Shown: in pieces, positions 1 to 64,000 of the stretch | How the letters are laid out: the number at the start of each line of letters is the position of its first letter | Numbering within the stretch: the stretch's first letter is position 1 | Assembly (NCBI RefSeq): GCF_025399795.1 | Contig: NZ_JAODTZ010000053.1 | Location: 1-64,000, forward strand | DNA from: Streptomyces rhizosphaerihabitans | GTDB taxonomy: Bacteria > Actinomycetota > Actinomycetes > Streptomycetales > Streptomycetaceae | Reading direction: 5' to 3' | DNA length: 64,000 nucleotides | The notes under the pieces: generated by a model | Told to the model about the DNA's origin: nothing | The model's input: the letters and a program-made list of their open reading frames with translations, nothing else | Databases searched by the model: none | Position numbers and translations under genes: made by a program

Positions 1-214
1 AGTGATCTACGGATTCATCGGTGGGCGACGGGCGGCGACGTCGAAGGACGTCAGCGGGGGCCCATCACGCTCTCACTCGTGAATCGGCGTCTGGAAGAAC
101 ATGACAAAGACGTTACCCGGTTCCGCCGGCCCCGCACACCAACCCTTTCGCCGCCCCGGCGTCGGCCGGGCCTTCGGCGAGCGCCCGGGGTCAGCCGTTT
201 CCTTCCGGGAATCT

Positions 215-277
215 CAGCACCCGCCAGCACCCGCCAGCACCCGCCAGCACCCGCCAGCACCCGCCAGCACCCGCCAG
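215..277. repeat. 10-bp tandem repeat, about 6 copies
   Basis: The unit ccgccagcac is repeated head to tail without change from 221 to 277, with a partial unit in front. It lies outside any supported gene. Such an array can expand or shrink by slippage, so it may vary between strains. No function can be assigned. Confidence 0.9.
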
Positions 278-459
278 TGGTCGGCCGCCCGCCGGGGCAG
301 GTCCAGATGGGCGTTACTGGGCCGCCGCGGGCGTTGCCAGTTGCTGTACCTCGCTGCTGTACCGCAGCGACGTGCGCGATGTACAACAACGCCATGACGA
401 CTGGGAGGTGACGGCTCCCAGGTGAACTTCCCTACGCCAGCGGCGTCGGTGTAGGCGGT

Positions 460-492
460 TCCTGCAGGTTCCCAGATTGGGAACCTGCAGGA
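460..492. other. Near-perfect palindrome, 15-bp arms
   Basis: The arms are tcctgcaggttccca (460-474) and its exact reverse complement (478-492), separated by three bases. No T-run follows on either strand, so a standard intrinsic terminator is unlikely. A protein-binding site, a recombination site or the end of a lost mobile element are all possible. The nearest supported gene starts at 647. Confidence 0.7.
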
Positions 493-646
493 TGGACCCC
501 TGACTCCGGCCTCGGACACCCGCCGCAAACCCCGATCATCTGACTGTCGGCCTCGATGGCCCGTCCGGGGAGCAGACTGCCCCGAACGGTGGCGCCACCG
601 ATGGTGCAGCATTGCGATCATGAAATCATCGTGAGCCACTCATTAC

Positions 647-1075
647 ATGATCAGACAAGCGATACGTACGCTCTGCGTCGCCACCCTCGTGGCCGCTCCC
701 CTTGCCCTGACAGCAACGCCTGCACAAGCCCTGACGTCATGTACGGTCAACGGCAGCCCCGTGTCCGGTACGACCGTCAGCGGTACTGCCGGCTCCGACT
801 ACATCAGCTGCGGCGCCCTCGCCTTGGGCGACAGCGTCAACGGCTTGGGCGGCAGCGACTACATCGTCATCAACGGCATCGTTGCCGGTACCGTCGACGG
901 CGGCGCCGGTGGCGACTCCATCACGGCCAACGCCGGTACCACGGCGACCGGCAAAATCCTCGGCGGAGCCGACGGCGACTTCATCTCCGTCGGCCCGAAC
1001 GCCGGTACCGTCGATGGCGGACTCGGGTCGGACTACTGCCGAGTCGCTTCCGGTAACCCTCCCATCAACTGCTGA
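647..1075 (+). CDS. Secreted RTX-like repeat protein
   Basis: The 142-residue protein opens with a signal peptide (positive start, hydrophobic core, AxA-type site near residue 28), so it is probably exported. The mature part is Gly/Asp rich and carries degenerate nonapeptide-like motifs such as GGAGGDSI, GGADGDFI and GGLGSDYC. These resemble the calcium-binding repeats of hemolysin-type (RTX) proteins, which form a beta-roll. It has four cysteines, including one at the C-terminus. No enzymatic domain is visible. The exact function is unknown; a small cell-surface or matrix protein is the most that can be inferred. Confidence 0.7.
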   Translation: MIRQAIRTLCVATLVAAPLALTATPAQALTSCTVNGSPVSGTTVSGTAGSDYISCGALALGDSVNGLGGSDYIVINGIVAGTVDGGAGGDSITANAGTTATGKILGGADGDFISVGPNAGTVDGGLGSDYCRVASGNPPINC

Positions 1076-1534
1076 CCAGCAGGGGGCTCGTTGAGCCAGC
1101 CAACTGCGACGCTCAGAGCGGCCAGCAAGCGTGCCACCACTCGCGGCGGCCACCTGGCCCGCTGCCCCGCTCGGCGCATTCCGTCATCTCCGGAGTCGCA
1201 TTCAGGGCGTTCGGCGTTCGGAACGGGTGCAGGCCCTGGCCACGCAGCGAGCGGGTGAACCTCCCGATCTCCGGTTCATGATCGAGCGCGGGGTAGGGGT
1301 AGGGCTTGGAGTGCGGCGGCTCGGTCGGGTCTTCGCCGATCTGCCCGTGCACCTGGAGCAGCTGCTCCAGCCTAGCTGGGGCATGTGAAGCGTCAGCGAC
1401 GGCGAGGTTATGCCTTTGGCGCCGGTGGGCACGGTGTGCGCGAGCGCCTTCTTCGGTTCATCTGCTTCAGGACGGTCCTGTCGCGCACTGGTTCGCCCTT
1501 CTTTTGCAGTCGGCCTCGGCTGACCCGGCAGCGA
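1076..1534. other. No gene recognised
   Basis: Open frames occur on both strands, but none shows a recognisable domain, a good ribosome binding site or a Streptomyces-like codon pattern combined with a sensible start. This is probably decayed DNA. Confidence 0.4.
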
Positions 1535-1846
1535 TCAGAAGACCTCGCCTGTTTCCCGGTTGTGCCTACAGACGGTCGGGGCGTGAGACGCCACGAGCAG
1601 GTCGAGGAGTTCCGCGGCCTGCCGGGGTGAGCGACCGCAGAGTCGGGCGAAGACATCGAGGTCCGTACTGCCGACGTCGCCCGAGGTGTGCGAGGTCAGA
1701 GAAAGCGCGGCCAGCTCACGGCCAGCGGCCGCCCCGCTGGCACGGCAACTGGGGCGGGGCGCAGAGACGGCTACGCCCTTCGGCTGCTGGTGCGTCAATT
1801 CCGCGCCAGGGCGCCCCATGGGCCCGCCTGCCCGGAACGACGACAT
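1535..1846 (-). pseudogene. Possible remnant of a winged-helix-like protein
   Basis: The last 60 or so residues read like a helix-turn-helix segment of a type common in Streptomyces mobile elements (SDLDVFARLCGRS then AAELLDLLVAS). The part before this is low complexity. The frame stops abruptly after GEVF, where relatives, as I recall them, continue. I read it as a fragment. It lacks a convincing start and has no partner gene. Confidence 0.3.
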
Positions 1847-1967
1847 CCGCCGCGTCCGCTGGCGTGGAGCTGGTTCTGCCCGCAGCGGTGGCTCAATGAG
1901 CGCACCGTTGCGGGCAGAACCACGGGGAACAGAGATGCCTGGTCGCGGCTCACAGCTTTTCGTCCGG

Positions 1968-2564
1968 TCAGCGGGCGATCGAGATGGCGAAGGGCGCGAA
2001 TCCGCTGGACCGGATCACGTGAGGCACGAACAGGATTGCGGCCTCGACGGCCTGCGCGGTCTCGATCCCGCCGAGGTCCGTGATCCACTCCCGGTGCCAG
2101 CCGAGGTCTTCGAGAAGCCCGCGGACGGCCTGCTTGGCCCCCGGGTCCTCACCGGAGAGGAAGGCGGTGGGCGACTGGACGAGTGCGGTAGGCGCTGTCA
2201 TCACCGTGTAGAGCATTGTGTTGAGCGTCTTGACGACGCGCGTGCCGGGGAGCGCAACTTGGAGTTGCTCCCCGAGGCTTGAGCCGGGGTAGAGCAGGTT
2301 GGCGGGCAGTCCGTCCGGTCCGTCGACGGTGGCGTTGGAGACGTCTACGAGGATCTTGCCCTCCAGCTCCTCGCGCAGAGCGAGGAGCCGTTCCAGCGAG
2401 CCGGCGCCCGGCGTGGCGTTGATGACGATCTGCCCTGTCCGGGCAGCGTCGGCGGCAGCGCCTGGCGAGCGGTCCGCCACGGTCACCTCATGCCCGGCCC
2501 GGGTGAGGGCTGCGGACAGGCTGCCGCCGACGCGGCCGTTTCCGAGTACGGCGATCATGGTCAT
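1968..2564 (-). CDS. NADP-binding reductase of the F420-dependent NADP reductase type
   Basis: The 198-residue protein starts with a Rossmann motif (MIAVLGNGRVGGSL, GxGxxG) followed by a second beta strand ending ADRS, as in NADPH-binding proteins. The family (F420-dependent NADP reductase or NAD(P)-binding domain proteins) transfers hydride between NADPH and an F420 or substrate partner in the cytoplasm. I chose the ATG at 2564 because AAGGA lies about 10 bases upstream; a longer frame continues upstream but runs into the preceding gene. It follows the IMPase-like gene by 41 bases, in the same direction, so the two are probably co-transcribed. The true substrate cannot be told from the sequence. 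Confidence 0.75.
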   Translation of the reverse strand: MTMIAVLGNGRVGGSLSAALTRAGHEVTVADRSPGAAADAARTGQIVINATPGAGSLERLLALREELEGKILVDVSNATVDGPDGLPANLLYPGSSLGEQLQVALPGTRVVKTLNTMLYTVMTAPTALVQSPTAFLSGEDPGAKQAVRGLLEDLGWHREWITDLGGIETAQAVEAAILFVPHVIRSSGFAPFAISIAR

Positions 2565-2605
2565 GCTGATCTGGTCCTTCCAGCGCTCATGGTTCTTAGA
2601 GGTGG

Positions 2606-3439
2606 TCAGCGCGAGAGCGTGGCGACAGCATCCGCGTGCACACCGGGCGCAGTGGCCAGCAAGCTCTTGCTCTCCGGCGTCCAGGGGTGGCCCTCGGCGT
2701 CGGAGATCCGTCTGCCGGCCTCGGCTACGAGCAGTGCGCCGGGCAGCAGGTCCGCGCGGGCCCCGGCGAACTGCCAAAAGGCGTCGATCCGCCCGGCAGC
2801 CACGTTCAGCAGGTGCAGGGTCGCGGGCACAGATGTCCGTACCACGAGAGCGTCGAGCAGCATTGCGGTGATCGAGGAACCGATGCGCCGCACGATCGCT
2901 TCGTCTTCGTCCGGCCTGGCCTGGCTCGTGGCCACGAGGCTCAGTCCGAGGTCCGTGGTCTCAGAAACGTGCAGCGGCCGGCCGTCGAGGTAGGCGCCGC
3001 CGCCCGCGAGCGCGGTGTAGGTCTCGCCGGTCAACGGCAGGTGGACCGCGGTGAGTACCGGCCGGTTCTCGCGCACGAGTGTGGCGGTCACCGCCCACTC
3101 CGGCAGGCCGTGCAGGTGGTTGACGTTCCCTTCAGCAGGATCCACGACCCACCATTCGCCGGGAGGCAGGGCCCCGCCCTCGAGCTCTTCCTCGATCCAG
3201 CCGGCCATCGGGCGCAGGAGCGCGAGGCGTGGGCGCAGGACATCGAGGGCCGCGTCGTCGTTGGCGGCGAGTGCGCGCATCAGCTCTTCGCGCGTCCGGT
3301 AGCGGACCACGCCGCTGAACCGCTCCCGCAGTGCCGAGCCGGCCGCGCCTACGGCGATGGCGGTCTGCGCGAGCAGTTCGGCGTCGGACACGGAGCCGGT
3401 GGCCGCGGCATTTCCAGTGCTCTGAATCGATTCGGGCAT
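2606..3439 (-). CDS. Inositol monophosphatase-family protein
   Basis: The 277-residue protein has the two signature regions of the Mg-dependent inositol monophosphatase fold: WWVVDPAEGN around residues 96-105, and ADLLPGALLVAEAG around 229-242 (D230). In typical members the first motif is DPIDGT, so Asp is replaced here by Glu (E103) and Thr by Asn. A phosphatase acting on a small phosphorylated metabolite is likely but the substrate is unknown, and the altered metal site may change specificity. It is the first gene of a two-gene unit with the reductase and is divergent from the LysR regulator. Confidence 0.8.
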   Translation of the reverse strand: MPESIQSTGNAAATGSVSDAELLAQTAIAVGAAGSALRERFSGVVRYRTREELMRALAANDDAALDVLRPRLALLRPMAGWIEEELEGGALPPGEWWVVDPAEGNVNHLHGLPEWAVTATLVRENRPVLTAVHLPLTGETYTALAGGGAYLDGRPLHVSETTDLGLSLVATSQARPDEDEAIVRRIGSSITAMLLDALVVRTSVPATLHLLNVAAGRIDAFWQFAGARADLLPGALLVAEAGRRISDAEGHPWTPESKSLLATAPGVHADAVATLSR

Positions 3440-3537
3440 GGCGGTACTCCCATCTCAGCAGGGGGATGAAGCAGAGGGCGAAACCGTCGATCTTTGCGCC
3501 CGCACCTCGAAGGTACGAGCACGCAGCATTAACCTCA

Positions 3538-3553
3538 AGTGCATGTAAAGCAC
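3538..3553. promoter_or_regulatory. Candidate LysR operator
   Basis: In the 121-base divergent intergenic region the sequence GTGC-N7-GCAC (3539-3553) forms a short interrupted dyad just upstream of the LysR gene. LysR-type proteins usually bind such T-N11-A dyads between themselves and a divergent target. The position fits control of both directions; the assignment is inference. Confidence 0.4.
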
Positions 3554-3560
3554 GTCTAGA

Positions 3561-4475
3561 GTGACTCGCATGCAATTGGATTTGAACCTGCTCGCCGCGC
3601 TCGACGCGCTCCTCGAGGAAGGAAGCGTGACTGGCGCGGCCGAGCGCCTGCACGTGACCGCCCCGGCGATGAGCCGAAGCCTCGGCCGGATCCGGAGAAC
3701 AACGGGGGATCAGATCCTGGTGCGCACCGGACGCACTATGACTCCGACGCCGTACGCGATCGCCGTTCGGGAACAGGTCCACGACCTGCTGCAGCAGGTC
3801 CAAAGCGTGCTGGCACCAAGCCGTGAACTCGACCTCACGACACTCGAGCGCACCTTCACTCTCCGCTGGCACGATTCTCTCGTCGCCCTCAGCGGCCCCA
3901 CGCTCCTCGCGGAGGTGCGTAAGCAGGCGCCGGGCGTGCGTTTGCGCTTCATCGCGGAATCGAGCATCGACACCCCCGAACTGCGTCGCGGCGAAGTCGA
4001 CCTCGAAGCGAACGCGAACCGCCCGACCCAGCCCGAGATCCGCGCCGACCAGGTGGCCGAAAGCCGCCACGTCATCGTCATGCGGCGAGGGCACCCGCTC
4101 GCCCATGCCGAAGCCGTCACCGCCGCGCGGTACGCCGAGGCCGAGCACATCACCATCTCGCGGCGCGGAAGGTTCGACAACGCTCTCGACGAGGCTCTGG
4201 CGCGGCTTGGCCTCACCCGACGTGTGGTGGCGACCGCGCCCACCGAAGGGGCCGGGTTCGAGTTCGTGCGCGAGTCGGACCTCCTTGTCACAGCCCCCGA
4301 ATCCACCACACACTCAGCGGCCGCGGATCTGGTCCTGGTCCCGCTGCCGTTCGAACTGCCCTCGGCCCGGGTGTACCTGTCTTGGCATCAGCGCTATGAC
4401 ACCGACCCCGCACATGTGTGGCTACGTGAACTGGCGCGGACTGCGCTGGCCGGTCCGACGAGAGGCCGGAATTAA
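3561..4475 (+). CDS. LysR-family transcriptional regulator
   Basis: The 304-residue protein has the N-terminal LysR helix-turn-helix (LNLLAALDALLEEGSVTGAAERLHVTAPAMSRSL, shown here only as landmarks at about residues 8-40) and a C-terminal effector-binding domain. The likely start is the ATG at 3570 (MQLDLNLL), although a GTG at 3561 is in frame. It probably senses a small molecule and controls the divergent IMPase-like/reductase pair. Its last codons abut a truncated IS5 element, so the final residues may come from the insertion junction; its length is otherwise normal for the family. Confidence 0.9.
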   Translation: MTRMQLDLNLLAALDALLEEGSVTGAAERLHVTAPAMSRSLGRIRRTTGDQILVRTGRTMTPTPYAIAVREQVHDLLQQVQSVLAPSRELDLTTLERTFTLRWHDSLVALSGPTLLAEVRKQAPGVRLRFIAESSIDTPELRRGEVDLEANANRPTQPEIRADQVAESRHVIVMRRGHPLAHAEAVTAARYAEAEHITISRRGRFDNALDEALARLGLTRRVVATAPTEGAGFEFVRESDLLVTAPESTTHSAAADLVLVPLPFELPSARVYLSWHQRYDTDPAHVWLRELARTALAGPTRGRN

Positions 4476-4953
4476 GGGCTTCGACGCGGGCAAGAAGGTG
4501 AAGGGCCGCAAGCGGTTCATCGTCACGGACCCCCTGGGCCTGCTGCTGGCGGTTCACGTGGTCGCGGCGAGCATCCAGGATCGCGACGGCGCGAAGCGTT
4601 CGTTGCTGTGGACCCGCTTGGATCATCCGGGCGTGCAGAAGATCTGGGCGGACCAGGGCTTCGCCGGCCGCCTCGTGGAGTGGTCACGCACGATCCTCGG
4701 CCGCGAACTTGAGATCGTGCGCAAGGCCCCGGGCCAGCGCGGATTCCAGGTCCAGCCCAAGAGATGGGCGATCGAGCGCACCTTCTCGTGGCTCACCGCC
4801 CACTGCCGCCTCGCGCGTGACTACGCGACCAGCCCGGCCCGCTCGGAGACCATGATCCGCTGGGCAATGATCGGCATTATGGTCCGCCGACTCACCCGGG
4901 GCCGACCAGCGACGCGTCCGGGCCGGCGCTTGCTCCTGCGAGATGTTCCGTAG
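4471..4953 (+). pseudogene. Truncated IS5-family transposase
   Basis: In a frame different from LysR the sequence encodes the C-terminal part of an IS5-type DDE transposase, starting in the conserved stretch GFDAGKKVKGRKR and continuing through WADQGFAG (second catalytic Asp) and RWAIERTFSWL (catalytic Glu). The N-terminal half with the first Asp is absent, so it cannot be active. It marks an insertion followed by deletion next to the 3' end of lysR. Confidence 0.85.
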
Positions 4954-4998
4954 ATACGTCGGCCTTCTCTTCCACGGGGAGCGTCCTGCGTCGGTGCG

Positions 4999-5412
4999 CT
5001 ATTGAGCCAGAAGGCGCTCAGCCCTCTGTTGCGCGTCAGGGGGCAGGCCGGTCAACTTCGAGACGCCGGTCAATTTCGAGACGATCGCGCGAAGCTCTCG
5101 GCCGAGTTCGGGAAACTCGGTCCAGACTGCTGGGTTCCTGGTGAGGACCGCGGACAGCAGATCGCCTTCGTACATGTGCCCCTCTGCCATCGGGTTGTCT
5201 CGCAGCACCTCCAGTGCCAGTGGCAGGAGGTAGGGCAGGCCTATGTCCTGCCTGATCAACAAGCGCATGTCTTCGACGGTCAACTCGCCGATCGGCCGAC
5301 GCCGCAAGGCGAGTGCAGTAGCGACAAGACGGGTGTCGTCGGCTGACGGGGCCGGCCAGCGGTCGCGTTCAAGCTCTTCAAGGGAGCGGTCACGATGCAA
5401 GGGGGGCGTCAC
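4999..5412 (-). CDS. CdiI-type contact-dependent inhibition immunity protein
   Basis: The 137-residue protein has features of the Streptomyces proteins annotated as contact-dependent growth inhibition immunity (CdiI_3-like): an N-terminal RSLEELERDRWP segment, LIRQDIGLPYLLPLALEVL and YEGDLLSAVLTR. Such proteins bind and neutralise a partner toxin domain in the cytoplasm. No toxin gene lies nearby, so it looks like an orphan immunity gene, as is often found in actinobacterial accessory regions. A short internal repeat, SKLTG twice, is visible near the C-terminus. Confidence 0.75.
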   Translation of the reverse strand: MTPPLHRDRSLEELERDRWPAPSADDTRLVATALALRRRPIGELTVEDMRLLIRQDIGLPYLLPLALEVLRDNPMAEGHMYEGDLLSAVLTRNPAVWTEFPELGRELRAIVSKLTGVSKLTGLPPDAQQRAERLLAQ

Positions 5413-5479
5413 CGATCGATTGTCCTACGACCAGATCTCAAACGCGGTCTCAGCTTGACTCTGAAGCTCCTATAGATCG

Positions 5480-6532
5480 TCAAGTGGCTGGAGATGTCGA
5501 TGGTGCGCTGGTGAGGTGGCGGTAGACCTCTCGCGCGATGAAGCGCTTGAGGCATCTGAAGATGTCCTTCGTCTTGAGCCCTTCGAGGGTGCGTCGTGCG
5601 ACGTAGTCGCGGGTGCGTGGGTCGTGACGCATGCGGACCAGGACGATGGTGTGCAGCGCGCGGTTGGCCTGGCGGTCGCCGCCGCGGTTGAGCCGATGGC
5701 GATCAGTGCGGCCTGAGGAGGCCGGCACGGGTGCGGCTGCGCAGAGGTGGGCGAAGGATGCCTCCGAGACGAGCCTGTCGGGGTTGTCCCCGGCGGTGAC
5801 CAGCAACTGCCCGGCGGTTTCGGTCCCGACGCCCGGTAGCGCGAGCAGTCCGGGCGCGGTGTGGGTGATCAGGGTGCGCAACTCGGCGTCCGCGTCCGCG
5901 ATCTCTTCGCTCAGGTGCTGGTATCGCTTGGCCAGGCGTTTGAGCGCGAGTTTGACGGCGGCGGCCGGGGTGGTCAGATCGGAGCCGGGTCGGCTGGCGG
6001 CCAGACGCCGTATCAGCTCGGTGGTGGTCAGCGAGCGCAGTGCTTCGCGCGTCGCCGCGGGCGCGGTGATGATCAGTGATTTGAGCTGGTTGACGGTCTG
6101 GGTGCGGGCCTTGATGGCGCTGGCACGTACCACGCGGAGTGTGCGGATTGCCTCGACCGTGCCGTCGCGATCCTTCGGCGTGCCGCTGGCGCGGCCGGAG
6201 AGCACTGCGGTCGCGGCGGCGTAGGCGTCGACAGGGTCGGATTTGCCCGTGGCGCGGCGAGCTCGACGATCGGGCCGGTCCACTTCGACCACGGTGATCT
6301 GGCTGGCACGCAAGTGCCGGGCCAGTTCGGCTCCGTAGGATCCCGTGCCCTCCATGCCCACCGTCAGCACCTGGCCGTGCGAGCGCAGCCAGGCCAGCAG
6401 GCGCCGGTAGCCTTCAGGCGTGGTGGGGAACGCCTCGGTGGCCAGGTGCCGGCCGATGGTGTCGATGACGGCGGCCTGGTGGACGTCGGTGTGGGTGTCG
6501 ATCCCGCCGATCACTTCGATGGGCTGTGGCAT
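5480..6532 (-). CDS. IS110-family transposase (DEDD recombinase)
   Basis: The 350-residue protein shows the RuvC-like DEDD domain at the N-terminus: GIDTHTD (D12), MEGTGSYG (E61) and KSDPVDAYAA (D99, D102). The C-terminal Tnp domain carries the conserved serine region PASSGRTD followed by RGGDRQANRALH. Such enzymes insert the element using a bridge RNA that pairs with donor and target. Full family length and intact motifs suggest it is active. The start is ATG at 6532. Confidence 0.95.
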   Translation of the reverse strand: MPQPIEVIGGIDTHTDVHQAAVIDTIGRHLATEAFPTTPEGYRRLLAWLRSHGQVLTVGMEGTGSYGAELARHLRASQITVVEVDRPDRRARRATGKSDPVDAYAAATAVLSGRASGTPKDRDGTVEAIRTLRVVRASAIKARTQTVNQLKSLIITAPAATREALRSLTTTELIRRLAASRPGSDLTTPAAAVKLALKRLAKRYQHLSEEIADADAELRTLITHTAPGLLALPGVGTETAGQLLVTAGDNPDRLVSEASFAHLCAAAPVPASSGRTDRHRLNRGGDRQANRALHTIVLVRMRHDPRTRDYVARRTLEGLKTKDIFRCLKRFIAREVYRHLTSAPSTSPAT

Positions 6533-6631
6533 GGCGGCCGAGTTGTCCTTCCGTACGCGGATGTGGACTCGCGCGCACCGGCTCGGCGGACGGACACGAC
6601 TGTGATGGGACCGCCTGGGTCAAGCTCCTAT
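6533..6631 (-). ncRNA. Candidate IS110 bridge RNA region
   Basis: In IS110-group elements the non-coding DNA upstream of the transposase encodes the structured bridge (seek) RNA. Here this segment lies between the probable left end (6631) and the transposase start. It is GC-rich with scope for hairpins, but I have not derived the guide loops. The assignment rests on position and family knowledge. Confidence 0.35.
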
Positions 6632-6761
6632 GAGGTCACGATCGCCGAGCCGGTACGCGCAGTGGCACCGCTCGGCAGGTCGACGATTCAGAGTGAGGAC
6701 AGCCGGAGCGTCAATCGGGGATCGGGTCAGACCCGCGAGCGGTGCCTCCCGCATCCTCACA

Positions 6762-8584
6762 GTCGGGGATCTTGGAGTTTCGCGGTGCGGCAGCATGGTC
6801 AACGGGCATGCTCGGGTAGTTCCGATGACCGATGCAGTTGTCGAGGTGCCCGTTGTCCCTTCGTCCACGTTCTGGTGAGCAGATCCCGTCTCTGACTGTG
6901 CAGGTCGCGCGGGCGAGTAACCCGGGCGGCACGACGGCGATATGGGTAAGAGACCGGCTGGACGGGCTGTGGCATGACGAGGACTTCGCCGACTGGTACC
7001 CGCGTGACGGGCGCCCGGGTCTCTCGCCCGCTCAACTGGCTACCGTCTGTGTGCTGCAGTTCCTGCTCGGCCTGTCGGACCGGCAGGCCGCGGAGGCGGT
7101 CCGCTGTCGCATCGACTTCAAGTACGCGATGGCCATGGAGCTGGACGACCCCGGGTTCCATCACAGCGTGCTGGCCGATTTCCGCGATCGTCTCGCCGAA
7201 GGCGACCGTGCTGACCGTCTCCTCGACCTCGCGCTGGCTCGCCTCAAGGAGGCCGGCCTGGTGCGCGAGCGCACCACTCAGCGCACCGACTCCACCCATG
7301 TCCTGGCCGCGGTGCGTGACCTGACCCGCCTGGAGCTGATCACCGAGGCGGTCCGCGCCGCATTGGAAGAGGTCGCCAGCACCTCCCCTCAGCTGCTGGA
7401 CGAGCTGGTCGATGAGGACTGGGGGCACCGCTACGGCCGACCGGTCCGCCTGGGAAAGAACCCCACCAAGCCCAAGACCAGGATCCTTGCCACGGGAAAC
7501 GACGCCGTCCGGCTCCTGGAACACCTCTACCGGCGCGGAGCAGACCGCACGTCCGGTCCTCGTATCCAGGCCCTGCGCCAGATCATGGTGCAGAACTACC
7601 ACCGTGACGCCGCAGGACACCTGCGCTGGCGCACCGCCGAGAAGGAAGGCGGATCCGGGCTGCCGCCCTCGTCCCGTGCGGTCGTCTCTCCCTACGACAC
7701 CTCGGCCCGCTACGTACGGCACGGACACATCATCAGCTGGAAAGGGTTCTCCGCTCACCTGACCGAGACCTGCGCTCCCGACGGCCCCAACGTGATCACG
7801 GACGTGGCCACCACCGCGGCCACCACCCACGACAGCAAGGTCCTGCCCGGCATCCACACCCGCCTCTCCCGCCGCGGACTTCTGCCCGCCGAGCACCTGG
7901 TCGACGCCGGGTACACCTCCCTGCCCCACCTGGAACAAGCCACCCGTGAACACCAGGTCACCGTCTCTGGACCACTGCGGAGCAACCCCACCCGTCAGCA
8001 CCGCCGCGACGAGGGCTTCGCCCGGGACGACTTCCACATCGACTACGACCGTCAGCAGGTCACCTGTCCCCAGGGCCAGGTCAGCCAGGGCTGGCACGGC
8101 CCCTACCCGACCTCCTCACCCACAGCGGCCCCGCTGATCGTGGCCAGGTTCACCAAAAGCCAGTGCCAGCCCTGCCCGGCGCGCACCCAATGCACCACCT
8201 CCCGGGAAAGCACCCGCACCGTGGGCTTTCCCCCACGAGAACTCCGCGACCTGCAACTTCGCGTCCGTACCGAGCAACAGACACCCGAGTGGAAGACCCG
8301 CTACGCGGTCCGCTCCGGAGTGGAGGGCACGGTTAACGAGTTCGCCCACGGATATGGCATGCGACGCTGCCGCTACCGAGGACAAGGAAAGGCCCACATC
8401 CAGCATGTCCTGACGGCCATCGCCGTCAACATCGAGCGCCTCAGCGGACTGCCACCGACCGAAGAAGCCCACACACCCCGCCGACCGACTGCCTTCCAGA
8501 ACTACCTCGACCAGCGCGAGATACCCCGGCCGAAGTCCTGGCGAACCCTGGGCAGCTGACCTCGGCGGCACCAAGATCCCCGAC
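6762..8584 (+). mobile_element. IS1182-family insertion sequence
   Basis: A perfect 14-base terminal inverted repeat, gtcggggatcttgg at 6762-6775 and its complement at 8571-8584, bounds 1,823 bp containing a single transposase gene. No clear target duplication is visible outside the ends. The element stands next to the IS110 copy, between two immunity-type genes. Confidence 0.85.
6832..8559 (+). CDS. IS1182-family transposase
   Basis: The 575-residue DDE transposase has the IS1182 N-terminal domain (landmarks [12 protein letters not shown] and [10 protein letters not shown]) and catalytic blocks [13 protein letters not shown] and GVEGTVNEF, with a cysteine-rich stretch [10 protein letters not shown] before the last block. 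The ATG at 6832 gives the longest form. A TTG at 6853, with GAGGTG six bases upstream, gives [12 protein letters not shown] and may be the true start. The frame is uninterrupted, so the element is probably functional. Confidence 0.92.
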
Positions 8585-8639
8585 AGAGTCAAGATGAGTA
8601 CCTGTTTCCGAACCTTCAGGGATAGGGGCCACCGACGCA

Positions 8640-9557
8640 GTGTCGTCGTTGCGGTCTACGCTGCCGATCGTGATGAGCTTGTTCGAGAGGTTGGCCCGCC
8701 TCGTAGCCGTGCCGGTAGATCCTATTGATGCGGTGGGCGACTGGCTGGCTGTCGAAGCCCAGCTGCCGGTGACGCTACCCACCGACTACAAGGAGCTGGT
8801 CGAGCGGTACGGCTGGGGCGAGTTCTGCGACTTCCTGTACGTCAGGACGCCCTTCGGTGGCAACAGGCACAACGGCCTGAGCTGGCAGGACGTCAGATAC
8901 CAGAATGAATGGACCGTTCCCGGTTCGAAGCGGCTCCCTTATCCGCTTTACCCCGCGCCCGGCGCCTTGCTGATCTGGGGTGGGAGCCCGGACGCCGACC
9001 GTCTGTGCTGGCTCACAGAGGGGCCGCCGGACACGTGGCCGGTCGTGGTGTGGAGTCGCGACGACGACTACGAGGTGTACGAGATGGGCTGCGCTGCGTT
9101 CATCGAGGGGTGGACCAGCGGCAAGATCAGGTCGGGGATTATCGGCGGCATGGAACTGGGACTCCGTCCCTGGTTCACGACGGCCCGGGAACTTCAACAC
9201 GTCAACATCAGGCTGTCCGACGGCACGGGCGCATATTTGGAGCGTCTAAGGATCTTGCGGGATTCGCTGGGTCCGACGGAGGATCGCGGTACCTATCAGT
9301 CTCCGTACGAGGACGACGTCCGACAGGACCACTTCGCGGTCAGCGGCCTTGATTGGCGCCTGACCTACGAGACGGCCTACGGTCACCAGATCCGAGCGGC
9401 TTTTCCGGCGGAGGATGGTGCAGCGGCGCGGCTCCGTATTTGGGCTGCTGTCGAGCTGATGGGCTGCCGGGTGCTGTCCGCCCGCACCAACGAAGGCGTG
9501 CCGATGTGGGAGGACGCGTTCTCCCCGGACACGCAGGACATCTCCGGCGATAAGTGA
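8640..9557 (+). CDS. SMI1/KNR4 (SUKH) family protein
   Basis: The 305-residue protein contains the SUKH signature near its start: an acidic/hydrophobic lead, then LPTDYKELVERYGWGEF and further on the APGALLIWGG strand. Bacterial SUKH proteins are mostly immunity proteins for polymorphic toxins. The second half (after about residue 190) is a less familiar domain. Possible starts are GTG 8640, GTG 8670 and ATG 8673. No cognate toxin is nearby. Together with the CdiI-like gene it suggests a stretch of orphan immunity genes split by the IS elements. Confidence 0.75.
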   Translation: MSSLRSTLPIVMSLFERLARLVAVPVDPIDAVGDWLAVEAQLPVTLPTDYKELVERYGWGEFCDFLYVRTPFGGNRHNGLSWQDVRYQNEWTVPGSKRLPYPLYPAPGALLIWGGSPDADRLCWLTEGPPDTWPVVVWSRDDDYEVYEMGCAAFIEGWTSGKIRSGIIGGMELGLRPWFTTARELQHVNIRLSDGTGAYLERLRILRDSLGPTEDRGTYQSPYEDDVRQDHFAVSGLDWRLTYETAYGHQIRAAFPAEDGAAARLRIWAAVELMGCRVLSARTNEGVPMWEDAFSPDTQDISGDK

Positions 9558-9648
9558 ATGGCTGCCCAGTGGTCGTGGAAGAGTGAACAGATAGCTGGTC
9601 TGGCCGTATGGCTTCGGGCCAGGTTCACTGCGGTGACCGTGAGAACGA

Positions 9649-9858
9649 TCAGTCCCGCTGGGCTTCGCGGGAGGCCGGCTGGCTGAACCGGCGGGACTGG
9701 CGTCGGGTGACGCGCCTGGTCATGAGGGTGATCGCGGCCCAGGTGATCAGCGACTCGGAGTTTTGGATGAGCCGTTCGTAGTTGCGTGCGTGTCTGCGGG
9801 CGTGCATGACCCAGGCGATGGACCGTTCGACCACCCAACGGCGAGTTATGTGGAATCT
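9649..9858 (-). pseudogene. IS5-family transposase C-terminal fragment
   Basis: About 65 residues, read as RWVVERSIAWVMHARRHARNYERL and onward, match the catalytic-Glu end of IS5-type transposases. The rest of the gene is missing. The fragment overlaps the 3' end of the DUF6193-like gene in another frame, so the insertion probably fixed that gene's present C-terminus. Confidence 0.7.
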
Positions 9859-10604
9859 GATCTGTCAAGGTCTTCGGCAGTGCCGACGACTGCCGGGCCG
9901 CACTCCGGGGGCAGATGGGCAACGACCAAGGCGACGGCGTCCTGCGGGTTGTCAGCCTCTCCAATGCCCGCCGGCCCGTCGTGAGGCCCGCGGGTTCTCC
10001 ACCACGTGACGCGGTACTTCCCGTTCACGGGAGTAACCACTGGAACATCGTGGGTGTGGGGGAATTCGGTGCAGCGGCTGAAGCCCAGTGACCTGTGACT
10101 GTGGAAGGGGAACAAAGCCCGCAGCTGCGGCTGGTCGTAGGCCGCCTCAATGAGGAAGTGGTCGACGTGCAAGGCCGGGGTCTGGCGATAGCTTGCCCAC
10201 GCGGTCTCGACTTTGGTGCCGCGCTCGGGGGCTTCCGTGAGTGGGCCCATGTAGACGAACGGGCATGCGGATAGCAGATGTTCCGGGGTGACGCCGGACT
10301 GCCAGACCGCGATAGCCGTGGAGGCCTCGTTCAGACTGCTGGTCGTGCCCGTGGCGATCGTGACCCGGTGTTCCCGGAAGCGCATGAGGAAGCTGCGGTG
10401 ATGGAGGCCCAGGAGAGTGCTCGTCGTCCGGCAGTCGCTGTCAGCCCGGGCGCCGATTCGCTTCCACCCTCGTGCTCGTTCAGGGAGCATGTCCAACCGG
10501 TATCCAGCTTGGTGGACGGCCTGCTGCAGAACAGTCTGGAGCGTTCTGTCCCGGCCGAGTTCAGGATAGAGACCAGCCAGGTGCGCGGCCATTTGAGACG
10601 TCAC
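9846..10604 (-). CDS. DUF6193-like protein
   Basis: The 252-residue protein resembles actinobacterial proteins annotated as DUF6193 family (landmarks ASTAIAVWQSG, VETAWASYRQTP, LRALFPFHSHRSLGFSRCT). Their role is not established; they are often found beside SUKH and other immunity-type genes. I chose the GTG at 10604 because AAGGG lies eight bases upstream; the frame is open further upstream, but that part is integrase debris. The last residues run into IS5 remnant DNA, so the native C-terminus may have been replaced. Confidence 0.6.
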   Translation of the reverse strand: MTSQMAAHLAGLYPELGRDRTLQTVLQQAVHQAGYRLDMLPERARGWKRIGARADSDCRTTSTLLGLHHRSFLMRFREHRVTIATGTTSSLNEASTAIAVWQSGVTPEHLLSACPFVYMGPLTEAPERGTKVETAWASYRQTPALHVDHFLIEAAYDQPQLRALFPFHSHRSLGFSRCTEFPHTHDVPVVTPVNGKYRVTWWRTRGPHDGPAGIGEADNPQDAVALVVAHLPPECGPAVVGTAEDLDRSDST

Positions 10605-10614
10605 AGTTCGCCCT

Positions 10615-11375
10615 TCAGTTGGTGTCGCCGGCTGTGAATGGCTCTGCGTAACTCCCCGCCGAATCCTTGGCGTTCCGCACCTCGACGAGAGGAAGCAACG
10701 TGGCCGTCGCGGGTATTCCGAGCTGGCGGGGTGTCGCCCCCGCTGGCGTGGGAACATCGACCAGCCGTTCCAGCAGTTGATCGAGCACGGCCTGGCCGTC
10801 GTCGACGGCAGCGCGTTCCTTGTCGTTGAGCGGGACGCTCGCCCGCATGCGCTGAAGGTTGTCCTTGGCCTCCAGGAGCTGGCCCTTGCTGGAGGTCTTG
10901 GGCGTGTAGAAATCGCAGCGAGCTCAGGCCATGCGGTGCGGGCACTGCTCAAAGAACGTGTAGGTGCAGAACCCGTGACCGAGGTCGTAGTACTGCCACG
11001 GCTCGCCCGATGCGGCGGCACTGGAGGTGACCGCGTCCCGGTCGACCAGAACCTCGATGGTGCGGACGTTGCGCTCGAAGTACCCGGCGTCGTTGTAGGC
11101 CCTGGCCAGCGTGTTCGGTGTGATCTTGGCGTAAACCTCGGCACGAGACCGCGCTCGTGCCCGCCGCGTCGCCTGCCGGGCGTGAAGCGGCCCCGGCCGA
11201 CCGGGTTGGAGTCGCGCTGCCCGTCCTCCATGAGGAAGTCGTAGAACAACCGGACCGGCACCAGGCGCTGTTGGATCGTGGCGTTGGCCAGGCCCGAGCC
11301 CGAGTCGATCGAGACCACGTTCGTACCCCGACGGCTCGGCCGCGACGTCAACTCCCGTACGTAGACGGCGGCCCT
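10615..11375 (-). pseudogene. Degenerate tyrosine recombinase/integrase
   Basis: Two separate parts of Streptomyces tyrosine recombinases remain. The first is an N-terminal SAM-like part (landmarks NVVSIDSGSGLAN and RLVPVRLFYDFLMEDG). The second, in another frame, is a C-terminal part (ITPNTLARAYNDAGYFERN, GFCTYTFFEQCPHRMA). The catalytic core with the R-H-R-Y residues is missing between them. Just after PHRMA an in-frame TGA stands where relatives have Cys, and the same frame then continues as RCDFYTPKTSSKGQLLEAK down to 10615. Deletion, frameshift and nonsense change make it inactive. Confidence 0.75.
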
Positions 11376-11388
11376 TGCGGGCGGGCCC

Positions 11389-11610
11389 GTGTTCCAGAGG
11401 GACGATGACATGGCGCTGCTGTGGGCGCACCGGTACGACCCGCCGCCGGATCTCTCCGGGAGATGTCCGGGGCTCGCGTCGGCCGTCGACAGTGTGATGG
11501 CGAAGGCGATGGCCAAGGCCCCTGAGGACCGTTACGGCTCCTGCCGGGAGTCCGTGGCGGAGTTGATTTCCGCCGCGGGTTCTCTCAGGCCCCGGACTGA
11601 CAGGTCAAAG
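11389..11610 (+). pseudogene. Serine/threonine kinase C-lobe fragment
   Basis: The frame begins RDDDMALLWAHRYDPPP and continues through VMAKAMAKAPEDRY, the end of the C-lobe of actinobacterial PknB-type kinases. The ATP-binding and catalytic parts are missing and there is no C-terminal sensor domain. It is a decayed piece next to the integrase remnant. Confidence 0.7.
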
Positions 11611-11716
11611 AGCGCGTCCGGCAGAGCAGGCGACTGTCCACCAGCCGCTCGGAAACCCCACGCACCGAGTCTGTCCGTGCTGCTCCCGGGGCCTCAGAGC
11701 TTTCACCGGGCCCGGA

Positions 11717-12715
11717 TCAGCCGGCGGCCCCCTTGAACGTCTTCGTCACAGCCCGCACCAGCCGGTCCGCGTACTCCCGCTCGGCATCCCTGAACTGCGG
11801 GTACTCGGTGACGAAGTGTTTCCACTCCACGTACCCGACCGCCTCCGCCACATCCTCGAGCAGGATGCTCTCGCGCTGCCGATACGGCCACTCGCCCGAC
11901 AGCCGGAACACCTCGTGCAGCAGCTCGTAGCGGAGCGGATGCCGCTCGGCCAGCAGCACGGCGTCGTACAGATCCTTGCCCTGCGCGTGCGCGTCGTTGA
12001 TCAGCCACATCAACTTCCAGGCCAGGGACAGTTCAGGCGTGGCCGCCTGCACGACCGTGCCGCCCGGCAGCTCTGCCGGCTCGGGGGCTTCGGGCAGCCG
12101 CTCGTTGAAGACGAAGTCGAGCTGGACATGGCCGCCCGGCAGCCCGGGCGATTCCCACGGCAGCACCATGCGGCAGCCCGGTACCCGGTCGTAGGTCCAG
12201 ATGTCCTCGACCACCGCGCCCTGCGCCGAGATCCCGACCTCGCGTCCGCGCGCCTCGGCCAGCGTCTGCGCCGCCGCGGCGATCCCGCGCAGCATGTGGT
12301 CCGTACGGTCGTCGTCGATCCGCCAGGTGTCGGGGACGACGACGAAGTCCAGGTCGCCGGGCTCGCGGGCGGCGTCCGGGAACCACGCCGACATCAGCAC
12401 GCTGCCCCTGAGCACCAGTGCGTCCACCCACTGCGACGAGGCGATCGCGTCCAGCACCAGATGCAGGGCCCCGCGCCGGGCCGCCCGCCACGTCTCGCCC
12501 CGCGCCGGATCTGCGAACCGCGGGTCTGTCGCGCGGTAGGCGTTCTGGTGGTGCTTCAGCGACGGGTCGAAGACGGGACGCTGCACCACGTCGTCCCCCG
12601 GCACCCACTGCAGCGTCTTCGGCAGGTCCTCCGCCTCGCGGGTGACCTCGTCCAGCGGCTCCCGGGGCAGCTCAGTGCTCCGCCAGCCGAACCCGTCCCA
12701 CGCCGTTCCACTCAT
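11717..12715 (-). CDS. AbiEii/AbiGii-type nucleotidyltransferase
   Basis: The 332-residue protein has the nucleotidyltransferase signature GS (104-105) followed by DLDF (D121, D123), which binds metal and NTP in the AbiEii/MenT toxin superfamily. In type IV toxin-antitoxin and abortive infection systems such enzymes modify tRNA or other targets in the cytoplasm. The start at ATG 12715 is fixed by a 4-base ATGA overlap with the upstream gene, which argues for translational coupling. No AbiEi-type antitoxin is seen; the coupled gene at 12712-13356 takes that position. A defence or stress role is inference. Confidence 0.75.
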   Translation of the reverse strand: MSGTAWDGFGWRSTELPREPLDEVTREAEDLPKTLQWVPGDDVVQRPVFDPSLKHHQNAYRATDPRFADPARGETWRAARRGALHLVLDAIASSQWVDALVLRGSVLMSAWFPDAAREPGDLDFVVVPDTWRIDDDRTDHMLRGIAAAAQTLAEARGREVGISAQGAVVEDIWTYDRVPGCRMVLPWESPGLPGGHVQLDFVFNERLPEAPEPAELPGGTVVQAATPELSLAWKLMWLINDAHAQGKDLYDAVLLAERHPLRYELLHEVFRLSGEWPYRQRESILLEDVAEAVGYVEWKHFVTEYPQFRDAEREYADRLVRAVTKTFKGAAG

Positions 12716-13356
12716 GTCCGTACCCCCACAGGCTCCGCGATCCAACCGTCGTCCACGGACAGGTCACTGTCATGGAGCACGAACTCCCGCTCCACACCCA
12801 GCACCACGAACCCGCCCAGCTCTGCCAGCAACCGCTCCAGCGCCCGCCCCGCCCCATCGGCGCCCGCCCCGCGGCACCGCTGCGTCACGAACCGCTCATG
12901 CCGCGCACCGGCCCTCACCCGCAAGGCGTTCCACGACAGATGGGCGCTGTGCGGCACCACCCGGGCCGCGAGCGCGGCCAGGTCCGTGTCCGCGTCGAGC
13001 AGCAGCTTCACGTGATGCTCGAAGTACCGTTCGTCGTCCCCGCCGAGCCGAGCCGGCACCTCCGCGGCCCACGGTGTGCACTCGGTCTTCACCCGCACCG
13101 GCTCGAAGCCGTCCGCACGAAGCCCCGCCACGACGTCCCGCACTCGCTCGGCCTGCTCAACGTACGACGAGGAACCGGACAGTGTGAGCATGGGCTGATC
13201 GCGCATCCGGCCGCGCGCCAGCACGATATGCGTCAGCTTCAGACCACCCGAAGCCGCCCACCGCTGCAGCCGCACCCACTCGTCGGGGTCGGCACAGCGG
13301 ACCGTCACATGCGATTCGTACAGGGAAGCGGACACCCGCGGATCCTGCCAGACCAC
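12712..13356 (-). CDS. Unknown protein coupled to AbiEii-type enzyme
   Basis: The 214-residue protein is not recognised. Its codon use looks normal and it overlaps the nucleotidyltransferase gene by four bases, so the two are one unit. An HVTV segment near residue 15 and an HHVKLL segment near 115 start two similar alpha/beta stretches, which suggests a duplicated ferredoxin-like fold, possibly distantly like 2H phosphoesterases; the second lacks the Thr. It is not an AbiEi winged helix. The start may be GTG 13356 or the GTG that begins VSASLYES. Confidence 0.6.
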   Translation of the reverse strand: MVWQDPRVSASLYESHVTVRCADPDEWVRLQRWAASGGLKLTHIVLARGRMRDQPMLTLSGSSSYVEQAERVRDVVAGLRADGFEPVRVKTECTPWAAEVPARLGGDDERYFEHHVKLLLDADTDLAALAARVVPHSAHLSWNALRVRAGARHERFVTQRCRGAGADGAGRALERLLAELGGFVVLGVEREFVLHDSDLSVDDGWIAEPVGVRT

Positions 13357-13362
13357 GGCCGC

Positions 13363-13615
13363 TCACGCCCACTTTGCCCCAAGCTTGCGCAGTGCGACTT
13401 GCTGTTCCTGGGTGAGCTTGTCGCGCCTCGTCTTCGAGACCGGCACACCCAGCTTCACGACGGTCGGCTCCGTCTCGCCGTCGACGGTGATCTGCTCATT
13501 GTGGCCGCGCGATACAAGCCGGTGGGCGCCCTTCCCGCTCCACCCACTGCGTGAGAGCCGACAGGCCGTGCTGGAACGCCTGCATCACGGCCATGCGGAA
13601 TTCCCACGACATTCA
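13363..13615 (-). pseudogene. Helicase-associated-domain remnant
   Basis: Two frames together give AFQHGLSALTQWVEREG then AHRLVSRGHNEQ and VKLGVPVSKTRRDKLT down to LGAKWA and stop. This is the repeated helicase-associated (HA) domain found in large helicase-like proteins of Streptomyces chromosome ends and linear plasmids. A frameshift near 13,530 separates the halves and the rest of the protein is absent. It fits an origin in a linear replicon arm. Confidence 0.65.
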
Positions 13616-14023
13616 GCCAGGCCCTCCCCGGGGCGACACCGTGGAACCGCACTCTCGCAGCCGGGTCGCAGCGGGGTCGCAGGCCATCAGCACATCGGTC
13701 ATGCAGTCGTAGGCGTGCATGATTCCGCGTACCGCTCCGCCCGCGGCGCCGAGCAGCGGCAGAGTCGCAGTGTTCACGGCGTTTCAGCCCCTGCAGGAGG
13801 TTTCCAGTGATTTCGCCGCAAAGCCTACGGACCCGGTCACCGCGGCGCGGCTCGTTCACCGAAGATGCTCCGTTTGCAACCCGGCCTTCACCGTGGGCAG
13901 TTGGGTCCGTGCGGGCCTGGGCTGTGTGGACAGGACAGACGGTGGGGGAGGGGCGTGGTGGTCGGCACGGCCGACCGAGGTGCGCAGGAACGGGTCCGTT
14001 CCGGACTTCGAGCCTGAACCGGC
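13616..14023. other. No intact gene recognised
   Basis: Short frames on both strands show no family resemblance I can defend. A minus-strand stretch reading LPLLGAAGGAVRGIMHAYDC may be another decayed piece. The last part holds the upstream region of the NIPSNAP-like gene. Confidence 0.35.
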
Positions 14024-14353
14024 ATGCAGCATCATGTGGACGTGATCACCATTCATCTGAAGTACGAGATCGACGCCGACAAGCTCGAGGACTTCGAGGA
14101 ATACGGCCGCCGCTGGGTCGGGCTCGTCAACCGTTTCGGCGGGACGCACCACGGCTACTTTTTGCCGAGTGAGGGCGACAGTGACATCGCCTACGCGCTC
14201 TTCTCCTTTCCCAGTTTCGCCGCGTACGAGCAGTACCGCTCGGACAGCATGACCGACCCGGAGTGCCAGGACGCCATCGAGTTGGCCCGCAACACCCGCT
14301 GCATCAAGCGCTACGAGCGGCGCTTCCTGCGGCCGCTCGACGTCACTTCCTAG
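14024..14353 (+). CDS. NIPSNAP-family protein
   Basis: The 109-residue protein is a compact dimeric alpha/beta-barrel type with the NIPSNAP landmarks YEIDADKLEDFEEYGRRWV, GGTHHGYFLPSEGD and FPSFAAYEQYR. Such proteins are small and cytoplasmic; their biochemical role is mostly unknown. The frame is complete. The ATG at 14024 or the GTG at 14042 (VITIHLKYEID) could start it. It stands alone among remnants. Confidence 0.85.
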   Translation: MQHHVDVITIHLKYEIDADKLEDFEEYGRRWVGLVNRFGGTHHGYFLPSEGDSDIAYALFSFPSFAAYEQYRSDSMTDPECQDAIELARNTRCIKRYERRFLRPLDVTS

Positions 14354-14579
14354 GCCGGAGCCGGGCCTCAACGGCTGCCTGGCAGGCGTGCGTTGGGCGA
14401 TGTGCGGTCGATACCGCGGGCGGCGACACCCTGGCCATCCGGTACCTCCGAACGGGGCGGGCTGCGTCGAAGTCGCAACTGCGCTGGAGGCGTGGAGGCG
14501 TGGAGGCGCGGGGCCGGTCGGCCCGTCGGTGCTCGCGCGGGGTTTGCGAGCACGCCACCGACTGTCCTCCTGCAGCGCC
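14354..14579. other. Short tandem repeats, no gene
   Basis: A GC-rich junction stretch. Around 14,485-14,512 a unit near gtggaggc is repeated about three times. No coding sequence is supported. Confidence 0.4.
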
Positions 14580-14780
14580 AGACACTGGCACGCCCGGCTC
14601 AGCCAGCTCACCGGAACCCACCGCGGGTACCAGGCCCTGGAGAGCGCCGGCCTCGACGTCCGACCCGACACCCTCATCAAGTGGCTTTCCGACCCCGAGT
14701 ACAACGTCCGCCGCAGCTACCGCGACCTCATCCACGCCGCGTACGAGAACGTCGCCGTCGTCCCCGCCGATCTTGATCTC
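14580..14780 (+). pseudogene. Fragment resembling a plasmid helix-turn-helix protein
   Basis: About 66 residues (RLSQLTGTHRGYQALESAG, VRPDTLIKWLSD, RDLIHAAYE) look like a helix-rich DNA-binding segment found in actinobacterial plasmid and ICE proteins, from memory of sequence style rather than a search. There is no start, and the right end meets the truncated PAS protein at about 14,790-14,815. The family assignment is weak. Confidence 0.35.
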
Positions 14781-14814
14781 CAGCCGATTTTTTTGGCCGT
14801 CTCCCAGTACGTCG

Positions 14815-15902
14815 TTCCTCAGGGTCATCGGGGTGACGATGGCAGAGTGTGGGCCCGGCGAGCCCTGCGCGCGGGACGCCTGTGGATGGTGGTCGGGGAT
14901 TTCGTCCGGCTGGTACGTGATCAGCTGGGGGCGTAGGTCCGTCAGGGACTGAAGCCACGCTCCAGGAAATCTGAACGGGCCCGTACCGGTGCCCAGTGAG
15001 TGCCGTTGAGGGTCCGCCGAGGCGAAGGACATCCGCCGCAGGGGTATGGCGGGTCCCACGGGCCCGGGCGGGGGGTCCTCGCCCCGCACGACGGGGTCCA
15101 GCAGGTCGACTTCTGCGGCGTCGGCGAAGGCGGGCACGAGGACGTCGACGAGTTCGCCGCAGGTTGTGTCCAGCTCGAGCGTGTGCCCCAGACGTTCTCG
15201 CACGTCGTTGAGGACTCGAGCGTGGGCGAGGACCCGCTCGCGGCCGGTGACGTCCACCACGGCCGTGGATACGCCCAGCACCCGGCCGTCGGCGTCTTGA
15301 AGCCGGAACAGGGAGACGGAGTACACGTGCTCGTGAGCGGGGTCGTTGGGTGGGCGGCCGCGTACGAGCCTGTCCAGCGCGGGTTCGCCGGTGGCGAGCA
15401 CGTCGTGCAACATCGCCACGGTCTCTTCAGGGTCGGACAGATGGATCACGTCGCTGAGGCGGTGGCCGAGCACGTCTGTGGACTCGAATGCACTCATCCC
15501 CGCTGCCGCTGTGTTCACCCGCAGGACGCGCAGATCGGGATCCAGTACCTGCATCCCGATGGGCGACTGGGTGAACAGCGCCGTCAGCAGTGCCTGCCCC
15601 CGTGCGTCAGCGCCCTGCTCCTCTGGGCGTAGCAGGTAGACGCCCCAGCCGGAGCGGCCATCGCGCAACGTCACGGGTTTTACCGCGAGCCCGGGAATCG
15701 CCGCTGTCCTGTCCGAACGGCGGTCCGGTCCGGCGCCGGCCGGGGTCCATACCGCGGTCAGCAGCTCCACGACGGGACGGCCGACGGTGAGGCACGTGCC
15801 GCGCTCGAACAGGAACCTGGCCTCCTGGCTCCACCCGACGATGAGACCCGCTGCGTCGATGACGAGCAGCGCGTCGTCCGGTGCCATGGCCAGATCTTCC
15901 AT
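14815..15902 (-). pseudogene. PAS/GAF signalling protein, 3'-truncated
   Basis: The N-terminal 345 or so residues are intact. They contain a PAS domain (DALLVIDAAGLIVGWSQEA), a second PAS domain (TQSPIGMQVLDPDLRVLRVN, ending VVDVTGRERV) and the start of a GAF domain that breaks off at IVTPMTLRNDVLG. Streptomyces relatives continue into a PP2C (SpoIIE-like) phosphatase that acts on anti-anti-sigma factors. That part is replaced by unrelated DNA, although the frame happens to stay open to 14343. Without the phosphatase a normal output is unlikely. The start is ATG 15902. Confidence 0.7.
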
Positions 15903-16105
15903 GCGGCGCCTCCGGCGCGGGCAGATCAGCTCTGCAGGCCGGGCGTCTACGTCCGGTCAGGTCCCTTCCAGGGTGCCTCCCGTGCAAGGACGCCGCACGT
16001 CGGCTCGGCCAAGGCGGCGCGCAGCCTTGGTGGCACGCCCGTCTGCGACGTGCGGTGTCGGACGCCGTGTAACGTCACCGCGAACTGCTTGCCATGCTCA
16101 AGCAA

Positions 16106-16209
16106 CGGCCTTGTCCCGGAACATCGAAGTGGAACCGGATCGAGCACCGGCTGTTCTCCCACATCACCATGAACTGGCGTGGAAGGCCCCTGACCAGCCA
16201 CGAAGTGAA
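16106..16209 (+). pseudogene. ISAz13-family transposase fragment
   Basis: About 34 residues, read as CPGTSKWNRIEHRLFSHITMN and WRGRPLTSHEV, are a conserved block of ISAz13 transposases near the catalytic Glu. Nothing else of the gene is present. Confidence 0.7.
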
Positions 16210-16255
16210 CCGTTCCGGGTTCGATAGAGACTCGATCGTTTAAGAGGATCGAGTC

Positions 16256-16405
16256 ATGGCACGTCCTTCCCAGTACCCGCTTGAGCTGCGCCGTCGTGCG
16301 GTACGGATGGTCGCCGAGGTGCGGCCCGACTACGACACCGAGTGGGCGGCGATATCGGCGGTGCCCAGCAGAGTTGTCGGCGTCGCTCGAACCGTGACCC
16401 TCTGA
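16256..16405 (+). pseudogene. IS3-family orfA fragment
   Basis: The 49-residue frame MARPSQYPLELRRRAVRMV and on matches the N-terminus of IS3-type OrfA (helix-turn-helix). After about 35 residues it loses similarity and stops. The sequence upstream (gactcgatcgtttaagagg) is in the place of the left end. OrfB is absent. Confidence 0.75.
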
Positions 16406-16549
16406 CGGCGGATCAAAACAAGTTCAACCTCAATGGCCAACTCGTCCGGACGCGCTCTTGTGACGCGCGTAGAACTCGGGCACTATCTCCCTGCTCCAGC
16501 ATGCGACAGTTCCGCCCCAAAGTTGTCATGAGCAGGAGGAATCCCCCCT

Positions 16550-17074
16550 ATGTTGCATCGCCCGAAACTGCGCTCGGCCCTGACCGCGCTCGCCCTCGTC
16601 CTCGGCGCCCTGTTCCTCCCCGGCGTCGGCGCCTTCGGCAGCGGCGCCACCGAGGCCCACGCCGTCACCAAGCTCACGCATGCACAGGCCACGTCCCGGT
16701 TCAGCTCGTCCGGTATCACCTGGTCGTCCTCCGGCGGCTGCTCCGACCGGAACAACGCCACCTGCACGTCCTTCGATCAGCTCAACCTCGCCACCGCCCA
16801 GGGCGCCCAGACCCTGAAGAGCGCCACCGGTTGCGCGCTCAACATCACCGGCGGCACCGAGACCGGGCATGCCAGCGGCACGTACTCGCACTGGAACGGC
16901 TACAAGCTCGACTACGGCAAGTCCACCTGTCTCACCAACTACATCCACAGCGCCTTCAGCTACATAGGTCTCCGTGGTGACGGCGCTCCCCAGTACCAGG
17001 CCGGATCCGGAAACATCTACGCGGACGAGGGTAACCACTGGGACGTCCTCTACTACAACTGCGGCGGCTGCTGA
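16550..17074 (+). CDS. Secreted M15-like (D-Ala-D-Ala peptidase fold) protein
   Basis: The 174-residue protein has a signal peptide (cleavage after about residue 37, AHA). The mature part has a possible zinc site arranged as in M15 peptidases: SHWNGYKLD (S-H-x2-G-x3-D) around residues 118-126 and EGNHWD near the C-terminus. Six cysteines, two of them in the final CGGC, suggest disulfides. If the metal site is real it may cleave peptidoglycan stem peptides or a related substrate outside the cell. AGGAGG stands about 10 bases before ATG 16550, and a hairpin terminator follows. The family link is by motif only. Confidence 0.65.
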   Translation: MLHRPKLRSALTALALVLGALFLPGVGAFGSGATEAHAVTKLTHAQATSRFSSSGITWSSSGGCSDRNNATCTSFDQLNLATAQGAQTLKSATGCALNITGGTETGHASGTYSHWNGYKLDYGKSTCLTNYIHSAFSYIGLRGDGAPQYQAGSGNIYADEGNHWDVLYYNCGGC

Positions 17075-17087
17075 GCCCGCACGCGCA

Positions 17088-17116
17088 GGTGTCCCCGCCC
17101 GGCGGACGGGGACACC
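17088..17116 (+). terminator. Hairpin terminator after the M15-like gene
   Basis: A perfect 10-bp stem, ggtgtccccg / cggggacacc, with a 9-base loop lies 14 bases after the stop codon. An outer gagccc/gggctc pairing can extend it. There is no T-run, as is common for Streptomyces terminators. Confidence 0.7.
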
Positions 17117-17737
17117 GCCGGGGCTCAGAAACCCACGCCTGCGGGTCCGCCAGTTCACCTGCGCGGACACCTCCTGCGGGCGGCAAACCTTCTTCCCGTC
17201 GTCGAGGAGTTGATGGCCCTTCAACGCCTCAGAACGGGCCCTTGACGTAGGGGCGATCGTCACCGCCACGGTCGCCCGGGAGCATTCCCCAGCCAAGATC
17301 CACATCCCGCCGCAACAGTGTTGACCGCCTGACGGTCCGCCAGCTTCTACGTCACTTGCGCCAGCGAACCACCTCCCGTCTACCTCCGCAGTCACAACGC
17401 ATATGGTGCGGCCGGATCCCACACCTGACAGGCGGTGGTCACCTGACCGGCACCGCGAAGTGCACCGGCCGACCCCGTGTGCGGGGCAGGTCAGCCCTGC
17501 GCAGTCAGGCCCCCGCGGTCAGCTATGTCGATGCCTCCGTACAGCAGCCGGCAGTCATCCGAATCCGGAAGAAGGGACACATCCATGGTCAATCTCGTTC
17601 TCCGAGGGCTTGGCCGCGAGCGCCGGGCGGCAGCCGCACCGTCCGTCTCGGTCAACCGCGCCCAGGGGGCCCACTGTCACCACCTGCGGCTGCGACTTCC
17701 CGCCGCACCATCCCTCCGCAACGAAGGAGTTGCTGTG
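17117..17737. other. No gene recognised
   Basis: About 620 bases without a supportable gene. A plus-strand frame is open into the next gene from 17477, but that segment lacks a signal peptide or family match, and the good ribosome binding site at 17724 points to the later start. Confidence 0.4.
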
Positions 17738-18433
17738 ATGACCACGATCGGCACGACCCTCCGGCGCCGCGCACGCGCCGCCATCACGCTCGCCGCGGCG
17801 GCCGCACTCGTCGGCCTGCTCCCCACCTCCTCCCAGGCGAACGTCAACAGGTACACCGTCCAGCCGAGCTCCCCCAAGCCGACCGTGTGCAACAACTCCG
17901 GCACCATCCCGGCCGGCACCTGGCTGCAGAACGCGCCGTGCGGCTACTGGGTCGGCACAGCCATGGCTGGCTCGTCCTTCGACGTCCACCAGACCAACCC
18001 GAGCAACTACCACTACGGGCGCAGCTTGGGCGGCAACAACATCTGTGGCTGGATCCCGCCCGGCGCCCTCGGTTCCAGCCCGACCGCGTCCGTCGCGGAG
18101 TCGTGCAGCGACGCGACCAAGGACAACATCTCGCACCGCCGGACGATCGGATACAACTTCAACGCAGCCGCGCACGCGGCCACGGACGGCACCGCAATCA
18201 CGGTCAACCCGGCCTGCACGGCGTACTACAACTACTACACGACCAGCACATACAACGACGGTTCACTGCGCGATGTGGCAGGCAATCCGGGCACCACCGT
18301 GATGTATCGCTTCACGACGAACGGGTCCAACCCGGCGATCGTCGTTCGCGACAGCGCGATCGGCTGGATCTTCCTGAACCGCTCGTGCGTCACAGACTGG
18401 CGCAGCATCACCTTCTACAACGACAACGACTGA
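17738..18433 (+). CDS. Secreted protein of unknown function
   Basis: The 231-residue protein starts at ATG 17738 after AAGGAG at 17724. An Arg-rich n-region (TLRRRARA), a hydrophobic core and SQA before Asn give a clear signal peptide. The mature part is rich in Tyr, Asn, Thr and Cys, with landmarks AGTWLQNAPCGYWVGTA, GNNICGWIPPGAL and VRDSAIGWIFLNRSCV. The two W-centred blocks look like a divergent pair of SH3-like modules closed by cysteines. No catalytic motif is visible. Confidence 0.75.
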   Translation: MTTIGTTLRRRARAAITLAAAAALVGLLPTSSQANVNRYTVQPSSPKPTVCNNSGTIPAGTWLQNAPCGYWVGTAMAGSSFDVHQTNPSNYHYGRSLGGNNICGWIPPGALGSSPTASVAESCSDATKDNISHRRTIGYNFNAAAHAATDGTAITVNPACTAYYNYYTTSTYNDGSLRDVAGNPGTTVMYRFTTNGSNPAIVVRDSAIGWIFLNRSCVTDWRSITFYNDND

Positions 18434-18435
18434 TT

Positions 18436-18650
18436 CGCCGCACTCGACTGCCTGGGGCTTGATCGCGTGCCAGGCGAGGGTCTCTTCGAAGGGCCCGTCC
18501 GGTACAAGTCGTAGAAGCTGGAGCCCCGGTGTCGGCGCGCAGCTGGGCGAGCATGGCACCGTAGTGGTCGGCGGAATAGAGGATGTCCTTGAGGACGACG
18601 CGGTAACCCGCGTTGAGCGAGTAGCGCGCCCAGGTCGATCAGACCCATGC
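18436..18650 (-). pseudogene. Fragment of a small ATP-dependent kinase
   Basis: One frame gives SLNAGYRVVLKDILYSADHYGAMLAQLRAD, and a shifted frame gives DGPFEETLAWHAIKPQA. Together they match the middle of AAA-type nucleoside-kinase-like proteins of Streptomyces (consensus LDxPFEETLxRH). The Walker A part and the C-terminus are missing and a frameshift is present. Confidence 0.6.
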
Positions 18651-18802
18651 TCGCCCCGCCGGGCTGGGCAGTTCGCGTAGAAGGCACGCTGGGATTGTCA
18701 TAATTGCGTCAATAGTCCCGCAGGGTTGAGGGGTTGCGGCGGCGCTACGCGGGTAGATGTGGACATGCCAATTGTGCGACGTACCCCACCTCTTGGAGAA
18801 AA

Positions 18803-19114
18803 ATGTCAGTACTCGCGCGGATTGCGGCGGCTGTCGCCGTGGCCGCTCCTCTCGCCCTGACGGCACCAGCGGCCGATGCTGCAGTGGTTCCCACTCACGC
18901 AATCATCGCCTGTCAGAGCGCAAGCTTCTACGCGAACTATGACAGCGCGTCCGGCCCCACCGGCCTCCTGCGCGTCCTCCCCTACGGGGACAAGGTCGGC
19001 CACACTCCCGGAGCCCACCCCGTGTACAACGGCTGGGCGGCGACCTTCGACTTTGGCCCCAACGATTGGGGCTATGTACGTGAGGAGTGCATAGGAGGTT
19101 ACGGATCATGGTGA
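18803..19114 (+). CDS. Small secreted SH3-like protein
   Basis: The 103-residue precursor starts at ATG 18803 (GGAG just upstream). It has a signal peptide ending ADAA. The mature domain of about 70 residues (SFYANYDSASGPTGLLRVLPYGDKV then WGYVREECIGG) has the layout of a bacterial SH3 module, with two Cys that may pair. Its 3' end overlaps the next gene by 7 bases, so the two are translated together. It may bind the cell wall or another surface partner. Confidence 0.75.
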   Translation: MSVLARIAAAVAVAAPLALTAPAADAAVVPTHAIIACQSASFYANYDSASGPTGLLRVLPYGDKVGHTPGAHPVYNGWAATFDFGPNDWGYVREECIGGYGSW

Positions 19115-19437
19115 GCCTGCGCCGTGATGCAAATGAAGCGCGCCGAAGCGTGAGGTCCCGGGTGGGGTCGGGCGCTCTGACCCTCGTATGCCTGACTACG
19201 CTCGGGGTCGGGCTGACCGCGGCCCCGGCCCAGGCGGCGAACGGCATACCCGGTGTCCGAATGGCGGTCTGTGCGGACAGCCTGTACGTGCGGACTGATC
19301 CCGGCGGGGCCTGGATGGGCACGTTGTCCTACCCCCAGACCTTCGATGTGAAGAGCGTCAGCGGTGGCTGGGTGTACGGCTTCGCCTATGGTGACGTCAA
19401 CCGCAACGGCTGGGTGCAGAACGGATGGTTCTGCTGA
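19108..19437 (+). CDS. Small secreted SH3-like protein, second of a pair
   Basis: The 109-residue precursor starts at ATG 19108, with AGGAGG nine bases upstream inside the previous gene. The signal peptide ends APAQAA. The mature part (LYVRTDPGGAWMGTLSYPQTF, GWVYGFAYGDVNRNGWVQNGW) is a bacterial SH3 domain framed by Cys. The tandem, coupled arrangement with a paralogous neighbour suggests a heteromeric surface protein or a pair diversifying after duplication. Confidence 0.8.
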   Translation: MVSLRRDANEARRSVRSRVGSGALTLVCLTTLGVGLTAAPAQAANGIPGVRMAVCADSLYVRTDPGGAWMGTLSYPQTFDVKSVSGGWVYGFAYGDVNRNGWVQNGWFC

Positions 19438-19753
19438 GCTTGACATTTGACTTCACTGGTCACTCGTAGGCCTTGTCGTCGCGCATGCCATGGGGCTTGA
19501 AGTACCTGCCACGGTGGGGGTCGTGCTGAGGGGCCCTGCGCTTCTCGGACAGCGGTGTTGAGGGTTCTGTCTATGCCGCTGCCTGCAACTCTGTCCCGCT
19601 GCGAGACGAAGGAAGCACCCTGGCTCTCGGCGATCCCACTGTCACTGAACCTGACCAGAGCAACTCCAGTGACACCGGGCACGCGAAAGGCGTTCAGTGC
19701 CGCGAGTCGCTTGGTTCGTGGACTGCGCTCGTGACCCTCACGAGCGACCAGAC
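19438..19753. other. No gene recognised
   Basis: This convergent stretch separates the plus-strand secreted proteins from the long minus-strand operon. I see no family match and no strong terminator hairpin, though transcription from both sides should end here. Confidence 0.4.
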
Positions 19754-21655
19754 CTAAATTTCGAGATCGGCGTCACGTGTGGGGTTCGTCATGGCCTGCC
19801 AGCGGCGCTCGAAGTCGTCGGTCTGCTTGGTGATGTCCTCGGCGGTGATGAGTCTGTTGTATTGGGCGGTGATCCCCCGAAGTGCGCAGTCCTGGGCCAC
19901 GCTCTCGGCAGAGGGACTGTCCGCGTCCGTCCGGTGGTCGGCCCAGACGTGGTACATGCGGAAGGGGAGGAAGTAGCGGCGCAGCGTGGATGGGCTGACG
20001 GGGTTGCCGCCGCGGCTGGTCACGCCATCGCTGGCGAGGTGTGTGGAGAGCTGCTTGTCTGTGGGCTCCTGGCCGTGCACGTTCTTGTAGTTCTTCCACG
20101 CGAGGTAGTACTGGTCGACCACGGTGAGGGCGTTGTCTTGGCTCGCTGGTGGTTGCTGCTTGTTGATGGATGCGTTCACCTTCGGGCCGGGTATCTCCTC
20201 GGCTGCGTGCGTTCCCGTGCTGGCAGGAGGCGCCATGGTGGGGGCGGGATTTGGAGCGTTCTTCGTTTCGCCCAGTTCGGTCACCGTTTCGCCGGTGGGC
20301 GGTGCGCCTTCATCGAAGTCGCGCTGCTGGAAGGCGTGGACGAACGTGTGGAGGTCTTGCGCGACGAGAGGTTCACCGGCCGCGGTGGTGATGCCGTCGC
20401 GCTCGAAGACGTAGCGGGCCAGGGCGGCCGCCTCCGGGTATCTGCCGTACTCGTGCGCGAAGTTGATCCAGGCCCGGTAGAAGAATTCCTCCCAGTCCAT
20501 GTCGTCACCGGCACGCCCGTCCTCAGCAGCGGTGGTGGTCGGCTCGTAACGCTGCTGCAGACTGACCAGAATGGGGGACAGCTGCTCGTCGGACAGTGGG
20601 TCGCCTGCTGCTGTTGTGATGGCGAACTGGTCTCGTAGGAACAGGGCGAACTGGCCCGGCGTGGGCGCCACGAGGAACTGAGCAACCCACGACTGGTAGG
20701 CGTCCGCGAACAGACCACTCCTACGAGCCTCCTGGAATGCCGGAGCCGACATCTGCGCCTGCGGCATCTGCGCCCGTGCTCGGGCCTGAGCCTCGGCTTG
20801 CTCCGGAGTCTGCTGGACGTATCCGGCCGCCAGTTGGTTCGACTCCAGCTCCCGATGCTCGGGCCCCGGGCCGGCGGCGACCGGGACGGACGCCTGCACG
20901 GGCGCGGGTGCCGGCGGCAGCAGCGCGGGCTCGATGCCCGCTGCCGCCAGGCCTGCCGGGGCCGTCTCCGAGAGGGGGATGCCGTAGCGCGCCAGGCGCA
21001 GCGGCATCAGGGACTCCACGGGGGCCTTGCGGCGCCAGGCGCGGCCGAAGCGGGAGTTCAGGCGGGCCTGGTAGACGAGACGTTCCTGCTCCAGCTTGAT
21101 GACCTGCTCGTAGGAGCGCAGTTCCCACAGTTTCATCCGGCGCCACAGCAGGAACGTGGGGACCGGGGAGAGCAGCCAGCGGGTGAGGCGGACGCCCTCC
21201 ATGTGCTTGTCGGCGGTGATGTCGGCTATTCGGCCGGTCGCGTGCCGGGCCGCCTCGACGGAGACCACGAACAGGACCGGGATGACGGCGTGCATGCCGA
21301 CACCCAGCGGGTCCGGCCAGGCCGCCGCGCCGTTGAACGCGATCGTCGCCACTGTCAGCACCCATGCGGTCTGGCGCAGCAGGGGGAACGGGATGCGGAT
21401 CCAGCTCAGCAGCAGGTCCAGAGCGAGCAGGACGCAGATACCCGCGTCGATGCCGATCGGGAAGACGTACGAGAAGTTCCCGAAGCCCTTCTTGATCGCC
21501 AGCTCTCGGACCGCCGCGTACGAACCGGCGAAGCCGATCCCGGCGATGACGAGCGCACCGGCCACGATCACCCCGACGAGCAGCCGGTGGGTTCGGCCGA
21601 AGCGCACCACGTTGTTCGGACCCTGGTGGCTTACGAACTGCTGCTCTTCCTCCAT
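19754..21655 (-). CDS. DUF2637 membrane protein with three C-terminal repeats
   Basis: The 633-residue protein has about four membrane segments near residues 23-47, 58-83, 88-110 and 116-135, the DUF2637 layout seen in actinobacterial plasmid-spread (SpdA-like) proteins. A long Pro/Ala/Gln linker follows. Then come three related units of about 55 residues near 318-372, 392-445 and 512-570, each with an aromatic first helix, the pattern F-x-x-D-x-I-T-x-x-G-x-P-L-x and a second helix. The start is ATG 21655, shown by GGGGG upstream; the frame opens further back but into the preceding gene. It is last in the Tad operon. A cytoplasmic scaffold or DNA-contact role for the repeats is inference. Confidence 0.8.
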   Translation of the reverse strand: MEEEQQFVSHQGPNNVVRFGRTHRLLVGVIVAGALVIAGIGFAGSYAAVRELAIKKGFGNFSYVFPIGIDAGICVLLALDLLLSWIRIPFPLLRQTAWVLTVATIAFNGAAAWPDPLGVGMHAVIPVLFVVSVEAARHATGRIADITADKHMEGVRLTRWLLSPVPTFLLWRRMKLWELRSYEQVIKLEQERLVYQARLNSRFGRAWRRKAPVESLMPLRLARYGIPLSETAPAGLAAAGIEPALLPPAPAPVQASVPVAAGPGPEHRELESNQLAAGYVQQTPEQAEAQARARAQMPQAQMSAPAFQEARRSGLFADAYQSWVAQFLVAPTPGQFALFLRDQFAITTAAGDPLSDEQLSPILVSLQQRYEPTTTAAEDGRAGDDMDWEEFFYRAWINFAHEYGRYPEAAALARYVFERDGITTAAGEPLVAQDLHTFVHAFQQRDFDEGAPPTGETVTELGETKNAPNPAPTMAPPASTGTHAAEEIPGPKVNASINKQQPPASQDNALTVVDQYYLAWKNYKNVHGQEPTDKQLSTHLASDGVTSRGGNPVSPSTLRRYFLPFRMYHVWADHRTDADSPSAESVAQDCALRGITAQYNRLITAEDITKQTDDFERRWQAMTNPTRDADLEI

Positions 21656-21773
21656 CAACGCCCCCGTCTTTGCATGGTTGTTGTGGCTGCGGCTGGGGCC
21701 GGCCAGCGGGTACGTCCCACCGTCTGACTGCAGGGCTGCTGGTTGTGCGGGTTGGGCATGGTGGGGGAGTCGG

Positions 21774-24700
21774 TCATGAGCGAGCTGCCTGGTGGTTCGG
21801 GACGGGGTTGAGGAGTTCGTGGATGAGCTGCTCCGTTTCGATCTCCATGGGGCAGTCGAGTGCACGGTTGACGGCCTGGATGCGGGTGATCACCGTATGC
21901 AGGCCGGGCCGGTTCCCGGCCGCCTTTTCGACCATCAGCCAGTCCCGGTAGAGCAGTTCGGCCGCGTCATCCACGTCAAGTCCCGTCGCGATGGCCTTCC
22001 TTGCGGCACCGAGGTCGTGGTGGGGGCCCTTGGGGGTGCGGTGGGCCGCCACGGAGTGGGCGACATCGACGATCCGGGTGATCATTTCCTGCTGGTACGG
22101 CTCGGCCCACGCCGGCGCCCGGCTTCCGAAGGGGCGGCCGCGGACGAGGGACAGTGCCTCCTCCAAGGCGGGCAGTCCGGCCGACCCGTGGGGGAGTGCG
22201 TGTTCGGCGAGGCGGACGAAGCGCGGCCAGTCGCAGTGCACACCGGCGGCCAGCGTGTAGGGGGTGTCGCCGTTGCGGCGGCGCGGTACGTACGGGTTGC
22301 CGTCCGGGTCGTTGCCCAGGGCCCGGCGCAGGCCCTGGAGACGGGCGTTGAGGGTGGCGTGTGACCAGGGGCTGATCGGGTCCATGTCGGCGCACAGGGC
22401 GTCGGCCGTGCGGCCGGGGCGGAAGTAGAGCAGGGCGGCGAGCTGCGCGGTGCGCGGGCCGTGGCCGGTGCGGCCGAGACCGTCCACGTCCACCGGCCCC
22501 AGCACCCGGATCTGCGGCCCGCCCAGGTCGCTCGTGCGCGTTGCAACGCCGTCGGCCTCAGCACGGCCCGGGGACTGGGGTGTTGCCGCGGCGGTCGTGT
22601 CTGCCGCACCGGCGCTCACCTCGGCGGCCGCCAGCGGCGCCTCGGTGCCGGCAGGAGGGGCGGATGGTGTGGGCAGCGGGGGAAGTAGGGGCAGGGCGGC
22701 GGGATCGGCGGACGCTTTCAGCAAAGCCGGGAACACGGCATCGTCCCTGTCCGAGCCGGCTGCCCCCGAGCCGTTGCGGGCCGGTGCGGGAGCTGCGCTG
22801 TCGTCGCCGGGCGATTCCCGCTGCGGGCTCGGCGCGGCCTGCCCTGTGACGCCGGGTTCGCCGGGAACGTGCTGCCATGCCCCCTGCGCCTGGTTGGCGG
22901 GCTGTCCGGAGACGGCGAGCGCCGTGACGATCTGCTGGTAGGCGGCATGTTCCAGGCGCTGCACGATGATGTCTGTGCCGAGATGGTCGAAGCGCTGCGG
23001 CGTCTTGGCGGAGACGGCCAGGATGTCCGCCTCGGGGAAGTGCGCTGCGGCGGTGCCAGCCGGGGCGATCAGCGTGACCGGGATCTGCGGGCTTGTGCCG
23101 AGGACATCGGCGAACTGCCAGGCCGTGTCGGTGTCCAGGGCACTCGCGCACAGCACCACGTAGGGGTGGTGGGCGGTCTCGGGCATCTGATGCACTTCCA
23201 TCAGCCGCTCGGTCAGATCGCGCAGCGCGTGCGCGGGCTGGCGCATGTGCGCGATCCGGGAACTCGGCAGCAGGTGTGGGAGGTCCTGGCCGAACCCGAC
23301 GGCGACCACCTCGACATCCTGCGACCACGGGCTCATGCCCAGCTCCAGGGCCAGCGACGTGCACACCTCGCTGATGTGTACGGGGTTGCCGTCCAGTAGC
23401 AGGACAGGCAGCTGCGCGAGGTCGGCGAGGACAAGGTCACCGGATTCGGTGCTGCCCACCGTGACCAGGGCGGGACAGGGTGCGGCAAGGGTGCGGGCCG
23501 TGTCCTCGTCCAGGAGCTCGGCGCCGTCGGGCAGCTGCCACCATCGGGCCGCTCCTGCCACGAACGGTTCCTGCGGCTCGGAGGCGAGGTCATCGGGCAG
23601 GACGTGGAGGGTGTGGGCATCGAGCCGCGCCCCCCGCAATTGGAGTACTTCCCGCCCGTTCTGTTCGGCGGCGTGGGCCATCGTGCGCAGTGCCACGTCC
23701 AGGCGTGCTGTGGCGGAGGGTTCGGCGGCCGCCGCGAGCTGGGCTTCGGCGGGCGCGGTCTGCGGCGCGATGGCGATCGTCTCGCCCGGCTTGCGGCGTC
23801 GGCGCTGCAGCGTCCTGCGCAGCGCGAGCGCCGCGGTGACGGCGGCGGCCAGCAGCGCGCCGGCACCGAGAACGGTGCGCAGATTCAGCACGCCACCGGC
23901 CGGGTCCGGCTCGGGGTTCTCGGACGAGGGGGCGGGTGTCGCCGATTGCGCGGGGTCGGCACTGCCGGCCGGCGGTGTGCTCGAGGCAGACGGCCCGGGT
24001 GCGGGCGCGGTGCTCCGCTCTGGCGTAGCGGGCGGCGTCTGGTCTGCGTCCTGGCCCGTGCCGTCGGAGGGCTTGTGTTCCTGCGGTGCGGGAGAGGCTG
24101 AGGGCGGGCGCGGTTTGCTGCTGGTGCCGCCGCTGTCCGGCCCGTCCGGGGACGGGGGCGGGGCGCTCGGGTCGTCGGGCCGGGTGCCGGGCACGGTGAC
24201 CTGCTGTCCCGGATAGATCACGTCGGGGTCGGTGATGGCGGGCAGTCCCTCCGGCTGCGGTTTGCCGCGGCTGGCGGCGAACAGCTTCGGCCACGTGCCG
24301 CCGTCACCGACTTCGTTCTCGGCGATCTTCGACAGGTAGTCCCCGGAGTGGACCGTGACGACGTGCCCGCCCTTCTCGGCAGCTACGGCCTTGCTTCCGT
24401 CGGACTGTGTCTGCGGGCCTTGGGTCTTGGGCTGCTCGGGCATGGCTAGTTCCCAGCCTGGTTGCAGGAAGCTGTTGGACCTAAAGATGTGGCCGCCGTC
24501 CATGGTGCGTCCCTCGTTGAGGCTGGCGATCTCCCGCCACCGCTCGCCGTCGCCCAACTCCCGCTCGGCGATGCTCCACAGACTTTCCGCGGGCCGGGAT
24601 TCGCGCACCGTGTAGGACGGGCGCGACGTCGAGCTGTTCACAGCGGAGGACGGAGAAACCTGCCTGACTGCGCCGGCTTGAGCGGTTGCGGGCTCCTGGC

Positions 24701-25109
24701 CGGGGACGCGCGCTGCGGTGGTGGCCGGGGCTGCCTGAGCGTCGGAGGCTAGGGCAGAACTGGTGGGCAGCAGGACCAGGATGCTGCCGACCAGAAGCGC
24801 CGCGGCGCGCTGCGAGGCGCCCAGCCCGCGCGGGGCGTGCCAGCGGCGGCCGCGCAGCTGCGCGATGAGTTCCCGCAGGGTGCAGAACGTGAACTGCGCC
24901 CACCCCATCCAGCCGACCGCGACCAGTACGAGCAGGAACACGGACCCGGTGTCCTGCCGGTCCAGCAGGTGCGTGAGGTCGTCCTGGCTGGATGCCCAGA
25001 TGACCGGGGTGGCCCAGGCCAGCAGCAGCGGCAGAGCGCCGACCGCGGCGGCCAGGATGAGCAGACTCACGCCGGCCTTGCAGAGCCGGCCCAGGGTGGC
25101 GGTGCGCAT
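21774..25109 (-). CDS. LysM-BTAD membrane regulator
   Basis: The 1,111-residue protein joins several parts. Three N-terminal membrane segments lie before about residue 125. Two LysM peptidoglycan-binding domains lie near 161-223 (YTVRESRPAESLWSIAE) and 249-306 (VTVHSGDYLSKIAENEVGD). A Pro-rich stretch is followed by one more membrane span near 406-430. The C-terminal winged helix and BTAD all-alpha domain (from about 860, IRVLGPVDV and LNARLQGLRRALG) are of the SARP/AfsR kind. LysM outside and BTAD inside suggests a wall-sensing regulator. The ATG overlaps the stop of the TadG-like gene by one base (TGATG). Such proteins accompany TadE clusters in other Streptomyces. Confidence 0.9.
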   Translation of the reverse strand: MRTATLGRLCKAGVSLLILAAAVGALPLLLAWATPVIWASSQDDLTHLLDRQDTGSVFLLVLVAVGWMGWAQFTFCTLRELIAQLRGRRWHAPRGLGASQRAAALLVGSILVLLPTSSALASDAQAAPATTAARVPGQEPATAQAGAVRQVSPSSAVNSSTSRPSYTVRESRPAESLWSIAERELGDGERWREIASLNEGRTMDGGHIFRSNSFLQPGWELAMPEQPKTQGPQTQSDGSKAVAAEKGGHVVTVHSGDYLSKIAENEVGDGGTWPKLFAASRGKPQPEGLPAITDPDVIYPGQQVTVPGTRPDDPSAPPPSPDGPDSGGTSSKPRPPSASPAPQEHKPSDGTGQDADQTPPATPERSTAPAPGPSASSTPPAGSADPAQSATPAPSSENPEPDPAGGVLNLRTVLGAGALLAAAVTAALALRRTLQRRRRKPGETIAIAPQTAPAEAQLAAAAEPSATARLDVALRTMAHAAEQNGREVLQLRGARLDAHTLHVLPDDLASEPQEPFVAGAARWWQLPDGAELLDEDTARTLAAPCPALVTVGSTESGDLVLADLAQLPVLLLDGNPVHISEVCTSLALELGMSPWSQDVEVVAVGFGQDLPHLLPSSRIAHMRQPAHALRDLTERLMEVHQMPETAHHPYVVLCASALDTDTAWQFADVLGTSPQIPVTLIAPAGTAAAHFPEADILAVSAKTPQRFDHLGTDIIVQRLEHAAYQQIVTALAVSGQPANQAQGAWQHVPGEPGVTGQAAPSPQRESPGDDSAAPAPARNGSGAAGSDRDDAVFPALLKASADPAALPLLPPLPTPSAPPAGTEAPLAAAEVSAGAADTTAAATPQSPGRAEADGVATRTSDLGGPQIRVLGPVDVDGLGRTGHGPRTAQLAALLYFRPGRTADALCADMDPISPWSHATLNARLQGLRRALGNDPDGNPYVPRRRNGDTPYTLAAGVHCDWPRFVRLAEHALPHGSAGLPALEEALSLVRGRPFGSRAPAWAEPYQQEMITRIVDVAHSVAAHRTPKGPHHDLGAARKAIATGLDVDDAAELLYRDWLMVEKAAGNRPGLHTVITRIQAVNRALDCPMEIETEQLIHELLNPVPNHQAARS

Positions 25110-25561
25110 CAGTTTCCTTCGTCGGGTGCTGTGACGCCGTGCAGGAGGGTGGCGGTGGCGTGGCCGGTCACCGGCAGCGAGCCGATCCCGACGGCCGACA
25201 GGAAGGCCGTGTCGCTGGAGCCATGAATGGTGACGGTGACTCTCTTGCCGTCACCGGACACGCTGACGGTGCCGGTGGCTCCGGCGGCGCGCAGGTAGGC
25301 CTGCGCGGCAGCAGTAGCGTCTTGCGGGTCGACGGTGATCGCCGTGCCGGTGACGGCCTGGGCGGGGTCGATGGCCTGCCCGCCGGCCCGGGCTGCCTCA
25401 CTGGCGATGTAGTCGGCGCGTTCGGTGGCGGCCATCTTGGCTCCGCCGTCGACGGCCACGCCGATGATGCCGATCAGCGCGAGGACGCACACAGCGACGA
25501 ACACGGTGACGCCACCATCATCCCGCCGTGCGCGGCTCACCCGCATCTGCCAGTCGTTCAT
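25109..25561 (-). CDS. TadG/TadE-like pseudopilin
   Basis: The 150-residue protein has a short charged N-terminus and then a hydrophobic segment GGVTVFVAVCVLALIGIIGVAVDGGAKM, typical of TadG/TadE-type secreted pilus proteins (class III prepilin-like). It lacks the Glu at the usual +5 place that its two neighbours keep in some form. The C-terminal region is extracellular and rich in Thr and Val. It lies third in a run of three pseudopilin genes and overlaps both neighbours. Confidence 0.85.
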   Translation of the reverse strand: MNDWQMRVSRARRDDGGVTVFVAVCVLALIGIIGVAVDGGAKMAATERADYIASEAARAGGQAIDPAQAVTGTAITVDPQDATAAAQAYLRAAGATGTVSVSGDGKRVTVTIHGSSDTAFLSAVGIGSLPVTGHATATLLHGVTAPDEGN

Positions 25562-26019
25562 CAGTCGCCTCGCTGCCGGTACTGATCCACCACCGAGGTG
25601 GCCGTCGACGTGAGCGTCCGTGCTCCGGGCACGCCCGGCAGAAGCAGGTCCGACAGGTTGACCGTGCAGGTCACGGTCACGGTGACGGTGCCGACTTGGC
25701 CGACCGGCACGCTGACGCCGCCGGTGTCGACGTGGACGGTGGTGAAGGCGCAGGCGATGCCCTGGTCGGCCATCGATTCGGCGGCCGCGGCGTGTGCAGC
25801 GTCCTGGGCGGCGGCCGCGGTGCGGTGGATGGACGCCTCCCGTGCCGCGTCCTCGGCTGCCGCGTCGATTTTCGCCTCGGAGGTGACGATGCGTCCGCCG
25901 GCGATCGCCAGACACAAAAACATGATCAGCGACGGGAGGACGATCGCCGCCTCGACCGCGACACCGCCGTCATCGCTGCGGCGCCCGCCGGGCCACCGGG
26001 CCTCTCGCATCCTGTTCAC
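25561..26019 (-). CDS. TadE-like pseudopilin
   Basis: The 152-residue protein has the TadE signature: a basic N-terminus, then DGGVAVEAAIVLPSLIMF, in which Glu follows the Gly-type processing site, and a periplasmic-side domain with two Cys. TadE proteins are minor pilins needed for Tad pilus assembly. It overlaps the downstream gene by one base and the upstream gene by four. Confidence 0.88.
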   Translation of the reverse strand: MNRMREARWPGGRRSDDGGVAVEAAIVLPSLIMFLCLAIAGGRIVTSEAKIDAAAEDAAREASIHRTAAAAQDAAHAAAAESMADQGIACAFTTVHVDTGGVSVPVGQVGTVTVTVTCTVNLSDLLLPGVPGARTLTSTATSVVDQYRQRGD

Positions 26020-26444
26020 TGTCCTGGGACCGTCCAGCGTTCGACCGCCCCGGACGCCGACTGCCTGACCTGCAGGCCCGCAACTCCCGGGATCATCGAC
26101 ATCGCGGTGCCGGAGACCTGCACCCGCACCCGCTGCCCGTCACTGCTGGCGGCGACGCTGTAACCGAGCAGGCTGTCACCCGCTGTCCGTTCCAGGACGT
26201 CCCGCGCCCGGGCCGCTCCGTCGCCGGGGCCGGCCTGATAGGCGCGGGCGGCGCTGGCTCCCTCGCGGGCAGCGGTCAGGGCGATCTGCCGCGCGAAGTA
26301 CCACATGGACGCCTGGATGACGGCGATGGTGGCGAGCAGCACGAAGGGGAAGACGATCGTCATCTGGATGGAGGTGTCACCGCGGTCCTCGCTCCAGCGT
26401 CGCCCCTGCCACCAGCCCCTGACCCGCTCGAGAGACGGCATCAC
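26016..26444 (-). CDS. TadE-like pseudopilin
   Basis: The 142-residue protein has the TadE layout (RGDTSIQMTIVFPFVLLATIAVIQ), where Gln replaces the usual Glu of the prepilin-like segment. The rest carries ARQIALTAAREGASAARAY, common to actinobacterial TadE. Translation may begin at GTG 26444 or at ATG 26441, both overlapping the preceding stop. Confidence 0.88.
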   Translation of the reverse strand: MMPSLERVRGWWQGRRWSEDRGDTSIQMTIVFPFVLLATIAVIQASMWYFARQIALTAAREGASAARAYQAGPGDGAARARDVLERTAGDSLLGYSVAASSDGQRVRVQVSGTAMSMIPGVAGLQVRQSASGAVERWTVPGQ

Positions 26445-26656
26445 AGGCCGGAGAGTTTGCCGTTGTACTTGGCGATCACGACGGCGATGCTTCCGGCGAT
26501 CAGTACGGCGCCGGTGACGGCGGCCACCCAGATGATGACGGTGGTGGTGCTGATGTCGCCGCGGTCCGGGCGGCGCCTGGCCTCGGCCAGGCTGTCCTGC
26601 AGACGGGTCGTCAGCCAGTACGCGGCCCAGTAGGTGCGGGCTGCGGTGTTCCTCAT
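26441..26656 (-). CDS. Small Flp-like membrane peptide
   Basis: The 71-residue peptide has a basic first half, then RGDISTTTV followed by one 25-residue hydrophobic segment and a short AKYNGKLSGL tail. Its size, its single span and its place between tadC and the TadE genes are those of the major Flp pilin. The classic G/xxxxEY processing motif is not obvious, so either processing differs or this is a membrane accessory. In related Streptomyces clusters a similar peptide sits at this place. Confidence 0.75.
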   Translation of the reverse strand: MRNTAARTYWAAYWLTTRLQDSLAEARRRPDRGDISTTTVIIWVAAVTGAVLIAGSIAVVIAKYNGKLSGL

Positions 26657-26695
26657 GGACTCTCCCTCTCGTAAGTGGTGGGACGGGGCGTGGTG

Positions 26696-27580
26696 TCAGA
26701 CGGTGAGCATGCGGATCACGGCGGGGAAGGCCATCAGCAGCATCACGAGCACGGCGAGGAGGGCGCCCGGAGCGGTCATCTTTTCGCTGGCGGCATTCGC
26801 TTCCGCGGCCTGATCGGCCAGGAGCTCGGCGTTGAGGGCAGCGGTGCGGGCACGCAGCGCTTTGTAGACGGCGGCGCCGTCGGTGGCCGAGCCGCGCATG
26901 ATGTCGGCGACGTCGCCCAGGACGGGCAGGTCGTACTCGGCGGCGAGCTCCGCCAGTGCCTGATACGGCGGGATCTTCTCCAACCTGGCCCGGTGCAGCG
27001 CGCCTTGCAGGAACAGGAAGGGCCAGCCGCGGCCGACTTCGGCGGCCTTCTCCAGCGCTTCGGCGGGGCCAGCGTCGGCGGCGCGCTTGAGTGCGACCAG
27101 GTCCAGGTAGGCGGACAGGGCGTGCGCGAATTCCTCCCGCGCCCGCTTCGCCTGGTCCCGCACCGCAAGGTCAGGGGTGATGAACAGCAGCCCCGCAACG
27201 AGCAGTCCGACGGCGGCGGGCACGTAGAACGGCAGGCCCACCCCGGCGATGATCCACGGAATCGTCGCGATCACCGGGCACAGGAGACCGAGCGCGGCGA
27301 GCGCCACCTTCTTGAGCATGAACTGGCCCGGGCCCTGCCCGATCAGCGCCAGGTCAATGGTGGGGACCCGCACACCTGGCAGGCGCTCCATGCGGGCCAG
27401 CAGCCACCGGCCCCACACCTCGTCACGATCCAGCTCCGGCTCGGGCATGGTCAAGGTCGCTGGGGCGCTGCGGGCGAGCGCGGGCCCCAAAGCGGGCTGA
27501 GGGCGCAGCAGTTCGCGCGCCAGCAGAGCCAGGCCCGCGCCGACCGTGCCACCGCACGCCACGACAGGAAGCAGGTTCAC
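26696..27580 (-). CDS. TadC-like pilus assembly membrane protein
   Basis: The 294-residue protein belongs to the type II secretion F (GspF/TadC) family, with membrane segments near the N-terminus, mid-protein and C-terminus and a cytoplasmic four-helix domain (landmarks REEFAHALSAYLDLVALKRAA and YDLPVLGDVADIMRGSATDG). It forms the inner-membrane platform with TadB. The GTG at 27580 overlaps the tadB stop by four bases (GTGA). Confidence 0.9.
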   Translation of the reverse strand: MNLLPVVACGGTVGAGLALLARELLRPQPALGPALARSAPATLTMPEPELDRDEVWGRWLLARMERLPGVRVPTIDLALIGQGPGQFMLKKVALAALGLLCPVIATIPWIIAGVGLPFYVPAAVGLLVAGLLFITPDLAVRDQAKRAREEFAHALSAYLDLVALKRAADAGPAEALEKAAEVGRGWPFLFLQGALHRARLEKIPPYQALAELAAEYDLPVLGDVADIMRGSATDGAAVYKALRARTAALNAELLADQAAEANAASEKMTAPGALLAVLVMLLMAFPAVIRMLTV

Positions 27581-28533
27581 GATGTGGCTCCTTCGGACAG
27601 CCGGCCGGGCTCTGCTGGCGCGCGGTCCGGCTCTGCGGCGGGGGCGGGCAGCCGGACGGTGCTGGCCGGGTCGGTGACCAGGAAGCGCGGGATGCGGCGG
27701 AAGCTGCCCAGCTGCCGCATCAGGGCCAGGACACCGACGAACCCGGCCGTCAGGAAGGCGAGCACGAGCTGACCGAGAAGCGAGGAGTAGGGCCGCGTGT
27801 AGGACGGGACGAAGAACCCCGCCGCCACGACGGCGACGGTGATGATGGTCATCCACCGCACCGTCGTCCGGGGCTTCGCCCGGTCCGCCTCGATCGACCG
27901 CTTCTTGGCCACCTCCTCGCGCACCGTGCCCGCCAGGTCCTCCAGCGCCTGCGCCAGGCCCGGGCCCCGGTCGCCCGCCGACAGGATGAGCGCCGCGACC
28001 ACCTTGTCCGCGGTGACGTCGTCGAGTTCCTCAGCAAAGGCGCGCAGTGCTTCCTGCGGCCGCCACCCCAGCCGCAACCGGTCGGACAGGTTGGTGATCT
28101 GCCCGGCGAGTTCCTCCGGAGCACCCTGACGGCTGGTGATCATTGCCTGCTCCAGACCCATGCCCAGGCGGAGCAGACCGGCCAGCCGCTGGGTCCACCC
28201 GGACAAGGCCTCCAGCGCACCGATGCGGTCCTGCGCGATCTGCGCCGGAGCGATCAGCCAGGGCACGCCGATCACGGCAACACCGAGCAGCGCACCGCCC
28301 ACGAAGTTCCCCGAGACCAGCCACACCACGACGAACACCACGACCGCCGCGGCGATGAGGGTCCGCCGGCGCAGCCGGGCGTCCTCGCTCCGCGCGGCCC
28401 CGTTGCGCCGGGCCTGCCAACGCCGGCGCAGCGGAGCTTGGCGCGGGGCGGTCGTGCCCACCACGCCGGCCACGACGCCGATCAGCCCGGCGACCAGGGT
28501 CATGCCGCTCAGCAGCGCCCACACCAGTGTCAT
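27577..28533 (-). CDS. TadB-like pilus assembly membrane protein
   Basis: The 318-residue GspF-family protein has spans at the N-terminus, around residues 60-95, and two near the C-terminus. The cytoplasmic domain between reads GWTQRLAGLLRLGMGLEQAMI and ALILSAGDRGPGLAQALEDLA. It pairs with TadC as the platform for the TadA motor. It is coupled to the CpaF gene upstream by an ATGA overlap and to tadC downstream. Confidence 0.9.
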   Translation of the reverse strand: MTLVWALLSGMTLVAGLIGVVAGVVGTTAPRQAPLRRRWQARRNGAARSEDARLRRRTLIAAAVVVFVVVWLVSGNFVGGALLGVAVIGVPWLIAPAQIAQDRIGALEALSGWTQRLAGLLRLGMGLEQAMITSRQGAPEELAGQITNLSDRLRLGWRPQEALRAFAEELDDVTADKVVAALILSAGDRGPGLAQALEDLAGTVREEVAKKRSIEADRAKPRTTVRWMTIITVAVVAAGFFVPSYTRPYSSLLGQLVLAFLTAGFVGVLALMRQLGSFRRIPRFLVTDPASTVRLPAPAAEPDRAPAEPGRLSEGATS

Positions 28534-30053
28534 CGGCCCGCCACCACCTTCAGCGGCAGCGGCGCCGTCCACGCCCCGTAGGACTGTTGCAGCAGGGCGG
28601 AGTCGAAGCCAACGCGGCGCAGGTCGTCGATACAGCCCGGATCCATCCGGGGCACCGCCCGCAACTCCCCGAACTCGGTGCCAGGGGAGAAGATCTCGTT
28701 GGTGGCCGGGTGGCCGTTCTCGCCGATCCCGGTCAGCTCCAGGACGTGGGAGAGATAACGGTGGCGGCGGCCGCCGATCTGCGTCTCGTCCGTCATGTCG
28801 ATGTAGACCACGAAGTCCAGGCCGTTGGCGGTCTGCCGGTAGGCAAGCTGCTCGGAGAGGTTGCCCTGGGCGAGCGCGTACAGCTCGGCGATCCGGTCGA
28901 AAACGATGTCGGGTCTTCTGGCGTGGATGGTGCACAGGTTGCCGCCGGAGCCGTTCGTCAGCGCCTGCATCATCGCGACGACCTCGGGGCCCCGGACCTC
29001 GCCCACCACGATCCGCTCCAGCGACATCCGCAAAGCCGGGTGCATCAGGTCCAGCAGCGTGACCTCACCGGCGCTGCGACCCGCAACGTCCTTCTCGCCG
29101 TTGGACTCACGCCCGACCAGGGAGACAACCTGACGGTGATAGCCGTTGGCGTGGGCGAACAGTTCGTCCTCGGTCTGGATCGTCGCGAACCGGCACTCCG
29201 GGTCGAACTCGCGGAGCATCGCCCGCAGCAACGTGGTCTTGCCCGCCTTCTGCTTGCCCGCGATCATGATGTTCTTCTCCGCGCGGACGCAGGCGCCAAG
29301 GAACTCCCGCAGCACCGGATCGATGGTGCCGAGGCGGACCAGGTGGTCCAGGTCGGCGTGGGAGACCCGGTGCCGACGGATGACCGCATACGTCATCGGT
29401 CCCAGCCCCGTGATCGCCTGCAGGCGGGAGCCGTCCTGCAAGGACAGTGCCAGCGTCGGCTTCGCAGTGGAGATGGTCCGCTCGTTGTGCCCCGAACCCC
29501 GGGCCAACTCCCGCAGCAGTTCCAGGAGTTCTTCCTCCGAGTCGGCGACCGGCCCGACCATACGACGCTCACCGTCGCCGTAGTCCAGCCACACCTCGCC
29601 CGGGCCCTGGATGATGATGTCCTCAACCCGCTCGTCATCCAGGTACGGCTGCAGCCGGCCCGCCCTAAAGAGCAGGTCGTAGACCGCGCGGCGCAGCGCC
29701 TCGTCCTGCTGCGGCGTCATCGCCTGGGCGTCCGACCACAGCGCGACCGCCTCATTGATCCAGTCCAGACAGCGCTGCTCCTCACTGGCCCGGTCCATGT
29801 CCGGCGTGCTCTTCAGCAGTTCCTCGCGCTGCTTGGCCACCTGGGCGGCAATGTGCCGGGCAACCCGGTGGTCCACCGTGACCTGCGGCGCCGAGCCACC
29901 GAGCGCATGCGTGCTGGCGGCACTACCGGCAGGCGCCGCCCTGGCCGGGCGAGGACCGGGCGGCGGCGGGGCCACCGAAGGGTCGGCGTGCAAGGGCCTA
30001 CCGCGCACCGCGCACCCCCGAAGCGAACGCGGCGCGCGGATCAAGGCGGGCAC
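28530..30053 (-). CDS. CpaF/TadA-family pilus ATPase
   Basis: The protein has the CpaF family order: an N-terminal helical domain, then the secretion ATPase core with Walker A GKQKAGKTTLLR (near residue 265), an Asp-box and the His-box GGNLCTIHARRP. It is the cytoplasmic motor that drives pilin polymerisation. The longest start (30053) overlaps the CpaE-like gene by 56 bases; the GTG at 30008 overlaps by 11 and may be the real one. It is followed without a gap by tadB and tadC. Confidence 0.92.
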   Translation of the reverse strand: MPALIRAPRSLRGCAVRGRPLHADPSVAPPPPGPRPARAAPAGSAASTHALGGSAPQVTVDHRVARHIAAQVAKQREELLKSTPDMDRASEEQRCLDWINEAVALWSDAQAMTPQQDEALRRAVYDLLFRAGRLQPYLDDERVEDIIIQGPGEVWLDYGDGERRMVGPVADSEEELLELLRELARGSGHNERTISTAKPTLALSLQDGSRLQAITGLGPMTYAVIRRHRVSHADLDHLVRLGTIDPVLREFLGACVRAEKNIMIAGKQKAGKTTLLRAMLREFDPECRFATIQTEDELFAHANGYHRQVVSLVGRESNGEKDVAGRSAGEVTLLDLMHPALRMSLERIVVGEVRGPEVVAMMQALTNGSGGNLCTIHARRPDIVFDRIAELYALAQGNLSEQLAYRQTANGLDFVVYIDMTDETQIGGRRHRYLSHVLELTGIGENGHPATNEIFSPGTEFGELRAVPRMDPGCIDDLRRVGFDSALLQQSYGAWTAPLPLKVVAGR

Positions 30054-30819
30054 GCCGGACAGCGGCCCGCTGCACCAGCAGGGCGCCGGACGTGCGTGCC
30101 GCCTTCATCAGCTTCGACCTGGTGAAATGACGCGGCTGCTCATCACCGTCGGACAGCACACGGGCGTCCCCCGGCGCACAGGGCAGCGTTGCCACCACCG
30201 GCGCCTGCAGCACCCGCTGGACCTCACCCGCCGGATAGGGCCCCTCGTCGATGACCAGCAGCCCAACATCTCCGACCAGCTCTTCCAACTGACGCACCCG
30301 CCCCTGCGCCGACTGCAGGCAGCGCAAGGTGTTGCGGACCACCACCAGCACAGCGTCGGCCTGCTCGGCCAGGACGCCGGACGGGCCGAACGCGCCGCGG
30401 CGGCCCAGATCCAGCAGGACATCGTGCCCGTGCTCCGCTTCGATGCCGCGGAACATCTGCGCCAGGGCCTTCCACACCGAACCGAGGCTCGCCGCCTGCG
30501 CGGGATCGGTGATGCCCGGCAGCAACAGCCGATCCGGCGGCGAGTCGCGTGGACCATCCTCGCCGTTCAAGTCGATCAACTGGCGCCAGAACGCCTCACC
30601 GAACTCACCCTTGCGGGCCGCCACCGACAGATTGGGCAACCCGTACCGGTCACCGAGCGTGCCCTGCAGCAGCCCGTGCAGCACGGCCCCGCCGTCCGGG
30701 TCACACTCGGCGAGAATCATCCGCCGACCCGGCTCCAACGGCCAGGCCAGCAGCAGAGCAAGCGCGCTCGTGGTCACCCCCGGCGAGCCGCTGCACCCGG
30801 CGAGTGCGATCACCGCCAT
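29998..30819 (-). CDS. CpaE-like ParA/MinD-type ATPase
   Basis: The 273-residue protein begins MAVIALAGCSGSPGVTTSALAL, a deviant Walker A of the ParA/MinD class with Ser-Pro-Gly-Val-Thr, followed by the ECDPDGG switch. CpaE-like proteins place the Tad apparatus at a cell site. The start at ATG 30819 overlaps the stop of the SAF-domain gene by one base. The consensus loop Lys is not at its usual place, so ATP hydrolysis may be weak; this is inference. Confidence 0.8.
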   Translation of the reverse strand: MAVIALAGCSGSPGVTTSALALLLAWPLEPGRRMILAECDPDGGAVLHGLLQGTLGDRYGLPNLSVAARKGEFGEAFWRQLIDLNGEDGPRDSPPDRLLLPGITDPAQAASLGSVWKALAQMFRGIEAEHGHDVLLDLGRRGAFGPSGVLAEQADAVLVVVRNTLRCLQSAQGRVRQLEELVGDVGLLVIDEGPYPAGEVQRVLQAPVVATLPCAPGDARVLSDGDEQPRHFTRSKLMKAARTSGALLVQRAAVRRARLDPRAAFASGVRGAR

Positions 30820-31523
30820 CAGCGGCCGCCCGGAGCGGCGAGGACCAGGCGCAGCGTGCCGGCCGACACCCACGCCGCGACGGTCGGCCCGTCATTGGCC
30901 GACGTAGCGACGTCGACGACCACGACCCCCGTACCCGGGGCGGCCGCGGAAGCCTTAACGACCCGCCCAGGAAGCGTCCGCGGCGGGCTGCCCGACGTCT
31001 TGTCCGTCTCAGCCTGACCCTGCGCGGGCACATGGACCAGCTGGACCCTCTGGCCCGGCACCAGCACCGTCGCGGGAATCTGCTCCGGCTTGAGCCCAAT
31101 CGGCACCAGCTGCTCACCGGGCTTCACCAGCGAATCCTTGGTCACCTGCGACGGAGCAAGGAGCGAGCCGGGCCGGAGCTCCACGGCCGCCCGCTTGCCC
31201 ACCACCTGGTCCAGGTCGTCCGCGTGGACCGCCTTGACCGCCGGGTCCAGGGCAATGGACGCCTTGCCCAGGTCCTGCTCGGTGAGGACCTGGCCGACCT
31301 GCACGTCGCGCACCACCGTGACGACCTGGGTGCGATCACCGACCTGGAGCAGGAGGACCGCGACACCAGCACCGCCAGCCGCGATCAGCCCCAGCGACAG
31401 GGCAACCACGCCCGGACGTCGGCGGCGGGCCGACACTCGAGGCGGACTGACCGGGCCAGCCACTCCGGTCGGCTGCGGCAGCTCGCGCTCGGCCACCGCT
31501 GTTGATTGCTTGGTCTTGCTCAA
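30819..31523 (-). CDS. CpaB-like SAF-domain protein
   Basis: The 234-residue protein has one N-terminal membrane span (PGVVALSLGLIAAGGAGVAVLLL, near residues 32-54) and then an SAF domain (VVRDVQVGQVLTEQDL and KRAAVELRPGSLL). This is the CpaB/RcpC type, which in Tad systems lies outside the membrane and may bind the cell wall. I chose the TTG at 31523 because GAAGGG stands eight bases upstream; the frame is open before it but lacks the family pattern. Confidence 0.8.
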   Translation of the reverse strand: MSKTKQSTAVAERELPQPTGVAGPVSPPRVSARRRRPGVVALSLGLIAAGGAGVAVLLLQVGDRTQVVTVVRDVQVGQVLTEQDLGKASIALDPAVKAVHADDLDQVVGKRAAVELRPGSLLAPSQVTKDSLVKPGEQLVPIGLKPEQIPATVLVPGQRVQLVHVPAQGQAETDKTSGSPPRTLPGRVVKASAAAPGTGVVVVDVATSANDGPTVAAWVSAGTLRLVLAAPGGR

Positions 31524-31545
31524 CGTTGCAACCCTTCCCGCGGCG

Positions 31546-32376
31546 TCAACTGACGACCTGCACTTCGCCGATCGCCACCTGCACGTTGGTCTGCCGGACT
31601 TCAGTGAGCTGGCCAGCGGCTCCGCCGCCCTGCCAGTCGATCGTCCACGTCGAGGTCGCGGTGAGCGCGTACTTGCCGCTCCGGGCACCGGCCGAAGTCT
31701 TTGAGTAGACGTGTCCGCAGGTCGGCGACTGAGACATGCCCTCAGACGCCGCGTAGGGTGTACCGGGGCCACTGCACGTGACGCTGGAGCCGTCGCCCAT
31801 CTGCCACACGATCTTGGAAACCTTTGCGGCCGCGGTGACGGTGATCCCGCCTGCCGAAGCCGAGGCCATATTGGGTCCGAACGTCGTGGCGCCCTGGTTC
31901 ACCCACATCCACATCGGGACACCCACGGTGTACTTCCCGGCCGCCCTCGGACTGGCGACGTCGGGACCCAGCAGTTGCATCTTGTCGACGGCGTGTTGGG
32001 CAAGCACCGCTGGATCTATTGCCGGGACGCTCGCGCCAGGAGCTGCGGCGAAGAAGGTGGTTAACCCGTTGCCGCAGGTCCGTTCATAGACGATCTTTCC
32101 TTGGCCCCCATAGAAGAGGCTGCCGGGGGGCGGCTGCGGGTCCGTCTTGCGCACCGTGCACTTGGACTCTTTGCCCCCGGTGGAGGCTTGCTGTCCCTGT
32201 CCGGAACCACGGCTGTTGCTGCCCTTGCTCCCGTGGGTTCCGACGCCCACGCAGAATGACATCAGGTCGCAGTTGCCTTTGCTGATGTCCGGGTCGTTAC
32301 CCGCGTGGGCGGAGACGGCGCCTGCGACGACTAACGCGGAAGCCAAAGCTAACGCGCTGGTATGACGGCTCAGCAC
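31546..32376 (-). CDS. Secreted protein, possible pilus-associated adhesin
   Basis: The 276-residue protein has a signal peptide (SALALASALVVAGAVSAHA) and a long extracellular part with six or more Cys. The region IVWQMGDGSSVTCSGPGTPY followed by CGHVYSKTSAG resembles a PKD-type beta domain. It is co-translated with the lipoprotein upstream (7-base overlap). Membership in the Tad operon suggests a surface or tip protein, but that is inference. Confidence 0.7.
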   Translation of the reverse strand: MLSRHTSALALASALVVAGAVSAHAGNDPDISKGNCDLMSFCVGVGTHGSKGSNSRGSGQGQQASTGGKESKCTVRKTDPQPPPGSLFYGGQGKIVYERTCGNGLTTFFAAAPGASVPAIDPAVLAQHAVDKMQLLGPDVASPRAAGKYTVGVPMWMWVNQGATTFGPNMASASAGGITVTAAAKVSKIVWQMGDGSSVTCSGPGTPYAASEGMSQSPTCGHVYSKTSAGARSGKYALTATSTWTIDWQGGGAAGQLTEVRQTNVQVAIGEVQVVS

Positions 32377-32978
32377 GTCTTCTCCTCCGGAGTGACTCTG
32401 ACGATCACCCAGTGGCCGTACCACTTCTCGGCAACCACCCTGGTGACGTATTTCGTCAACCGGCCTTTGGGGAGGGTGACTTCCTTCCCGCTAGCCTGCT
32501 TGACGAGTCTCCACCGCGAGACATCCGTGCAATCGGTGAGCGAGCCCTGAGGCACCTGACGTTTCGTGTCGACAGAGGTGACCTTGGGGGCCAACATCGG
32601 CTCGCCGGTGGCAATGAGCCCCTTGGCCTTCAGCGCGTTGACCTCAGTCACTGCAGCGGAATAGGCCTCGGCGACGGCATACTTCTTCAAGTCCGTGCCT
32701 TCGACACTGGCCTTCGCGTACGCCGCGACCTTCTCGTCCCAGTACCTCCGGTAGGCACTCTCGATTGGGGCGCCGGGATCTGTGCTCGGTGACACCGTGG
32801 TCTCGGTCGGCGTCAACGGCGCAGAATGCGACGGGGATGGCGTCCCCTTGGGGTTGCTGTCCGCAGTGTCGTTGCCGCTGCACGCAGTCAGGGCAACGGC
32901 GCAACAGCCGATGAGCGAGATGAGTGCCGTGCTGTTTCGGGTGGCAGAGGTCCTCTTTTGATACCGGGCTGGTGTCAC
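32370..32978 (-). CDS. Putative lipoprotein of the Tad operon
   Basis: The 202-residue protein begins at GTG 32978 (GGGGAGA upstream). It has a basic n-region, a hydrophobic segment and the lipobox LTAC, so it should be lipid-anchored outside the membrane. A Ser/Thr/Pro linker is followed by an NTF2-like or lipoprotein-type domain (ESAYRRYWDEKVAAYAKASVEG and VAEKWYGHWVIVRVTPE). It is the first gene of the 13-gene cluster, so the promoter should lie in 32,979-33,183. Confidence 0.75.
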   Translation of the reverse strand: MTPARYQKRTSATRNSTALISLIGCCAVALTACSGNDTADSNPKGTPSPSHSAPLTPTETTVSPSTDPGAPIESAYRRYWDEKVAAYAKASVEGTDLKKYAVAEAYSAAVTEVNALKAKGLIATGEPMLAPKVTSVDTKRQVPQGSLTDCTDVSRWRLVKQASGKEVTLPKGRLTKYVTRVVAEKWYGHWVIVRVTPEEKTC

Positions 32979-33183
32979 GGTGTCTCCCCGTACGGCATGG
33001 TGCGAGTCGGGACGCTGTCGTGCCGCCGCCCGCTGAGGGCGAGGTGATGCTGTTGGTGGCCTGTGTTGCTTCGTTTGCGTTGAGGAAAGACTACGCATAT
33101 GCCGGTCCGATTTTGGCTGAACTGGTCATCCATAGGCGCTACTTGGCTTGAACTCGGCCTCATTTTGTCTTTGCGTAAGTGAA

Positions 33184-34119
33184 TCACGGATGGAGGGTGT
33201 GCCACGGCTGGCGGTCTGGGGCGCCGGCGAGGCAGACCCAGACGTTCTGGCTCGGTCCGGCGGTCTCGAGGTCGTCGAGTGTGGCGGCGCCGAGGGGAAC
33301 GTTGCGTGCGAGGGCGGCGACGAGGGGGTGTTGGGCGGTCATGTCCCTCAGGTCGCTGATCCGGTGGGCGAGCACGTGGGGTGAGGCTCCGGTGAGGATG
33401 AACAGGATCCGGGGGTAGACCGGGTACCAGCGCAGCCACGCGGCGCCGGTCTCGGTGTGCTGGCGTGGGCGTCGGTGGTTGGCGGGTTGTGACGGCTGGG
33501 ACCAGAGCCGGGCGTAGTCGATGAGCTTGGCTGCGAGGCGTTCGCTGCTCATGGTGGCGCGGTCGATTTCGATGAACGCACGGAGTTTTCGGCGTTGTTG
33601 GCCTTCGTTGAGGGTGTAGTGCATGACGGCGTCGGCGATGACGCGTTCGCGCTCGCTGAGCGGGTGGGTCACTTCGGGGGTCCAGTCGAGGTGGCCGTGC
33701 TCGTCGCCGCGTCGGCGGGCGTCGCGGACGAAGGCGAGGTGGGCGCGGACCGCGGTGAGGGTGTGCGGGGTTTTCAGTGATGCGGCGGTGGTCGAGGTGA
33801 TGGGGTAGGGCGGCCGGCCGCGCAGGGCCGGCCAGTTGCGGGTCAGGCGTGCGCCGTCGGGGGTGAGATACCAGGCGCGGCTGCGGTTCGACCGGGGCAG
33901 CACGGTGTAGTCGACCAGGCCGTGTGTGCGCAGTTTGTTGAGCGGTCCGGAGATGGCCTGCCGGGTCGCGTGGGGCCGCAGCAGGATGCGCAGTTGGCTG
34001 GTGGTGGCCATGCGGTGCTGGGCGAGTGCAGCCAGGAGCTGGTGGGGCAGCGGTTCGAGGGGACTGGGTGTGAAGGAGGGCGGCGGCTCGGGCCGGGTCG
34101 GGGGAGAGGCGGTGGTCAT
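33184..34119 (-). CDS. Replication-relaxation family protein
   Basis: The 311-residue protein matches the replication-relaxation family (PF13814): an N-terminal winged helix (LLAALAQHRMATTSQLRILL, then NKLRTHGLVDY) and a C-terminal nuclease-like alpha/beta part (RAFIEIDRATMSSERLAAKL, then WYPVYPRILFILTG). The family is common on actinobacterial plasmids and ICEs and may act at the origin or in DNA processing; its biochemistry is not established. ATG 34119 overlaps the VirD4-like stop (ATGA), so it is the last gene of the transfer operon. Confidence 0.85.
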   Translation of the reverse strand: MTTASPPTRPEPPPSFTPSPLEPLPHQLLAALAQHRMATTSQLRILLRPHATRQAISGPLNKLRTHGLVDYTVLPRSNRSRAWYLTPDGARLTRNWPALRGRPPYPITSTTAASLKTPHTLTAVRAHLAFVRDARRRGDEHGHLDWTPEVTHPLSERERVIADAVMHYTLNEGQQRRKLRAFIEIDRATMSSERLAAKLIDYARLWSQPSQPANHRRPRQHTETGAAWLRWYPVYPRILFILTGASPHVLAHRISDLRDMTAQHPLVAALARNVPLGAATLDDLETAGPSQNVWVCLAGAPDRQPWHTLHP

Positions 34120-36761
34120 TGGTATCCCTTGCTTGTGCTCGGGCGCTTGGACGGTGCTTGTGCGGGGGTGTGCTGGGCGAGGAAGGCGGCGACGCGGTCG
34201 AGTTGGCCGGCCGCACAGGTGGTGAGCTGGTGCAGCGGACGGGTGCCGGCGGTGGAGCGGGCGGCGTGTTCGAGGGCGGCGACGTCGCCGGGGCGGGCGA
34301 GGTCGGCGAAGACGTCATCGAGGTGGGGGCCCTGCAGGCGCAGGGGGCCCAGGCGGCGTCCGTGGACGGTCAGCGTGGCGTAGTGCTCGTAGCGGTTGAG
34401 GGCGGCGACCTGGTCGGGGCTGGGGCTGTCGCCCCACTCGGCGGTGATCGCGGCGATGGCGGTCCGTGATCCGGCGGTGGTCGCGAGGGTGGAGGCGTTC
34501 TGGGTCAGCGACATCCGCACGGGGCCGGGCAGCCGGGCCAGCAGCTGGGTCATCCCGTGGACGTGCGCCTTGTATTTGCGGAAGTCCTCGAACATGGCGG
34601 CGATGGTCTCGGGGGCGGCGCCGGTGAGGGTGATCAGTTCGTCGAAGTAGGGCCGGAACGGCACCCGTTGGTCTTCGGGGGTGTCGCGGCGGGAGCGGAC
34701 GGCGCGCAGCAGGTCGCGGGCGAGCAGGGCGGTCAGGAGCCGGTCGGTGGGTCCGTTGCCGGCCGGGCACACCCACACGATCATGCGCTGGTCCATGGCT
34801 GCGCGGATGTTGTAGACGCCGAGGGGCTGGCCGAGAAAGGCGCGGGTGACGGGGTTGGCGGCGAGGCGGGCCAGCGGGTTGAGGACGACGCCGAAGGCGT
34901 CGGCGGGGATGGTGGGGAAGACGCTCTGCCACCAGGAACGGGTTTCCTCATCGAGCCGGTCGGCGGTGGCGGCGAGGGCCGCGGTGCGAAAGGCGGGGTC
35001 GGTGAGCAGGGACCGCACCTGGAAGAGCGTGGCCTGGTCCTCGGGGCGGCCGGCCTCGCAGGCGGCCTGGTTGACGGCGGTGAGGACGGACAGTGCTGCG
35101 GTCAGGAGGGTGAGGGCGCGGGGAGCGGTGGCGTCCTCCCAGCCCAGTGCGGCGGCGAAGGCGTCGGTGACCGCCTCGACGACCTCGTGCGCGGCCGGAC
35201 GCTGGCCCTGGCCCTGGTGCATGGCGAGCGGGTTCCAGGAACTGATCTGGGGTACGGGGCCGATCGTGTTGAGGTCGATCAGCGCGATGCGGTCCATGAG
35301 GGGGGTGTGGGCGAGGAACGGTGCGGCGCGCGGCCAGGAGTCGCGGTGCGGGTCGAGGAACAGCAGCCCGCCGCCGGCGTGCGCCCAGCCGATCGCCTGC
35401 GCGAGGGCGCGTTCGGTCTTCCCGCCGCCCGCCTTGCCGACCGCGCACTCGAACAGGGTCTCTGCGGCGTAGGTGGCGACCAGGCGGCGGCGGCCGTCGG
35501 GTGCGCGGTGGATACCCTGCAGCAGCAGTGCGGGATTGCCGAACTTGAAGGTCGGCAGCTCGGGGTCCAGCAGCGGCAGGCGGCAGTGCAGGGTCGGGGG
35601 TTTGAGGAGTCCGGTGAGTTCCTCCAGCCGTACCCAGTTCGGGCGGGGTGGCTGGCAGTGCCCGTGCTGCCAGCGGCGTTCGAAGGCATGGCGGCTGGGC
35701 CACCGGTCGGCGCCCAGCCGCCAGGGCCCGATCCGCAGGCCGCGCATTGCCCAGCGGGAGTGGCCACCGAACACATCGAGTGCGGCCTGGAGTTGTCCGA
35801 GCCGGGCCTGGGGCCGTCCTTCGATGTCGGAGGCACAGGTGACGAGCAGCTGCACCCGCACCAGCTGGTCGTCATGGGCGAGTTTGCCCAGCGCCTCGGC
35901 CCGATCCACGCGGCGCGGCACCGGCGGCATCACCAGGCGGCGTCCTGCTCCCGCCGACCCGTGCTGAGCGCTGAGAATCTGCCAGAGCTGACGGGGCAGC
36001 GAGTCCTCGATGCCTGCGGTGTCCCGGCGCATCCAGCGGACGGCACGCTGGGCTTCACGGCGCTCGGAGCGGTGGGCGGCCTGCATCAGGTGCAGACGTC
36101 GTGCCCGCAGCGCCCATTTCGGGGCTCGCTGGATGTCGAGGCGGATTTCGGCGAGGTCGCCGAGGTCCGCGCGCAGGTCGCAGACCGCGTCGACGAGCGG
36201 CTGCAGTGGGTCGGGCTCCAGGGGTACTTCGCGCAGCGGGGCGATCGGCTTGCCGCGCAGGATGAACTCGGCCCGCACGGTGTGCTTGCGCGGTTTGTCG
36301 GCGATCGGCCGGGCCCGGGTGACGGTGACGGCGGGGCCGAACGGAGTGATGGACAGCAGCCGTTCACCGCCGACCGGTCCCTCGATGCGGTAGCGCAGAG
36401 GGCAAGAGCCGTCGGCGCGCAGCCGGATCTGCACGGTCTTGGTGCGGCGTGGTGCCCACCAGGGCATGCTGGTGGAGGCGCGGGCGAGCTGGACTCCGCG
36501 GCGGAAGATCTCCTCCAGGCCTGGGTCGAAGTGCCGGGCGGGTTCGAGTTCGAGCGCCATGCGCTCGGCGGAGGCCTTCAACGCAAGGCGCCGCACGATG
36601 ACTTCGCCTGTGGCCCAGAGCGCGGCGGCGGTCGGCAGGAGCAGATACCAGTGGTGGTAGAGCCAGTCGGCGGCGTCGACCAGGCCGGCCAGCAGGCCGA
36701 GGAGGGGCGCGGCCGCGGTGTGATGGGCCTGGTCGCTCAGGTAGGGGGTTGGGGTGTCCAC
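34116..36761 (-). CDS. VirD4/TraG-like coupling ATPase
   Basis: The 881-residue protein has one or two membrane spans near residues 20-50, a middle domain, then a HerA/VirD4-type ATPase: Walker A GKAGGGKTE (near 442), Walker B LLFLDPHRD (near 465), and PYFDELITL (near 705). It should bind the DNA substrate and feed it to the secretion channel at the membrane. GTG 36761 lies within the preceding gene (25-base overlap). A longer frame upstream is a shadow of the wall hydrolase gene. Confidence 0.88.
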   Translation of the reverse strand: MDTPTPYLSDQAHHTAAAPLLGLLAGLVDAADWLYHHWYLLLPTAAALWATGEVIVRRLALKASAERMALELEPARHFDPGLEEIFRRGVQLARASTSMPWWAPRRTKTVQIRLRADGSCPLRYRIEGPVGGERLLSITPFGPAVTVTRARPIADKPRKHTVRAEFILRGKPIAPLREVPLEPDPLQPLVDAVCDLRADLGDLAEIRLDIQRAPKWALRARRLHLMQAAHRSERREAQRAVRWMRRDTAGIEDSLPRQLWQILSAQHGSAGAGRRLVMPPVPRRVDRAEALGKLAHDDQLVRVQLLVTCASDIEGRPQARLGQLQAALDVFGGHSRWAMRGLRIGPWRLGADRWPSRHAFERRWQHGHCQPPRPNWVRLEELTGLLKPPTLHCRLPLLDPELPTFKFGNPALLLQGIHRAPDGRRRLVATYAAETLFECAVGKAGGGKTERALAQAIGWAHAGGGLLFLDPHRDSWPRAAPFLAHTPLMDRIALIDLNTIGPVPQISSWNPLAMHQGQGQRPAAHEVVEAVTDAFAAALGWEDATAPRALTLLTAALSVLTAVNQAACEAGRPEDQATLFQVRSLLTDPAFRTAALAATADRLDEETRSWWQSVFPTIPADAFGVVLNPLARLAANPVTRAFLGQPLGVYNIRAAMDQRMIVWVCPAGNGPTDRLLTALLARDLLRAVRSRRDTPEDQRVPFRPYFDELITLTGAAPETIAAMFEDFRKYKAHVHGMTQLLARLPGPVRMSLTQNASTLATTAGSRTAIAAITAEWGDSPSPDQVAALNRYEHYATLTVHGRRLGPLRLQGPHLDDVFADLARPGDVAALEHAARSTAGTRPLHQLTTCAAGQLDRVAAFLAQHTPAQAPSKRPSTSKGYQ

Positions 36762-37378
36762 GGGGAGGCTCCCTTCGTCGAGGTGCGGGTGAAGTACCAG
36801 TCGGTGATGCGCCGGTCGGTGTAGGTGCCGCCGCGGTCCGTGCCCGCCCACACCAGGTGCACCACCGCCTTGTTCGGGCTGCCCTGGCTGCGGGCGATGG
36901 CGGCCTGGATGCGGAAACGGGCGGCGGCGAATGCCGGTGCGATCGCCTGGTTCGGGTTGCCGAAGAGCGCCGGCCACTGGGTGCGGCCGATGCCGGTGGC
37001 GTCTGCGCGCAGCAGGCCGCGGCCGGCCTTGAGGAGCTGGTGCTCGTCGGCGGCGGCAAGGTCGGCGGGCCAGGCGTCCTCCAGCGACTTCTGGATGACG
37101 CGATCGCCGACTGTGCCCTCGCCGCGCGGCGGCAGCAGTGCGGACGCGTCGGCCGTCTGCGCCGGGAAGGTGGCTGCCGCGGGCGCCCCGCTCTGCGCGG
37201 AGCGGCGGCCGGGAGCGGTTGCCGGGGGAGCCGACGTGGGGACAGCCGCCCGCGGTGTCGCGGTTGGGGGTGTGCTCGGCGCATTCGGCACCGTCAGCAG
37301 GAGCGTCCCGGCCACGGCCAGGACCAGGGTGGCGATCAGCAGCAGGCGCGGCGAGCGCGCCGGGGGCGTGGTCACCAC
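36737..37378 (-). CDS. Membrane-anchored transfer accessory protein
   Basis: The 213-residue protein has one N-terminal span (LLLIATLVLAVAGTLLLTV), a Pro/Ala/Thr linker and a conserved C-terminal domain (IQKSLEDAWPADLAAADEHQ, PNKAVVHLVWAGTDRGGTYT). The C-terminal part looks like a small NTF2-like domain outside the membrane. I know similar proteins only as hypotheticals in Streptomyces plasmids. The tandem GTG GTG start overlaps the wall-hydrolase stop, and its 3' end lies within the VirD4-like gene. Confidence 0.75.
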   Translation of the reverse strand: MVTTPPARSPRLLLIATLVLAVAGTLLLTVPNAPSTPPTATPRAAVPTSAPPATAPGRRSAQSGAPAAATFPAQTADASALLPPRGEGTVGDRVIQKSLEDAWPADLAAADEHQLLKAGRGLLRADATGIGRTQWPALFGNPNQAIAPAFAAARFRIQAAIARSQGSPNKAVVHLVWAGTDRGGTYTDRRITDWYFTRTSTKGASPWTPQPPT

Positions 37379-38523
37379 GGCCGGGCCCCTCCCGCGTATC
37401 CCGGCATCGCGTCGACCGCGTCCAGGCGGACCACGGTGCCCGGGCGGGCGGCGTCGACCATCCGGGCACCCCCGACGTAGATGCCGACGTGGTAGATCGT
37501 CGCGTCGCGGCCGGGGGCGTCGGCATAAAAGACGAGGTCGCCGGGCGCGAGCGCGCCGGTGCCCAGATGGGCGGGTATCCGCCGGCCGACCCCGGCCTGG
37601 GCGGCGGCGGTGCGCGGCAGTTGGATGCCGGCCCGGGCGTAGGCGTACGCGGTCAGTCCCGAGCAGTCGAAGCCCTTGATGTCCGCGCCACTCCTTCCGC
37701 TGGGTGAGCAGCAGATGCCGTAGGACGGGCCCTGGGCGTTGCCGCCGCCCCACGCGTAGGGCACGCCCCGTTGGGAGAGCGCCGCCTCGATTACGGTGCG
37801 GACCTTTCCCGTGACGTTCTTCAGGTCCGGGTCCTTGGCGGCCGCCGTGTACTGGTCGATCCAGCCCAGCACGTTGGCGACGTAGGCGCCGGAGTGGTTG
37901 TACTGGAGGATCGCGGTCTTGAGTTGAGAGCGTTGGGCCAGGTCGCGGCCGCCTGCGCACAGGTAGATGGCGGCGCCGAGGGCGGCGTCGTCGGCGTTGT
38001 GCGGGTCGGCTCTCCCATCTGTGTTCGCGTCCTTGGCGACCGATGCCCAGGTGGAGGGCAGGAACTGGAACGGGCCGACGGCGCGTTCCCCGGTGGCGGT
38101 GCCGTCCCACTTGCCGCCATCGGTGTCCGGGAAGGCGGTGGTGTTCCTGTTGGCGCCGGAGCCGTTGAGGAGCACTCCGTAGATCTTCGGGGTGATGCCA
38201 CCGTTGTCGGTGATGTTGTGGCCGATGGCGTGGTTGGACTCGACCTTGGCGATCCCGGCCAGGATCGGCCAGCGCATGCCCTGGCACTTGGGCACGTACT
38301 TCCCGACATGCTGGACGGCCTTCTTGTAGGCGGTCAGCATCCGGGGCGGGATGTTTGCGGCGCTGCCGCCCTCGGCGATTCCGCCGTCGTCCTGTGCCCC
38401 CGTCTTCAGGGCGACGTACGCGCTGATCGCGTTCCCTACCGGCGCGGCACAGCACACGGCGGCGAACATCAGCAGCGCCACCATGCAGCCCCATCGCCGG
38501 ACGCGGCGTCCAGGCTGGGTCAC
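37372..38523 (-). CDS. Lytic transglycosylase / NlpC-P60 wall hydrolase (VirB1-like)
   Basis: The 383-residue protein has an N-terminal signal anchor (CMVALLMFAAVCCAAPV). The soluble transglycosylase-type domain follows (GIAKVESNHAIGHN, AVGPFQFLPSTW, YNHSGAYVANVL, near 85-235). The C-terminal NlpC/P60 domain has the catalytic Cys in GFDCSGLTAYAYARAG (near residue 285) and His in YHVGIYVGG. Two wall-cutting activities in one protein are typical of Gram-positive transfer systems and open the peptidoglycan for the channel. The start overlaps the VirB6-like stop (GTGA). Confidence 0.92.
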   Translation of the reverse strand: MTQPGRRVRRWGCMVALLMFAAVCCAAPVGNAISAYVALKTGAQDDGGIAEGGSAANIPPRMLTAYKKAVQHVGKYVPKCQGMRWPILAGIAKVESNHAIGHNITDNGGITPKIYGVLLNGSGANRNTTAFPDTDGGKWDGTATGERAVGPFQFLPSTWASVAKDANTDGRADPHNADDAALGAAIYLCAGGRDLAQRSQLKTAILQYNHSGAYVANVLGWIDQYTAAAKDPDLKNVTGKVRTVIEAALSQRGVPYAWGGGNAQGPSYGICCSPSGRSGADIKGFDCSGLTAYAYARAGIQLPRTAAAQAGVGRRIPAHLGTGALAPGDLVFYADAPGRDATIYHVGIYVGGARMVDAARPGTVVRLDAVDAMPGYAGGARPW

Positions 38524-41297
38524 TCGTCCTCACCGTCCTCGTCCCGCCACCGGTCCCGCACCTGGCGCAGGCGGTTGAGCCGGTCGGCTTCGGGCTCGGT
38601 CCGCCGCAGCTGCTCCTGCATCCGGGCCCGTGCCTCGTCCCGCGGGTTGCGTGCGCTCCCGACGCCGGGAAGAGCCGACCCCTGCGGCTGGCTGCTCACC
38701 GGCGGCGGTGTACTGCCTCCCCGCCGCGGCGGTGCCGGGGCCGGCGGCGTCGCCGCGGTGCTACCAGCTCCAGAGGCTGAAACACGGGTCGGTGAGGGAG
38801 GCGGGACGGTGCCGCGCGTGGTTCCGCCGGACCCAGCAGTTCGTGTCGAGGCAGGCGGGCGGGTGGTCGCGGTCGGCGACGTCGCGGTCGGCAGGCGACG
38901 GCCGACGACGAATGGTCCGGGCCCGCCGCTGTCATCGGTGTGTTCCCGCAGGACCCGGGAGACGTGACGGCCCGTGTCACCCCAGGCCCAGCCGTCCTCG
39001 CGGACGGTGTTGCCCCACACCCGCACCTGCTGCCGGGCGTCCTGCGCGTACTGCGACCCGCCCGAGCGGGCCCGGCCGGCACTGGCCGGGAGAGCGGCTG
39101 TTGCCCCGTACACGAGGCGGCTGCCCCGGTGGAGGATGCGGTAGCCGCGAAAGCGCACCAGACGGTTGTGGGCGCGCGTGGAGAGCAGCGTGCGGTCGGT
39201 GTTCTGGTCGTGCAGCACCTGCCCCGAGCGCCGGTCGATGACCTGGCCGTTCTCGTCGCGGTAGCGGTCGGGCGGACCGCCGGGACGGTGCGGCCCCCCA
39301 CCGCCCGAACCACCGCCCGGGCCGCCGGTCGGGCCGTGTGCGTCCGGGTCGCCGTCAGCCGTGGGCTTACGCCACTTGGCCAACTGCTCAGGATCGGGCC
39401 GCCGGCCGATCAGCAGCCAGTGGCCGCCCTTCACACCGAGCCGAGCCCCCGCCCCGCCCAGAGCAGCTGCCGCGGTGAGCGGGGCGAGCCCGCGCCCGGC
39501 CTCGGCGGCAGCGTCGGCGAGCACCCCACCGGTGTCCAGGGGCATGCCAGCGCCGTCGACGAGGGAGGCGAGCGCGCCCATCAGCCGCCGGCGGGTGCCG
39601 AGCATCCCGTACCGGCCGCCCCCGCCACCGGTGAAGGCGCGCAGCCCTGCTCCGTATCCGCCCATGGCGGCGGGGGAGTTCATAGCGAGCGCCGCGCCGA
39701 GCTCGGAGGTGTCGCCCGGCAGGTGGGTACCGCCGACCTTGGCATAGCGCATGCGCATAGCCATGCGCCGGCCGAAGGAGGTGATGCCGGTCAGGAGCCT
39801 GCGGTGCCCGGCCGCGCCGGCAATCGCGAGGACGTCGATGAGCAGGATCCGCTCCACCATCAGGTCGGGCCCGTTGGTGACGGTGGCATCGACGGCGATG
39901 CCGAAGAACGGGATGAACGCGCAGATCGCGACCACGGCCAGGACCGCGATCCCCCACAGGGACAGCCACTTCCACACCGACTGGCGCGCGGGCCCGGGCA
40001 GCATGCCCGCGACGAACGTGACGCCGCCGATGGCCGCAGCCGCGGCGCAGATGCCCTGGGTGCCGAGCAGAACGATCGCGCTGGACAGCAGCATGCCGCA
40101 GATGAACAGCGCGGCGACCAGCAGCAGGGCGGCTCCGCCGACCCGCCACCAGGTGGGCTTTTCCGCGTAGGCGGCGCACGACTTTCCGACCGGTCCGGCC
40201 TTCTTCATGTCGGCGAGGAACGCGGAGAAGGCCTGGTCCTCGTCGGTGATGATCGCGTTGGAGGCGCCGAGGAGTTCGCCTCCGGGCGTGAACGCCGGGA
40301 GATCGTCGCTGCTGCTCGGCTTGCTCCTGCTCGCCTTGCCGTCGACGCTGCTCTCGCAGTACTTCTTGGCCGGCCCGCGAATCCGGCTGCAGGCGTCCTT
40401 CGCATGGTCCGAGGGAGTCCAGTCGGCCAGGTACCCGCCGGTGATCCACTTCAGGTGGACGGCGTAGGCCTTGCGGTCGCCCGTCCTGGCCGGGTCGAGG
40501 ATGCGTCCGTACTGAAGGAGCATGTACGGCTTGACGATCAGGGCGTTGGTGATCGAGTCCTGGATGGGGCGGGCCACCTGTGTCGAGGAGACCGGCCCTT
40601 CGCCTTCACGTTCATCGCACTTGATCTCTGCGTTGCCGGCCATGCCGGCGCATGGGTCGTAGCTGGCGAGTTTGCCGCCCCAGTCGTAGGAGTTGACGCT
40701 CTGCTGGGCGACCTCGGCGGCCACCTGCTGGGACTGTCCCAGCGGTCCGTCCTGGGAGAGCAGGGTGTCGGGGCGGATCAGAGCCGAGGCGGCGAACGCC
40801 GCAATGAGCAGGGTGAGGAACATTTCACCCAGGCCCCGCCCGACCCGCCCGCGCACGATCATGAATCCGCCGAAGACGAACGCCCACGCCAGCAGCAGCC
40901 CCTTCAGCCCGAGAGTGTCGACCACGACGTTGTCGTAGGTGTCGGCGACCTTCTGCGCCGGGCGGGCCAGGATCTTCAACAGGGGGAAGCGGAACGCCAC
41001 TTCGATGGCCCACCCCGCCAGTCCGACGAGCAGCCGGATCAGGGTGAACAGCCCTGACAGGGCGAAAGCGAGGGCCTGCGTCTTGAAGGCGACAATGGAT
41101 CCGCCCTCGGCGTTCAGGTCGTACCCGTCGATCGGGACACCCTCGGACGAGTAGATGTTCAGCGGGGCGAGCAGGTCTCCTGTCTCGTTACTGCTGCTGG
41201 CCGCGTATACGACCTGGGTGTTCACCAGGAGGAACACGCCGGTGAGCAGGGCGACGAAGCCGGCCGAACGCAGGGTTGCCCGCTCTGGACGCCACAT
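38520..41297 (-). CDS. VirB6/TrbL-like polytopic channel protein
   Basis: The 925-residue protein begins MWRPERATLRSAGFVALL with a signal-like span. It has several further hydrophobic segments (near 70-100, 115-165 and 385-520), then a Gly/Pro/Arg-rich cytoplasmic tail of about 400 residues. The Cys-containing loop near residues 220-345 should be outside. Layout and position match the VirB6/TrbL family, the inner-membrane part of the channel. The low-complexity tail (GGPGGGSGGGGPHRP) is unlike the rest and may be disordered. Confidence 0.82.
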   Translation of the reverse strand: MWRPERATLRSAGFVALLTGVFLLVNTQVVYAASSSNETGDLLAPLNIYSSEGVPIDGYDLNAEGGSIVAFKTQALAFALSGLFTLIRLLVGLAGWAIEVAFRFPLLKILARPAQKVADTYDNVVVDTLGLKGLLLAWAFVFGGFMIVRGRVGRGLGEMFLTLLIAAFAASALIRPDTLLSQDGPLGQSQQVAAEVAQQSVNSYDWGGKLASYDPCAGMAGNAEIKCDEREGEGPVSSTQVARPIQDSITNALIVKPYMLLQYGRILDPARTGDRKAYAVHLKWITGGYLADWTPSDHAKDACSRIRGPAKKYCESSVDGKASRSKPSSSDDLPAFTPGGELLGASNAIITDEDQAFSAFLADMKKAGPVGKSCAAYAEKPTWWRVGGAALLLVAALFICGMLLSSAIVLLGTQGICAAAAAIGGVTFVAGMLPGPARQSVWKWLSLWGIAVLAVVAICAFIPFFGIAVDATVTNGPDLMVERILLIDVLAIAGAAGHRRLLTGITSFGRRMAMRMRYAKVGGTHLPGDTSELGAALAMNSPAAMGGYGAGLRAFTGGGGGRYGMLGTRRRLMGALASLVDGAGMPLDTGGVLADAAAEAGRGLAPLTAAAALGGAGARLGVKGGHWLLIGRRPDPEQLAKWRKPTADGDPDAHGPTGGPGGGSGGGGPHRPGGPPDRYRDENGQVIDRRSGQVLHDQNTDRTLLSTRAHNRLVRFRGYRILHRGSRLVYGATAALPASAGRARSGGSQYAQDARQQVRVWGNTVREDGWAWGDTGRHVSRVLREHTDDSGGPGPFVVGRRLPTATSPTATTRPPASTRTAGSGGTTRGTVPPPSPTRVSASGAGSTAATPPAPAPPRRGGSTPPPVSSQPQGSALPGVGSARNPRDEARARMQEQLRRTEPEADRLNRLRQVRDRWRDEDGEDE

Positions 41298-41298
41298 G

Positions 41299-41649
41299 TC
41301 AGCGCCGCCGTTGCCCAGCGTCGTGCCGCAGCCGCCACACCAGCAGGGCAGCCACAAAAGCACCGGCGGGCACCAGCCGCCACGAGGCACCGGCCCCGTC
41401 CCGGTGGCCAGCGGCGGTGGTGGCTCCGCGCTCGCAGTACGCCTTCGCCGGGCCCACGATCAAGGCGCAGGGATTGTGGTGCGTGGTGGATGTGTCGGCG
41501 GCGAAAGCGTGTCCGGTGTGCGGTCGCGACGCGTCCGGCAGGCCCGCACCGAGGGCGAGGATGACCGCGCCGGCGAGGACGGCGATCACGGTGAGGACGC
41601 TTGCGGCCGTGGCGATGCGTCGGGGGCGGTCCCAGGAAGACGTGGTCAT
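41299..41649 (-). CDS. Small membrane protein in transfer operon
   Basis: The 116-residue protein has a span near residues 15-37 and another near the C-terminus (PAGAFVAALLVWRL), with an outside loop carrying the motif NPCALIVGPAKAYCERG. The same GPAKxYCE theme occurs in the VirB6-like protein (RIRGPAKKYCESS), so the two loops may be related and may make matching disulfides. No family is recognised. It is coupled to the VirB4-like gene by TGATG. Confidence 0.7.
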   Translation of the reverse strand: MTTSSWDRPRRIATAASVLTVIAVLAGAVILALGAGLPDASRPHTGHAFAADTSTTHHNPCALIVGPAKAYCERGATTAAGHRDGAGASWRLVPAGAFVAALLVWRLRHDAGQRRR

Positions 41650-44333
41650 CAGACGTGCTCCTTCGGATGTGCATCCGCGGCCGCACCGGCAGCGGGCACG
41701 AAGGGCGGGGCAGCGCTCGTGCGGCGTCCTGGTGTGGTGGTGATGGAGGTGGTGATGCGCGCGATGCGGGGAATGGAGACCTTGATGCGGCCCGTGTTCT
41801 GCCGCGGGCAGGTCAGCAGGAACTCGCCCTCCCGGCCCTTGCGGCCGACGGGGGACAGGCCGGTGGTCACCAGCCGCAGCAGCTCGCCGTCGGCCGGGTC
41901 GAGCCCGACGAACTCCAGGCCGCGGCGGGCACGTTCACGATCCGCGGTGCGCGCGAGCGCCCGGTAGGCCATCAGGCCCCGGTCCGGGCCGAGTTCCTCG
42001 GCGTCATGGGATGCGGCGAGCAGGCCGGCGCCGTGCTTGCGGCCGTCGTGGAGGATCTCGTGGACCAGGGCGGTGCCCTCGGCGGACGAGGTGAGCCAGT
42101 ACAGCTCGTCCAGGACCACGGCGGTGAACCGCTCGGGGTCCTCGAACGCGGTCTGCCGGGCGATCGCGGCGATCAGGTAGAGCACCGCGCGGCCGATCAG
42201 GGCTTCCAGCGGCTGCTGGTGGAGGACTTCGGGTTTGTCGAACGCGGCTTTCGGGGGCAGCCTCAACCCTGTGGTGGTGATGACGATCATGTCGGAGGTG
42301 CTGGAGGCGTCCAGCCGCACCGGCGGCAGGGCCGGGTCGAACACCATCCGGGCCAGGGAGTTGCCGGCTACGACCCGGACGAGGCCGGCCAGGGTGGCGG
42401 CCGCGTCCTGCCGCTTGCCCGCCTCCCGCACAGCCATCTCCTCAAGGACTACAAGCACGCGGTGCATGGAAGGGGCATCGCCGGCGGCGGCCTGCTCGAC
42501 GGCGTGGTGCAGGACCTCGCCGCTGGTGCTCATCGCACCGATGCCGAGCTGAAGGGTCAGGTAGGACAGGGCGTAGTGGCGGCCCTCGGGACCGTCGAAC
42601 ATCCGCAGCGGATCGATCGACACCTCGGCCCGAGCGGCATCGACGATCTGGACGCGGCCCTTCGCGGCGGTGCGGGCGAAGGTCGCCCATTCGCGCACAG
42701 GGGTGCGGTCGATACAGATCGCGCAGCCTCCGCGCGCCCACACCGCCTCCGCGATCAGTTTCTCCAGGACGCTCTTGCCTGCCCCCAGGTCCCCGACGAT
42801 CCCCATGGACGCGGACGCATCCTGCTTGGGGGCATCCGCAACGTTGATCATCACGGGGCGGGTGGTGCCGCAGTCCAGGTCGATACCGAGGAACATGCCG
42901 TTCGGGTCGCCGACCTCGCCGATGGTGAAGGCGCCGCCCAACGCCCAGTCCTCGGAGACCTGGTGCTGGGTGAACTCCCGCACCACGCCGGGCCGCACCG
43001 TTGCGGGCAGGCCGAGGGTGAACAGGGCCTCCTGCAGGCCGGCCGGGCGCACCGCCCGGTAGTCGGCGCCGCCGAGCAGCGCGGCCAGCGCCCGGGCCCG
43101 CGCGTCGCAGACGGCCGCGGTCGGCCCCCACACCGTCAGCACGGTCACCGACTGCACCTCGACCTCGACCGAAGAGCGTGACAGGCGGGCGTCCAGCTCG
43201 CCCAGATCGCGGGCCGCCTCGGTCAGTGAGGCGGGCATCCCGGTGGGCCGGGCGTCGTACTGGTCGGCCTGGTCGATCAACTCGGTCTTCTTGCGCCGCA
43301 CTTGGTCGCGGGCCTTCTCCGCGGGCACCAGGGTGAGGTCGATCGTGTAGTCGACGGGAAAGTCCAGGCTCTCCAGCTGGGCGAACAGGTCGGCGGCGTC
43401 CTGACTGACCACAGGCGGACACTCGGCCAGCGCCAACTGCGCCTGATAGCCCACGCCGGCTTCGGATTCGACCTGCAGCCAGCGCCGCCTGAGCGGGGAG
43501 GAGGTGTTCAGCCGCCACCAGGAGTTGCGGCCCGACCGCGTGATCTGGCCCGCGCTCTTGAGATCGTCGACGTCGTCGACGGCGGGGTCGATGCCGCCTT
43601 CCTGCAGGCGCACCTGGCCGAGGTCGGCGTAGCTGGGGGAGTGCAGCACGCCCTCGCGGACCCGACCGCCGTACCGTTCGCTCGCTTCGGCCTCGGACAG
43701 CAGTGGCTCCGGCAGACCGCGATGGAGGGTGTGCTGGACCATCCACACGATCTCCGCCGGGCGGGCGGGACGGAAGGCGATCCCGCCGGCGAGCGCTGCT
43801 TCCACGCGGGAGGCCTGCTCGCGGTAGGCGCTCACCTCACGCCGTGCCACCGGCGCGGGCCGGATGCCCAGCGCCGCACCGAGTTCGGCCCACATGGCCC
43901 CGAGCGACGCCGACACCTGCAGGCCGGCTGTCTCGGTCTGCAGCGGTACGGCGAGCCACAGGGTGCGGCGGTGCATCTCCTGGTCGTCCAGCAGGTCCAG
44001 GGTGGCCTCGACGTTCTCCACCCACGGATGCGGGCCGACCTCCGGCGAGGTGCCGGCCGGTTTGATGCCCTCGATCATGCGGAGCGCGATCGCGCCCGGA
44101 TTGACCTGCGCGCACATCCCGTACAGGCGCGGTGCCCCGGTCATGGAGCGCACCATGTGGGTGATCTGGGCGAGCTGTTCGTCTCGCACGGCGGCGGGGA
44201 CGTAGGTGCCCTGAACGGTTTCCTCCGTCCGACCGTGGGCGTCCGGTCCGGGGTGCAGCCGGTAGAGGGCCCACACGCTGCCGTGCGTCGACCAGACCAG
44301 GTGTCCGGCGATGTGCCGGATCGGGATCCTCAC
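41649..44333 (-). CDS. VirB4-like transfer ATPase
   Basis: The 894-residue protein has an N-terminal SCO6880/VirB4-like domain and a C-terminal ATPase with Walker A GDLGAGKSVLEK (near residue 514) and Walker B AVVLDELYWLTS (near 741). Landmarks GKGREGEFLLTCPRQNTG near the end are typical of actinobacterial VirB4. It powers channel assembly and transfer at the inner membrane. The start GTG 44333 overlaps the preceding stop by four bases. A longer upstream frame is a shadow of other genes. Confidence 0.92.
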   Translation of the reverse strand: MRIPIRHIAGHLVWSTHGSVWALYRLHPGPDAHGRTEETVQGTYVPAAVRDEQLAQITHMVRSMTGAPRLYGMCAQVNPGAIALRMIEGIKPAGTSPEVGPHPWVENVEATLDLLDDQEMHRRTLWLAVPLQTETAGLQVSASLGAMWAELGAALGIRPAPVARREVSAYREQASRVEAALAGGIAFRPARPAEIVWMVQHTLHRGLPEPLLSEAEASERYGGRVREGVLHSPSYADLGQVRLQEGGIDPAVDDVDDLKSAGQITRSGRNSWWRLNTSSPLRRRWLQVESEAGVGYQAQLALAECPPVVSQDAADLFAQLESLDFPVDYTIDLTLVPAEKARDQVRRKKTELIDQADQYDARPTGMPASLTEAARDLGELDARLSRSSVEVEVQSVTVLTVWGPTAAVCDARARALAALLGGADYRAVRPAGLQEALFTLGLPATVRPGVVREFTQHQVSEDWALGGAFTIGEVGDPNGMFLGIDLDCGTTRPVMINVADAPKQDASASMGIVGDLGAGKSVLEKLIAEAVWARGGCAICIDRTPVREWATFARTAAKGRVQIVDAARAEVSIDPLRMFDGPEGRHYALSYLTLQLGIGAMSTSGEVLHHAVEQAAAGDAPSMHRVLVVLEEMAVREAGKRQDAAATLAGLVRVVAGNSLARMVFDPALPPVRLDASSTSDMIVITTTGLRLPPKAAFDKPEVLHQQPLEALIGRAVLYLIAAIARQTAFEDPERFTAVVLDELYWLTSSAEGTALVHEILHDGRKHGAGLLAASHDAEELGPDRGLMAYRALARTADRERARRGLEFVGLDPADGELLRLVTTGLSPVGRKGREGEFLLTCPRQNTGRIKVSIPRIARITTSITTTPGRRTSAAPPFVPAAGAAADAHPKEHV

Positions 44334-44905
44334 CGCGCACCTCCCGCCTGCTCGGCGAGGGCGAGCAACTGCTGCACGCCCGACACCGGCGGCGCCGGCG
44401 CCGCGGAGCCTGCCGGCGGCGAGTGCCTGCTTGCCTGCCGGTGCACTGAGGCGGCACTGCGGCGCGGAGTCCGGCTGGCAGGCCACCGAACGGCACCGGC
44501 AAAGTCGCCCGCCGGGGTGGAGGGGAGAGCGTCCTCGATGGTGAAGCCGCCCAGCAGCGGGCGGGGAGCACGGTCGCGTGCGGCGTGGCCGCCGATCCGG
44601 CCTCCGCGAGGCTGCCAGCCCAGCAGCATCCAGCCCAGTGCCGCCTGCATCGGTGCACGGCCCCGGATCTTTGGCCGGCGCATCGCCCAGATCGCCAGCA
44701 GCCAGGCCGCGATCGGGACGGGTCCCATCCAAGACCACCAGCTGATGGTCTTGATGAGCAGGAAGCAGCCGCCCACAGCGACCGCGATCTGTGCTGGGGT
44801 ATACGGGCCGAGCGGGATCTTCCAGTCCGCCACTTTCCCCAGCACCCACGGGTGGCGGCGGGCCGAGGTGTAGAAGCGCCCCACCCGCCCGGCGGCCGCG
44901 CTCAC
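44330..44905 (-). CDS. Small transfer membrane protein (VirB3/PrgI-like place)
   Basis: The 191-residue protein has two close spans near residues 38-75 (YTPAQIAVAVGGCFLLIKT and PVPIAAWLLAIWAMR), then a basic, Pro/Ala-rich cytoplasmic tail. Position just before the VirB4-like gene and the IPLGPYTPAQ motif fit the VirB3/PrgI-like proteins that recruit VirB4. Sequence identity to those families cannot be shown here. Both ends have GTGA overlaps. Confidence 0.72.
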   Translation of the reverse strand: MSAAAGRVGRFYTSARRHPWVLGKVADWKIPLGPYTPAQIAVAVGGCFLLIKTISWWSWMGPVPIAAWLLAIWAMRRPKIRGRAPMQAALGWMLLGWQPRGGRIGGHAARDRAPRPLLGGFTIEDALPSTPAGDFAGAVRWPASRTPRRSAASVHRQASRHSPPAGSAAPAPPVSGVQQLLALAEQAGGAR

Positions 44906-45264
44906 AGCCGGCCTCCCGCACCTGCGGAGGGCTCCCGCACGACGGAACCGGGGTCACGGACGACGGAACCGGGGTCACGGACGATGCCGGGGATCGCGGG
45001 CGCGCCCTTGGCCGGGTTTTTGACCTCGTCCTCGAACATGTCGGCAAGGTCCTGGCGGGAGTTGTACAGCCCCAGCGCGATGATCATCAGCATCAGGGCG
45101 CCGATCCCCGCCTTGAGGCTGAACTTCTGGATCATGATGACGACGACGAGCACGACCAGACCGGCCTGCAGGCCCTTGGTCGCCCACTCCTTGAACATGT
45201 TGATCCAGCTGTCGCCGAGGTCGTTCAGCTCCCCGGCGAGCATCAGACTGTGCACCGTGGTCAC
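44902..45264 (-). CDS. Two-span small transfer protein
   Basis: The 120-residue protein starts at GTG 45264 (GTGA overlap). Two spans near residues 30-70 (LVVLVVVIMIQ and ALMLMIIALGLY) and the size suggest a VirB2-like pilin or a TcpD-type partner. The C-terminus carries a tandem RDPGSVV repeat encoded by an exact 21-base duplication. No signal peptide is clear. The pilin idea is inference from size and place. Confidence 0.7.
   Translation of the reverse strand: MTTVHSLMLAGELNDLGDSWINMFKEWATKGLQAGLVVLVVVIMIQKFSLKAGIGALMLMIIALGLYNSRQDLADMFEDEVKNPAKGAPAIPGIVRDPGSVVRDPGSVVREPSAGAGGRL
44941..44982. repeat. 21-bp tandem duplication in coding sequence
   Basis: The unit gacggaaccggggtcacggac stands at 44941-44961 and again without change at 44962-44982. 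It is in frame and encodes RDPGSVV twice near the C-terminus of the small two-span transfer protein. An exact copy suggests a recent event. Confidence 0.9.
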
Positions 45265-46190
45265 CGGACACCCCCGGCCTGGACATTGCCGGATTCCAGT
45301 CCGGCGACTTCCCACCGGCCGGAGCGGGCCTTCAACACGACCTCGTAGGCCAGCGGCCACCGTCCTCCCGCATCCCGGGCCTCCACCTGGGCAAGGACAC
45401 GCACCCGAGTGCCGTCGCCCGGCATCTGCTCGGCGGCCGCCGCCTTCTCAGCAGCGAGCACCTGCTGCACCACGACCACCGAGTACGGGGAAGGAGAGAC
45501 GGCCGACAGCTTCACCCCGGGCGCGAGGTAGCGGTCCACCTCCCCGGCCCCCGTGAGATACGCGCCGAGGAACTCCCCAACAGCAGAGGCCAGAGCCCCT
45601 TCAGGGACACGCACGCCGTACAACGACGCCGGCACGTCGATCAGGGCAGGGCCAGCCACCACGCCAGGCGCAGCCGTCACCGCGAACGCCGTGCCCGCAC
45701 GGTCCCCAGCGACAGGGACCGCGTAGTAGCGCACCGCTCCGTCGGCGTACTGCGCAGCCACCGTCACCGACCACGCACCGCCCGCGCGCTGCACACTGCG
45801 CACCACGCTCACGGAGGCCAGCTTCGAGGGCGCACCGGGGGCCGGGTCGGGCAGATCGACATCCGGCCCCATCGACTGCACAAACCGCGCCTGCGCACTC
45901 GTGGCGTCATCCGCACTGCTGCGCAACCACGCGCCGAGGAACAGCTGCGCATAGCCGGCCGGGTCAGCGGCGGCCGTGGTGCGCACGGCGGCGGGCCTGG
46001 TGGCCGTGGCCGCCTCAACCGTGGCCGGAGTGGAGGTGATGGCGACACCCAGGGCGACGGGGCCGGCCGCGATGACGGTCCAAAGAGCCAGACGCGAAAG
46101 CCGGACGCGGCGTCGCATCGCCTCCAGCCGGGCCCCCGCAACCATCGGAGCAGCGGCCTCGCTGCCCGAGGCCTGCTTGCCAACAGACAT
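45261..46190 (-). CDS. TcpC/VirB8-like conjugal transfer protein
   Basis: The 309-residue protein has one span near residues 35-58 and two NTF2-like domains outside (YAQLFLGAWLRSSAD, and FLGAYLTGAGEVDRYLAPG), the TcpC family (PF12642) layout. These proteins are the VirB8 counterpart of Gram-positive systems and link channel parts. It is the first gene of the transfer operon. The start ATG 46190 has GGGAG eight bases upstream. The control DNA of the operon lies directly upstream. Confidence 0.88.
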   Translation of the reverse strand: MSVGKQASGSEAAAPMVAGARLEAMRRRVRLSRLALWTVIAAGPVALGVAITSTPATVEAATATRPAAVRTTAAADPAGYAQLFLGAWLRSSADDATSAQARFVQSMGPDVDLPDPAPGAPSKLASVSVVRSVQRAGGAWSVTVAAQYADGAVRYYAVPVAGDRAGTAFAVTAAPGVVAGPALIDVPASLYGVRVPEGALASAVGEFLGAYLTGAGEVDRYLAPGVKLSAVSPSPYSVVVVQQVLAAEKAAAAEQMPGDGTRVRVLAQVEARDAGGRWPLAYEVVLKARSGRWEVAGLESGNVQAGGVR

Positions 46191-46203
46191 GGTCGAACTC
46201 CCA

Positions 46204-46227
46204 GGTCAGAACGTGTACTTGCTGACC
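46204..46227. promoter_or_regulatory. Inverted repeat at transfer operon start
   Basis: The dyad ggtcag-N12-ctgacc lies only 14 bases before the start codon of the first transfer gene. The inner bases contain the palindromic gtac. The place suits an operator that blocks leadership of the operon. The protein that binds it is unknown. Confidence 0.5.
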
Positions 46228-46251
46228 TTGAGAAAACCCGGCGCCCCCGAC

Positions 46252-46345
46252 CCGACCACCGACCACCGGACCCCGACCACGGTCACGATGGGGACACAAA
46301 GCCCGTGGTCGGGCTCATGGTCAGGCCGACCAGGAGCCCGACCAC
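46252..46345. repeat. Cluster of CCGACCAC repeats
   Basis: CCGACCAC occurs in direct orientation at 46252, 46259, 46273 and 46338 and in reverse at 46305, with one near-copy (CCGACCAG) at 46326. Iterated short sites of this kind are usual at origins of transfer or replication and at plasmid operators. The cluster lies between the transfer operon and the nuclease gene. Confidence 0.75.
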
Positions 46346-46347
46346 GG
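46303..46347. other. Hairpin with 14-bp perfect arms
   Basis: The arms ccgtggtcgggctc (46303-46316) and gagcccgaccacgg (46334-46347) are perfect complements with a 17-base spacer that itself can pair partly (tggtc/gacca). A hairpin beside repeats and upstream of transfer genes is the usual form of an oriT. No T-run follows, so a terminator is less likely. Confidence 0.6.
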
Positions 46348-46657
46348 CCCCTGAGGCGGTCACCGTCCTGAGAGCGGCGGGAAGGGGGAACAACCCCGAG
46401 CCTCCGGGCCCAGACGGCAAGTCCTGCGACGGATCGGGGCGCGCATCGCCCCCGGGAGAGATCGCAGCAACGCGGTTGCGCACGGCATGGGCGAGTGCAC
46501 AGCCGATACGCTGACGCTGCCTTCCCGCCTGCGCAGCCGCCCGTACCCGCCCCACTGCGCAGGACTTCGGATCTATTGCGCAGCCACCTGCACAATGAGT
46601 GCCGGCCTCGCTGCGCAACCGCTATTGCGCATCCAGTTCGAGCCCGCGTGGGTCACC
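46334..46657. repeat. Long direct repeat, copy 1
   Basis: About 320 bases match copy 2 (48866-49180) closely, with scattered substitutions and a few indels by eye. The last third is full of TGCGCA-type sites, including an inverted repeat attgcgcag-N4-ctgcacaat at 46575-46596 (one mismatch here, perfect in copy 2). It lies between the transfer operon and the nuclease gene, and no gene is supported inside it. Confidence 0.85.
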
Positions 46658-46862
46658 CGCGATGGCCGCTTCTCGAATCCACCAGGTCGCGAACGTCTCC
46701 GAGGCGCGGTCGTGCACCCCGCTCGCAGCCCGCGAGCCTCTTCGCCGCGTAGGTGGTCCGACTGGTGCTGATCGTTTCTGCGGTGAATTCGGTCGCCCAC
46801 CTGGGGGAGAGTCGCGTGGGGCAGCGGGTATACCGGTATCTGCTGCCGGTACACCCGCATAC

Positions 46863-47594
46863 GTGATCAAGAACATGCTGCGTGCCCTGCCCGCGCTCGC
46901 CCTGTCCATTGTCCCGCTGGCCGCCCCTGCGGCCGCCGCCTCGGCCCGTCCGGCCGCACCACCCCCGGCAGCCGCGGTGTCCGCCGTGCTCCCGGGGGTG
47001 GTGGCGCCACCGTCGGCGGCGGGGGTTCCGTTGTTCGAGGCGCTGTCGTGGATCCAGGAGGCCGAGGAGGGTTCCCGGGACGGCTACAGCCGTGAGCAGT
47101 TCAAGCACTGGAACAAGGGCCTGAACCCGAACGACGGATGCGACACCCGCAAGGAAGTGATCCTGTCCGAGGCGCTGGAGGCGCCGCAGGTGGGGCCGAA
47201 GTGCGCACTCACGGGCGGACGGTGGTACTCGGAGTACGACCAGAAGTGGATCACGGCGGCGAAGGACCTGGACGTCGACCACATGGTCCCGTTGGCCGAA
47301 GCGTGGGACTCGGGAGCGGCCGCCTGGACGGCGGCACGACGGGAGGCGTACGCCAACGACCAGGGCGCGCCGAACAGTCTGATCGCGGTCTCCGGGAGCT
47401 CCAACCGTTCCAAGAGCGACAAGGACCCGGCGGACTGGATGCCGGTGCCGGTGGACCGCTGCAAATACACGATCGACTGGGTCGCGGACAAGCTCCGCTG
47501 GCGCCTGAGCGCGGATGCCGCCGAGCGGCAGGCCCTGGAGCGGTTCGCCGAGCAGTGCCCTGCCGCCACGCTCACCTACCAGCAGGTCCCGTAA
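46863..47594 (+). CDS. Secreted HNH-family nuclease (DUF1524-like)
   Basis: The 243-residue protein begins at GTG 46863 or ATG 46875. It has a signal peptide (LRALPALALSIVPLAAPAAA) and an HNH/DUF1524 domain: DLDVDHMVPLAEAW (His of the motif, near residue 141), then NDQGAPNSLIAVSGSSNRSK and KDPADWMP. Such proteins are actinobacterial secreted DNases or GmrSD-like HNH enzymes. It cuts DNA outside the cell if active. It stands at the border of the transfer operon, between two copies of the long repeat. Confidence 0.85.
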   Translation: MIKNMLRALPALALSIVPLAAPAAAASARPAAPPPAAAVSAVLPGVVAPPSAAGVPLFEALSWIQEAEEGSRDGYSREQFKHWNKGLNPNDGCDTRKEVILSEALEAPQVGPKCALTGGRWYSEYDQKWITAAKDLDVDHMVPLAEAWDSGAAAWTAARREAYANDQGAPNSLIAVSGSSNRSKSDKDPADWMPVPVDRCKYTIDWVADKLRWRLSADAAERQALERFAEQCPAATLTYQQVP

Positions 47595-47744
47595 CAACAC
47601 CCCGCCCGCCGCCTCCCCGCCGCCTCGGCCTCCTGGTTCGCCGGCTGGCGGCACGGTCCCATGCCGCGCATCCGGCCAGTGAGAGCGGGATCTGCAGAGG
47701 GCGTTGCCGACGAAGGCACCAGACCAGAGAACTGAGGGATTGCG

Positions 47745-48566
47745 ATGGCTGTACCCACGCTGTTCGACCAGCAGGCATCCGGCGACAGCACCGAGCGCGC
47801 CTACTGGCTCGCCCGCGCCTGCGACCTGGCCTACAAGGAACGCCCCGTCATCGAGGCACAGGCAACCACATGGGGCTTCTCCCGGGTGCGGCACCACGAG
47901 ACGGCGTTCACCCCGCCGTTCCCGCTCCAGGACACCCAGGCCTACACCATGGCCGGACCCCGTATGGTCGTTACCGCCTTCCGCGGGACCGAACCGGCAC
48001 AGATCAAGGACTGGCTCACCGACGCCAGCACCCCGTCCGCACCTGGCCCGGCCGGTATCGGCTACGTCCACTACGGCTTCGCCGAGGCCCTGGCCTCGAT
48101 CCTGCCGACCGTCCACACAGCGATTGAGGAACTGCGGACCGACGGCCAGCGGGTGTACTTCACCGGACACAGCCTCGGCGGCGCCCTTGCCATGCTGGCC
48201 GCCGCCCACATGTCCCTGGAAGACCCCCAGCTCGCCGCCGACGGCGTCTACACCTACGGCCAGCCCCGCACCTGCGACCGCCTGCTCGCCGCCGCATACA
48301 ACAAGGGTCTCAAAGACCGGGTGTTCCGGTTCGTCAACAACAACGACATCGTCCCGACACTGCCGCCCGAGCCCGCCTTCACTCACGTGGCGGCCCTGCG
48401 CTACCTCGACCACACCGGCAAACTCCACACCGCCACGTCCATGCTGGCGGGCCTGAAGGACAAGGCCGCAGGACTCACCGCAGACGCCTTCGCCCCCGCC
48501 TCGGACGGAATCCGCGACCACTTCATGGCCAGCTACCTGACCGCGCTGGAGAAGAACCTGAGCTGA
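47745..48566 (+). CDS. Class 3 lipase-like alpha/beta hydrolase
   Basis: The 273-residue protein has the lipase (class 3) core: MVVTAFRGTEPAQIKDWL, nucleophile elbow TGHSLGGA (S143), NNNDIVPTLPP (D201) and a probable His in RDHFMASY (near 257). There is no signal peptide, so it should act in the cytoplasm or be released otherwise. It may cut lipid esters. It follows the nuclease by 150 bases and, with it, lies inside the long repeats. Confidence 0.88.
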   Translation: MAVPTLFDQQASGDSTERAYWLARACDLAYKERPVIEAQATTWGFSRVRHHETAFTPPFPLQDTQAYTMAGPRMVVTAFRGTEPAQIKDWLTDASTPSAPGPAGIGYVHYGFAEALASILPTVHTAIEELRTDGQRVYFTGHSLGGALAMLAAAHMSLEDPQLAADGVYTYGQPRTCDRLLAAAYNKGLKDRVFRFVNNNDIVPTLPPEPAFTHVAALRYLDHTGKLHTATSMLAGLKDKAAGLTADAFAPASDGIRDHFMASYLTALEKNLS

Positions 48567-48865
48567 CGGGGAACGGCGCTCGGGGCTCGACCGCGGTTCC
48601 CGAATCCGGGATGTGGTTGCACAGGAACGGACGTGCTTCGCAGCCGGCACGGCCGGTGCCGAGCAACGGAGCTGGGGCAATGCGGATGAGGGGGAGGCCC
48701 CGACTTCTGATGATTGCTCAACCGGTCGCTACCAAGACGCACCACCACCACGGCACCGAGGCTGCAACGGCGGCTCCACTGGAACTCCCCGCCGAGCCCC
48801 TGCCTGCACTGCTCGCGCTTGATCAACACACCACGTGTTGCAACGATCCCTCGAATCCACCCCAT
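48567..48865. other. No gene recognised
   Basis: No supportable gene. A plus-strand frame near 48,613-48,886 is an accident of composition. The stretch connects the lipase gene to the second copy of the long repeat. Confidence 0.4.
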
Positions 48866-49180
48866 GAGCCCGACCACGGCCTCTGAGGCGGTCACTGTCC
48901 TGAGAGCGGCGGGACGGGGGAACAATCCCGAGCCTCTGGGTCCGGCCGGCAAGTCCTGCGACGGATCGGGGCGTGCATCGCCCCCGGGAGGGATCGCAGC
49001 AACGCGGTTGTGCACAGCATGGGCGAGTGTGCAGCCAATACGCTGACGCCGCCTTCCCAACCTGCGCAGCCGCCTACTGCGCGGGACTTCGGATTCATTG
49101 CGCAGCCACCTGCGCAATGAGTGCCACCCTCGCTGCGCAATCGCTATAGCGCATCTGGTTCGAGCGCACGGGGGTCGCGC
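48866..49180. repeat. Long direct repeat, copy 2
   Basis: This segment matches copy 1 (46334-46657) in the same orientation. It keeps the perfect dyad attgcgcag-ccac-ctgcgcaat at 49097-49118 and further TGCGCA sites, but the left hairpin arm found before copy 1 is not present. It lies between the convergent lipase and epimerase genes, so it is not a promoter of either. Confidence 0.85.
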
Positions 49181-49358
49181 CGGTTCGAGCTACTGTGATT
49201 CGGCGTGCCCCCCGTGTGCTCGGAACGTGGGTTCCTTGCCGCAACCGCACGGTTCGCGGCCCTCGTAACGCAGTCCGGCGTTAAAGGAGCGCAGCTACGA
49301 CGGTCCGCCTTTGTTCACGAGAACCGGCACCGGTCCACTTCTTGCTTCTTGTGGTCGT
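49181..49358. other. Short intergenic stretch
   Basis: Nothing supportable is visible apart from the 3' end region of the epimerase gene that reads in from the right. Confidence 0.4.
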
Positions 49359-50342
49359 CTACACAGCGTGGCTCGATTCACCGGCCCGACCCGATGCCGC
49401 ACGAACCGGCCCGGCCCGCTCTACGAGGGACGTAGCGGCCCTCTCCCACTCGGGATACGCGAAAGCGAACCCGGCTGCGCGCAGCCGGCCCGGCACCACC
49501 CGACGGCTCTTGAGCAGCAGCTCCGTGTCCGAGCGCAGCACGAACGCCCCCAACTCGGCCATCCAGCGCGTCGCCGGCAGCCCCACCGGGACGCCCCGGG
49601 CCGTGCGCAGCGCCCGCATGAAGTCGCGGTGCGGAAGGGGTCCGGGCGAGGCGAGGTTCACCGGCCCCTCGAGGTCGTCCCGGGCGATCAGGAACTCCAC
49701 CGCTCGCACGAAGTCCTCGTCATGGATCCAGGAGACGTACTGCGCGCCGCCGGCCACCGGACCGCCCAGCCCGAGTCGCGCCAGCCGCGACAGCACGTCG
49801 AACACACCGCCCCGGTCCGGGCTCATGACCATCGCCGAGCGCAGCGCCACCTTGCGGGTCGCGGGAGTCGGCGCTTCGGCCTGCGCCCGCTCCCAGTTCT
49901 TTGCGATCTCGACGCTGTACGCCCAGTAGTCCGGCACCCCGGCCTCCGAGCCGCCGATCACCCCGGTCGCCTCGTCGTGTGCCGCGTCGAAGCTGTGGGC
50001 GTAGACCGTCGCCGTACTCATCTGCAGCCAGACGCGCGGTGGCCGCGCAGCGGCGGCGATCGCCTCGCCGACCACCCGTGCCGAATCCACCCGGGAGTCC
50101 ATCATGGCTTGCAGGTTCCCGGCGGTGTAGCGGCAGGAGACGCTGCGTCCGGCCAGGTTGATCACGACATCGCAGCCGTCGATCGCCGCGGCCCAGCGGC
50201 CGAGCGTGGCCCCGTCCCATCCGATGTCGTGCGCCCGCACGGGACGCCGGGTCACCACCGTGACCTCGTGGCCGGCCGCCGTCAGCGCACGGTCGAGAAT
50301 CGTGCCCACCTGTCCGGTTCCCCCGGGCAGCACTACCTTCAT
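49359..50342 (-). CDS. TIGR01777-type NAD-dependent epimerase
   Basis: The 327-residue protein is a short-chain-type (SDR39U1/TIGR01777) enzyme: Rossmann motif GGTGQVGTILDRAL, the NLAGRSVSCRYT segment, the STATVYAH catalytic region, and the C-terminal domain (ELGAFVLRSDTELLLKSRRV). The substrate is not known. It starts at ATG 50342 with AGGGGG upstream. It faces away from the AraC gene that ends at 50395 in the same direction, so a shared transcript with AraC is possible. Confidence 0.9.
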   Translation of the reverse strand: MKVVLPGGTGQVGTILDRALTAAGHEVTVVTRRPVRAHDIGWDGATLGRWAAAIDGCDVVINLAGRSVSCRYTAGNLQAMMDSRVDSARVVGEAIAAAARPPRVWLQMSTATVYAHSFDAAHDEATGVIGGSEAGVPDYWAYSVEIAKNWERAQAEAPTPATRKVALRSAMVMSPDRGGVFDVLSRLARLGLGGPVAGGAQYVSWIHDEDFVRAVEFLIARDDLEGPVNLASPGPLPHRDFMRALRTARGVPVGLPATRWMAELGAFVLRSDTELLLKSRRVVPGRLRAAGFAFAYPEWERAATSLVERAGPVRAASGRAGESSHAV

Positions 50343-50394
50343 CGAACCCCCTCGGCTCGCTCGGCATCAGCGTAGCCCCTCATTTTGAACGTGT

Positions 50395-51291
50395 TCAACT
50401 TGGGGGTCCGGTGCGCGTCAGGGCGAGGCGGCCGACGCAGGCGGGCGGATTGGCGGTTGTTCCGCGGGTGGGCCATGCGATGTCGTCAACGGCGAGAAAC
50501 GGTTCGCCGGCCACGGTCGCGGGGGTTGCCCCGGTGAACGCCATGACGTCCCGATGCAGGTGGGACTGGTCGGCGTAGCCGGTGTCGGCCGCGACTTGGG
50601 CCGCGCCTTCACCCGCGACCAGGCGGTGGGCGGCATGGTCGAAGCGGACCAGCTTCACTGCGCGCTTGGGCGGTAGGCCAAGCTGTGACCGGAACCGGGA
50701 CCACAGCCGCTTACGGCTCCACCCGACCTCGGCCGCGAGTTCGTCGACCCGGGCCAGGCCACGGCTGACGGCGATCCTGTGCCAGGCCCAGGCCACCTCC
50801 GGGTCCACCGGAGGCCCCGCCTCATGCCGACGGGCGAGCAGCGCGTCCGCCAACACGAAGCGATCCTGCCACGACGAGACATCGCCGAGTTGTTCGCGGA
50901 TCCGGGACGCCTCCCGGCCCCACAGGTCGCCCAGTGACACGACGGCGCCGTCGAGGTCGGCGGGGGAGACGCCCAGAACCGCGCGTGCGATCACCGGAGA
51001 CAGGCGCACCTGCAAGCACTCGACGTTCTCTCCCCGGGCCCGGACCGCGCCTGCGGACCCGAGCCCGGGCCCGGCGACGATGCTTCCCCGCTCCTGCCGC
51101 CCGTCGGCACAGTCAAGGACGGGCGAACCGGCGCCGAACTCCAGGAGCAGCGTCACGGCCGGGTGCGGGACTATCCGGAGCGCTTCCAGATCACGGACAC
51201 GGAACCCGGCCATGGTGACACCGGCCACCCGGCTGGGCCGCTGCGGGCATGCGACGTCCCACATAGCCGCACCGTGCATGAAAGTCCGCAC
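50395..51291 (-). CDS. AraC-family transcriptional regulator
   Basis: The 298-residue protein has an N-terminal domain of the type PSRVAGVTMAGFRVRD and a C-terminal AraC helix-turn-helix pair (RVDELAAEVGWSRKRLWSRF, then AAQVAADTGYADQSHLHRDVM). It is divergent from the hydrolase/monooxygenase pair and probably controls that pair. ATG 51291 or the inner ATG giving MWDVACPQ may start it. Confidence 0.88.
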   Translation of the reverse strand: MRTFMHGAAMWDVACPQRPSRVAGVTMAGFRVRDLEALRIVPHPAVTLLLEFGAGSPVLDCADGRQERGSIVAGPGLGSAGAVRARGENVECLQVRLSPVIARAVLGVSPADLDGAVVSLGDLWGREASRIREQLGDVSSWQDRFVLADALLARRHEAGPPVDPEVAWAWHRIAVSRGLARVDELAAEVGWSRKRLWSRFRSQLGLPPKRAVKLVRFDHAAHRLVAGEGAAQVAADTGYADQSHLHRDVMAFTGATPATVAGEPFLAVDDIAWPTRGTTANPPACVGRLALTRTGPPS

Positions 51292-51368
51292 CGTCCGATG
51301 CTACGTGAGCCAGTTGGGGGGAACATTCGTCCAATCCACCGGTGGGTACCGGCGGTGACAGTGGGCTC

Positions 51369-52226
51369 ATGACTGTTTCTGACGGCGGGTCGTATGTGAA
51401 CGGCGGCGCCGAGGCTACCGAGAGTTCAATCCTGTCGCTGGACGACGGCGACATCTACGTGTGCCAGGGCGGTCCCCGCGACGCCCCCGCACTTCTGCTC
51501 ATCCACGGGTCCGCGTCCTCGACCCGCTCGTGGGACGCGCTGGTTCCGCTGCTGACCGGATCTCACCGCGTCATCCGGATCGACCTGCTCGGGCACGGCC
51601 GGTCGGCCAAGCCGGCTGACCGCAGCTACGCGATCCCGGACCAGGCACGTCGGGCCGGCGTGGCACTGGACCGGCTCGGTGTCGAGCACGCCGTGGTCGT
51701 CGGTCATTCCAGCGGCGGTGTGGTCGCTGTCGCCCTCGCCGAACAGCGGCCCGATTTGGTGACCGCGCTCGCGCTCGTCAACACCGGACCCGGGCTGGAC
51801 GCCTTCATTGCACCGGAGTCCGCCGCAACCGGGCCCACGCAGTGGCCTCCGACCGACGAGCAGATCCGCCGGTTCGCGAGCACCGCTTTCAGCCGCGAGG
51901 GCTACCAGATCCCGCCAGAGCTCCTGGACGAGGTGCGCTGTATGACCCACCACACATTCACCACGACGATGCGGGCCACCCGCTCCTACCTGGAGCAGCG
52001 GGCGCTGCCAGATCGGCTGGCGGTCCTGGGCAAGCCGCTACTGGTGATCTTCGGCGAGGACGACCGCAGATGGCGATCCTCATCCGCCTTCGATTACCGC
52101 GCCGTTCCGGGCGCGAAGGTCGAGTTGCTGCCCGGTCTCGGGCACTCGCCCCTGCTCGAGGATCCGCCGCGGACTGCCGCCCCCCTGCTGGCCTTCACCG
52201 CGATCCACGCCATCCGGGTGGACTGA
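51369..52226 (+). CDS. Alpha/beta-fold hydrolase
   Basis: The 285-residue protein shows the alpha/beta hydrolase order: LLLIHGSASSTRSW, DLLGHGRS, nucleophile elbow VGHSSGG (S114), acid in GEDDRR (near 229) and GLGHSPLLEDPP (His near 262). It likely cuts an ester or related bond of a small molecule in the cytoplasm. It lies 77 bases from the AraC gene and one base before the monooxygenase frame, so it is co-transcribed with that gene. Confidence 0.9.
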   Translation: MTVSDGGSYVNGGAEATESSILSLDDGDIYVCQGGPRDAPALLLIHGSASSTRSWDALVPLLTGSHRVIRIDLLGHGRSAKPADRSYAIPDQARRAGVALDRLGVEHAVVVGHSSGGVVAVALAEQRPDLVTALALVNTGPGLDAFIAPESAATGPTQWPPTDEQIRRFASTAFSREGYQIPPELLDEVRCMTHHTFTTTMRATRSYLEQRALPDRLAVLGKPLLVIFGEDDRRWRSSSAFDYRAVPGAKVELLPGLGHSPLLEDPPRTAAPLLAFTAIHAIRVD

Positions 52227-52244
52227 ATGAAAAGGAGGGGTGCC

Positions 52245-53504
52245 ATGCGGATTCTCGTCTCCGGCGCCAGCATCGCCGGTCCGGTTCTGGCCTACTGGCT
52301 CACCAGGCACGGCTTCTGTGTCACCGTCGTCGAGCGCGCGCCGGCTCTGCGCAAGACTGGCGGCCACGCGGTCGACCTGTTCCGGCCCGCGATGAACATC
52401 TCGGAGAAGATGGGCGTGCTCCCGCGTATAGAGGAGCGGGCCACCGGCACGAACCGGATGACCCTCTACAAGGAGGGCGCACGGCGCCCCGTCCGGGCGG
52501 ACCTCTCCAAGATCTTCAGCGCCACCTCCGACCGGCACGTCGAGATCATGCGCGACGACCTGAGCGAGATCTACTACGACGCCGCACGCGACGACGTCGA
52601 GTACGTCTTCGGCGACTCGATCACCGCGATCTCGCCCGACGGCGAGGTGCGGTTCGAAAACGCCGCGCCGCGCCGCTTCGACCTCGTCATCGGCGCGGAC
52701 GGGCTGCACTCCAACGTGCGCCGCCTCGTCTTCGACGAGGAGTCCCGCTTCACCGCCTTCATCGGGGCCTACCTCGGGGTGCTGACCCTGCCGAACGTCT
52801 CCGACCTCGACAGCGAACTCCTCATCCACGTCGGCGTCGGCCGCACCGCCGGCATGTACGGCGCGCGACACCTCGGAGACGCGCGGGCGTTGTTCCTGTT
52901 CCGGACCGAGCGCGAGCTCGACTACCACCAGCGCGACGTACCCCGGCAAAAGGAGCTGCTACGCGCTGCGTTCGTCGGCATGCACGCTCACGTGGACCGC
53001 TGGCTGGACGAGCTCGACAGCACCCCGGCGTTCTACTTCGACTCGATCACCCAGCTCCGCATGGACACCTGGTCGCAAGGGAGGGTGACGCTCGTCGGCG
53101 ACGCGGGCTACTGCCCCGGCCCGGCCGTCGGCGGCAGCACCAGCCTGGCCGTCGTCGGCGCCTACGTCCTCGCCGGAGAACTGGCACAGGCGGGCGGCGA
53201 CCACGAGCACGCCTTCCCCGCCTACGAGCGCGTGATGGCGGAGCACGTGCGCGGCAGCCGCGCGGCCGCGCTGAGCGCGGCGAAAACCCTGATCCCCACG
53301 TCCCACCTCGGTGTGTGGGGGCTGGCCCAGGGCGCCCGCCTGATCTCCGCCCTGCCCGCAGGGCCCAGCCGGGCCTTCGTCCGCCTCACCACCAAGAGCG
53401 GACGCCTCTACAACTCCATGACCGTCGACGACTACCCGCCGGCGGCCGCCGCATCAGGAGACCGGGGCGGCCTCGCAGGTGACCCCGGAGGTGGACCAGA
53501 GTAG
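52245..53504 (+). CDS. FAD-dependent monooxygenase (TetX-like type)
   Basis: The 419-residue protein has the flavin monooxygenase pattern: an N-terminal SGASIAGPVLAYWLTRHG (GxGxxG-like), a DG motif (VIGADGLHSNVRR) and the LVGDAGYCPGPAVGGST GD motif near residue 285. It hydroxylates a small aromatic substrate with NAD(P)H and O2. The ATG at 52245, preceded by AAAGGAGG, is the start rather than the ATG at 52227. With the AraC regulator and the hydrolase it makes a small oxidative detoxification or catabolic unit. Confidence 0.92.
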   Translation: MRILVSGASIAGPVLAYWLTRHGFCVTVVERAPALRKTGGHAVDLFRPAMNISEKMGVLPRIEERATGTNRMTLYKEGARRPVRADLSKIFSATSDRHVEIMRDDLSEIYYDAARDDVEYVFGDSITAISPDGEVRFENAAPRRFDLVIGADGLHSNVRRLVFDEESRFTAFIGAYLGVLTLPNVSDLDSELLIHVGVGRTAGMYGARHLGDARALFLFRTERELDYHQRDVPRQKELLRAAFVGMHAHVDRWLDELDSTPAFYFDSITQLRMDTWSQGRVTLVGDAGYCPGPAVGGSTSLAVVGAYVLAGELAQAGGDHEHAFPAYERVMAEHVRGSRAAALSAAKTLIPTSHLGVWGLAQGARLISALPAGPSRAFVRLTTKSGRLYNSMTVDDYPPAAAASGDRGGLAGDPGGGPE

Positions 53505-53698
53505 AGCGGTGGTCGTTGTTGAGTGAGCAGACGAGAGACGTGGATGCATATGAGGCCGCGGACAGTCGCCAGGCTGCGCGGGCGTCGATCGAGGGTCGCA
53601 GTTCCGGTCACGGAAATTCGTCCGGGCGTTCGGCGGCCACGGGATGGCCGATTCGATAGCTCAGCCGGCTGACCCCGTCGAATTCGAGACCGTCATGA
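53505..53698. other. No gene recognised
   Basis: A short GC-rich stretch after the monooxygenase. No hairpin with clear arms or gene is seen. Confidence 0.4.
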
Positions 53699-54109
53699 CC
53701 ACACCGGCCGTCCAAGCCGCGTGATCGAACCTGCCACCCAAACCTGCAGCAGACCCGCTCCTCGGTTGCCCAGTACGTCGACACTGCCTGGCGCTGGAGC
53801 GCGGCGATCCAGATCCTCCGGAAGATCGAGGAACCTGCATACACGGCTTCAGAAGCGGACTATGTCCGCCACTACGACCGTCTCTACACATGCGTGGAGC
53901 TTGTAGGGGACGCCGCACGACGCCTCGACCATGCAGTCACGGCTGAGGATCCTCAGTCTGTCTGGATCGAGCTGATTCGCGAGAACTCCATCAGACCTGG
54001 CAGTCCCGAGCCTTCACGGAACTGCGGTAGATCCCATTTCACAGATCCTCATCAGCCCGTGGTCGGGCCGGCCATACGGCAACCCGGTGTGCATGGTGCA
54101 GGATCGTGA
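53699..54109 (+). pseudogene. Uncharacterised coding-like fragment
   Basis: An uninterrupted frame of about 135 codons reads VAQYVDTAWRWSAAIQILRK, ASEADYVRHYDRLYTCVELVG and DPQSVWIELIRENS. The amphipathic helices and codon use look real, but the only in-frame starts are late (GTG 53894). I take it as a 5'-truncated gene of unknown family. It is not related in sequence to the neighbours. Confidence 0.35.
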
Positions 54110-54274
54110 CCGGTGGTCGGGGGCTGTGGCCGCCAGTCTGGTCGGGGGCGCCCGGTGAGCTGACCGCATGGATCTCGCGTACGTCTCCTTACTCGGCGGC
54201 CCCGGCTGCCTCGGGCCCGTAGCGCGCACCCAGGGTGTCTGCGGCCGCGGGTTCATGGCGGGCGAGGCGGCACG
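54110..54274. other. Upstream region of the replication-like gene
   Basis: This is a non-coding stretch before the tandem winged-helix gene. No clear promoter hexamers stand out. Confidence 0.3.
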
Positions 54275-55735
54275 ATGAGCCGCTTCGGGGCGGGGGTCCG
54301 CCGCGGGGTGATGGCGGCGGACCGGTTCACCCAGATCGCCAACGGCTTCTTCCGCGACGCCCGGCTCTCCTTCAAGGCGAAGGGCGTCTTCGGCTTCATC
54401 AGCACCCATGCCACCGGCTGGCACGTCACGGTCGCCGACCTCGTGCGCGCTGGACCCGACGGTCGGGACGCCGTGCGCGCCGGCCTGAGCGAATTGCAGC
54501 GGCACGGCTACCTCGTCCGCGACCAGCTGAGGCACGACGACGGGACGCTCGGCGAGATCGTCTACTCGATCACAGACCGCCCGACGTCCCTCGACACCGC
54601 ACTCACGCAGACAGCGGGCACGGCACTCGTCTCGGCTCCGCCGAGCGGATCGGCAGCCGACTCCGGGGCGGGGATCCGCCGCGGGGTGATGGCGGCGGAT
54701 CAGTTCGCCCAGATCGCCAACAGCCTGTTCCGCGACCAACGGTTGTCGTTCAAGGCCCGCGGCCTGTTCGGGCTCATCAGCACGCACAGGGACGGCTGGC
54801 GGATGAGCGTCGCGGACCTGGCACGCCGCAGCCGGGACGGCCAGGCAGCCGTCAAAAGCGGGCTCAAGGAACTGGAGAAGCACGGCTTCCTGCTCCGGGA
54901 ACGCGCCCGCAACCCCGACGGCACCCTCGGCGCGGCCGCGTACGTCATCACCGACCTGCCCAGCCTGCAAAGCACCAGGCCCGAGCCGATGTCGGGTTTC
55001 CCACCGGTGGATAACCCGACGTCGGTTCATCACCCCTGTAAGAACACCAGCAGAAAGAACACCACGAAGCAGAAGACCAGCCCCCTCCGTCCGTGCGATC
55101 GCGCCGACGTCGCGACGCCCACGGGAACAAGTCAGCCGGAGGCGCCAGCATCCCTGCCGGCCGGCCTCCCGGCGGACGAGATACATCCAGGGATCCGACT
55201 GCTGCTGGAAATCGGAGCGCGCCGTCCCGAACTCCTGCTGACCGGAAAGGTGCTGACCGACCAGGGCCGCGCGCTCATGGTGATGACGGAGTCCGGCTGG
55301 AGCATCGAGCAGCTGCGCCATGTCATCGCCGACCGGCCGCTGCCGAACCCGGTGCGCACCTCGGTCGGTGCAATCATCGCCGCCCGCCTGCAGGCCGCTC
55401 AGGCCTACCCGCCACCCGCCGCCCTGGACAGCCGGCACCGCGGCGACATCCTGCAGGACGAGTCGCCCTCGAGGCCGGTGACCGGGCGGTCGTCCACGGC
55501 GTCCGCGGCCCGCACAGTGACCGAGGCCCTGACCTACCGGGCGCTCGTCGAGTGCGCGGGCTGCGGCGTGCCCGGCACCGCCCTGGGCGAAGACCTCTGC
55601 CCGGCCTGCCTGGGCTGGCCGCTGTGCCACACCTGCCCAGGGCCTACACCCCGACGCGCCCACCCCGAAAGCGACGGCCGCTGCACCGCCTGCGCCACCG
55701 CATCCACCAGCCTGCCGGAACGGAGCACACCATGA
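54275..55735 (+). CDS. Tandem winged-helix protein of plasmid replication type
   Basis: The 486-residue protein carries two near-identical winged-helix units (about 10-110 and 133-235; landmarks GVMAADRFTQIANGFFRDARL and GVMAADQFAQIANSLFRDQRL). They look like the DNA-binding part of phage or plasmid replication initiators of the DnaD-like kind. A polar linker follows. The C-terminus has a Cys-rich knuckle (CAGCG, CPAC, CHTC, CTAC) that may bind zinc. Its stop overlaps the next ATG by four bases (ATGA). A role in replication or partition is inference. Confidence 0.7.
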   Translation: MSRFGAGVRRGVMAADRFTQIANGFFRDARLSFKAKGVFGFISTHATGWHVTVADLVRAGPDGRDAVRAGLSELQRHGYLVRDQLRHDDGTLGEIVYSITDRPTSLDTALTQTAGTALVSAPPSGSAADSGAGIRRGVMAADQFAQIANSLFRDQRLSFKARGLFGLISTHRDGWRMSVADLARRSRDGQAAVKSGLKELEKHGFLLRERARNPDGTLGAAAYVITDLPSLQSTRPEPMSGFPPVDNPTSVHHPCKNTSRKNTTKQKTSPLRPCDRADVATPTGTSQPEAPASLPAGLPADEIHPGIRLLLEIGARRPELLLTGKVLTDQGRALMVMTESGWSIEQLRHVIADRPLPNPVRTSVGAIIAARLQAAQAYPPPAALDSRHRGDILQDESPSRPVTGRSSTASAARTVTEALTYRALVECAGCGVPGTALGEDLCPACLGWPLCHTCPGPTPRRAHPESDGRCTACATASTSLPERSTP

Positions 55736-57150
55736 CCACCTCTGCCCCGCTGTCCAGGATCACTCAGCCGCTGAGCCCGTTCGGGCAGCAGCCCAGGCGA
55801 TGGGAGAAGAAGCGGGTCCGCGCGGTGCGCGGCAGCCACGCCTGCACCGGCTGCGCAGCCGGCTGCGAGCCTGTCCTGATCCGGGAGCAGACCGGATGGG
55901 GGTGGATCGACTGGAACGTCCCGGTCGACGGCAGCCTGCCCGAACAGCCCCACCGGATCGCCGTGTTCACTCCAATCGCGACCCGCATGCAGCGCCTTTG
56001 CCTGCGCTGGCTGGCCAGAAGCTCCGCACACCGGATCCGCCTCGACCCGGTTGCCGTACGGACCACTACAGCCGCCGTCGCTGCCCTCGCGCTGCCGGCG
56101 GCCGTCCTCGCGATCCTGCACGGCGTCCCCTTCGCCATCGTGCTGCTCGCAGCTGCCCTGGCCCCGCTCCTCGTGGAGCACTCGAGTAACCCGCTGAAGG
56201 CCCGTGCCGGCGAAAACGTCTGGATCGTCGAGGCCGAAGCCGCCTGCCGCTACCTGCAGCGCCTCGCCGCTTTGCACGCCGGCCTCGTCCGGGCAGCCGC
56301 CGGCAGCGACCGTCACGAAGTGCGGCGCGCCGTCGAGATCGGCCACCACCAGCTGTTCGACACCGCGGACCTGCTCCAGCGCCACGACACCCGCTCAGCC
56401 TCCGGCGAGCTCATCGCCCGGGAGCAGCTGATGCTGCAACTCGCCGTCCAGATCCGCCACATCGTCACGCCCGCGCAGGGCGGCGCACCGTCCGTCCGGC
56501 ACGACCGGGCCGACGTACCTCAGCCGCTGGGCCCCTATCCGCCCAGGCCCCGCCACTCATCCGGTCATTCGACGCCCATCGCGTCGATGAAGGAGGAAAC
56601 GTACATGCCCCAGGACGGTCCCGAAGAGCCGGCCCGCCAGGTGTATCTGCTCTTCGCCCACGAGGCCTACTACCCGGCTGCCGCCCGGGAGATCAACACC
56701 TCGCTGGTGGCTGCAGCCTCCCTGCTCCACCCGCGCGTACGGCAGCCCGACGGCGCCCGCATCTACGACCGTCTGGTCCGCGGCCGACGGCAGGGCGAGA
56801 TCGTGCCGCTGTCCACTCTCACCCACGAACTGGACGGCGGTGCGCGCTGGCCGGAGGTCGGCGACTGGGAGGCGGTCACCGCAGACCTGCTCCAGCTCAT
56901 CCAGGACCGGGCATGCGACGTCCTCAGTCTGGATCTGCCCCACGTCGCCCGTGCCCTGGTGTGCTCCGGTCCCCACAGCCGAGTCCGGGCGTACGACCCG
57001 GCGGCCGGGCGGTACCAGACGTGGGGGCCCGCCGACCGGATCCAGGTCCTGGTCGAGGTGGGCAGGCAATTGGCCGTGGCAGAGGCGGCGCGCGCCCTGT
57101 GGCCGGGTGCCGGTCTGCTCCTGCCCACCCATCCCGGCGATGACAAATGA
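55732..57150 (+). CDS. Membrane protein joined in frame to a second unknown domain
   Basis: The open frame of 472 residues seems to hold two proteins. The first (to about residue 285) has an N-terminal CTGCAAGC motif, two spans near 110-145 (TTAAVAALALPAAVLAILHG) and a cytoplasmic helical part. The second (from about 292, MPQDGPEEPARQVYLLFAHE) is a soluble domain with YDRLVRGRRQGEIVPLSTL. A strong AAGGAGG lies at 56590-56596, eight bases before an in-frame ATG at 56605. No stop separates them. Thus either one fused protein is made or a second product starts inside. Confidence 0.6.
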   Translation: MTTSAPLSRITQPLSPFGQQPRRWEKKRVRAVRGSHACTGCAAGCEPVLIREQTGWGWIDWNVPVDGSLPEQPHRIAVFTPIATRMQRLCLRWLARSSAHRIRLDPVAVRTTTAAVAALALPAAVLAILHGVPFAIVLLAAALAPLLVEHSSNPLKARAGENVWIVEAEAACRYLQRLAALHAGLVRAAAGSDRHEVRRAVEIGHHQLFDTADLLQRHDTRSASGELIAREQLMLQLAVQIRHIVTPAQGGAPSVRHDRADVPQPLGPYPPRPRHSSGHSTPIASMKEETYMPQDGPEEPARQVYLLFAHEAYYPAAAREINTSLVAAASLLHPRVRQPDGARIYDRLVRGRRQGEIVPLSTLTHELDGGARWPEVGDWEAVTADLLQLIQDRACDVLSLDLPHVARALVCSGPHSRVRAYDPAAGRYQTWGPADRIQVLVEVGRQLAVAEAARALWPGAGLLLPTHPGDDK

Positions 57151-57376
57151 TGTTCGGCTGTGACGCGTGTTTTCATCGGAGGAATGGGACGCGTTCCGCG
57201 GGCTGGTCGTGGACGACGGGACTGACCAACAATGCGGCATCGCCTTCGGCGCCGCTGGACTGGCTGGCCGGCCCGCAGCAGTAGACCGGGATGTTGGCGG
57301 CATGCGTCAACCCACGCGCAGGCGCCGCACGCCGGTGACCGGGCTGTCGGGAATCGCCGGCCGACTCCGACTCGCG
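57151..57376. other. Convergent intergenic stretch
   Basis: No supportable gene. The stretch separates the plus-strand module from the minus-strand gene that ends at 57377. Confidence 0.4.
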
Positions 57377-58393
57377 CTAGCGATCCCCGGCTGCCTGCGG
57401 TGCTGGTTCCGGCGCGGCTCGGCCGTCCGATGCAGTGAGCAGACCGATGGCGCCGATCACGTCACGTGGTGACGTGGCGAGTTGCGGCTGATGGTCCAGG
57501 ATTGCCTGCTGGGCGGCGGTGAGCTGAAGGACCCTGACCTCCCAGTCGACTTTGACGATCAGTATGGCGCCGATGCGCACGACGGCGTCCTTGGTCGGTT
57601 GAAGAGAAGTCAGGACCGGCCCCACGTTCTGCATCATGGTTGCGGTGATGGTTGCGTCCTGGCCCAGAATCAGGCGTGTGTCAGCGATGTGAGCGGCTGT
57701 CAGGGCACTCTCACGAACTACCTGCGATCGTGCGGCGCGTGACATGGTGGCGCGCATCCGGCGGAACCAGGATCCGATGACGGGGTCGTCGCGGTCGAGA
57801 ACGGTCAACCCGGCGGTTGCCAGAAGTTCCTCCACAGCGGCCTCGACGTCGCGGTGCGGAGCCTCGTCTGACAGGTAGATCGTGATCGGAAGCGGGGCGG
57901 CCTCCGGCCCGGACACCTTGTTCGCCGGTTTACCCCCGTCCAGGGAATCGCCCGCTGGCGGCTTGCTCTGCCTCAGCAGCTGCGACAGATGAGGATCAAA
58001 GTAGTCACCGTTGAGAAGGCGGTGCACCATGGACGCGAGCTCGTGGACTGCGGGACCAAGGTCGGGCACCGGGGAGAGCAGTCCCTGCAGGCGGTCGAGT
58101 GCGCGCCTCACGACGTTGGGCTGCGGTTCGGCCTCCTGCAGTTCCGCCCACAGGCGATGCAGTTCCATGGCGGCGGCTTCGGGCGCGACGAGTGTCGTAC
58201 GGCGCTCCTGGAGCAGAGCCTCGATGCGCAGGAGGAGTTCGACCGTCCTGGCGGCGGCCGGCTCGGCATCCTGGCTCTGGAAGGAACGCGGGTTGGCTAT
58301 GTTCTGGATGATCGGACCCACATAGGTCCCACCGTTGATCGTATTCTCGTGAGAGTCGGCAGAAGAGTCTTGTCGCCTGTCGCCGTTCCTCAT
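57377..58393 (-). CDS. Conserved Streptomyces protein with possible amyloid-like N-terminus
   Basis: The 338-residue protein begins ATG 58393 after AGGAGGAGG. Residues about 16-34 read ENTINGGTYVGPIIQNIAN, a pattern of the short beta-rich motifs that in actinobacteria join NLR-type or effector proteins (bacterial amyloid signalling style). A helical stretch follows. The C-terminal domain (ITIYLSDEAPHRDVEAAVEE, NVGPVLTSLQPTKDAVVRIG, LIVKVDWEVRVLQLTAAQQA) is widespread in Streptomyces, with no function assigned to my knowledge. It has no obvious catalytic residues. A signalling adaptor in a conflict system is inference. Confidence 0.65.
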   Translation of the reverse strand: MRNGDRRQDSSADSHENTINGGTYVGPIIQNIANPRSFQSQDAEPAAARTVELLLRIEALLQERRTTLVAPEAAAMELHRLWAELQEAEPQPNVVRRALDRLQGLLSPVPDLGPAVHELASMVHRLLNGDYFDPHLSQLLRQSKPPAGDSLDGGKPANKVSGPEAAPLPITIYLSDEAPHRDVEAAVEELLATAGLTVLDRDDPVIGSWFRRMRATMSRAARSQVVRESALTAAHIADTRLILGQDATITATMMQNVGPVLTSLQPTKDAVVRIGAILIVKVDWEVRVLQLTAAQQAILDHQPQLATSPRDVIGAIGLLTASDGRAAPEPAPQAAGDR

Positions 58394-59130
58394 GGTGAGG
58401 ACCTCCTCCTGTTTGGAGCCGTCGGCCGCGCCGGACTGCTCGGGGTTGCTCAGCCCCGCTGGCGCTCCCGAGACCCGTCGACCCGATCCGGCCCAACGCC
58501 TCCGCATCATTGTCCGGGTGGGCAGGGCAGGGTGTCTTGTATTCACAACCGCTCTCACGGCGGCCCGGAGGGCTCGCAGTCCTCCGCATCGGCGTGGTGC
58601 AGTCCGTGCCCGCCTGGCGCTCCCGGTCCTGCGCCGGAGGCTTGCCCGGTTCCTGGAGGCCGGCGCGCCACGCCTGGTAAGACGTCCCGCTTCCTGTGTG
58701 GAGATGCAGGTGCAAGGCCTGCCCGGCACTCTGTGAAGACCCTGCCCCGTGTTCTGCGAGGCAGGGTCTTTTTTTGCTGTCCGGAGCCGGAGTGACTGGT
58801 CGGGGCGCGGGGGTTGTTACTCACTTTCGGGTGACGGCCGGGCGTCCGGTGGGGTGGCGGGGCCTGGCGGCCGCGATCCCGTGGCCAACTGCCGCAACGG
58901 TGCTGGGGTCGTGGTTGCGTCAACTTCGTGCACTCACGGCATAGATGGCGGTTGCAGCCAACTGTCACGGCAGTGCGGTTGATCGGTAACGCGCCCCGGA
59001 TCGCGTTCACATTCCGGCGAACCGGAGGGCAGGGTGTGAATGCGCGGCCGGCCGGCCGCCACCCGCACATCGCACAACCCGGCCAGGGATCTGGCGCGTT
59101 GGTTGTGCCCGCACGATGCAGGGGGAACCC
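58394..59130. other. Intergenic stretch with a lone plus-strand terminator
   Basis: No gene is firmly supported. The minus-strand frame of the neighbour is open across part of it, and a plus-strand frame of 114 codons ends at 58736, just before the intrinsic terminator. A small RNA or a small gene on the plus strand could end there. The rest (58,776-59,130) leads to the lamin-tail gene. Confidence 0.4.
58736..58775 (+). terminator. Strong intrinsic terminator
   Basis: The arms aagaccctgcc (58736-58746) and ggcagggtctt (58760-58770) match over 11 bases, and seven T residues run through 58775. The T-run is on the plus strand only. The rho-independent signal is much clearer than others in this window and lies after no confirmed plus-strand gene. 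Confidence 0.9.
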
Positions 59131-59601
59131 GTGACCGTATCCAAGACCGCTGCCCGCCGTCTGACCGCTGCCGCGCTGACCACCGCGGCGATCACCGCGG
59201 CGATCGCGGTACCGGCGTCCGCTGCTGATCACCGTCCGCACCGCACGGGTGTGGAGATCAGCCGGGTGCAGTACGACTCACCGGGCCGTGACGACCGCTC
59301 CAACCGCTCCCTGAACCAGGAGTGGGTGGAGATCACCAACACCACCCGTCACAGCGTGAACCTCGACGGCTGGACCCTCGCCGACGAGGACGGCCACACC
59401 TACACCTTCGACCACTACCGCCTGAACGGCCGTTCAACGGTCCGCGTCCACACCGGCATCGGCCACGACACCCGAACCGACCTGTACCAGGACCGCCGCG
59501 CCTACGTCTGGAACAACGACAGCGACACCGCCAGCCTGCGCAACGACTACGACCGCTTCGTCGACGACGTCTCCTGGGGCCGGCACTACTTCCGCCGCTG
59601 A
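59131..59601 (+). CDS. Secreted lamin-tail-domain protein
   Basis: The 156-residue protein begins at GTG 59131 (GGGGG upstream). It has a signal peptide ending SASAA and a lamin tail domain (EWVEITNTTRHSVNLDGWTLADEDGHTYTF, shown only in part here as landmarks EWVEITNTT and GWTLADEDG). LTD domains are immunoglobulin-like and occur in secreted nucleases and surface proteins. Here the domain stands alone, so it probably binds another protein or the wall. Confidence 0.85.
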   Translation: MTVSKTAARRLTAAALTTAAITAAIAVPASAADHRPHRTGVEISRVQYDSPGRDDRSNRSLNQEWVEITNTTRHSVNLDGWTLADEDGHTYTFDHYRLNGRSTVRVHTGIGHDTRTDLYQDRRAYVWNNDSDTASLRNDYDRFVDDVSWGRHYFRR

Positions 59602-59915
59602 GCAGACCTGAGCCGCACACCGCGGGGTGCCTGAACCGGCCCGGCAGCGGCAGGACCGTGGGGCGGGCCGTTCACTGCGGCCCGCCCCACCATTGTGTCC
59701 GCCGCCGACGTGGTGACCGCCCGGACCGCCTCGGCAACTGCCAGCCCGCCAGCGGGTGAGTCGCTTGCCGCAGCCAGAGGCGGCGGCTGGCACTTGCCCG
59801 CACTGCGTTGATACTCCACGCCGGTGGCAGGTGCCGTTCCCGCAACTGATGAGAAACATGTTGGCTGGCTGCTGGCGAGCTGCGAAGATGCGTCTGCTTC
59901 CCAGGCGGAGGACAT
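59602..59915. other. Intergenic stretch
   Basis: Apart from the terminator of the lamin-tail gene, no gene is seen. The end holds GGAGG at about 59,907, which serves the next gene. Confidence 0.4.
59658..59690 (+). terminator. Hairpin terminator after the lamin-tail gene
   Basis: A perfect 13-bp stem, gtggggcgggccg / cggcccgccccac, with a 7-base loop lies about 55 bases after the stop codon. There is no T-run. Confidence 0.7.
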
Positions 59916-61022
59916 TTGTTCGTTTTCGTGTGTGCGGGATGCGGCGCCGAGTTGACCACCTCGCTGTCCCAGGTCTCACTGCCAGTCCACGCCCGTCAAA
60001 AGTACGGGAACGGAGCCCAGCTTCCGGTGCTCATGCAGTCAGGGACGTTTGCCGTGGACCCGGACCCCTGGGGAGGGCCGTGGCGGATGTGGGACGAGAT
60101 AGATCCGGGCGAGGCGGAGGCACGCGGCATCTACGCGCCGGTCTACGCCCTGTCCGACAGCACGCCCGGGGCGCGCGTCATCGCGCCCGGTGATATCCGT
60201 GGAACCCGGCTGATCCCGGAGAAGCGCGGCGGCGCCTGCTGCGGCCTCGACGGAGCCGACGGGCCCAACATGGCCTGCGAGGCATGCGACCTCCCCGTGG
60301 CGACCAGGGTCGACGACTGCTCGCTCTGGCAGGCAGTGCGGCTCAGCTCGGACGCCGTGCACCCCGTCCCCGTTGACGGTATCCACGCTGCGCCCCTCTC
60401 CTGGGCGGAGCTGGCAGAGAAGGGGGAGAAAACGCCCCCGTTCGAGCCGATTGCCACGTGGGGAGGACGGCTGGGGTCGAACCACTACTGGTCGTGGAGT
60501 CCGCAGTGGGAGGCGGCAGCCGGCCACGCGCTCGCCCACCTGCTGGTTGCCTCCCAAGGGCAGCCGGTGAAGGTCCCGGACGGCCTGACCGCGGATGTCT
60601 TCCAACGCCCGCTCGACGCCCTGCTGCCCGCGGGCCCTTCGAAGCGGCGCGCCGTCCTGGCTGGACCGGGACAGCCCTCCCCGGACGAGGGCGTCGACAT
60701 CCTCCTCGTACCGGTCCATCCCCAGACGGGTCAGACCTGGACCCCCGCCAGCCCGACTGCGTCGGCGTACCTGGTGCCCCTGCCGCTGGGGGTGTGGCTG
60801 TGGCTGGTCTCTCCCCAGCCGTACTTGCCGGTTCCCGCGTCGGGCCGCATACCCCAAGACGTCCTCCGCGACGACCCGCTCCCACTGCTCCCCAACTACC
60901 TGTTCCGGGCCGACCGGGGAACGTTCCAGCACACCTTGGTCCGGCTACCAGCCGTGCGCAGCCCGTGGCTGCGCACGATCCTCGAGAACCTCACGCAGGG
61001 CACCCCGGCCGGCCTCTTCTAG
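59916..61022 (+). CDS. Conserved hypothetical protein with N-terminal Cys motif
   Basis: The 368-residue protein starts at TTG 59916 with GGAGG a few bases upstream. It begins FVCAGCGAELT, and further CC and MACEACDLP segments suggest a zinc-binding place. The rest is rich in Trp and Pro with no catalytic motif that I know. Similar proteins are frequent as hypotheticals in Streptomyces. It is probably a cytoplasmic single-gene unit. Confidence 0.7.
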   Translation: MFVFVCAGCGAELTTSLSQVSLPVHARQKYGNGAQLPVLMQSGTFAVDPDPWGGPWRMWDEIDPGEAEARGIYAPVYALSDSTPGARVIAPGDIRGTRLIPEKRGGACCGLDGADGPNMACEACDLPVATRVDDCSLWQAVRLSSDAVHPVPVDGIHAAPLSWAELAEKGEKTPPFEPIATWGGRLGSNHYWSWSPQWEAAAGHALAHLLVASQGQPVKVPDGLTADVFQRPLDALLPAGPSKRRAVLAGPGQPSPDEGVDILLVPVHPQTGQTWTPASPTASAYLVPLPLGVWLWLVSPQPYLPVPASGRIPQDVLRDDPLPLLPNYLFRADRGTFQHTLVRLPAVRSPWLRTILENLTQGTPAGLF

Positions 61023-61163
61023 CCGCCTGGCAATCGAACAGCGCCAGACTCTCGTACCTCCCAAAGCGGTCGACATCTGCTGTCCAATCTCGGAACAGAG
61101 CCAACCAGTTGCTCGTCGAAGCCCCGCGCCGCGTCAGTCAACTCGCCTCTACCAGTCACAAGA

Positions 61164-61490
61164 TCAATTATCGGGTGATCCCTGGCCGGAATCGGGCGCG
61201 AAGTTCGGCACGAAGAGGCTCAGTCGGTAGGTGGTCGGCTGCACCAGGCGCCCACAGAGCATGTCCGCCCGCACCGCTGTCCAGTCGATTTGCGTGTCCG
61301 AGGCTCGGAGACGGCGGATGTGGGCACGCCATTGCGACTCGTCCTGAGTCTCGAAGAGCACCTCCCAGCGACCCGCGTCAGGTGCGAAGCGAGCGGCCGC
61401 CCGCTGTGCCTCGTCCTGCTGCTGACGTTGCCTCTGACGTTTCCTCTTCCTCTGCCCTGGCACCGGTCCAGCATCGCTGAGCCCCACCAT
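61164..61490 (-). CDS. Small hypothetical protein
   Basis: The 108-residue protein has a basic Arg/Gln-rich N-terminus (QRKRKRQRQRQQQDEAQR) and a compact C-terminal part (RWEVLFETQDESQWRAHIRR, CGRLVQPTTYRLSLFVPNF). The polybasic start may bind nucleic acid. No family name is known to me. It is read toward the conserved hypothetical gene. Confidence 0.5.
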   Translation of the reverse strand: MVGLSDAGPVPGQRKRKRQRQRQQQDEAQRAAARFAPDAGRWEVLFETQDESQWRAHIRRLRASDTQIDWTAVRADMLCGRLVQPTTYRLSLFVPNFAPDSGQGSPDN

Positions 61491-61552
61491 CGCAGCAAGG
61501 CCATTACCTGCTGCTCGAAGCCAGCGCGACGTTGATCATTTGTCAGACAGGC

Positions 61553-62065
61553 CTAGCGGATCTGGTCGGCCGCCCATGCGGCCCACTTGCGGCGCATTGT
61601 GTTGAAGCGGAGGCCGTACTCCAGGGCGATCTTGCCGTTCACCGACAGTGGGTCGTCGCCCCAGTCGATGGAGTCGGCCAGTCGACGCAAGGCCTCGTGC
61701 TCCTGCTCCGACAGCTCCATGAGTTCGGTGAGGTAGCTGCGCGCCTGGTCGGGTGTGATCACGTTGAGGAAGAAGACCCGCAGCAGGATGTCGCTGCGGG
61801 TGTGGCGTTGGGGCTTGATCTCCGTCAGCCAGTGGCGCAGTTCCGCCAGGCCCTCGTCGGTGAGGGCGTACTCCTTACGGCCACGCGGGCCCTGGGTCGA
61901 GACGCTGATCAGGCCGTTGTCGGCGAGCTTGGACAGCTCCGTGTACATCTGGCTCTGCGTGGCGGGCCAGGCGTTGGCCAAAGAGGTCTCGAAGCGCTTC
62001 AGCAGGTCGTAGCCGCTGGCGGGTCGCTCTGACAGGAGTCCGAGGAGGGCGTGTCGAAGGCTCAT
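61553..62065 (-). CDS. PadR-family transcriptional regulator
   Basis: The 170-residue protein has the PadR winged helix at the N-terminus (RHALLGLLSERPASGYDLLKRF, LADNGLISVSTQGPRGRKEYALT) and the C-terminal dimer helices of the Vir_act_alpha_C kind. It is a repressor that is released by small molecules. It is divergent from a membrane protein gene with a clear dyad between them, so it likely represses both. Confidence 0.92.
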   Translation of the reverse strand: MSLRHALLGLLSERPASGYDLLKRFETSLANAWPATQSQMYTELSKLADNGLISVSTQGPRGRKEYALTDEGLAELRHWLTEIKPQRHTRSDILLRVFFLNVITPDQARSYLTELMELSEQEHEALRRLADSIDWGDDPLSVNGKIALEYGLRFNTMRRKWAAWAADQIR

Positions 62066-62087
62066 GCCGTCAGTTTACCTTCCACTC

Positions 62088-62128
62088 TTGACACGTCGAG
62101 GGTGGAACTTCTAGTTTCGACATGTCAA
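62088..62128. promoter_or_regulatory. PadR operator and promoter
   Basis: The arms ttgacacgtcga (62088-62099) and tcgacatgtcaa (62117-62128) are reverse complements with one mismatch. The left arm contains a -35-like TTGACA (62088-62093), and 18 bases on stands TAGTTT (62112-62117) as a -10, reading toward the membrane protein gene. Repressor on the dyad would cover the promoter. Confidence 0.75.
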
Positions 62129-62159
62129 AACAGGAACGTCAGCAACCCGGGGGTCTTCG

Positions 62160-62711
62160 ATGTCGTACGTACGCGCCTTCCTTCCATGGATCGTCTTCGC
62201 AGTGGTCCCGTCCGCCCAGTGGCAGTGGGGGGCGCTCGCCGGTCTGCTGGTGGCGGTGGCGGTGATCGCCCAGCAGCGGCGGACGGGAGTCGGGTTCGAC
62301 GCGCTGATCATGGAAGCCGGCTCGGCCGTCTTCTTCGCGGTCCTGGCGGTCGTCGCCTTCGCGGACTCCCATTCGGTCGCACACGCCTACTCGGCGGCGC
62401 TCTCCTCGGCGACCCTGGCTCTCATCGCCGGGGCCTCGCTGCTCGCGGGCAAGCCGTTCACGCTGGGCATCGCCAAGCGCACCACCCCACCCGAAGTCTG
62501 GAGCCTCAAGCCCTTCGTCCGGGTCAACGTGGTCATCACCACCGTATGGACCGCCGCCTTCGCCGTCACGGCCGGCGCCCTCGCGGCCCTCGCCCACGCC
62601 AGCCAGGGCCACTCCGCGACGGCGACACTTGTCCAGGCCGCCGGATTCGTCGTCCCCGTGCTGTTCACCGTGCGCTACGTCGCCGCCGCCCAAGCCAAGG
62701 CCAGGGACTAG
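62160..62711 (+). CDS. Membrane protein under PadR control
   Basis: The 183-residue protein has five or six membrane spans (FLPWIVFAVVPS, GLLVAVAVIAQ, AVFFAVLAVVAFAD, TLALIAGASLLAG, ITTVWTAAFAVTAG, GFVVPVLFTVRYV). The pattern resembles intracellular septation or small DUF membrane proteins; the function is unknown. PadR control suggests a response to a harmful or phenolic compound, but this is inference. Confidence 0.8.
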   Translation: MSYVRAFLPWIVFAVVPSAQWQWGALAGLLVAVAVIAQQRRTGVGFDALIMEAGSAVFFAVLAVVAFADSHSVAHAYSAALSSATLALIAGASLLAGKPFTLGIAKRTTPPEVWSLKPFVRVNVVITTVWTAAFAVTAGALAALAHASQGHSATATLVQAAGFVVPVLFTVRYVAAAQAKARD

Positions 62712-63516
62712 CCGATACCGGACACTCGGTGCCGGACGCTCCTCGGGCAAGCGCGCCCCGGTCTGCGGCGCGGTCTGCGGCGCGATCGGACCGGATGGCG
62801 CTCTGCGAAGGGGCCCCGGGAGGTACGAGCCCCTCTGGAGGGCCGCCTGACGGAAAGACCCTGATCCACGGTTACTGCTCTTGAGCCAACCACCGCGCGG
62901 CCATCCGGGGGGATCGTCATGACCAGGACCACTCGCTCGACCACTACCGTCGCCTGCTCACTGAACCTGCCCGCCCTCCCGGCCCACACCCCGCCGACCA
63001 GCTCAGGAAGACCGGCCGGGGCGGCGAGCCGAGGCCCACCACGGAGGTTCACGGGCGCACCGCCCGCAGGCACGCCGGTCGGCGTCGACATCCCCACCTG
63101 CCGGGCCGGCGGCAAGGGCGGCTGACTGCCACTCACCTTCGCGACGCCGGTCACGCGCTGGAACGTCCCCGCACCACATCGCATCGCACGGCATCGCCTC
63201 GTAGCGAAGCTGATCCCGGCCCCGGCCACCAAGCCTCCTCCTCAGGCGCAAGGCCCACCACCGGCCTCCGACATGCCGTCGGATGGGACGTACCCCAACT
63301 GAAGCCCTGAGAGCGGGAGTCGCGAGCCGAACCCCGGCCCGACGTCACTCTGCGAAGGCAGGCGCCCGCGTCGCCGCCCTCTCCGACTCCCACGAACTGC
63401 GCCGCCAGATCGTTGCGCCCGTGCGACAGCGATCCCGCTCGCCCTCTTCACGGTTCAGCTCCTGGTTCTCCGGACCCGGAGAACCTCTGCGCTACAAACC
63501 TCATCAGGAGTATGTC
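62712..63516. other. Long stretch without a recognised gene
   Basis: About 800 bases. Open frames exist on both strands, as expected at this GC, but none shows a family match, a signal peptide or a good ribosome binding site with fitting length. The last 20 bases carry AGGAG (63506-63510), the ribosome binding site of the next gene. Confidence 0.45.
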
Positions 63517-64000
63517 ATGAACATGATCAAGCGTCTCACCCTGTCCGTCGCAGTCGTCGGCGCGGTCACCGCCATGACGCTGGGGCAGGCCGTCGCCGAC
63601 ACCCCGGCGCCGTCCGCCGACGCGTCCAGTACGGCGAACTCGGGCTTACTGACCCACTTCACCCCGACCGTGCCCAACCCGACGACCGCCTCAGCGGCGC
63701 AGTTGGCCGCCGCACCCAGGCCGGTCGGCGCCTTCGCCACTTTGACCGCGGATTCCTCGGCAGGGGGCAGCATCAGCAGGGCGGACGTCATTGCCCGGGC
63801 CCAGTCGTGGGTCGACGCAGGCGTGCCGTACAGCATGACCAGCTACCGCACCGACGCCAACGGCAAGTACCGCACCGACTGCTCCGGCTTCGTCTCCATG
63901 GCCTGGCACCTGGACTCCTCCAGCGGGAACAACTGGGGCGAGACCACCGGCACTCTGCTGAACTACACCTCCTCCATAGCCAAGGAGTCCCTCAAGCCGG
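63517..64000 (+). CDS. Secreted NlpC/P60-like hydrolase, cut by the window end
   Basis: The reading frame starts at ATG 63517, six bases after AGGAG. A signal peptide (RLTLSVAVVGAVTAMTLGQAVA) precedes a Ser/Thr/Pro linker. The domain that begins ISRADVIARAQSWVDAGVPYS and reaches TDCSGFVSMAW is the NlpC/P60 kind, with the catalytic Cys in DCSG (near residue 123). The His-containing half lies outside the window. It probably cuts peptidoglycan peptides or another extracellular amide bond. Confidence 0.85.
   Translation, partial: MNMIKRLTLSVAVVGAVTAMTLGQAVADTPAPSADASSTANSGLLTHFTPTVPNPTTASAAQLAAAPRPVGAFATLTADSSAGGSISRADVIARAQSWVDAGVPYSMTSYRTDANGKYRTDCSGFVSMAWHLDSSSGNNWGETTGTLLNYTSSIAKESLKP

Follow-up and report, generated by a model that had tools for sequence, protein, structure and literature searches.

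Two diverged copies of a putative transfer-control region with a palindromic TGCGCA array flank a nuclease-lipase insertion in Streptomyces plasmid DNA

Overview

Two direct repeats in the window, the 64,000-nucleotide stretch of Streptomyces DNA analysed here, were best explained as copies of one control region, that of a T4SS-type conjugative plasmid, whose array of palindromic sites was duplicated and then split by insertions, a reading to which we assign a probability of about 60%. The array most likely offers multiple binding sites to a plasmid DNA-binding protein that would control transfer, and its putative binder is probably a winged-helix (HTH_36) protein. About 60 Streptomyces plasmids and genomes have the same sequence as a region of ~700 bp between a divergent conjugation operon, with tcpC as first gene, and a gene for a double winged-helix protein. 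The array is apparently a plasmid control element new to the literature.

Two copies of the repeat and the genes around them

The closest relative with an intact region was locus L099 (Streptomyces sp. NBC_00568), in which HTH_36 and tcpC are 85% and 89% identical to those of the window. The features of the window are as follows.

33184-34119, minus strand: replication-relaxation family protein of the transfer operon
41649-44978, minus strand: VirB4-type conjugation ATPase (AAA_10; weak similarity to NCBIfam TcpF)
45261-46190, minus strand: tcpC-like gene that opens the conjugation operon (Pfam TpcC, E 3e-9)
45751-45985: array II, consisting of six TGCGCA sites within tcpC coding sequence whose positions are the same from plasmid to plasmid
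46191-46329: promoter/operator portion of the native control region on the side of tcpC, carrying repeats of the GTGGTCGG/CCGACCAC operators, aligned to the intact intergenic regions of L003-L006, L026-L029 and L099
46330-46659: copy 1, the native TGCGCA array, equivalent to ~128-457 of the L099 intergenic region
46660-48861: first insertion parting the copies, with HNH (GmrSD_C) and lipase genes and an IS30 remnant
46875-47594, plus strand: HNH/GmrSD_C-type nuclease gene, probably for a secreted protein (Pfam PF07510, E 6e-9)
47745-48566, plus strand: class 3 lipase gene (Pfam PF01764, E 9e-30)
48773-48861, plus strand: remnant of the right end of an IS30-family element that abuts copy 2 with its terminus
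48862-49176: copy 2, a partial second array, equivalent to L099 ~128-450
49177-54053: second, mosaic insertion (4.9 kb) between copy 2 and the HTH_36 promoter, with a dispersed-repeat fragment, an epimerase-family gene and an AraC-hydrolase-FAD monooxygenase block
54054-54274: HTH_36-side half of the native control region, equivalent to L099 454-682
54275-55735, plus strand: HTH_36 gene, encoding two tandem winged-helix domains and a Cys-rich C-terminus; candidate array-binding protein
55780-57126, plus strand: conserved gene B, which follows HTH_36 in relatives

The first-pass annotation had described two non-coding repeats in the same orientation bracketing a nuclease-lipase cassette, and this description was borne out (46330-46654 and 48862-49176, with the HNH-type and class 3 lipase genes between them). 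The pairwise alignment that it had put forward as a check gave 86.5% identity over 326 columns when copy 1 was compared with copy 2 by BLAST (E about 1e-111), and 282 of the 314 ungapped positions were identical (89.8%). A repeat search of 45000-51000 resolved the similarity into two segments divided by a small gap, 46330-46526 with 48862-49058 at 91% and 46551-46654 with 49073-49176 at 87%. These were the only two places with the repeat when the whole 10.2-Mb assembly was searched. Copy 1 belongs to a more extensive conserved stretch, which starts at 46191 and forms the entire upstream region of tcpC.

The long minus-strand conjugation operon to the left of copy 1 includes an NlpC/P60 lytic protein, and TadE, T2SSF, T2SSE and DUF2637 genes lie farther left. 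Many relatives of the HNH/GmrSD_C protein are found on plasmids, a pattern search of the genome contigs for the HNH protein returned no match, and neither it nor the lipase matched the defence-system library. Searches of the window for RNA families and, with a tRNA/att arrangement in mind, for tRNA genes found none.

A conserved region between tcpC and the HTH_36 gene

A DNA search of PLSDB with the repeat gave no match, probably because the array region is too diverged, and the array was then found by genome search and tcpC synteny. Among 393 genomes of the same genus, a DNA search detected diverged single copies, the stronger of which lay between tcpC and an HTH_36 gene. Screening 84,980 genomes with a profile yielded 66 loci, with tcpC within reach in 49. 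The gene order on plasmids was constant, consisting of the tcpC operon, about 700 bp, the divergent HTH_36 gene and gene B. When the tcpC product was used in a tblastn search, 112 plasmid records were matched, every one from Streptomyces or Kitasatospora, and nearly all of the tcpC-bearing plasmids inspected in full detail were large and linear.

When 13 intact intergenic regions were aligned, promoter/operator blocks proved to be conserved at either end, with a TGCGCA array in the centre. The GTGGTCGG/CCGACCAC operators occurred at 9.2/kb in the intergenic regions versus 0.25/kb elsewhere. The window has this layout in common with the 49 genome loci and the plasmid loci, as the divergent tcpC operon adjoins the region, TGCGCA sites occur both in the intergenic region and in tcpC, and the HTH_36 gene is on the other side at 54275, displaced now by insertions. 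The earlier statement that copy 2 does not serve as a promoter was misleading, since the tcpC operon has copy 1 as its native upstream region and the promoter of the HTH_36 gene once had copy 2 next to it. Copy 2 does lie between convergent genes at present, but this is a secondary state made by a later insertion.

TGCGCA sites, the dyad and selection on the DNA

Clustered TGCGCA sites were confirmed in both copies, six in the first and four in the second. Together with array II, the window contains 6 intergenic sites and 6 in tcpC, plus the 4 in copy 2.

46477, 46530, 46556, 46577, 46612, 46626: TGCGCA sites in copy 1
49063, 49099, 49111, 49134: TGCGCA sites in copy 2
46575-46596: copy 1 version of the dyad, formed by neighbouring array sites at a distance of 12 bp, with a mutation to TGCACA in the second
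49097-49118: copy 2 version of the dyad, perfect (ATTGCGCAGCCACCTGCGCAAT) and likewise formed by neighbouring array sites

The dyad TTGCGCAG-N4-CTGCGCAA that the copies had been said to share was present with zero mismatches in copy 2 and one in copy 1, but is better described as two adjacent array sites, each of them palindromic. At up to 3 mismatches it had 3 matches in the window versus 0.54 expected.

Across 100 kb of the reference plasmid NZ_CP109230, no other palindromic hexamer clustered nearly as tightly as TGCGCA (9 per 250 bp, the next best reaching 5), and a third TGCGCA cluster covered the end of the DUF2637 gene and the sequence just after. Means of 7.5 intergenic sites and 7.8 sites in tcpC were obtained at the 41 genome loci with a short intergenic region, where site density was 9.0/kb in the intergenic region and tcpC versus 0.47/kb in the flanks. 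Site spacings at 26 loci were concentrated at 12-14, 19-26 and 33-37 bp.

The sites within tcpC occupied fixed positions at about 206, 243, 269, 297, 312, 360, 392, 399 and 438 nt from the start. Nine were observed in tcpC of L026, L028 and L003 versus about 0.9 in 1000 synonymous-codon shuffles (maximum 4), and the tcpC sites are therefore selected for as a DNA word and not for the protein alone. In tcpC of the window six were observed versus 0.7 in synonymous shuffles. Codon homozygosity was 0.87 at the tcpC sites versus 0.70 elsewhere (p = 3e-5), and the codons used there include the T-ending TAT, AGT and GCT, which are fixed or nearly fixed across the family.

Direct repeats with dyads around a cassette are the arrangement that had prompted the suggestion of recombinase (att/res-like) sites from which the HNH-lipase cassette would be excised by looping out. 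This was rejected because single arrays without a cassette are the rule: the proposed search for the repeat alone in other genomes found such copies in dozens of plasmids and in most relatives. The site is thus not confined to the cassette. In addition, the companion array lies in coding sequence under codon-level selection, no integrase or resolvase was recognised among the scanned window genes, which yielded transposases alone, and copy 2 is edged by an IS30-family end on one side and a different dispersed repeat on the other. A recombination site is thus highly improbable.

The HTH_36 protein and the origin alternative

The HTH_36 product is mostly 60-85% identical to its relatives and contains two similar winged-helix halves. 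A structure model placed separate winged-helix domains at residues 15-100 and 141-225 (pLDDT mostly 65-87) within a whole model that was poor (mean 57). A structure search with this model returned weak winged-helix matches alone, the best to SarS (E 0.03), which were not taken as functional evidence, and a sequence search of solved structures found none for the HTH_36 product. As modelled, the two-domain chain would be suited to a palindrome, with one domain per half-site.

The link between array and protein was variable in some loci. L166 carries a TGCGCA array and has no HTH_36 relative within 4 kb or among the 60 plasmid matches listed, L140 has the HTH_36 gene and zero intergenic sites, TGTGCA takes the place of TGCGCA in L034 and L110, and another palindrome (ACCGGT) is enriched at the place of the array in L167. 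The binder may therefore be another plasmid protein.

The winged-helix domains match phage and plasmid replication-initiation families as well as HTH DNA-binding families, and a homologue adjoins dnaB in L171. Site clusters upstream of a rep-like gene are also the usual layout of an origin. The array would on these grounds be an iteron-type replication origin with the HTH_36 protein as initiator, and the duplicate a second, partial origin. The region does resemble iteron or operator arrays read by winged-helix Rep proteins in having a cluster of short sites upstream of a two-winged-helix gene with an initiator-like domain. Iterons, however, are direct repeats of about 20 bp, whereas the sites here are palindromic hexamers of mixed spacing linked to a transfer operon; a second array lies within the tcpC gene, and the reference plasmid has a third close to its DUF2637 gene. 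Typed replicons of other kinds are present on several array plasmids, and in L170 the HTH_36 relative is encoded just after a relaxase-like gene of the transfer operon. We consider an origin unlikely.

Comparison with known plasmid systems and the partition alternative

In Streptomyces plasmids, the clt/TRS elements are 8-bp direct repeats read by the FtsK-like TraB. The array is similar to them as a plasmid-specific repeat cluster tied to transfer, but differs in its VirB4/TcpC-type operon and palindromic sites.

The nearest published parallel to the TGCGCA array is SpdA2/sps of pIJ101, in which a plasmid protein binds palindromes in coding sequence and affects segregational stability (PMC4170104). 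Both consist of repeated palindromes on Streptomyces plasmids that are partly coding and conserved as DNA, those of sps being read by a plasmid protein (PMC4170104). The sps sequence is 12 bp long and occurs in 2-3 copies in or near spdA (PMC4170104), whereas the element described here has a 6-bp core, up to about 18 sites and two arrays, one on either side of the tcpC promoter in a T4SS operon. A homologue of SpdA was not identified here, and the sites lie in tcpC and the intergenic region, outside the arrangement of an SpdA/sps system.

The role of this coding-region palindrome in segregational stability (PMC4170104), together with the clusters of short palindromes typical of plasmid centromeres, would fit a partition or incompatibility site, with the two copies raising stability or incompatibility. 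The SCP1 partition sites, inverted repeats of 13 and 19 bp to which ParB CTPases bind (PMC13245405), are, like the array, a multi-site DNA element on a giant linear Streptomyces plasmid. However, parS1 and parS2 each comprise three such 13- or 19-bp repeats around parAB (PMC13245405). No parA or parB adjoined the array in the window or in the annotated plasmid loci, no ParA gene adjoined it in the loci inspected, and a ParB gene was ~30 kb away in L098; the array is linked instead to tcpC. SCP1, whose conjugation ATPase is related (PMC9195940), relies on ParB and on parS sites of 13 bp and 19 bp, three of each (PMC13245405). The array is thus without the linked parA-parB pair of a ParABS system, and we regard partition as more unlikely still than an origin.

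TcpC and a related ATPase have been reported on the Streptomyces mirabilis plasmid pI, with a TcpC homologue on a linear S. coelicolor plasmid, and the passages on TcpC of pI in that source describe no control region alongside it (PMC9195940). Open-access full-text literature gave no description of such an array, and the three papers in it containing TGCGCA, Streptomyces and plasmid concern, by title, other subjects; subscription literature was mostly outside the scope of this search.

Duplication and insertion in the window

Copy 1 with the sequence to its left corresponds to L099 1-457, copy 2 to L099 128-450 and the stretch at 54054-54274 to L099 454-682. This match in coordinates indicates that copy 2 was once continuous with the HTH_36 promoter and that 49177-54053 is a later insertion. 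The L099 array is flanked by direct-repeat operators (115-148 and 456-488), and the ends of the copies lie within or at an operator. Copy 2 starts exactly at the IS30 terminus. Within the second insertion, the dispersed-repeat fragment (49176-49314) was seen in a dozen genomes, the epimerase-family gene is up to 96% identical to copies elsewhere, and the three-gene AraC-hydrolase-monooxygenase block is 90% identical to NZ_CP109471.

Duplication had been among the first-pass proposals, and that annotation was right to see plasmid-borne, functional-looking non-coding repeats with clustered palindromic sites. It is plausible that the array was first duplicated in tandem by unequal exchange between the flanking direct-repeat operators. 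The HNH-lipase DNA with an IS30 element would then have inserted in the operator between the copies, and the second mosaic insertion would later have parted copy 2 from the HTH_36 promoter. Copy 2 would in this history be a leftover, partly decayed array, to which a plasmid protein may still bind.

The copies differ by 10%, which is much for a recent duplication, and L105 and L118 likewise hold cargo between two diverged arrays. Copy 2 could accordingly have come with the cargo by single-crossover recombination at the array with a related plasmid and no tandem duplication, a course that we take seriously but hold to be the less probable one. The identity between the copies (89.8%), however, exceeds that of either with L099 (80% and 78%), copy 2 meets the HTH_36 half at the expected base, and an IS30 terminus is located at the junction.

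The 12-mer CTCGAATCCACC is found at 46674 and 48851. A transposon with target duplication, which this pair suggested, was rejected, as the 12-mer at 48851 is the IS30 terminus. The 12-mer at 46674, identical to that terminus, does not fit a simple insertion history.

The duplicated arrays around cargo in L105 and L118 have endpoints that differ from those of the window, and the cargo of L105 includes a pair of genes for PIN-domain toxins, with a Phd/YefM-like antitoxin alongside one of them. Insertions between the array and its HTH_36 side were also present at several other loci. The array region is therefore a recurrent landing place for cargo.

Model and implications

The region between tcpC and the HTH_36 gene carries two promoter/operator blocks with GTGGTCGG/CCGACCAC repeats and 7-9 palindromic TGCGCA sites between them, with up to 9 more in tcpC. 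We infer that a plasmid protein, most likely the HTH_36 product, would coat both arrays across the tcpC promoter. The coated arrays would couple, repress or time the transfer operon and the HTH_36 gene itself, and the array may also mark the DNA for transfer. Such a nucleoprotein array across the tcpC promoter is the most economical model, and a partition or origin role is less likely than transfer control.

More broadly, we tentatively propose, at a little short of even odds, that T4SS-type Streptomyces plasmids carry a lineage-specific palindromic array (TGCGCA, with TGTGCA or ACCGGT in other lineages) that extends across the tcpC promoter into tcpC and is read by a single-chain double winged-helix protein as an identity and transfer-control element, its flanks repeatedly capturing cargo between duplicated arrays.

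The worth of the finding lies in the conserved array that the repeats exposed and not in the cassette. The control of T4SS-type conjugation operons in giant Streptomyces plasmids is apparently largely unstudied, and an array of sites selected as DNA within a transfer gene offers a testable handle on this control and on plasmid identity and compatibility. The array can also serve as a computational marker for the tcpC/HTH_36 plasmid family, and its duplicated copies show that the array edges accept cargo genes.

Sequences at the insertion edges

The 12-mer CTCGAATCCACC, located at 46674-46685 shortly past copy 1 of the direct repeat, was an exact match in the same orientation to positions 48851-48862, the terminus of the IS30-family remnant abutting copy 2. 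The region 49176-49314 was a piece of a dispersed repeat of approximately 400 bp that is present in many Streptomyces genomes (L086-L092).

Other genes and a third TGCGCA cluster

Duplicated arrays in S. brasiliensis enclosed PIN-domain toxin genes (L105:1765-3616), one of which was paired with a Phd/YefM-like antitoxin. The window featured a toxin-antitoxin pair:

11717-13356, minus strand, AbiEi/AbiEii-type toxin-antitoxin (abortive infection) pair

A third TGCGCA cluster in the reference plasmid NZ_CP109230 (L097:33529-33837) was located at the end of a DUF2637 gene and beyond, and its counterpart in the window (around 19793-20016) was nearly gone with a single TGCGCA remaining at 19883. 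A DNA cytosine methyltransferase gene was located a few kb away from tcpC, the first gene of the conjugation operon, in several of the plasmids (L026, L028 and L169).

Other motifs upstream of tcpC

The plasmid NZ_CP109170 (L167), the tcpC of which was 37% identical, was enriched for the palindrome ACCGGT (n = 14) upstream of tcpC where the TGCGCA array would stand. The intergenic array upstream of tcpC in another relative, L034, consisted of TGTGCA (n = 11) and TGCACA (n = 5) in place of TGCGCA. This replacement suggests that the motif of the L034 array has changed in concert.
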